A stretch of 28,096 bases of DNA from a virus. The stretch spans positions 1-28,096 of IMG/VR virus record IMGVR_UViG_3300030060_004231. One strand, written 5' to 3'. The notes beneath the pieces are model-generated. The model saw only the letters and a list, made by a program, of their open reading frames with translations. It was not told the origin of the DNA and searched no databases. Positions within the stretch are counted from its first letter, which is position 1. Each line of letters opens with the position of its first letter. A program made the position numbers and the translations under genes. Shown one piece after another: positions 1-28,096 of this stretch.

Positions 1-1
1 T

Positions 2-1303
2 AATATATTAAATAACTGGAGAGTTACAAAAACATGTTTACGATTAGGTAGTAGAATTATAGGTAAATGTATGATGGGCTCAACATCAAACGCATTAGAC
101 AAAGGTGGAGAAAACTTCAAACGATTATACAACGCATCAGACGTTACTAAGCGAAACAGAAATGGACAGACAGCGTCTGGTTTATATTCTCTTTTTATCC
201 CAATGGAGTGGAACTACGAAGGATTTATTGACGAGCACGGAAGCCCAGTCTTCGATAATCCGAGTAATGAAGTCTTTGACCCCCATGGAGAGTTAATAGA
301 TATAGGTGTTATAGACAGTTGGCAAAATGAAGCCGATGGTTTAAAAAATGATCAAGATGCTTTAAATGAATTTTACAGACAGTTTCCGCGTACTGAAGAG
401 CATGCTTTTAGAGACGAAACAAAAAACAGTATATTTAATTTAGTAAAAATATACGAACAAATAGATTATAATGAAGAGATGTATAGATCTCTTGGTATAA
501 CTAAAGGTAATTTTCAATGGATTAACGGTATAAAAGATTCAAATGTTATATTTTATCCAGATCCAAAAGGTAGATTTAAAGTAAGTTGGGTACCACCATC
601 TAATATACAAAACAAAGTTGTAATAAAAAACGGTATAAAATATCCTGGTAACGAACACATGGGTGCTTTTGGTTGTGATAGCTATGATATATCAGGAACT
701 GTAGATGGTGTAGGTTCTAAAGGTGCTTTACATGGGCTAACTAAGTTTAGCATGGAAGACGCTCCGGCTAATCAGTTTTTTTTAGAATACTTAGCCAGAC
801 CTCAAACTGCAGAGATGTTTTTTGAAGACGTTTTAATGGCTTTAGTTTTTTACGGAATGCCTTTGCTTGCAGAAAACAACAAACCTCGTTTATTGTATTA
901 TTTAAGACGTAGAGGTTATAGAGGTTTTAGTATGAACAGACCTGATAAAATATGGAACAAATTATCTACAGCAGAAAAAGAAGTGGGTGGTATACCAAAC
1001 TCAAGTGAAGACATAAAACAAGCTCATGCCGCAGCTATTGAAATGTATATACAAGATCACGTAGGTATGAAACAAGACGGTACATTTGGCAGTTGTTATT
1101 TTAACGAGTTATTAAACGACTGGGCTAAATTTGATATAAACAAAAGAACAAAGCATGATGCGTCTATTAGTTCTGGATTAGCTATAATGGCTAATAATAG
1201 GCATTTATATAGACCAAACGCACCTATGCAAAAACCGAAACTTAACATAAGTATTGCTAGATATAGTAACAAAGGTAATACATCTAAATTAATTAAAGAA
1301 TAA
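2..1303 (+). CDS. terL: Terminase large subunit, C-terminal part (5' truncated by window edge)
   Basis: DNA-packaging motor subunit: its N-terminal ATPase drives DNA into the prohead and its C-terminal RNase H-like nuclease cuts the concatemer. The frame is open from base 2 with no stop upstream, so the ATG at 71 is internal and the Walker A/B region lies outside the window. What remains begins near the end of the ATPase (GKCMMGSTSNALDKGGENF, like the coupling-motif region) and continues through the nuclease. The three expected acidic metal ligands are visible; counted from the ATG at 71 they are D203 in GCDSYDIS, E268 in LLAENNK and D363 in KHDASISSGLAIM. Their order and spacing match terminase nucleases. 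The portal gene starts 2 bases after the stop, the usual terL-portal arrangement. Family assignment is strong; the packaging type cannot be read from this part. Confidence 0.92.
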   Translation, partial: NILNNWRVTKTCLRLGSRIIGKCMMGSTSNALDKGGENFKRLYNASDVTKRNRNGQTASGLYSLFIPMEWNYEGFIDEHGSPVFDNPSNEVFDPHGELIDIGVIDSWQNEADGLKNDQDALNEFYRQFPRTEEHAFRDETKNSIFNLVKIYEQIDYNEEMYRSLGITKGNFQWINGIKDSNVIFYPDPKGRFKVSWVPPSNIQNKVVIKNGIKYPGNEHMGAFGCDSYDISGTVDGVGSKGALHGLTKFSMEDAPANQFFLEYLARPQTAEMFFEDVLMALVFYGMPLLAENNKPRLLYYLRRRGYRGFSMNRPDKIWNKLSTAEKEVGGIPNSSEDIKQAHAAAIEMYIQDHVGMKQDGTFGSCYFNELLNDWAKFDINKRTKHDASISSGLAIMANNRHLYRPNAPMQKPKLNISIARYSNKGNTSKLIKE

Positions 1304-1305
1304 AT

Positions 1306-3726
1306 ATGGCAGAGTCTGTTATAAATAACTATTTTCCAAGCCAAGTTGTAAGTGACTTGGAAAAAATGAGCTATGATTATGGTTTGAAAGTAGCTAAAGC
1401 TATTGAAGCTGAGTGGTTTCATACTGATAGAGGTTCTAATAGATATAGAAGTAATCAAAATGATTTTCATAAGTTAAGACTATATGCTAGAGGCGAACAA
1501 TCAATACAAAAATACAAAGATGAGTTATCTATAAATGGTGATTTATCTTATTTAAATTTAGACTGGAAACCAGTGCCTATTATACCTAAGTTTGTTGACA
1601 TAGTAGTTAATGGTATTGCGGAAAGAACATACGACATAAAAGCATATTCTCAAGATCCTTACGGAGTTAGTCAGCGTACAGAGTACATGAACTCTATAAT
1701 TAGAGACATGCAGACACAAGAGTTGAGCGACTATGTTGCTGGTGCTTTTGGAGTTGACTTGTACGAAAACGATAAAGAACAATTACCTGATTCAAAAGAA
1801 GAATTAGATTTACATATGCAGCTTAGTTATAAACAAGCTGTAGAAGTAGCAGAAGAACAAGCTTTAAACGTTTTGTTAGAAGGAAATGACTACGAGTTAA
1901 TTAAAAAAAGATTTTATTATGACCTTACAGTTTTAGGTATTGGTGCTGTAAAAACTTCTTTTAATACGTCTGAAGGTGTAGTTGTTGATTACGTTGATCC
2001 AGCAGATTTAGTTTATTCATATACTGAATCACCATATTTTGATGATATATACTATGTTGGTGAGGTTAAAAGTGTACCTATAAACGAATTAGTAAAACAG
2101 TTTCCACATTTAGATCACGTAGAGTTAGAAGATATAGTTAGAAACAAAAATTATCATCAAGCTAATTATCATAATAATAATCACAACTTAAAAGAAGAAG
2201 ATAGTAATAAAGTTCAAGTTTTATACTTTAATTATAAAACTTATATGAACGAAGTTTACAAAGTAAAAGAAACTGGTACTGGCGCTGAAAAAATATTGGC
2301 TAAAGACGACACGTTTAATCCACCACAAGATTCTGGTAACTTTGGCAAACTTGAAAGATCTATAGAGTGTTTGTACGACGGAGCTTTAATATTAGCTACT
2401 AATAAATTGCTTAAGTGGGAAATGGCTAAAAACATGATGAGACCAAAAAGTGATTTTACTAAAGTTAAGATGAACTATAGTGTTGTAGCCCCACGTATGT
2501 ATAAAGGCCGTATAGAGTCTTTAGTACAGCGTATAACTGGTTTTGCCGATATGATACAACTTACGCATTTAAAGCTACAACAAGTATTATCACGCATGGT
2601 GCCAGATGGTGTTTATTTAGATGCTGATGGTTTAGCTGAAATAGATTTAGGTAACGGTACAAATTATAATCCACAAGAAGCTTTAAATATGTTCTTCCAA
2701 ACAGGTAGTGTTATAGGTAGATCATTTACAAGCGAGGGTGATATGAATCCAGGCAAAGTACCTATTCAAGAAATACAATCAGGTAGTGGCGGTGCTAAAA
2801 TGCAAAGTTTAATACAAACTTATAATTACTATTTACAGATGATTAGAGACACAACAGGTCTTAATGAAGCTAGAGATGGTAGTATGCCAGATAAAAACGC
2901 TTTGGTTGGAGTACAAAAACTCGCAGCTGCAAATAGCAACACAGCAACAAGACATATATTACAGTCAGGTTTATTTTTAACAAAACAAGTCGCAGAGTGT
3001 TTGTCACTTAGAATATCTGACATACTAGAATACTCGCCAACTGCTGATGCTTTTATACAGCAAATAGGCAGTCACAATGTTGCTACACTTAAAGAAATGT
3101 CTGGTTTACATTTATATGATTTTGGTATATTTATAGAATTAATGCCTGATGACGAAGAAAAAGCAATGCTTGAAAATAATATTCAAATGGCACTGCAACA
3201 ACAAACAATAGATCTTGAAGACGCTATTGATGTAAGAGAAATAAAAAGCGTTAAGTTAGCAAATCAAATATTAAAAATTAGAAGAAAAAAGAAACAAGAA
3301 AGAGATCAGCTTGTACAACAACAAAATATTCAAGCTCAAGCTCAAGCTAATATGCAAACACAGCAAGCTTCAGCGGAACTTGAAGTTCAAAAAGAAATGG
3401 CAAAAGCTCAAGCAGAAGCACAACTTGAACAAATGAAAGCACAGCTTAGCGCTCAAAAACAAGCTCAAGAAGTTGAATATAAAAAACAACTTATGGAGTT
3501 AGAATTTCAAATGAACATGCAGTTAAAGAGCATGGAAGTTGAAGGGCAAAAAACTAGAGAAAAAGAAAAAGAAGATCGTAAAGACGAAAGAACAAGAATA
3601 CAAGCCACACAACAAAGTGAGCTTATAGAACAAAGAAAAGGTGAAAAAGCACCTAAAAACTTTGAGTCCGCAGGTAATGATATATTAGGAGGCGGATTTG
3701 GATTAGGTAGTTTTGATCCTAGATAA
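1306..3726 (+). CDS. Portal protein (806 aa)
   Basis: Probable dodecameric portal through which DNA is packaged and ejected, and which joins the head to the tail. Evidence is the position directly after terL, the length (806 aa, in the range of large P22/crAss-like portals) and family-like segments: an N-terminal alpha-helical region, a central part with DYVDPADLVYSYTESPYFDD near residues 225-245, and a segment around residues 480-560 with the TTGLNEARDGSMPDKNALVG stretch typical of these portals. Residues about 640-775 are a very Gln/Ala/Glu-rich predicted coiled coil, consistent with the long helical barrel of P22-type portals, which projects into the head. The tail is Gly-rich (GGGFGLGSFDP). 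The start is preceded by an A-rich leader without a Shine-Dalgarno sequence. Assignment is by recalled similarity and context, not by search. Confidence 0.85.
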   Translation: MAESVINNYFPSQVVSDLEKMSYDYGLKVAKAIEAEWFHTDRGSNRYRSNQNDFHKLRLYARGEQSIQKYKDELSINGDLSYLNLDWKPVPIIPKFVDIVVNGIAERTYDIKAYSQDPYGVSQRTEYMNSIIRDMQTQELSDYVAGAFGVDLYENDKEQLPDSKEELDLHMQLSYKQAVEVAEEQALNVLLEGNDYELIKKRFYYDLTVLGIGAVKTSFNTSEGVVVDYVDPADLVYSYTESPYFDDIYYVGEVKSVPINELVKQFPHLDHVELEDIVRNKNYHQANYHNNNHNLKEEDSNKVQVLYFNYKTYMNEVYKVKETGTGAEKILAKDDTFNPPQDSGNFGKLERSIECLYDGALILATNKLLKWEMAKNMMRPKSDFTKVKMNYSVVAPRMYKGRIESLVQRITGFADMIQLTHLKLQQVLSRMVPDGVYLDADGLAEIDLGNGTNYNPQEALNMFFQTGSVIGRSFTSEGDMNPGKVPIQEIQSGSGGAKMQSLIQTYNYYLQMIRDTTGLNEARDGSMPDKNALVGVQKLAAANSNTATRHILQSGLFLTKQVAECLSLRISDILEYSPTADAFIQQIGSHNVATLKEMSGLHLYDFGIFIELMPDDEEKAMLENNIQMALQQQTIDLEDAIDVREIKSVKLANQILKIRRKKKQERDQLVQQQNIQAQAQANMQTQQASAELEVQKEMAKAQAEAQLEQMKAQLSAQKQAQEVEYKKQLMELEFQMNMQLKSMEVEGQKTREKEKEDRKDERTRIQATQQSELIEQRKGEKAPKNFESAGNDILGGGFGLGSFDPR

Positions 3727-3740
3727 CAATTATTAATTAT

Positions 3741-3765
3741 TATTATATTATATTATGGCAAAAAA
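3741..3765 (+). repeat. Translation-start copy 1 of a shared 25-base sequence
   Basis: Twenty-five bases made of TTATA-type repeats, the ATG and the next two codons (ATGGCAAAAAA) are identical to bases 6544-6568, at the start of another gene. The copy sits exactly over the start codon, so it may be a common initiation region or the trace of a duplication. Confidence 0.8.
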
Positions 3766-4960
3766 GAAAAAAGAAACTGTAGCTGAGGAGGCTGCTAAAG
3801 AAAACGTAACAAAAGTTGATTTTAGTAAAAAACAAGAAGTTGAAGAAACTAATGTTACTAAAGTAGATTTAACAAAACCCCCAACACCAAAAACAGAAGA
3901 AAAAAATGAAACCACAGAAGAAGTTAAAGAAGATAACACTGACGACAACAGAGTGGTTGAGCTCGTTGAAGATGCCGACACCACAGAAAAACAAGAAGAA
4001 GTACAACCGGAAGCTGAAACACAAGAAGAGCAGCCAGCCTTAGAAGAAGTTACTGAAGAAGAAGTTCAAGAGCAAACAGAAGAACTAACTGAAGAGGTTG
4101 TTGAAGCTGTTGAAGAGTCTGAAAAAACAGGTGTTCCTTTACCTGAAAATTTACAAAAAGTTGTAGATTTTATGCAAGATACTGGTGGTACTCTAGAAGA
4201 TTATGTAAGACTTAATCAAGATTATTCTAGTTATGATGATATGACAGTTTTGAGAGAGTATTACAAGCAAACAAAAAAACATCTTACAGACGATGAAATT
4301 ACTTTTTTAATTGATGATTCATTTTCATTTGATGAAGAAGTAGATGAAGAAAGAGAAATAAGAAAAAAGAAAATAGCGTTAAAAGAGCAAGTTGCCAACG
4401 CTAAAAGCCACTTAGACGGGCAAAAGTCTAAATACTATGAAGAAGTTAAAGCTGGCTCAAAATTAACATCTGAGCAGAAAAAAGCTATGGACTTTTTTAA
4501 TAGATACAACAAAGAGTCAGAAGAAAACAAAAAAATAGCGGACAAACAAACTAATACTTTTAAATTAAAAACTCAACAAGTTTTTAACGATAAATTCAAA
4601 GGTTTTGAATATAACGTCGGAGATAAAAAATATCGGTTTAACGTGAAAAACGCTGGTGAGATAAAAGAAACTCAAAGCGACATTAATAATTTTGTCAAGA
4701 AGTTCTTGAATGAAAATAATGAAATGTCAGATGCTAAAGGTTATCATAAATCTTTATTTACAGCCATGAATCCCGACGCTATTGCTAGGCATTTTTACGA
4801 GCAAGGTAAAGCTGACGCAATGAAAGATAGTGTTGCAAAAGCTAAAAATGTAAGCATGGACCCTAGACAATCATTTTCAAATGAAAACTTTAGTGGTACA
4901 AAAGTAAGAGTGCTTAACGATGATTCTCCTAACTTTAAGTTTAAAATTAAAAACAAATAA
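3755..4960 (+). CDS. Putative head scaffolding protein (401 aa, acidic)
   Basis: Probably the internal scaffold that shapes the prohead and leaves during DNA packaging. This rests on its place between portal and major capsid protein and on its composition. It starts with a short Lys cluster (MAKKKKET), followed by about 130 residues of strongly acidic, Thr/Val/Glu-rich, low-complexity sequence that is probably disordered. A helical part follows (about residues 130-260, with GGTLEDYVRLNQDYSSYDDM and the charged REIRKKKIALKEQVANAKS), and then a more ordered basic C-terminal part ending in KFKIKNK. A basic C-terminus is typical of scaffolds that bind coat protein. No protease motif was seen. The first 25 bases of its start region are shared with the gene at 6558. 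The sequence alone gives no catalytic function; it could instead be a decoration or internal head protein. Confidence 0.62.
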   Translation: MAKKKKETVAEEAAKENVTKVDFSKKQEVEETNVTKVDLTKPPTPKTEEKNETTEEVKEDNTDDNRVVELVEDADTTEKQEEVQPEAETQEEQPALEEVTEEEVQEQTEELTEEVVEAVEESEKTGVPLPENLQKVVDFMQDTGGTLEDYVRLNQDYSSYDDMTVLREYYKQTKKHLTDDEITFLIDDSFSFDEEVDEEREIRKKKIALKEQVANAKSHLDGQKSKYYEEVKAGSKLTSEQKKAMDFFNRYNKESEENKKIADKQTNTFKLKTQQVFNDKFKGFEYNVGDKKYRFNVKNAGEIKETQSDINNFVKKFLNENNEMSDAKGYHKSLFTAMNPDAIARHFYEQGKADAMKDSVAKAKNVSMDPRQSFSNENFSGTKVRVLNDDSPNFKFKIKNK

Positions 4961-4981
4961 TAAATTTAAAAATTAAAAATT

Positions 4982-6487
4982 ATGGCAATTACTGGAGGTG
5001 GTAGTTTAAACAGTGTACCTGCTGCAAAGCAACAAACATTAGTTTCAAACTATCTAGATTTCACGGGTACTACGGATAAAACGTGGGCTCAACAATATTT
5101 ACCAGACCTAATGGAGCAAGAAGCTGAAGTTTTCGGACCGAGAACTATTTCAGGTTTCTTATCTCAAGTTGGGGCTGAAGAAGCGATGACTGCTGACCAA
5201 GTTGTTTGGTCTGAGCAAGGTCGTTTACATTTATCATACACTGGTCACGTAGAATCTCAAAGTTCTGGTGAAGATAGTGCTGGTCAAATTACAATTGAAG
5301 GACATATCGATGCAAACGCAACTTATACTGCAGCATCTCATGGTATTAGAGTTAACGATACAGTTATCGTATCTAACGCTGGTGGTACTGTAAAAGGTTT
5401 AGTAACTACAGTTGCTTCTGATGTAATTGATGTAGCTCCTTACAATTCAGGTGCTACTGGTTTTTCATCTGCAATGAATATTAGTACATCTAACAAAACT
5501 ACTATATTAGTTTATGGTTCTGAATACACTAAAGGTACTAGATACTTTGCTGGTGGTTCTGTAACTACTCAACAAGATGATAGAGGTGCTAACGAACCTT
5601 CTTTCCAAACTTTTACTAACAAGCCAATTATCATGAAAGATTACTACGAAGTATCAGGTTCTGATACTGCTAGAATTGGTTGGGTAGAAGTTACTTCTGA
5701 AGGTGGTGCTTCTGGGTACTTATGGTACTTAAAAGCTGAAGCTGACACAAGAGCTCGTTTCACTGATTACTTAGAAATGGCTATGCTTGAAGGTGAGTTA
5801 AACGATGCTAACTCTGTTGCTGATTCATCTAATGTAATGTACAACTCTGCTCAGTCTACTGGTGGTAGTGGTACTGAAGGTTTATTCGCTGCTATTGAAA
5901 GCAGAGGTAATATGTCTTCTGGTATTACTGGTGGTGGTTCTGACTTAGATGAGTTTGACGCTATATTAGCTGAGTTTGATTCTCAAGGAGCTATTGAAGA
6001 AAACATGATGTTCTTAAACAGATCTACTGCTTTAGCTATAGATGACATGTTAGCTTCTATGAATTCTTATGGAGGTGGTGGTACTTCTTACGGAGTATTT
6101 AACAACTCAGAAGACATGGCATTAAATTTAGGTTTCTCTGGTTTCAGAAGAGGTTCTTATGACTTCTATAAGTCTGACTTTAGATACTTAAATGACAAAG
6201 CTACTAGAGGTGGTATTAATGCAGCTGATAGTGTTAACGCTATTAGAGGTGTCTTTATCCCAGCTGGTACGTCTACTGTTTATGACCAACAATTAGGTAA
6301 AAACCTAAAGAGACCATTCTTACATGTTCGTTACAGAGCTTCACAAACGGATAACAGAAGAATGAAGACTTGGGTTACTGGTTCTGTTGGAGCTGCTACA
6401 TCTGCTTTAGATGCAATGCAAATCCACATGCTATCAGAAAGATGTTTAGTTACACAAGGTGCTAACAACTTTATGTTATTAAACTAA
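4982..6487 (+). CDS. Major capsid protein (501 aa)
   Basis: Main shell protein, expected to have an HK97-type fold. Support is the position after portal and scaffold, the length of about 500 aa, and a sequence pattern of the crAss-like/marine podovirus coat family: an N-terminal arm (residues 1-60), an E-rich helix with FTDYLEMAMLEGELND near 260, and C-terminal segments SYDFYKSDFRYLNDKATRGG and FLHVRYRASQTDNRRMKTWV. Residues about 101-176 look like an inserted small beta domain (GIRVNDTVIVSNAGGTVKGL). Codon choice differs from neighbouring genes: more GGT, GCT, TCT, ACT and C-ending TTC, TAC and AAC, as in highly expressed genes. A strong intrinsic terminator follows directly after the stop. 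The start is preceded by an A/T leader without Shine-Dalgarno. Proteolytic maturation is not evident. Confidence 0.86.
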   Translation: MAITGGGSLNSVPAAKQQTLVSNYLDFTGTTDKTWAQQYLPDLMEQEAEVFGPRTISGFLSQVGAEEAMTADQVVWSEQGRLHLSYTGHVESQSSGEDSAGQITIEGHIDANATYTAASHGIRVNDTVIVSNAGGTVKGLVTTVASDVIDVAPYNSGATGFSSAMNISTSNKTTILVYGSEYTKGTRYFAGGSVTTQQDDRGANEPSFQTFTNKPIIMKDYYEVSGSDTARIGWVEVTSEGGASGYLWYLKAEADTRARFTDYLEMAMLEGELNDANSVADSSNVMYNSAQSTGGSGTEGLFAAIESRGNMSSGITGGGSDLDEFDAILAEFDSQGAIEENMMFLNRSTALAIDDMLASMNSYGGGGTSYGVFNNSEDMALNLGFSGFRRGSYDFYKSDFRYLNDKATRGGINAADSVNAIRGVFIPAGTSTVYDQQLGKNLKRPFLHVRYRASQTDNRRMKTWVTGSVGAATSALDAMQIHMLSERCLVTQGANNFMLLN

Positions 6488-6495
6488 TCAATTTT

Positions 6496-6534
6496 AAAAG
6501 GAACCGAGGCTTCGGTCTCGGTCCTTTTTATTTT
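6496..6534 (+). terminator. Rho-independent terminator after the major capsid gene
   Basis: Eight bases past the capsid stop there is a long stem: AAAAGG/CCTTTT, a bulged A, ACCGAG/CTCGGT, a G-T pair, and a C-G pair closing a TTCG loop (6511-6514). A T-rich run follows (TTTTTATTTTATT). UUCG closed by C-G is an especially stable tetraloop. The structure and U-tract both fit intrinsic termination on the + strand. Confidence 0.9.
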
Positions 6535-6543
6535 ATTAACTTA

Positions 6544-6568
6544 TATTATATTATATTATGGCAAAAAA
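6544..6568 (+). repeat. Translation-start copy 2 of a shared 25-base sequence
   Basis: Identical to bases 3741-3765, covering the AT-rich leader, the ATG and the first codons (Met-Ala-Lys-Lys). It lies immediately downstream of the capsid terminator, where a new promoter would be expected. I could not identify a clear Bacteroidota -33/-7 promoter pair within it. Confidence 0.8.
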
Positions 6569-7367
6569 ACAAAAAGCAGAAGTGGCTATTGAAGAGCCAC
6601 AGGTTGTAGAACAACCAGAAACTAGAGAAAGAGTAAAACCCAAAAATGAGTGGGAAATTAAAGACAGATTATACAACTTAACTAGTAACAAAAAACCATT
6701 ATCACGAATGATTAAGTCTACCAATATTTATTGGTTTGATGAAGAAAAAGGTTATGAAAGAGAATTAAAATATTGTGAAAATCAAAGAACTCCATTTGTT
6801 GATGAAATGAAAGGCGATCAAAGATTATCTCATATTATATTTAGAAATGGTACTTTGTTTGTAGAAAAAGAAAAAACAGTTTTGCAAAAACTATTAAGTT
6901 TATACCACCCACATAGAGATAAATTATTTGAAGAATACAAACCAGAATTAATAGCTGCGGAAGAAATAGACACGTTAGAAATGGAAGTTGAAGCTTTATT
7001 AGCTGCTCAAAACGTAGATATTGATATGGCAGAAGCTATAATGCGAGTAGAGATAGGCTCTAAAGTGTCAGAGTTGAGTTCTAAGGAACTTAAACGTGAT
7101 TTACTTGTGTTTGCTAAAAGAAATCCTAAATTGTTCTTAGAGTTAGCAGATGATGAAAATGTAATGCTAAGAAACTTTGGTATTAAAGCTGTTGAGCTTG
7201 GTATAATAAGATTATCTTCAGACCAAAGAAACTTTATATGGGGATCTAATGGTAGAAAAATAATGGTTGTACCTTTTGACGAGCATCCATACACAGCTTT
7301 AGCGCATTGGTTTAAAACTGATGAAGGTATGGAAATATATGCAAATATAGAAAAAAGATTAAATTAA
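6558..7367 (+). CDS. Conserved phage protein of unknown role (269 aa)
   Basis: Function not recognised. The N-terminus is Lys-rich then acidic (MAKKQKAEVAIEEPQ), probably disordered for about 45 residues. A compact domain follows with aromatic and charged segments (IKSTNIYWFDEEKGYERELK, YCENQRTPFVDEMKGDQRL), a helical region (about residues 135-190), and a C-terminal part with FIWGSNGRKIMVVPFDEHPY. It resembles proteins I recall between the capsid and connector genes of marine flavobacterial phages, usually annotated as hypothetical. It stands alone between the UUCG terminator upstream and a UACG-loop hairpin downstream, so its expression may be set apart from its neighbours. A small head-associated or neck protein is the likeliest role from position only. 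It shares its start region and Met-Ala-Lys-Lys start with the scaffold gene. Confidence 0.85.
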   Translation: MAKKQKAEVAIEEPQVVEQPETRERVKPKNEWEIKDRLYNLTSNKKPLSRMIKSTNIYWFDEEKGYERELKYCENQRTPFVDEMKGDQRLSHIIFRNGTLFVEKEKTVLQKLLSLYHPHRDKLFEEYKPELIAAEEIDTLEMEVEALLAAQNVDIDMAEAIMRVEIGSKVSELSSKELKRDLLVFAKRNPKLFLELADDENVMLRNFGIKAVELGIIRLSSDQRNFIWGSNGRKIMVVPFDEHPYTALAHWFKTDEGMEIYANIEKRLN

Positions 7368-7373
7368 TCAAAC

Positions 7374-7412
7374 TGTAGAAGCGGTCGCTCTACGGGGCGA
7401 TCGCAAACTACA
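7374..7412. other. Stable intergenic hairpin with TACG loop, no T-tract
   Basis: A 10-base-pair stem (GCGGTCGCTC with GGGCGATCGC, two G-T pairs) closes a TACG tetraloop (7391-7394). An outer TGTAG/CTACA stem follows across an AA/AAA internal loop. It fills the gap between the stop at 7367 and the ATG at 7423. No T-run follows on the + strand, and the opposite strand lacks a clear one, so it does not look like an ordinary intrinsic terminator. Roles such as RNA processing, mRNA end protection or weak termination are possible. Confidence 0.8.
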
Positions 7413-7422
7413 ATAAAGAAAT

Positions 7423-8100
7423 ATGGTAAATATAGATAACGTATATCAAAAAGTTTTAGCAATAGCTAATAAAGAGCAAAGAGGTTATATTACTCCGCAA
7501 GAGTTTAATTTATTTGCAGATCATGCTCAGATGGATATATTTGAGCAATATTTTTATGATATAAATCAGTTTGGTAGAACTCCTGGTAACGATACTGAAT
7601 ATGCTGATATGCTAACTTTATTAGAAGAAAAAATTAGTATATTTAAAAACATAAAATTATTAAACTACCATTCACCTTATTTTCAAAAACCAAGAGAACT
7701 TTACAGAGTTGGTACTATAGAAACTGGCTATGGAATTGTAGAACAAATTACTCAAAAAGAATATTTAAACATTAAACTCTCGCCGCTGTGCAAACCTACC
7801 TTACAAAGAGCTGTTTATATAGATATGCCTAGAGGTTTTAGGCTTTATCCTACCTTCACAAATAACGTACACTGTCATTATATAAGAAAACCTAAAGAAA
7901 TAAACTGGGGATATACTGTTGTTGGTGAAACAGCGTTATATGATCCAACAAAAAGTCAAGACTTTGAGTTGCACCCATCAGAAGAAAACAATTTAATTAT
8001 AAAGATATTATCGCTAGCAGGTATAACTATTAAAGATGCTACAATATATCAAGCTGCAAATACAGAAGAACAAAAAAGTATTCAACAAGAAAAACAATAA
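7423..8100 (+). CDS. Probable neck/ring structural protein (225 aa)
   Basis: Probable connector-region protein. The N-terminal pattern VYQKVLAIANKEQRGYITPQ EFNLFADHAQMDIFEQYF is one I recall from virion structural proteins of marine flavobacterial and crAss-like phages, located just before the P22 gp4-like adaptor. The first 85 residues are mostly helical; residues about 90-190 are beta-rich with many aromatic residues, including FRLYPTFTNNVHCHYIRKP; the C-terminus is Gln/Glu-rich. No enzymatic motif is visible. The stop is followed 3 bases later by the next ATG, which suggests co-translation. The only upstream space is the TACG hairpin. Exact ring assignment (for instance R1 or R2 of crAss-type tails) cannot be made from sequence alone. 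Confidence 0.68.
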   Translation: MVNIDNVYQKVLAIANKEQRGYITPQEFNLFADHAQMDIFEQYFYDINQFGRTPGNDTEYADMLTLLEEKISIFKNIKLLNYHSPYFQKPRELYRVGTIETGYGIVEQITQKEYLNIKLSPLCKPTLQRAVYIDMPRGFRLYPTFTNNVHCHYIRKPKEINWGYTVVGETALYDPTKSQDFELHPSEENNLIIKILSLAGITIKDATIYQAANTEEQKSIQQEKQ

Positions 8101-8103
8101 AAA

Positions 8104-9537
8104 ATGGGATTATTAGACGGAATTATACAATCACAAAACGCAGTTACAGGAAATCCAGAACTTATTGATTTAGGTTTAGATTCTGCTCAGTATTATCAAG
8201 GTGTTGATGGTGTTCAAAACAATGGTATTGCTAATTACGGTAATTATCAGTTTGTATCATTAGAAGATATTATAAACACTTTTCTTGTTGCTTATGTTGG
8301 AGAAGACAAGTTAATAAACAAAGTAAAAAGAACTGACGTTGCTTTTCACGCTCAAAGATCTTTAGCTGAATTAAGTTTTGATACTTTTAAATGTACAAAG
8401 TCTTATGAATTAGAAGTTCCAGCAACACTAACAATACCTTTGCCTCAAGACTACGTCCATTATACTAAACTTTCTTTTGTTGATGAGGCTGGTGTAAAAA
8501 GAATTATATACCCTACTTCAAAAACTTCAAACCCTACAGCGTATCAACAAAACAGTGATGGCACTTTAAAATTTGAAGAAAATGTTTGGAAAAATCCTGC
8601 AACAGGCTTGTATGAAGAATACGGTGTTACAAGATCTTATGATTCTTTTGGCAATGTAATAGCTTCAGGAACTCATAATACAGCCGATAGTTCGTTTAAA
8701 TCAAAAACACCTTTGCAGCAATTTGCTAAAGAAATTAGGGTTAATGTTACGGGTGACTCTCGTACAATGGCAAATGGAAACACAACTACAAATTATCTTG
8801 CTTATAATGGCAGAACTAATCAAATAAACTTTCAAGATACTTATACTGACATAAAAGTAGGTATGGCTGTGTTTGGACCTGGCATACCACTAAACTCTAC
8901 AGTAGCTACTGTTGGTGATTCAACAAGCGCTAATTATACTGGTACTGGTATTACTATAACAAATCCAGAATATGAAGCAGATCAGCTTTTAGAAATACCT
9001 ACTAACACGGCTGGGTTTCCTGCTAATACTCAACAAGCAAACACTCAAATTATAATTGTTGACATGAACACACAGTCAGACACTTGGGAAAAATACAAGC
9101 AAAAAGGGTTGTTAGAGCATAGTAATTACAATAATTTTGTTTACGATACTGATAGATTTGATTTTAACGTTGGACAAAGATACGGTTTAGATCCAGCCTA
9201 CGCTCAAGCAAATGGAACTTTTTATATAGACGACAATAAAGGTTTAGTTCACTTTAGCTCAAATATATCTGGACAAACTATTGTTTTAGATTATTTAAGT
9301 GATAGCCTTGGTACTGACGCTGAAATGAAAGTGCATAAGTTTGCAGAGCAAGCGATGTATATGCGTATAGCATATGCTATTTTATCTACAAAAATGAACG
9401 TGCCAGAATATATAGTGCAAAGATATAGAAAAGAAAAATTTGCAGCAACAAGAAATGCTAAATTAAGATTATCAAATTTAAAATTAGAAGAGCTCACAAG
9501 AATACTTAGAGCAAGATCAAAATTTATAAAACACTAA
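8104..9537 (+). CDS. Tail adaptor protein, P22 gp4-like / tail tubular type (477 aa)
   Basis: Likely the ring that binds under the portal and to which tail proteins attach. The conserved halves of this family are present. The N-terminal part has SLEDIINTFLVAYVGEDKLI and FHAQRSLAELSFDTF (residues 52-96). The C-terminal helical part has TIVLDYLSDSLGTDAEMKVH, FAEQAMYMRIAYAILSTKMN and VPEYIVQRYRKEKF (residues 392-450). Between them sits a long beta-rich central region. Residues about 215-290 look like an added small beta module (KVGMAVFGPGIPLNSTVATV) that also appears in the protein at 16420. The protein is longer than typical gp4 adaptors, which is explained by this insertion. It is followed 3 bases later by the large tail protein, as adaptor and stabilisation genes are in crAss-like genomes. 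Confidence 0.72.
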   Translation: MGLLDGIIQSQNAVTGNPELIDLGLDSAQYYQGVDGVQNNGIANYGNYQFVSLEDIINTFLVAYVGEDKLINKVKRTDVAFHAQRSLAELSFDTFKCTKSYELEVPATLTIPLPQDYVHYTKLSFVDEAGVKRIIYPTSKTSNPTAYQQNSDGTLKFEENVWKNPATGLYEEYGVTRSYDSFGNVIASGTHNTADSSFKSKTPLQQFAKEIRVNVTGDSRTMANGNTTTNYLAYNGRTNQINFQDTYTDIKVGMAVFGPGIPLNSTVATVGDSTSANYTGTGITITNPEYEADQLLEIPTNTAGFPANTQQANTQIIIVDMNTQSDTWEKYKQKGLLEHSNYNNFVYDTDRFDFNVGQRYGLDPAYAQANGTFYIDDNKGLVHFSSNISGQTIVLDYLSDSLGTDAEMKVHKFAEQAMYMRIAYAILSTKMNVPEYIVQRYRKEKFAATRNAKLRLSNLKLEELTRILRARSKFIKH

Positions 9538-9540
9538 TAC

Positions 9541-12500
9541 ATGCCAGAAATTAAACACGTTTTTAGTCAAGGTAAAATGAATAAAGATCTTGACGAAAGA
9601 CTAGTACCTAATGGTCAATATAGACATGCTGTTAATATAGAGGTTTCTACTTCAGAAGGATCTGACGTAGGTACTGTGCAAAACATATTGGGTAACGACA
9701 AATTGTCTAGCATTATACCAGCTAATTCAACTTGTGTTGGCGCTATTGCTGATGAAAAAAATAATGCATTATATTGGTTTGTAACAAGTAGGTTTATTGA
9801 TATGATTGTAGAATATAAAGACAATAATATTTTACCAGTGCTTGTTGATATTGAAAAAAATGTTTTGAAGTTTAGCGCTACTAGACTTATAACGGGTATT
9901 AATATTATTGATGATTTACTTTTTTGGACAGATAACGTTTATGAGCCAAAAAAAATAAATATAAAACTTTGTAAAGAAGGTACAGACCCTGTTGGTTATC
10001 GTCACACAAATTTAGTTGTACCTAAAAGAGATATAACAGCTGGTAGTAATATAAAAATAAGAGAAGAACATATAACAGTTATTAAAAAAGCTCCAAAAAA
10101 AGCTTTAACTTTAGATATTAGCCAAGAAAATGCAGTGCGTGGTACAGTTGATTTAAAGTTTTCAGATGCTAACGATGTTATATACAATGTAGGTGATGTT
10201 TTTAGACTTTTAGACTTTGACATAACTTTAGGTTCTAATTTTATTACCGGCGAACAAATATATTTAGCAAATTCTACTCTTAGCGCAGACTTAGATGAAG
10301 ATTTTGAAATAGTTCTTTTAGTTAAAGAAAATATTAGTGGTAAACAAGATTTAAGTCAAGGGCCAACTTATATATACCCGCCACACAGTTATGTAGTTGA
10401 AGTTTTATATTACGTGTCAAGCTTGTCAAGTGTAACTCAAGCCGTTAGGTACGACGTACAGCAAGGTGGTAATAACGAAAAATTTTTTGAAAAACAATTT
10501 GCTAGATTTAGTTATAGATACAAGTATCAAAATGGTGAATATTCTACTTTTGCTCCATTTTCAGAAATAGCATTTATTCCTTCTGTTTTTGATTATCAAA
10601 CAAGAAAAGCGTACAATACTGGTATGCAAAACTATTTAAGTAAGTTAATTGTTTCTGGTTTTATACAGCAAGATATGCTTGAAGACGTTGTTCAGGTTGA
10701 TCTTTTATATAAAGCCTCAAATTCACCAGTAGTTTACATTGTAGATAAAATTAAATACTCTGACTTTGCAATAACTAGTAGCGTTGATAATATAGGTAGT
10801 GTAACAACAACAAATTACTGGGATGCTAACGCTTATGAAATAGACTCTGATATTATATATGCTGCGGTTCCAGAAAATCAATTAATAAGACCTTTTGATA
10901 ATGTACCTAAAAAAGCTTTAGCACAAGAAGTTACAGGTAACAGAATAGTGTATGGTAACTACGAGCAAAACTATAATATACTTGATGGCAACAATTTACC
11001 TTTAACTCCTATTATAGAGTCTTGGTATGGTCCTAGGTTTTACGAAAGCGATGTTGATAATATTATTGGTAAAAAATCAATAAAATCTTTTAGAGAATAT
11101 CAATTGGGAATAGTTTATCTAGACGAATACGGTAGAGAAACCCCTGTGTTTAGCAACACGCTTTCTTCGTTTAAAGTACCTAAAAATCAAGCTGAATTAT
11201 CAAACAAAATAATTAGCAAAATATCTACTCCACATCCTAACTGGGCAAAATATTTTAAGTTTTATGTAAAAGAAACTTCTAATGAATATTATAACTTAGC
11301 AATGCATAATATTTATGAAGCAGAAAATAATAATGTTTGGTTATCATTTCCATCTTCTGAAAGAAATAAAGTTGATGAAGAAACTTTTTTAATACCTAAA
11401 AAGACTACTGGATCTTCAAATCAAATTGTTGAAGATAAAAAATATAAAATTATATCTATAGAAAACGAAGCGCCTCAATTTATTAAAACAGTAGAAAGAG
11501 TTTTGTGTTCAACAGTTGGTGATTTAGATTTAGCAGATGTAAATATTACTAATCCTGTTAAACCACCAATAAGTTACTTTTTTGAAGATTTAGACGAGAC
11601 GCCTCAAATAGATAAAAGTACGTTTCAAATAAATAAAAAAAATTGGCTATCACCTATTGGTAATTTTGTTTTACCTGATTTAGAAGAAGTTGAAGAAGAA
11701 CTTACAATTACTTTTAAAAGAGGTAGTGATGGCCTTCATAGTGCGCAATATAAAATAATTGACATTACATCTGACACAGACCCTGGTAATTCTTCAGACC
11801 CTGGTACTTATTCAATAACTTTAGACGAGCCTTTAAAACAGCAAGATAATTGGATATATTCAGCAAATACAGACCCTGCCACAGCAAGTGCTAACAACGC
11901 TGATAATGACGGTTGGGATTTTACTTTAGAAATAATAATGCATAAGCTTTTGCTACAAAATACATCGGCGTTTGAAGGTAAGTTTTTTGTTCAAATAGAA
12001 AAAGATGATGTCATTAACGACCAAATACTTTTACCTTCTTTTGGTGAAGCTTCTTATGAAACAATAGCACAAGCTCCTATATATAACTTTGCAGATCTTT
12101 CTGCGCAAGGTATTGATAGCACAACTGCTACCACAACAGATAATGACGGTGATGGAACTACTGGTCACAGGGAGATATACGATGAAGAAGGATCTGACCA
12201 AGACAAATATTGTTTAAGTAGATTTTCAGCTGGAGATATTCAAGAGTGGAATACTTTGTTAGAAATAGGTGGTAATGCTAACGATAATGCTAATTGGTTT
12301 ATAGATGCTGTTTATTATAGAGGTCAACACGTGTTAAACAGCTCTTCAGAAGGTGAAAATAGCATGATATACAAACGTAACAATACTCAAAACCGTGATA
12401 CTTGGCCAGATACTATTTTTACTCAAGTTTATTTGTACAACGATAGCGTTTTTGAAAATCAATGTAACTGGCCACCTGCGGTTATTGATTCTTTAGGTCA

Positions 12501-15060
12501 AAGTAGTTTGGTTTGGAGTACGTTTTACGAAACGTTAGGCCCTTGGCGACAAGGTAGTTATGGTTCAAATTCTTTTAATGTTGGTAACGCTTTAGATCCA
12601 GCTAATTTTTACAATGGTCTTTGGAATATGCCAAATCACGGTGGAAGAGGATTTTTTAAATCTGCTTTAGATGGCAAATGGTATTTAGAATTATCTTTTT
12701 CAGTTTTAAATAGCACAAGTTTAAAAATAGATTACATAGGCACCTTAGCTGGAATTACTGACATAGCTATTACAAATATTAATGATAATGCTATTTGGGA
12801 TTTACCTACAGGTTCTCAAACTTTTGCAGATCAATTAGTGGCTGGTAATACTTTTGTTTTTGATGGTGACACTTTAGAGCAAAGATATAGAATATCTGGT
12901 AACGCTAGAAGATATAGAAGATGGAATCACACAAACTATTATGATGCAATGTTGTGGATGCAATATGTTATAGAATACGGTACAGCTAATAATCCAAGTG
13001 CTGTTGAAAATATAAATGCTTTTGTAAATCCTAATAATAGAAGAGTAACATATATATTTCCAATAGTACCTGTAGACATTGAAGGCAATGAAATTATAAC
13101 CGAAGATTATCTTGCGTTAAGCTCTTGGGCTGGTGGTAATTTATTGGCAACATCACAAACAGGCACGCCAGTTAACATGAAATTTTTAGGCGTAAGATAT
13201 GATGACAGCGATAAAGTGCTTGTTAGCGATCCTGCAATTTTTGAAACAGAACCTAAAGAAAATATTGACTTAGATATTTATTACGAAGCAAGTAACGCTT
13301 ATCCAGTAAATTTTAACGAAAAAACAAGTGAACTTTTAGCATCTAAAAATGATGTAGTTACATGTAGTGTTCCTGATATTGTGCCAGCAGGAACAAAACT
13401 TTTATCTTGGGACGGTGCGAAAGCAAAGTTAGACAAGTTTATAGAAATACCTACTGGTACTATTGTTAGTGGAGAAAACTTTAGATTTACAGGTAAAAAT
13501 GGAGAATATGTTGATTTGAAATTTAAAAACTTAGTAAATCCTGCAAACACACTTACAGGTATTACATCTCAATTTGTTACTTTTGAAGAAGAGGTTGGCA
13601 AAACTTTTGGATTAAGCTGGTCAAATTGTTATTCTTTTTCAAATGGTGTTGAGTCAAATAGGCTTAGAGATGATTTTAATCAAGTAATTATAGACAAAGG
13701 AGCAAAAGTATCTGCGCCAATAGAAGATGTTTATCAAGAAGAAAGAAGAAAAAGTGGTTTAATATTTTCTGGCTTATATAATTCTATGTCTGGCGTTAAT
13801 AATTTAAATCAATTTATTCAAGCAGAAGGTATAACAAAAGATTTAAATCCAACTTATGGTAGTATACAAAAGCTATTTACAAGACAAACAGACTTAATAG
13901 CTTTTTGTGAAGACAAAGTAATAAAAATACTAGCAAATAAAGACGCCGTATTTAATGCTGATGGTAATCCAAATTTAGTAGCAACTCCAAATGTTTTAGG
14001 TCAAGCAGTACCTTTTTCTGGCGACTATGGTATATCACAAAACCCAGAGTCTTTTGCATTTGAAAATTATAGAGTTTATTTTACAGACAAACAAAGAGGA
14101 GCTGTGCTTAGATTATCAATGGACGGTTTAACACCTATATCTGAACATGATATGTCAGATTATTTTTCTGATAATTTAAAGTTTTCTACAAAATTGTTAG
14201 GTAGTTATGATGGTGATAAAAATCAATACAACTTAACGTTAACACCTCAAGACACAACAGTATCTTTTGACGAAACAGTAAAAGGCTTTGTAAGTTTTAA
14301 GTCTTTTTTACCTGAACAAGCTGTTAGCATGGCAAACAATTACTACACATTTAAAGATGGTAACTTATATAAACACCATGTTGAACAAGATTCAAACGGA
14401 AATGTTTTACCAAGAAATAATTTTTATGGAGAGCAACACGAGTCTAGTGTTACAGTATTGTTAAATGACGAGGCTAGTTTAATAAAGTCTTATAAAACTT
14501 TAAATTACGAAGGTAGTGATTCAAAAGTAAATCAAGAAACTACAGATGTAAAAACAGGTTATTATAATTTACAAGAAAAACAAGGTTGGTATTCGTCTTA
14601 TATAAAAACAGACAAACAAGAAGGTTATGTGCCTGAGTTTATACAAAAAGAAGGTAAATGGTTTAACTTTATACAAGGTAACGAAATAATAAACAATACT
14701 GATATTGACACTAAACAGTTTTCATATCAAGGATTAGGTAGAATATCAACTATGTCAGTTGATATGGGCCGTTATATTGTCACACCACCACCCCCTCCAC
14801 CCCCACCTCCACCTCCACCACCATTACCTACTGGCTGTATGGATCCAAATGCTTTAAATTTTGATCCATTAGCGCAAATTCACGATCAACAACAGTGTCA
14901 GTACGCGCCACCACCGCCGCCACCGCCACCACCACCACAACCAATACCTGGGTGTACAAATCCATACGCTTTAAATTACGATCCATTAGCAACTGTTGAT
15001 GATGGTAGTTGCGTACTACCAAACTTAACAGTGCAAGATACTAATGATCAAGACGCTTAA
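9541..15060 (+). CDS. Giant tail stabilisation / muzzle-type protein with C-terminal polyproline-GC-DP tail (1839 aa)
   Basis: Probable major tail protein at the distal end of the short tail. The N-terminal signature GKMNKDLDERLVPNGQYRHA (residues 11-30) followed by TVQNILGNDKL is characteristic of the stabilisation-protein family of crAss-like and marine podoviruses. Repeated blade-like patterns (ALYWFVTSR, LLFWTDNVYEPKKINI) suggest beta-propeller structure. A second conserved block, about residues 1400-1570, contains RKSGLIFSGLYNSMSGVNNL, TYGSIQKLFTRQTDLIAFCE and YRVYFTDKQRGAVLRLSMDG. Residues about 700-1250 between these blocks look less conserved and include long aromatic Asn/Trp-rich stretches; this may be variable surface sequence. 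The last 90 residues are 13 prolines, a GC-DP repeat, 10 prolines and a second GC-DP repeat. Length is well above what I recall as usual for the family. Assignment is by recalled similarity. Confidence 0.75.
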   Translation: MPEIKHVFSQGKMNKDLDERLVPNGQYRHAVNIEVSTSEGSDVGTVQNILGNDKLSSIIPANSTCVGAIADEKNNALYWFVTSRFIDMIVEYKDNNILPVLVDIEKNVLKFSATRLITGINIIDDLLFWTDNVYEPKKINIKLCKEGTDPVGYRHTNLVVPKRDITAGSNIKIREEHITVIKKAPKKALTLDISQENAVRGTVDLKFSDANDVIYNVGDVFRLLDFDITLGSNFITGEQIYLANSTLSADLDEDFEIVLLVKENISGKQDLSQGPTYIYPPHSYVVEVLYYVSSLSSVTQAVRYDVQQGGNNEKFFEKQFARFSYRYKYQNGEYSTFAPFSEIAFIPSVFDYQTRKAYNTGMQNYLSKLIVSGFIQQDMLEDVVQVDLLYKASNSPVVYIVDKIKYSDFAITSSVDNIGSVTTTNYWDANAYEIDSDIIYAAVPENQLIRPFDNVPKKALAQEVTGNRIVYGNYEQNYNILDGNNLPLTPIIESWYGPRFYESDVDNIIGKKSIKSFREYQLGIVYLDEYGRETPVFSNTLSSFKVPKNQAELSNKIISKISTPHPNWAKYFKFYVKETSNEYYNLAMHNIYEAENNNVWLSFPSSERNKVDEETFLIPKKTTGSSNQIVEDKKYKIISIENEAPQFIKTVERVLCSTVGDLDLADVNITNPVKPPISYFFEDLDETPQIDKSTFQINKKNWLSPIGNFVLPDLEEVEEELTITFKRGSDGLHSAQYKIIDITSDTDPGNSSDPGTYSITLDEPLKQQDNWIYSANTDPATASANNADNDGWDFTLEIIMHKLLLQNTSAFEGKFFVQIEKDDVINDQILLPSFGEASYETIAQAPIYNFADLSAQGIDSTTATTTDNDGDGTTGHREIYDEEGSDQDKYCLSRFSAGDIQEWNTLLEIGGNANDNANWFIDAVYYRGQHVLNSSSEGENSMIYKRNNTQNRDTWPDTIFTQVYLYNDSVFENQCNWPPAVIDSLGQSSLVWSTFYETLGPWRQGSYGSNSFNVGNALDPANFYNGLWNMPNHGGRGFFKSALDGKWYLELSFSVLNSTSLKIDYIGTLAGITDIAITNINDNAIWDLPTGSQTFADQLVAGNTFVFDGDTLEQRYRISGNARRYRRWNHTNYYDAMLWMQYVIEYGTANNPSAVENINAFVNPNNRRVTYIFPIVPVDIEGNEIITEDYLALSSWAGGNLLATSQTGTPVNMKFLGVRYDDSDKVLVSDPAIFETEPKENIDLDIYYEASNAYPVNFNEKTSELLASKNDVVTCSVPDIVPAGTKLLSWDGAKAKLDKFIEIPTGTIVSGENFRFTGKNGEYVDLKFKNLVNPANTLTGITSQFVTFEEEVGKTFGLSWSNCYSFSNGVESNRLRDDFNQVIIDKGAKVSAPIEDVYQEERRKSGLIFSGLYNSMSGVNNLNQFIQAEGITKDLNPTYGSIQKLFTRQTDLIAFCEDKVIKILANKDAVFNADGNPNLVATPNVLGQAVPFSGDYGISQNPESFAFENYRVYFTDKQRGAVLRLSMDGLTPISEHDMSDYFSDNLKFSTKLLGSYDGDKNQYNLTLTPQDTTVSFDETVKGFVSFKSFLPEQAVSMANNYYTFKDGNLYKHHVEQDSNGNVLPRNNFYGEQHESSVTVLLNDEASLIKSYKTLNYEGSDSKVNQETTDVKTGYYNLQEKQGWYSSYIKTDKQEGYVPEFIQKEGKWFNFIQGNEIINNTDIDTKQFSYQGLGRISTMSVDMGRYIVTPPPPPPPPPPPPPLPTGCMDPNALNFDPLAQIHDQQQCQYAPPPPPPPPPPQPIPGCTNPYALNYDPLATVDDGSCVLPNLTVQDTNDQDA
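14785..15015 (+). repeat. Polyproline linkers alternating with two GC-DP repeats
   Basis: Coding repeat region at the C-terminus of the 1839-aa tail protein. P1749-P1761 are 13 consecutive prolines (14785-14823). A repeat GCMDPNALNFDPLA...CQY follows (14833-14904), then 10 prolines (14908-14937), then GCTNPYALNYDPLA...DDGSC (14950-15015). Both repeats are bounded by Cys residues and have Asp/Asn-rich turns, suggesting disulfide- or calcium-stabilised mini-modules. The first proline tract mixes CCA, CCC and CCT and the second mixes CCA and CCG, so neither is a pure trinucleotide repeat. Confidence 0.92.
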
Positions 15061-15070
15061 AATTAAATAA

Positions 15071-16417
15071 ATGCCACATAGTAATTTACATATAACAACG
15101 ACAACTAGTAATCCAAGTAATCTATATTCTATAACTGTTATAGAAGATGCTAATATTAATGATCCTACAAACAGTGTTATTCAATATACACCTACCGGTG
15201 TGCCTTTTTATACTATGAAAGTAATACCAAATAATTATGCAATTGAAGATTTAGTTATATCAGGTAATTTTAAAATAGACGGAATAACTAGTAGTTGGTC
15301 TTGGAACGCTGATCTAGGCAATGGACAGGGTAGTGGTGGTTGTTATCCGCCTGATCCTCCTTATTACAATGGAGGCGGCGCGCCAAATACTATAATAAAA
15401 AACGCTATTTCACATCCTTATGTTTTAAATGGCACAGTATGCTGGCCATCACCTTTTATAGGCAATGGTACTTATAGGTTTCAAGGTCCTTATGTTTTTG
15501 ACAACTCTACTTATTGTGATGGTGCTTTTTTAAGCTCGTCAGACGTAGTTACTTGGCGTAAAATAATATTAATTGATGTTTATGAAATGGACTCTGGTAT
15601 GTTTGCAAATGGCGGTTTATCACCTGCAATTGAAGAAGACGAAACATTTTGGGCAACAGCAAACGCGTTTTATAACCCATTTGCAAGTGTAATAAACGAT
15701 GGTTTTCCAGCACATTTACACGCTTTTGTTTTTCCAGAATATCACCCAACAAACCCTTTAACATCAAACATGCATCTTGATTTAGACTTTGATTATATAC
15801 CAGGATATGCTGGTTGCACAGATCCAAGCTCATTAACTTATGATCCATTGGCTACAACATCTAATCCTAACGCTTGTACTTATGGCCCAGCGCCTCTTGC
15901 CTGGGCGCCTTTAAATATTACTAGTGATATTTCACCGGCAAATCATACTTTGTACACGGTAGATGCTTTAAATGGTGGTACGCTTAATGCTCCTATTCAA
16001 ATTCTTGTTTTAAATAATTTTGATGTTAGTATACCTACACCAACAGGTGGTGTACCGCCGTACCAAGACATGGAAATTAATAATTTAGCAGATATGGTAA
16101 CTACATCTGGATCGCCGGCAGGTTCTGGATCTTTGCCTTCACAAATTATGATAGTTGACGATGCTAACTCTACAATAGATCCGTTAGATCCAACTCACTA
16201 TCTAGATATGCACACCACTTTGCTATCAATGCAAGGAACTAATATTGCTAGTTTTGGAACTTACAGCGTTGGATCAGTTATTTTGTCAGTTCCGGGAGAT
16301 CCTGTTTCTGCTAATTACTCCGTGCAAGATATTACAATAGAAGTTATAGTTGAAGATGATAACCTTGATACTGTTACTAGCTCTGTTTCAGCTGACTTAG
16401 CTAGTCAATACAATTAG
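15071..16417 (+). CDS. Putative tail fibre/appendage protein with one GC-DP repeat (448 aa)
   Basis: Specific function not recognised. It is Thr/Ser/Asn/Pro-rich and predicted to be almost all beta, with very few Lys residues, as expected for an extracellular virion appendage. The first 240 residues contain several Cys and aromatic clusters (GGCYPPDPPYYNGGGAPN, and TVCWPSPFIGNGTYRF near residue 120). Residues 248-271 are a GC-DP repeat (GCTDPSSLTYDPLA...CTY) of the type at the end of the preceding protein. The remainder is Val/Asp/Ser-rich, possibly an immunoglobulin- or cadherin-like fold. The gene starts 10 bases after the tail-protein stop and ends 2 bases before the next ATG. The shared repeat suggests both products sit on the virion surface and contact the host or each other. 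It could also be a head fibre. Confidence 0.6.
   Translation: MPHSNLHITTTTSNPSNLYSITVIEDANINDPTNSVIQYTPTGVPFYTMKVIPNNYAIEDLVISGNFKIDGITSSWSWNADLGNGQGSGGCYPPDPPYYNGGGAPNTIIKNAISHPYVLNGTVCWPSPFIGNGTYRFQGPYVFDNSTYCDGAFLSSSDVVTWRKIILIDVYEMDSGMFANGGLSPAIEEDETFWATANAFYNPFASVINDGFPAHLHAFVFPEYHPTNPLTSNMHLDLDFDYIPGYAGCTDPSSLTYDPLATTSNPNACTYGPAPLAWAPLNITSDISPANHTLYTVDALNGGTLNAPIQILVLNNFDVSIPTPTGGVPPYQDMEINNLADMVTTSGSPAGSGSLPSQIMIVDDANSTIDPLDPTHYLDMHTTLLSMQGTNIASFGTYSVGSVILSVPGDPVSANYSVQDITIEVIVEDDNLDTVTSSVSADLASQYN
15812..15883 (+). repeat. Third GC-DP repeat
   Basis: Encodes GCTDPSSLTYDPLATTSNPN followed by ACTY. It has the same Cys-bounded pattern as the two copies at 14833-14904 and 14950-15015 but lies in a separate protein and is not flanked by proline runs. 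Confidence 0.9.
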
Positions 16418-16419
16418 AT

Positions 16420-17910
16420 ATGAAAATAATAAATAGTTTTACAATAGACAATAGTTCAATGCCAAGTGGAGTTCTTGTTAACAGATCTTACACTGTTGTT
16501 GGTGATGAAGGCGCTAAGTTTGGTTTAATTGTGCAAAATGATTCTGGTCTTTATTATAACTTTCCTGAAAATACAATAGTTAACAGAAGTGCTGGAGTTT
16601 TTGAGCCAGCTCCTAGTTTTTCAGCAACACCAGCGTCGTTAGTTGATAGACAAATAGATTCAACAGGCTTGTATTCTGGTGTTATTAAATTTCCGTCAAT
16701 ATCTGATGATGATTATTACGTTATAACAGTTTTTACGCACGAAGACACTGAGTTTTCTTTAGAAAATTACAATAATAAAAATGTTATTGTTTTTGACAAA
16801 ATATATAAATATCTTGACACTACTGTAACTTTTTCACTATTACATAGTAACGCTGCTGTTGTAGAACCAAGTAATTATACAGTAACTGGCGTAAGCACGC
16901 AGGTAAACGATAGTGTGTATAGCACAAAATTTTCGCTTGACTGGGACGTAACGTTAAGTTCAAGTTTTTGTACAGCGCTAAGACAACCTTTACCATCTGA
17001 CTTTGAAACTAGTTTAACAAAAACAACTGTTACCGCTGGTTCTTCATCTACAGAGCTTGAATTAAATAGTGTAAAAGGACTTTCTGTTGGTATGAAAGCT
17101 GCTGCAACAGGTATCGCAACTGGTACTACAATAACAAAAGTTATAAAAGGTTATAAAAACTCAAATAAATCTTCAGCGTTAAACACTGTGTATGATGTAC
17201 CAATAAAAATTAACGACGAAGGTGATAGCATTGATTTAAGTGAAGCAGGTACTGTAATATTGAGCGCTGCCTCTACTTTTGTTGTAGATAGAAACGTAGT
17301 GTTTACAAGTTCTGGAAGTCAAGGTTCTGAAATTGCTAATGAAACAGTTTTTAATGCTACAAATTTAAAAGTAAAATTAGACGACGTTGTAACCACAACT
17401 ACATCTGCAGTTCCAGACGCTGTAATACACTGTACAAGTGCAAACGGTATAAAGCAGCAAGCTCAATACACTGTAAACGGTGCTACAAGTAGTTTAAACA
17501 CAGTTGTTGTTGACGAGGCTGTTACAGATCTTGCTGTTGGCCAAAGATTACAAGCTATATCATCTGGAACGCTTGTTGGTATACCAGAAGTTATAGCAGT
17601 CAACACAACAACAAAAACTATAACGCTTTCTACCAAGCAGACATTAGCTGACGGTATAACACTTACTTTTTCAAATAGCATTGTAAAAGGCATAGGTATA
17701 AAAAACGCTACAACAGATCCTTATGTTGTGAGTATAAGTACAAATGATGTTACTGTAAACGCTAATCAAGACATTGAAAGTGGTGCTACTGTTACTTTTG
17801 TAGGTAGTAGTAGATCTTTAAAAATAACGGGTGATATTGAAGTTTTAAAATTTGGAAAAGATAATATAACCTTAACATTAAACTTAGACAACTTTTTAAA
17901 AGTAGGATAA
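16420..17910 (+). CDS. Beta-rich virion structural protein with repeated beta modules (496 aa)
   Basis: Probable structural protein of the tail or head surface. Exact role not recognised. Residues 1-130 form an N-terminal beta domain (SGVLVNRSYTVVGDEGAKFG, and later DDDYYVITVFTHEDTEFS) similar to N-terminal parts of appendage proteins in marine phages. Two related modules follow. In residues about 203-300 the core is SVGMKAAATGIATGTTITKV, and in residues about 351-418 it is AVGQRLQAISSGTLVGIPEV followed by TKTITLSTKQ. The same pattern occurs inside the adaptor at 8104. The composition is Thr/Ser/Val-rich with only two Cys residues and no coiled coil. The gene follows the 448-aa gene by 2 bases and is followed by the next ATG after 1 base (TAACATG), indicating translational coupling along an appendage operon. 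Confidence 0.62.
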   Translation: MKIINSFTIDNSSMPSGVLVNRSYTVVGDEGAKFGLIVQNDSGLYYNFPENTIVNRSAGVFEPAPSFSATPASLVDRQIDSTGLYSGVIKFPSISDDDYYVITVFTHEDTEFSLENYNNKNVIVFDKIYKYLDTTVTFSLLHSNAAVVEPSNYTVTGVSTQVNDSVYSTKFSLDWDVTLSSSFCTALRQPLPSDFETSLTKTTVTAGSSSTELELNSVKGLSVGMKAAATGIATGTTITKVIKGYKNSNKSSALNTVYDVPIKINDEGDSIDLSEAGTVILSAASTFVVDRNVVFTSSGSQGSEIANETVFNATNLKVKLDDVVTTTTSAVPDAVIHCTSANGIKQQAQYTVNGATSSLNTVVVDEAVTDLAVGQRLQAISSGTLVGIPEVIAVNTTTKTITLSTKQTLADGITLTFSNSIVKGIGIKNATTDPYVVSISTNDVTVNANQDIESGATVTFVGSSRSLKITGDIEVLKFGKDNITLTLNLDNFLKVG

Positions 17911-17911
17911 C

Positions 17912-18292
17912 ATGGAAATAACATTAAAATTTGGCGAACCACTAAACATGTCTCTTCAAGTAGGCGATACAATATGGTATACTACACCTTCTACTGTTGG
18001 TGGTTATGATACTGCTACTAAAGACTCTTTAATTAAACTTGGCAACGTAGAGTTTATAAGTAATCAGTACCAAGCTTACGAAATAAAAGTTAGTCAACCT
18101 CACGACCCAAACGATCCTAATGTAGTAGCGCCTGTATTAACTAATCAAAGTTTTGTTATGTTTTCAAAAAACAATAAAGTTAATTTAGGTAAAGTAAAAG
18201 GTTATTATGCTGAGGTAAATTTAAAAAATAATTCTACTAAAAAAGCAGAACTATTTGCTGTTAGTTCTGAAATATCCGAAAGTAGTAAATAA
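17912..18292 (+). CDS. Small virion-associated protein of unknown role (126 aa)
   Basis: Small beta-rich protein. It opens with MEITLKFGEPLNMSLQVGDT and a Tyr/Trp-containing strand (IWYTTPSTVGGYD). The middle carries LIKLGNVEFI and the end is KGYYAEVNLKNNSTKKAELF, a pattern I recall from small structural proteins next to fibre genes in marine phages, where the function is not known. A single globular barrel-like domain is plausible. The ATG lies 1 base after the preceding stop, so it is probably translated by re-initiation and made in proportion to the 496-aa protein. It might be an accessory subunit or chaperone of that protein. No signal peptide, membrane segment or catalytic motif is visible. 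Confidence 0.6.
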   Translation: MEITLKFGEPLNMSLQVGDTIWYTTPSTVGGYDTATKDSLIKLGNVEFISNQYQAYEIKVSQPHDPNDPNVVAPVLTNQSFVMFSKNNKVNLGKVKGYYAEVNLKNNSTKKAELFAVSSEISESSK

Positions 18293-18333
18293 CGTATAAA
18301 AACTGTAATTATAAATAAATAAACAATAAAAAC

Positions 18334-19035
18334 ATGGCAGTAGGTTTGAAAAAAAATATAAATAAAGAAGAAAAAAGTTCTCCAGCTAAATTTTTAGGTG
18401 ATTTGTTTGGTGGTAGAAGCTTAAAAGCTAAATTAAAAAAAGCTGAAACTGAATATAGAAAACAAATGCAAGAGTACTCAGACTTTGCGTTTAAAAATCC
18501 TTATGAAGAAAATGTATACGCTGGTATGGAAAATACTTTTGAGGACTTAACAGTTAATCAACAACAAGCAGAGTTTCAAAGACAACAAGCGCAGCAAAGC
18601 CAAGCTAATATACTACAGTCTTTAACTGCTGGTGGGCAATTTAACGCTGGAAATATACAAGCACTAGCTAACCAAGGTGCTAAAGCAGCTCAACAAGCAT
18701 CTGCTTCTATAGGGCAACAAGAAGCTGCTAATAGAGCATCTCAAGCGAGAGAAGCTTCAAGATTACAAACTTTAGAACGTCAAGGTAGAGAGGCTGGTCA
18801 GAGAGGTGCTGCTATGGTTCAAGGTATGGAGTTTGATAGACAAGCTACAATGCTTGGCATGTCAATGGAAATGGTTGGTAACGCACAAGACGCTATTGCA
18901 GCAAACAAAGCTATGTGGGGTAACATAATTGGTAGTGTAGTTGGTGCTGCTGCTGGTGGATTCACAAGCGGTGGTATGAGTAACTTAGGCGTAGGTAAAT
19001 CATTTTTTGGTAAAGAACTACCTAGTTCAGGATAA
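18334..19035 (+). CDS. Probable ejection / internal virion protein, Gln-Ala rich (233 aa)
   Basis: Likely the small member of a set of internal virion proteins that leave the head with the DNA and help it cross the cell envelope (compare T7 gp14 and P22 gp7). It has a basic N-terminus, a conserved-looking core NPYEENVYAGMENTFEDLTV (residues 54-73) and a Gln/Ala-rich helical tract (about residues 74-180). It ends in a Gly/Ala hydrophobic segment (MWGNIIGSVVGAAAGGFTSG, about residues 197-216) that could insert in a membrane. Position before two larger virion proteins supports the role. The leader (41 bases) is A-rich with no Shine-Dalgarno. The assignment rests on composition, architecture and order, not on a catalytic motif. 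Confidence 0.65.
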   Translation: MAVGLKKNINKEEKSSPAKFLGDLFGGRSLKAKLKKAETEYRKQMQEYSDFAFKNPYEENVYAGMENTFEDLTVNQQQAEFQRQQAQQSQANILQSLTAGGQFNAGNIQALANQGAKAAQQASASIGQQEAANRASQAREASRLQTLERQGREAGQRGAAMVQGMEFDRQATMLGMSMEMVGNAQDAIAANKAMWGNIIGSVVGAAAGGFTSGGMSNLGVGKSFFGKELPSSG

Positions 19036-19053
19036 ACATAAAAAAAATAAACT

Positions 19054-20379
19054 ATGGGAGCAGATCAAAATTTAATAAGAGCAGCAGGTCGTTTAAAAGA
19101 GCAAGCTTGGGACTATAGCGGTATACTAAAAGCTATTCAAGCAATAGGTGTTTATACAACTCAAAAAAGAGCTATTGCAAACGAAATAAGTTCTTATGGT
19201 AGCAAGCTTACAAATATAAAAGCTGTGCCAGACGAGATTTTTCAAGGTCAATACGGTGATAAAAATATGGATTTTATGGCCTCAGCAAAGCAAGAATGGA
19301 GTAATGCAACTAATATAATAAAAGACCCGTTTAATCTACCTAGTTCTAAAAAGTATAAAGACGCTGTAAGAACAATTAACACTATAAAATCAGTTCTTGA
19401 AAACAACAAGGCTGGTTTAGTTAAATGGGAAGAAATACAGAGAGGCGTAGATGATAAATATGCTAAAATGTCAAAAGGCGCAAGTTTTGAAGTTGAAAAT
19501 AGAATACTTGATATTGTTAATAATTCAGTTGACGCAAATATAAATGATAATTTAGTTTTTACAAACGAAGGTTTGATGTATTTTGATAATAATACTCAAG
19601 AGTTAATTAGCATGGCTGATTTAACTAATGGTTATAAAGAAAATTATATAGACGATGCGCTAAGTAAAAGAATAAAAGGTATTGTAGAAAAATATACTAA
19701 GAAAACCAGCGAAGATGATGAGTTTCAAGAATCAGATTTTTCTGCTGAAATGTTAGGTTTATTTAACGAGTTAAAAACAAATAAAAACTCAGGTTTTGAT
19801 AGATTAAGAAGTTTAGCTTATGACTATCAGTTTCCTTTAATAAGTGGAGTGCCTGCTAGTTATGTTCAAGATAACAGTGAAGACCTATTAAAAGTAACAA
19901 ATGACGAGTGGATAGCTGCTAATCCTGATTACACAAATGACGAACTTGAAACTATGAAAGAACAAACGTTAGCTAGTCTTTATGGGCCAAACAACGTGAA
20001 AGATTTAGAAGTTAACATGCTAAAGTGGTTTGTTGAATCTACAAAAGCTAAATTTGTCGCTGCAAAGCCAAAAACAACTGGTAGTAATGCAAATAGCGTT
20101 TTGCTACCTATTTCACGTAGACTTACAATTGAAGACGAGCCAGGTCTTGTTAATAAAATGAAAGGTAATGAAAGTGAATCTAGAACATTTAATATTCAAG
20201 ATATTACTTTTGATTACAAAGATGGTAAATGGAGAAGTAATTATTATAAAAATTTAGGAATGACGCCTGTAGAAGGTAATGACGCAGACGCTAAAGATGG
20301 TAGTGGTAGAGCCTTGTACAATCAATTAGGCCAACGTAAAGCTTTTGAATTTTTATTATTACCAACTTATAACAAATAA
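19054..20379 (+). CDS. Putative internal virion protein (441 aa)
   Basis: Not recognised in detail. The sequence is largely helical and charged, with no signal peptide and no clear membrane segment. It begins MGADQNLIRAAGRLKEQAWD; residues 30-140 are helix-rich, residues 140-250 contain Asp/Asn-rich turns, and the C-terminal third is more beta-like (ESRTFNIQDITFDYKDGKWR). No lytic transglycosylase, amidase or protease motif was found. It sits between the Gln/Ala-rich protein and the giant polyvalent protein, 18 and 8 bases from its neighbours. It therefore occupies the middle place of a three-gene ejection module, like T7 gp15 or P22 gp20. By length it is smaller than T7 gp15. The role is inferred only from gene order. 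Confidence 0.58.
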   Translation: MGADQNLIRAAGRLKEQAWDYSGILKAIQAIGVYTTQKRAIANEISSYGSKLTNIKAVPDEIFQGQYGDKNMDFMASAKQEWSNATNIIKDPFNLPSSKKYKDAVRTINTIKSVLENNKAGLVKWEEIQRGVDDKYAKMSKGASFEVENRILDIVNNSVDANINDNLVFTNEGLMYFDNNTQELISMADLTNGYKENYIDDALSKRIKGIVEKYTKKTSEDDEFQESDFSAEMLGLFNELKTNKNSGFDRLRSLAYDYQFPLISGVPASYVQDNSEDLLKVTNDEWIAANPDYTNDELETMKEQTLASLYGPNNVKDLEVNMLKWFVESTKAKFVAAKPKTTGSNANSVLLPISRRLTIEDEPGLVNKMKGNESESRTFNIQDITFDYKDGKWRSNYYKNLGMTPVEGNDADAKDGSGRALYNQLGQRKAFEFLLLPTYNK

Positions 20380-20387
20380 AATTTAAT

Positions 20388-23300
20388 ATGCCTCAATACA
20401 AAATTGGTGAAAACGTATTTGATGAAAAAACTATAATTATTGGTGCTCAAGAAGAAAGCTTGAGTGTTGATGAGTATGTTAAAAAATATGACATTGAAGT
20501 TGATGGTGTTCCAACTTTAGAGTCACAAATAACACGTAGTCCAAAAACACCTAAAGAGGCTACTCAAAGTGCTTTTGTTATTAAAAACAGTATAGATAAA
20601 GATAATCCTGCCGTAAAAAAAGTTTTAGCTGAAAAATATTTTGATTTAGAAAATATGGAAAGGCCACGCAGCGAAACAAAGAGAGAGGGAAAGCCTTTTC
20701 CTATACCTGGTATTAGTGCAATTCCATATTTTAAAAGTCTTGAATATGATTTTAAAAATGATTACGAAACTGATTTAAAAAATCATTTTGCTACTAAAGT
20801 TCCTTTTGCTGGGCCAGACAAATACGAAGCTTATAATAGATATAGAGAAACTGGAGAGTTTGACTTAAGTTTAGTTAGTAGTGCAGAAATTATAGCCGCT
20901 GTAAAAGAAGAGCAAAAGAGGCAAATGCAATTGTATATTGCTGATATTGACAATGAAGCTATAAGAAAAGTAGCTGCTGCAAATCTTATGGACGGTGTGT
21001 TTGACGATATGGACGCTACAGCTGTTAATCCTAAAACAGGTAATTTATGGGTTGATGAGTATACTACAGCTTTAACAGAAGATAGAGAAACTTTATATCC
21101 AGAAGATTTTGGTGTTTTTGATTTTGATGAAAAAAAGAAAAAAGCTTTAGTTAGTGGTACTTTAAATCAGGTTGCTCCGCTTAGTGGAATTTATGGAGAT
21201 GCTTTTTTTAATGTTGCTTCAGGCGCAAAAGAAAGACGTGCTGCTCAAACACAAATATATAAAAATCAGGGAAAAGCTAATATTGTTTTAAAAAATTATC
21301 TTGATTTTAAAATAAACGAAATACTTACGCTTAAAGCAAATTACCAAGAAGCAACTAATGATTTTAACAATGTTGTAACTACTGAATATATACCTGAAGT
21401 AGAAAAATTAGTTGGTGAAATTTCAGACTTAAATTTAAAACCAACATCTTCAGAGCAAGATAAATCAAGAGGCTTAGCTTTGTATACTCAATATGAATCT
21501 GTATTAAACGAGTATAGAACTGCTTTAAATAATCAAAAACTAGCCGCAGCTTCAATAAATTTAACTTCAGAAAATTTCTTAGAAACAACTGCTAAGTTAG
21601 ATGACACTCAGTTTGTTGCTCAAGCTTTTATGTTAGATTACTCAATGGATGGTGGTATGTCACTTTCTATGGAAAAAGGTTTAGTTGATATGATTGGTCT
21701 TGGTGTTAAAGCTCTTGATTATTTAGAAGAAATACCAGAATTCTTGATTAACTATACAACTAACTTTGCTAGACTTAAAGAAGATATAGACATAGAGTTT
21801 TTTGGAAATATACATAAAAACAAAGTTATAAGTTATCAAGAAAGTCTACAGCAGTATACAGAAGCTGCAAGGCCTTTAAATATAAGATGGCAAGACGTAA
21901 AGTTTTCTGGACCAGGCGCTAATTTTGGTGAAGCTGCAAATCAACTATTTGCTAATAATGTATTTAGTATTGGTTCTGCTCTTACTTATGGTGGTGTTAT
22001 AAAGCTTGGTGGTAAAGCTGTTGTAGCGCCAGCAACAACATATCTTACTAGATTATTTTTTGGATTAGAAGGTGGTGCTAAACTTGCTGAGATGGAAATT
22101 GGTCAAAAAAATGCACAAAGCGCTATAGACTTTTACATGGGTGAGCTAGCAAATGCAACTACAGAAGATCAAAGACTTGCTATTAATAAACAAATAGATT
22201 TAGCTTTAAAACAATTAAACTACACAGAGTTTCAAAAAGCTTTTAGCGCTATTACATATGGTGGTATTGCTGCTTATATGGAAAAGTTTGGTACAATGAG
22301 TTATGTTCAAAAACTAGCTTTATTAAGCAAAAGCGATATAACCGGTATTACTATAGGTAGCGCTTTAAGAGGTGCTGGTGGATTTGGCTACAACACAGGT
22401 ATAGAATATCTTGAAGAAGCATTTACACAAGTTGGTCATAACTTAGTTGATTATGGTGTGCTTGGTGAAAACAAGTCTTTAATAGAGGGTATTGACGCAG
22501 AGTTTAATATGAATGTGTTGTTTTCAACTATGGCAATACAAGGTCCTTCTATCGCTGGTAATGTATACAACGCTGTAAGAAGCGAAATATCAACAGCACA
22601 AGAAATTAAAGAAAATCAAAAAAGATCTGCAGCATTTGCTGAAATAGCAAAACAAATAGAAGTTTTAAGAGGAAAAAGAACTAGAACTGTAGATGGTAGA
22701 ATAGTAGAAGGTGAGAAAACAGATATGGAGCTTTATTTAGAAAGTGAAGCAATGAGATTATTGCGAGAAGCTCAAGTTCAAGACGCTGAACTTTTTGCCG
22801 ATGTCTCTAATATGTCTAACAAAGATATTTTTGCGTTATTTGAAGCTCAAAGAAAAAAACGTGAAAAAAAAGAAAGAGCTATGAGAATAGGATCTGCACA
22901 GTCAGGTCAAAAATATAATAAAACTGCTGCTAATAAAATAAAAGCAATACAACAAGAAATAGACGATATTGATCAAGAAATAAGTGAGTTAAGAAGTAAG
23001 ACAAAAAAAGATCAAAAACAACAAGTCGACAATGTTATTAAGCAGTTAGAGGAAGTTGGTAAACAAACAAAAGCAAAAGCAGAAGATTATTTTTTCTTTG
23101 GTAAGTTTTACGAAAGTGTTTCTATGACTTTAGGATTAGGAGGTAGTGTAATAAAAGCAAAAACCGCTCAAGAAGCATTAGAAATACTAAAAGAAAAAGG
23201 AGCTACAGAAGAGCAATTACTGCAATATGAGTTAGGTTTTAGAAAAAGAGAATTTGGTGGTAGAGAGGCTAATGCAAGTTTTTTTGGAAACGACATTATA

Positions 23301-26300
23301 GCTGTTGAAGAAAACGTAATCAATAATATAGTTTTATCTTCTACTACTTATGAAAAGTCTGCTATGGCTTTTTCAGTGTTTCACGAGCTTATGCACTTAA
23401 ACGACTCAAAGGTAAAGCTTTTTGAAGATATTGAAATGCGCGGTATAAATGACGCTGTAATAACAGATGTAGAAAACTTAATAAAAGAAATACAGTCTTC
23501 TAATCCAGAAGTATATAACAGAATATTAAATAGATTAAATAATTATAAAGCTAAAGGAAGTGACGTTTATTTAAGAGAATTAACGCCTTTATTAGCAGAG
23601 CTTCAAGATGCTGGATTAATAAATGAAGGAAGAAGCTTAAGCGTATCATTAAAGCTTTTACTTAACTCAGCTATTAACAAATATTTTGGTGGTAAACAAC
23701 CGATGTATTTTAAGTTTAATTCTGCTCAAGATATAAATGCTTATGTTGCTAGTTTTAGACAGGGTGTAAGAGATAATAATTTAATAGTTGCTGGTACAAC
23801 TCCTGAGGGTGATCCAATATTTTCTGAAGCTACACAAAGAACACCTGAGAAGTTAATAAGACAAATTAAAAAACTTAGTAAACTTCCTAATTTTAAAGAC
23901 AATCCTCAGTATAGAAAAGATTACGCAGAACTACTAGCTCAATACAACGCCTTAGCTTTGACTGCTATAAAATTTGATGATAGAGTTGGTGATATACCTA
24001 GAAAAAATGTTGTGTCTGCTTTGTCTGTTTACCTACCTGGTCTTATAAAAAGATTTACACCAACTAATCCAAAAACTGGTAAAAAACGTAAGTTTTCTAC
24101 ATTTGTTACTGCAAATATCAAACCTAAAGATGACACTATATACGAACAAGCTAAAATACAAGCTATACGTGACAGTGTTAAGCTTGATGATCCAAACGTA
24201 AAAGATGTTGCCGGTGATATAAACGACACTGCAAACACACAGCAAACGTTTGTACAAAAAATAGATATGTTTGAAGATTTTAGTATTGTATCTACAAAAT
24301 CGAACGACATAAAATCTAAGATAAAAGTAAAAGAAGGTCAAACTTTTAAAGAGGTGATTGATAACAACGCTGGTCAAGTTGGTGAAATTATATTTGATAT
24401 AGCTGCTGACAAAATTATGAAAGGCGGTGCTAACTTATCTTTAGTTACAAAATATCAAGAAGGTATGCCTGTACCTGCTGAAGGCCAAAGTATACAAAGA
24501 GTTTTTAATGCTGGTGAAAACGCTAGCAAGTATATAAAAACTTTACCGCTATTAAACGTTACTAGAAAAACAGCTGATATAAATAAAATAGGTGAAAATA
24601 TAGATGTGCCAAGAGATATTTACGGTAGAGCTATTGGTATAAAAGGTTTAGTAATGGATTATTTTTACGAAGACTATGTAGATCCAAGAGCTACTAGTAC
24701 AGATCGTGCTGTTAAACGAGACGCTGAAACATCGCCAGGTGGTAGAAGTTTAGGTTTATCAACTCAAACACCTGTAAAAATATTAAAGCCAGAGTTTAGA
24801 AACCCTACACCTCAAACTATTGAAAAGTTTAAACAAGACCTAGGTATAACACCTAAAAATCAACCAAACATATACAATAGAGATATTGGTCAATTTTTGA
24901 AAAGCAACGCAAAAGCTTTGTCTATAGGCGTTTCATTATCTGGTGCCCAAAGAAAACTAGAGCAAGCAGGTGCTGCTAAAACAGATATAGCTAAAGTTAC
25001 AACTGCACAGGGTAGAGCGGCGTTTAGCGAGGCGTTTATAGAAGTTGACGGCTTAATGATAAAAAACACTCTTGAGCTAGAACAAAAAGGTATAGACAAA
25101 GTTTTAGAAGCTAGAGGTCAGGGCAAAAGTTTTGATTTAACTACTGACGCTGGAAGAGAAAATTTTTTAGAAGCAATGCCAAAACATTTATTTCCAACTA
25201 TGCCAAAAGAGTTTTGGATAAAAGATGGTATTGACGTATTTACTGCTAGTAATAAAAACTACGGCGTTAGCATGAGTGAGTTTAAAAAAGATGGCACTAG
25301 AAATCCTGATTATGATAAGGCAAAAGCCGAAGCTTATATGAAGTTTAGAGACGACGTTAGAACACTTGCTCAAAACACTGACGACAGCGTGTTTGGTAAA
25401 CCAGTTGAAATTAAAAACGAAAAAGGTAAGGTAATACAAAAAGCAAATTGGGATATTGTTAAAAATTACGGAACAATATTTGGTACTAAAATAAGTTATA
25501 GAACAAAGCTTGCAGATACAAAAAGAATAAATAAATGGAACAAAGACATAGCTTTAATACATAGAGTTATGTGGGAGCGTTTTAACACCGCAATAACAGA
25601 AGACGAAACAGGTGGAGCTGCTATCGCTATAGGAACTTATTTAAAGCTTACTGCAAACGATAAAAAATCATGGCACAGGCTTGGTGCTCAAATAGCTGGT
25701 TACTCTTTAAAAATAACAGGTGATAAAATAGAGTTTGAACACGCTATGCCTGCTACAGCTGCTTATTTATATTTAATGAATAGCATATTAGATGACCGTG
25801 TTGATTTTAAGGCTGGTTACGATCTTGTTATTAAAAACTATAAGCTAATAGTTTTAGACAAAGCTATGGATAAAAAATTAACTAAAGCAAGAACTGCTAG
25901 AGGTTATAGTTTACAAAAGCGTATGCCAGATAATTGGAGTGTTCTTGACAATAACTGGTGGGAAAGATACTTTAACGAAATAGTTTTTAATACAGACGGC
26001 GTTGGTATTGACCCTAACTCAATAGTAGCTTTAGATGGTAAAACAACTTTTGCAAAAATGTTTAATGTTAATGCCAAAGGAGCTAATAAAGCTTTATTTT
26101 CTGAGTCTACGCAGAGACAAAATTTTTCTAACGCTGCTACTCAAGCTAGAGGTTATAATAAAAATACAAAATCAAGAGGCATGAGTACTTTTGATTTTGA
26201 TGAAACGTTGATTATTGATGGTAAAAATTTTATTACAGCCACTAAAGGCAATGATGTTATAAAAATTAGTAGTGGTCAGTGGCCTATACAAGGTCCTAAG

Positions 26301-28096
26301 TTAATGGAAGAAGGTTATACTTTTGATTTTAAAGATTTTGTTAATGTAAGAGGTGGTACTGAAGGTCCTTTGTTACAAAAAATGAAAAACCAAATAAGCA
26401 AGTATGGCCCTAGCAATGTGTTTGTGTTAACAGCTCGTATGCAAGAAAGTGACACTGCAATACACGGTTGGTTAAAAACTCAAGGTATAAACATACCTAT
26501 GGAAAATATAACGGGGCTGGGTAACAGTACTGGTGAAGCAAAAGCTCTTTGGATGTTAAACAAATTTGCAGAAGGTTATAACGACATGTATTTTGTTGAT
26601 GATGCGCTACCAAATGTAAAGGCTGTTAAAAATATATTAGATCAGTTAGATATAAAGTCTAAAGTTGTACAAGCAAAAATTAATTTTAGTGAAGGTCTGA
26701 GTGGTGATTTTAACAATATACTAGAAGATCTTAGCGGTATAGACGCTAACAAAAGATTTAGCGCTGTAAAAGGTAGGAAAAGAGGTAGAGATAAAGGTAA
26801 GTTTAGATTTTTTATACCACCATCGCATGAGGATTTTGTAGGTTTATTATACAATTTTTTAGGCAAAGGTGAGCAAGGTAATAGACATAGAGACTTTTTT
26901 GAAAAATCTTTAATAAGACCTTTAAACAGAGCTTTTAGAGAATTAAATGCTGCTAAACAAGCTATAGCAAATGATTTTAAAAACTTAAAAAAACTAAATC
27001 CTGAAGTAAAAAAACGACTAAACGAAAGTATAAAAGAAACAAAAGACGATTATACTTATGCGGATGCTATAAGAGTTTATTTGTGGAATAAAGCTGGTTA
27101 TGATATACCTGGTTTAAGCAAGTCTGATCAAGATTTATTAGTCGCTATAGTTAGAAACGACCAAGCAATGAGATCTTTTGCAGAAGCTGTTAATACTATA
27201 TCAAGGCAAAAAAATTATGTTAAGCCAACTGAAGAGTGGGAAATTGGTGATATAAGAACTGACTTAATACAAGCTACTGACGGAGTTAATAGAGAGCCAT
27301 TTTTTGTAGATTTCAATAATAATGTCAATGAAATATTTAGTAAAGAAAACTTAAACAAGATAGAAGCTATTTACGGTGAAAACGTAAGAGAAGCTTTAGA
27401 AGATATGATCTTTAGAATTAGTACTGGAACTAGAAGACCAACAGGTACTAATAAACAAGTAAATAGATTTTTAGATTATTTACAAGCTTCTATTGGTGGT
27501 GTAATGTTTTTTAACATGAGGTCGTCTATATTACAGCAATTATCTATTGTTAACTTTTTAAATTTTGAAGACAACAATATATTTGCCGCGGCTAAAGCAT
27601 TTGCAAATCAAAAACAATATTGGAAAGACTGGAGCATGATATTTAACTCTGACATGTTAAAGCAAAGACGTGGCGGTTTAACAATGGATGTTAATTACCA
27701 AGATATAGCTAGTTACGCTGCTCAATCAAAACAACCTATTAGAGCTATAATAAAAAGATTATTAGCTTTAGGATTTACGCCAACTCAAATATCTGATAGT
27801 ATGGCTATTGCTTCTGGTGGTGCAACTTTCTACAGAAATAGAGTTAATAAATATTTAAGTGAAGGGCTAAGTCAAAAAGAAGCAGAGACAAAAGCTTTTG
27901 AAGATTTTCAAATAGTAGCAGAGTCTACGCAGCAATCAGCAAGACCTGATATGACTTCGTCTCAACAAAACTCTGTACTAGGTTGGTTTATATTAGGTTT
28001 CCAAAACGTTACGTCACAGTACAATAGAATAATTAAAAAATCTGGTAGTGATCTTATAAATAGAAGAATATCTCCACCTTACACAGATCAAAGAAC
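20388..28096 (+). CDS. Giant polyvalent virion protein, >2569 aa (3' truncated by window edge)
   Basis: The frame runs from the ATG at 20388 to the window end with no stop: 2569 full codons, already about 290 kDa. I read it codon by codon. Order of parts: a charged N-terminal region (1-500); hydrophobic Gly/Ala-rich stretches (about 520-565, 620-720) around IEYLEEAFTQVGHNL; a helical coiled coil (about 738-898); a zincin-type motif HELMH (999-1003); a long region of unknown function with FEHAMPATAAYLYLM (1783-1797); a full HAD-phosphatase motif set (1932-2080); a basic linker GRKRGRDKGKF; and a helical C-terminal region including MRSSILQQLSIVNFLNFED and SVLGWFILGFQNVTSQYN, resembling domains repeatedly found at the end of phage polyvalent proteins. 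Such proteins are thought to be packaged and delivered with the DNA. Which activities work is unknown. The start lies 8 bases after the preceding stop. Confidence 0.82.
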   Translation, partial: MPQYKIGENVFDEKTIIIGAQEESLSVDEYVKKYDIEVDGVPTLESQITRSPKTPKEATQSAFVIKNSIDKDNPAVKKVLAEKYFDLENMERPRSETKREGKPFPIPGISAIPYFKSLEYDFKNDYETDLKNHFATKVPFAGPDKYEAYNRYRETGEFDLSLVSSAEIIAAVKEEQKRQMQLYIADIDNEAIRKVAAANLMDGVFDDMDATAVNPKTGNLWVDEYTTALTEDRETLYPEDFGVFDFDEKKKKALVSGTLNQVAPLSGIYGDAFFNVASGAKERRAAQTQIYKNQGKANIVLKNYLDFKINEILTLKANYQEATNDFNNVVTTEYIPEVEKLVGEISDLNLKPTSSEQDKSRGLALYTQYESVLNEYRTALNNQKLAAASINLTSENFLETTAKLDDTQFVAQAFMLDYSMDGGMSLSMEKGLVDMIGLGVKALDYLEEIPEFLINYTTNFARLKEDIDIEFFGNIHKNKVISYQESLQQYTEAARPLNIRWQDVKFSGPGANFGEAANQLFANNVFSIGSALTYGGVIKLGGKAVVAPATTYLTRLFFGLEGGAKLAEMEIGQKNAQSAIDFYMGELANATTEDQRLAINKQIDLALKQLNYTEFQKAFSAITYGGIAAYMEKFGTMSYVQKLALLSKSDITGITIGSALRGAGGFGYNTGIEYLEEAFTQVGHNLVDYGVLGENKSLIEGIDAEFNMNVLFSTMAIQGPSIAGNVYNAVRSEISTAQEIKENQKRSAAFAEIAKQIEVLRGKRTRTVDGRIVEGEKTDMELYLESEAMRLLREAQVQDAELFADVSNMSNKDIFALFEAQRKKREKKERAMRIGSAQSGQKYNKTAANKIKAIQQEIDDIDQEISELRSKTKKDQKQQVDNVIKQLEEVGKQTKAKAEDYFFFGKFYESVSMTLGLGGSVIKAKTAQEALEILKEKGATEEQLLQYELGFRKREFGGREANASFFGNDIIAVEENVINNIVLSSTTYEKSAMAFSVFHELMHLNDSKVKLFEDIEMRGINDAVITDVENLIKEIQSSNPEVYNRILNRLNNYKAKGSDVYLRELTPLLAELQDAGLINEGRSLSVSLKLLLNSAINKYFGGKQPMYFKFNSAQDINAYVASFRQGVRDNNLIVAGTTPEGDPIFSEATQRTPEKLIRQIKKLSKLPNFKDNPQYRKDYAELLAQYNALALTAIKFDDRVGDIPRKNVVSALSVYLPGLIKRFTPTNPKTGKKRKFSTFVTANIKPKDDTIYEQAKIQAIRDSVKLDDPNVKDVAGDINDTANTQQTFVQKIDMFEDFSIVSTKSNDIKSKIKVKEGQTFKEVIDNNAGQVGEIIFDIAADKIMKGGANLSLVTKYQEGMPVPAEGQSIQRVFNAGENASKYIKTLPLLNVTRKTADINKIGENIDVPRDIYGRAIGIKGLVMDYFYEDYVDPRATSTDRAVKRDAETSPGGRSLGLSTQTPVKILKPEFRNPTPQTIEKFKQDLGITPKNQPNIYNRDIGQFLKSNAKALSIGVSLSGAQRKLEQAGAAKTDIAKVTTAQGRAAFSEAFIEVDGLMIKNTLELEQKGIDKVLEARGQGKSFDLTTDAGRENFLEAMPKHLFPTMPKEFWIKDGIDVFTASNKNYGVSMSEFKKDGTRNPDYDKAKAEAYMKFRDDVRTLAQNTDDSVFGKPVEIKNEKGKVIQKANWDIVKNYGTIFGTKISYRTKLADTKRINKWNKDIALIHRVMWERFNTAITEDETGGAAIAIGTYLKLTANDKKSWHRLGAQIAGYSLKITGDKIEFEHAMPATAAYLYLMNSILDDRVDFKAGYDLVIKNYKLIVLDKAMDKKLTKARTARGYSLQKRMPDNWSVLDNNWWERYFNEIVFNTDGVGIDPNSIVALDGKTTFAKMFNVNAKGANKALFSESTQRQNFSNAATQARGYNKNTKSRGMSTFDFDETLIIDGKNFITATKGNDVIKISSGQWPIQGPKLMEEGYTFDFKDFVNVRGGTEGPLLQKMKNQISKYGPSNVFVLTARMQESDTAIHGWLKTQGINIPMENITGLGNSTGEAKALWMLNKFAEGYNDMYFVDDALPNVKAVKNILDQLDIKSKVVQAKINFSEGLSGDFNNILEDLSGIDANKRFSAVKGRKRGRDKGKFRFFIPPSHEDFVGLLYNFLGKGEQGNRHRDFFEKSLIRPLNRAFRELNAAKQAIANDFKNLKKLNPEVKKRLNESIKETKDDYTYADAIRVYLWNKAGYDIPGLSKSDQDLLVAIVRNDQAMRSFAEAVNTISRQKNYVKPTEEWEIGDIRTDLIQATDGVNREPFFVDFNNNVNEIFSKENLNKIEAIYGENVREALEDMIFRISTGTRRPTGTNKQVNRFLDYLQASIGGVMFFNMRSSILQQLSIVNFLNFEDNNIFAAAKAFANQKQYWKDWSMIFNSDMLKQRRGGLTMDVNYQDIASYAAQSKQPIRAIIKRLLALGFTPTQISDSMAIASGGATFYRNRVNKYLSEGLSQKEAETKAFEDFQIVAESTQQSARPDMTSSQQNSVLGWFILGFQNVTSQYNRIIKKSGSDLINRRISPPYTDQR
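23382..23396 (+). other. Zincin-type HELMH motif within the giant protein
   Basis: Codons 999-1003 read H-E-L-M-H, preceded by a hydrophobic helix (SAMAFSVF) and followed by LNDSKVKLFED. A strand with NDIIAVEENV lies about 30 residues upstream, as in phage-borne metallopeptidase domains, where a strand precedes the HExxH helix. The two His residues and Glu are the expected zinc ligands and catalytic base. The third ligand is not certain; acidic residues downstream are candidates. A five-residue motif can occur by chance, but the helical context supports it. Confidence 0.6.
26181..26640 (+). other. HAD-superfamily phosphatase-like domain within the giant protein
   Basis: All four motifs occur in order. 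Motif I is STFDFDETLI with D1936 (nucleophile) and D1938 (acid/base). Motif II is VFVLTAR with T2015. Motif III is a Lys (K2052) in GNSTGEAKALW. Motif IV is MYFVDDALPN with D2071 and D2072. Spacing suits a small HAD with a short cap. TAR-containing motif II and a DD motif IV are typical of HADs acting on nucleotides or polynucleotide 3' phosphates, but the substrate cannot be read here. Confidence 0.85.

Follow-up and report, generated by a model that had tools for sequence, protein, structure and literature searches.

The stretch of DNA studied here (the window) comprises the 28,096 bases of IMG/VR virus record IMGVR_UViG_3300030060_004231, beyond which there is no sequence. It includes a head operon that begins within the gene for TerL, a tail muzzle gene, five genes for candidate cargo or tail proteins and, at the contig end, a giant open reading frame (Table 1). 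The cultured relatives of the head operon are podoviruses of Flavobacterium, Cellulophaga, Maribacter and Tenacibaculum, and the giant protein can therefore be placed among flavobacterial podoviruses. The muzzle is of the crassvirus type, here encountered in a relative of flavobacterial podoviruses, and has homologues in cultured Maribacter, Cellulophaga and Flavobacterium phages. Two of the five genes between muzzle and giant, those encoding 126 and 233 amino acids, recur in 73 and 82 related loci, respectively.

In the related loci, the giant gene typically starts a few bases past its upstream neighbor. The last gene at the corresponding position is annotated as "structural protein" in Elemovirus, phi38:1 and phi13:2, labels that are mostly similarity-based. 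The names "tRNA methyltransferase", given to the giant of Maribacter phage Panino (PP540027, PANI_CDS0069), and "reticulocyte binding/rhoptry protein", given to MW202828 UOF82488, are probably misleading. Downstream of the giant, with a start that lies between a few and some tens of bases past its stop, an unannotated gene of about 182 or about 349 codons repeatedly follows in related contigs (L002, L004, L006, L008 and L005, L030, L035, L051).

Table 1. Features of the window and, in the last two lines, of the related contigs L013 and L017.
Feature	Position	Strand	Evidence or remark
TerL (5′ end missing), portal, 401-aa protein, virion structural protein	2..6487	+	PHROG matches, cultured homologues
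Tail muzzle protein, crassvirus type, 1,839 aa	9541..15060	+	crAss_MUZ E 6.5e-17, crAss_MUZ_C E 1e-8 (Pfam)
Five genes between muzzle and giant (448, 496, 126, 233, 441 aa)	15071..20379	+	Candidate cargo/tail proteins
Giant ORF	20388..28094	+	3′ end cut by contig end; complete homologues 2,741-2,788 aa
Gly/Ala-rich stretches (residues 505-560, 610-745)	21900..22622	+	Poor conservation; not transmembrane by hydropathy
Likely coiled coil, Lys/Glu/Gln-rich (residues 840-900)	22905..23087	+	Sequence; model residues 2-38 helical
Zincin-like metallopeptidase domain (~residues 910-1080)	23115..23627	+	Four invariant residues; AF2 model; homology to Elemovirus gp18
HELMH (H999, E1000, H1003), predicted zinc ligands and general base	23382..23396	+	Invariance in relatives
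E1064, predicted third zinc ligand	23577..23579	+	Invariant in 63 relatives
Sigma-70 region-2-like domain (residues 1151-1257)	23838..24158	+	VIA structure and sequence profiles
Conserved segment (residues ~1290-1560)	24255..25067	+	Conservation profile; no fold match
Conserved alpha/beta segment with E-x-EHA-x-P (residues ~1740-1870)	25605..25997	+	Conservation, AF2 model
HAD phosphatase domain, T4 Pnkp 3′-phosphatase-like (residues 1926-2095)	26163..26672	+	Motifs, fold, DUF2608
HAD motif I, DFDET 1936-1940 (D1936, D1938, T1940)	26193..26207	+	Invariant in 68 relatives
HAD motif II, T2015-A-R2017	26430..26438	+	T2015 column invariant in 68 relatives
HAD motif III, K2052	26541..26543	+	Invariant in 68 relatives
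HAD motif IV, D2071-D2072	26598..26603	+	Invariant in 68 relatives
All-helical C-terminal block, highly conserved, incomplete in window	26763..28094	+	Conservation; predicted helices
HAD region with nested kinase	L013 12470-13672		AAA_33 E 4e-16, zeta toxin E 2e-12
Nested insert in HAD region	L017 9617-10216		Same hairpin as kinases; no Pfam match

A continuous frame in a mosaic family

The giant frame starts with ATG, stays open for 2,569 codons and runs past the contig edge. Homologues from contigs L002-L004 are collinear with it over its whole length (54-76% identity); in four relatives, collinearity extends to most or all of the frame. In comparisons with L003 and L002, no segment has a pN/pS ratio outside the range 0.18-0.39. 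Because collinear homologues exist and pN/pS is low in all segments, a chance frame or a frameshift is excluded; the uninterrupted 7.7-kb frame reaching the window edge, which a first-pass annotation of this DNA had pointed out, is thus real and under purifying selection. Compared with its nearest complete homologues, the window copy is short by about 170-190 C-terminal residues, which suggests a whole protein of about 2,740 residues.

Scans of the whole giant against Pfam, PHROG and NCBIfam produced no match that could be relied on (those to DbpA, E 0.009, and to TIGR00096, E 0.005, were both far below cut-off), and tblastn of the whole giant against cultured phages gave no match. A profile search with the HAD domain found a relative of the giant in at least 469 IMG/VR contigs; judged by this similarity, the family is carried by hundreds of uncultured marine viruses. 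Seven relatives are found in bacterial or archaeal MAG bins, several of them Bacteroidetes, and may be mis-binned viral contigs; those in bins labelled Maricaulis and Woesearchaeota (L122, L124, L126) probably are.

We examined 94 giant proteins, 76 of which are complete and range from 2,032 to 4,311 residues. Their best conserved part is the block from the HAD domain to the C terminus. The N-terminal parts vary greatly and contain, in some relatives, GH108, glucosaminidase, SLT or LPD14 domains, the latter in 4 of 40 relatives. A search of the relatives' contigs for LPD38 gave no match, and its control gave none either. The family is mosaic, with peptidoglycan hydrolases, kinases and other segments added or swapped. 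Two Cys-rich repeats (CAAVSKSGKRCKN...CTIH type) follow the C-terminal block in the giants of L009, L012, L015 and L018, and Pfam DUF5763 matches 4 of the 17 members of set A1.

The C-terminal block, already singled out as helical and conserved-looking, is predicted to be helical throughout and is probably a packaging or scaffold part. It matches no Pfam or PHROG family, and a comparison with the cultured giants revealed no homology. Upstream of the HAD domain, the segment comprising residues 1740-1870 contains E-x-EHA-x-P followed by MP...W-x-RY and could be a further enzyme. Neither for this segment, nor for residues 1290-1560, nor for the C-terminal block was a structural match obtained with long multi-domain models, as opposed to single domains, as queries. 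Foldseek found no significant PDB match for the models of 1,054 and 869 residues, and realignment of candidates by VIA was informative. Towards the N terminus, the stretches previously described as hydrophobic Gly/Ala segments are indeed rich in both residues but do not reach transmembrane-level hydropathy, the best 19-residue Kyte-Doolittle mean being 1.18 and none exceeding 1.6. From its sequence, a coiled coil at about residues 840-900 is plausible.

The zincin-like, sigma-2-like and HAD domains

Zincins share the signature HExxH...E. When the 1,054 window residues from the zincin-like domain to the HAD domain were aligned with 63 relatives (13-81% identical to the window), H999, E1000, H1003 and E1064 were the sole invariant positions, the latter lying 61 residues past the last His of HELMH. 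As the HExxH...E pattern is invariant in all 63, the domain carries the zincin signature. The HELMH motif that the first-pass annotation had noticed could be located at residues 999-1003, and a single HExxH is present in 74 of the 76 complete relatives and two in the other 2, composition shuffles yielding 0.015 per protein. In the AF2 model (mean pLDDT 81, about 90 in the zincin region), strands and helices follow the order expected for a zincin. VIA matched the model weakly to a zincin-related chain (Z 5.2), and the zincin domain of Elemovirus gp18 is homologous to that of the giant (E 9e-12). Neither a search of PDB sequences with the zincin profile nor a Foldseek comparison of the multi-domain model with the PDB returned anything significant for this region. 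Signature and model together make it highly probable that residues ~910-1080 form a zincin peptidase.

Region 2 is the promoter-opening part of bacterial sigma factors, and residues 1151-1257 of the giant resemble it. Upon comparing this segment with known structures by VIA, nearly all of the top 50 rows were sigma factors at region 2, with SigB leading (Z 7.9). With a profile of 17 relatives, eight sigma factor sequences, mostly RpoS, ranked first among 177,635 PDB sequences (E 0.006-0.015). A motif-centred profile of 42 relatives, a set biased by its selection by motif, gave the strongest value (E 4.5e-6 to a sigma factor, followed by FliA, RpoS, RpoH and SigK). The unselected 63-sequence profile also placed two sigma factors first and reached SigB at E 0.002 with the whole domain covered, the structural search and this profile search agreeing in both the SigB chain and the region. 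A profile made without the subgroup of the window matched the window segment weakly (E 0.03) and 59 of 96 targets at E < 0.01; within the giants, sigma-profile matches lie mostly 140-340 residues after HExxH. Taking into account structure and profiles, whose scores are modest, descent of residues 1151-1257 from sigma region 2 appears likely.

A standalone sigma factor of about 250 residues is encoded in 11 of 15 long contigs of relatives (6 above the Pfam cut-off), and these phages therefore appear to work through the host RNA polymerase. In contigs L111-L121 such a protein, in some cases below the Pfam cut-off, is found besides the sigma-2-like domain of the giant. A search of the relatives' contigs for the T7 RNA polymerase family gave no match, and neither did its control. 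An origin of the sigma-2-like domain from the phage's own sigma factor was considered and found unsupported, its scores being closer to RpoS/FliA than to the standalone phage sigma.

HAD motifs I-IV, also listed in the first-pass annotation, correspond in the alignment of 68 relatives (A7) to the invariant columns D16, D18, T20, T95, K132, D151 and D152. VIA matched the domain to many HAD structures (Z 7.4-11.4), which shows the Rossmannoid HAD fold. The best match is the 3′-phosphatase of T4 Pnkp (Z 11.4, 2.5 Å over 120 residues), other HADs reaching 7.4-10, and DUF2608 is detected in the HAD domain of 14 of 15 members (E 1e-5). Among the arginines that recognize the 3′-phosphate, that of motif II alone is clearly conserved. 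The assignment rests on motifs and fold, no HAD structure having been retrieved when the HAD profile was searched against PDB sequences; a comparison of the HAD segment alone with cultured phages gave chance matches only. We assign residues 1926-2095 to the HAD phosphatases with high confidence. Of the two folds for which a structure check had been proposed earlier, the HAD fold was recovered by VIA, and the zincin fold was not retrieved by Foldseek.

Four of the 94 giants carry an inserted domain, 130-200 residues long, always at the same hairpin between HAD motifs I and II. The inserts of L013, L015 and L105 are P-loop kinases of Pnkp/zeta-like type, and profile searches of the PDB with the nested kinase matched Pnkp1 (E 3e-4), the kinase of a bacterial Pnkp (CthPnkp, E 0.002) and PezT. 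For the insert of L017, an identity as ADP-ribosyltransferase had been read by eye alone and was not retained, Pfam finding nothing. Since a kinase is set into a Pnkp-like phosphatase, a nucleic-acid end is favored as the substrate of the HAD domain, and we tentatively propose, with modest confidence, a nucleic-acid 3′ end.

Possible role in infection

The giant is quite probably a virion-cargo or polyvalent protein. The best overall explanation, which we consider fairly likely, is that it represents a giant polyvalent cargo of a short-tailed marine phage with cultured relatives that infect Flavobacteriia. The first-pass annotation had likewise read it as a polyvalent protein with protease-like and phosphatase-like domains, a claim now supported by the zincin signature, the HAD domain and the podovirus-like head/tail operon; it had missed the sigma-2-like segment, the likeness to T4 Pnkp, the crassvirus-type tail and the spread of the family.

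We infer the location of the giant in the virion, its ejection and all of its activities and targets. The giant would be packaged by means of its conserved helical C-terminal block and, when the phage infects a cell, would leave before the DNA by way of the crassvirus-type muzzle. Crassvirus cargo and the virion RNA polymerase of N4 are reasonable analogies for an ejection within the first minutes. In the cell, the zincin (H999/E1000/H1003/E1064) may cut its own chain or a host protein. The sigma-region-2-like domain might contact either the RNA polymerase of the host or early phage DNA, which would allow phage genes to be read at once; a sigma-like action of the segment on RNA polymerase is somewhat doubtful. 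The T4-Pnkp-like HAD domain would remove a phosphate, and the end of a nucleic acid or a nucleotide is its most likely source.

The sigma-2-like segment could instead be a generic helical arrangement sharing neither descent nor function with sigma factors. Its Z of 7.9 falls within the range of common helical arrangements, Pfam Sigma70_r2 (PF04542) did not reach its cut-off (best E 0.08, in one of 17 members), and key residues of sigma-70 are not conserved: the promoter-melting Trp pair is absent, the positions of Trp 433/434 being occupied by S/K/A and Q/F/L, and the beta′-contact positions Q406/E407/N409 are likewise unconserved in the giants. Such a coincidence is nevertheless unlikely, since the profiles, one of them made without motif selection, rank sigma factors first and converge independently with the structural search on one region and one SigB chain, and the reversed-sequence control of the sigma profile reached just E 0.77. 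For the HAD domain, it is the substrate that is in question. Small molecules such as nucleotides or NAD-like/cyclic-nucleotide signals, whose removal would blunt host defense signaling, are a serious possibility that falls short of probable: class B/C acid phosphatases and nucleotidases match the domain structurally at Z ~8, and polyvalent proteins with counter-signaling enzymes have been described (PMC7824862), but the T4 Pnkp 3′-phosphatase stands above the rest and three relatives carry a Pnkp/zeta-like kinase inside the domain.

At the level of the whole chain, the giant might be mainly a structural internal-core or ejection protein of the T7 gp16 or P22 gp16 type, with helices that form a channel or core, a zincin that processes virion proteins in assembly, and HAD and sigma-like parts that are remnants or structural modules. 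Its position as last gene of a structural operon, with syntenic genes annotated as structural, its mostly helical chain, the muralytic domains of some relatives and the missing contact residues of the sigma-like part are all in keeping with this. However, not one catalytic residue of HAD or zincin varies among relatives that have diverged widely, and the HAD domain has received additional enzymes; active enzymes therefore fit better than scaffolding, and we regard a mainly structural protein of this kind as quite improbable.

The reading of the giant as a polyvalent cargo can be extended further, in a form that as a whole is rather unlikely. A large group of uncultured marine phages would inject a giant in which a sigma-like domain that engages promoters lies next to a protease and a phosphatase for nucleic-acid ends; upon entry, host RNA polymerase would be redirected by the particle itself, in place of the virion RNA polymerase that crassviruses and N4 bring along, and the HAD domain would offer a docking hairpin for inserted effectors (the Pnkp-like kinase and others). 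A conserved sigma-2-like domain in a probable cargo protein, in a family of this size, makes it possible to address by a binding assay how phages without a virion RNA polymerase take over host transcription at entry, a question that concerns most uncultured lineages. The peptidase and the Pnkp-like phosphatase in one chain point to self-processing and to RNA-end or signal clean-up as possible acts of early infection.

Comparison with known systems

The giant is a protein of known kind, a polyvalent protein, whose set of zincin, sigma-2-like and HAD domains we did not find described. Like the polyvalent proteins (Iyer et al. 2017, PMC5512222), it is a single giant chain with unrelated activities, a zincin hub and mosaicism; at least two disparate domains (zincin signature, HAD, sigma-2-like) are joined in one chain, and this is encoded by a phage, as the TerL, portal, virion and muzzle genes of the window indicate. 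Polyvalent proteins with zincin peptidases have been described, and 36% of the described ones carry such a peptidase (PMC5512222); calling the combination of a protease with another enzyme an unexplored system, as was done at first, is hence too strong. LPD14 is present in four relatives, and the window copy has no Pfam LPD match. The HAD phosphatase and the sigma-2-like domain are absent from the text of that survey, which mentions neither "sigma" nor "phosphatase" (PMC5512222), and a literature search of incomplete coverage did not bring up a sigma-like domain in any giant protein that is polyvalent or ejected.

The muzzle of PhiCrAss001 acts as a gate through which cargo is ejected, and its gene is followed by others for cargo proteins that mass spectrometry detected in virions, including RNA-polymerase proteins of 155-277 kDa (PMC10172136). 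As with gp45-gp50 of that phage, the giant of the window is encoded after a homologous muzzle gene, the muzzle lying upstream of the candidate cargo genes as in a tail of crassvirus type. The crassvirus giants are RNA-polymerase-associated, whereas that of the window combines zincin, sigma-2-like and HAD domains and has neither a Pfam RNA_pol match, and hence no T7-like RNA polymerase family, nor a conserved DxDGD motif. The virion RNA polymerase of N4 is a giant ejected chain that contains a zincin-type domain and cannot be encapsidated without its C-terminal region (PMC5512222). With this protein of N4/Schitoviridae (~3,500 aa), the window giant shares the giant chain and the zincin-type domain, but not the T7-type RNA polymerase domain.

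Among the cultured giants, none of which has a clear HAD or sigma-2-like match, gp18 of Elemovirus (NC_055853, 3,694 aa, annotated as structural) occupies the same genomic position and carries the homologous zincin domain; it differs from the window giant in having no DxDxT motif and no clear HAD or sigma-2-like match, and in carrying DUF3293 instead. With the 3′-phosphatase of T4 Pnkp, its best structural match, the HAD domain has D-x-D-x-T, T/S-x-R, K and D-D in common. The window copy has no kinase, and in the relatives that have one the kinase is nested in the HAD domain, whereas that of T4 is N-terminal. Such nested insertions represent one route by which giant proteins may gain activities without breaking old ones.
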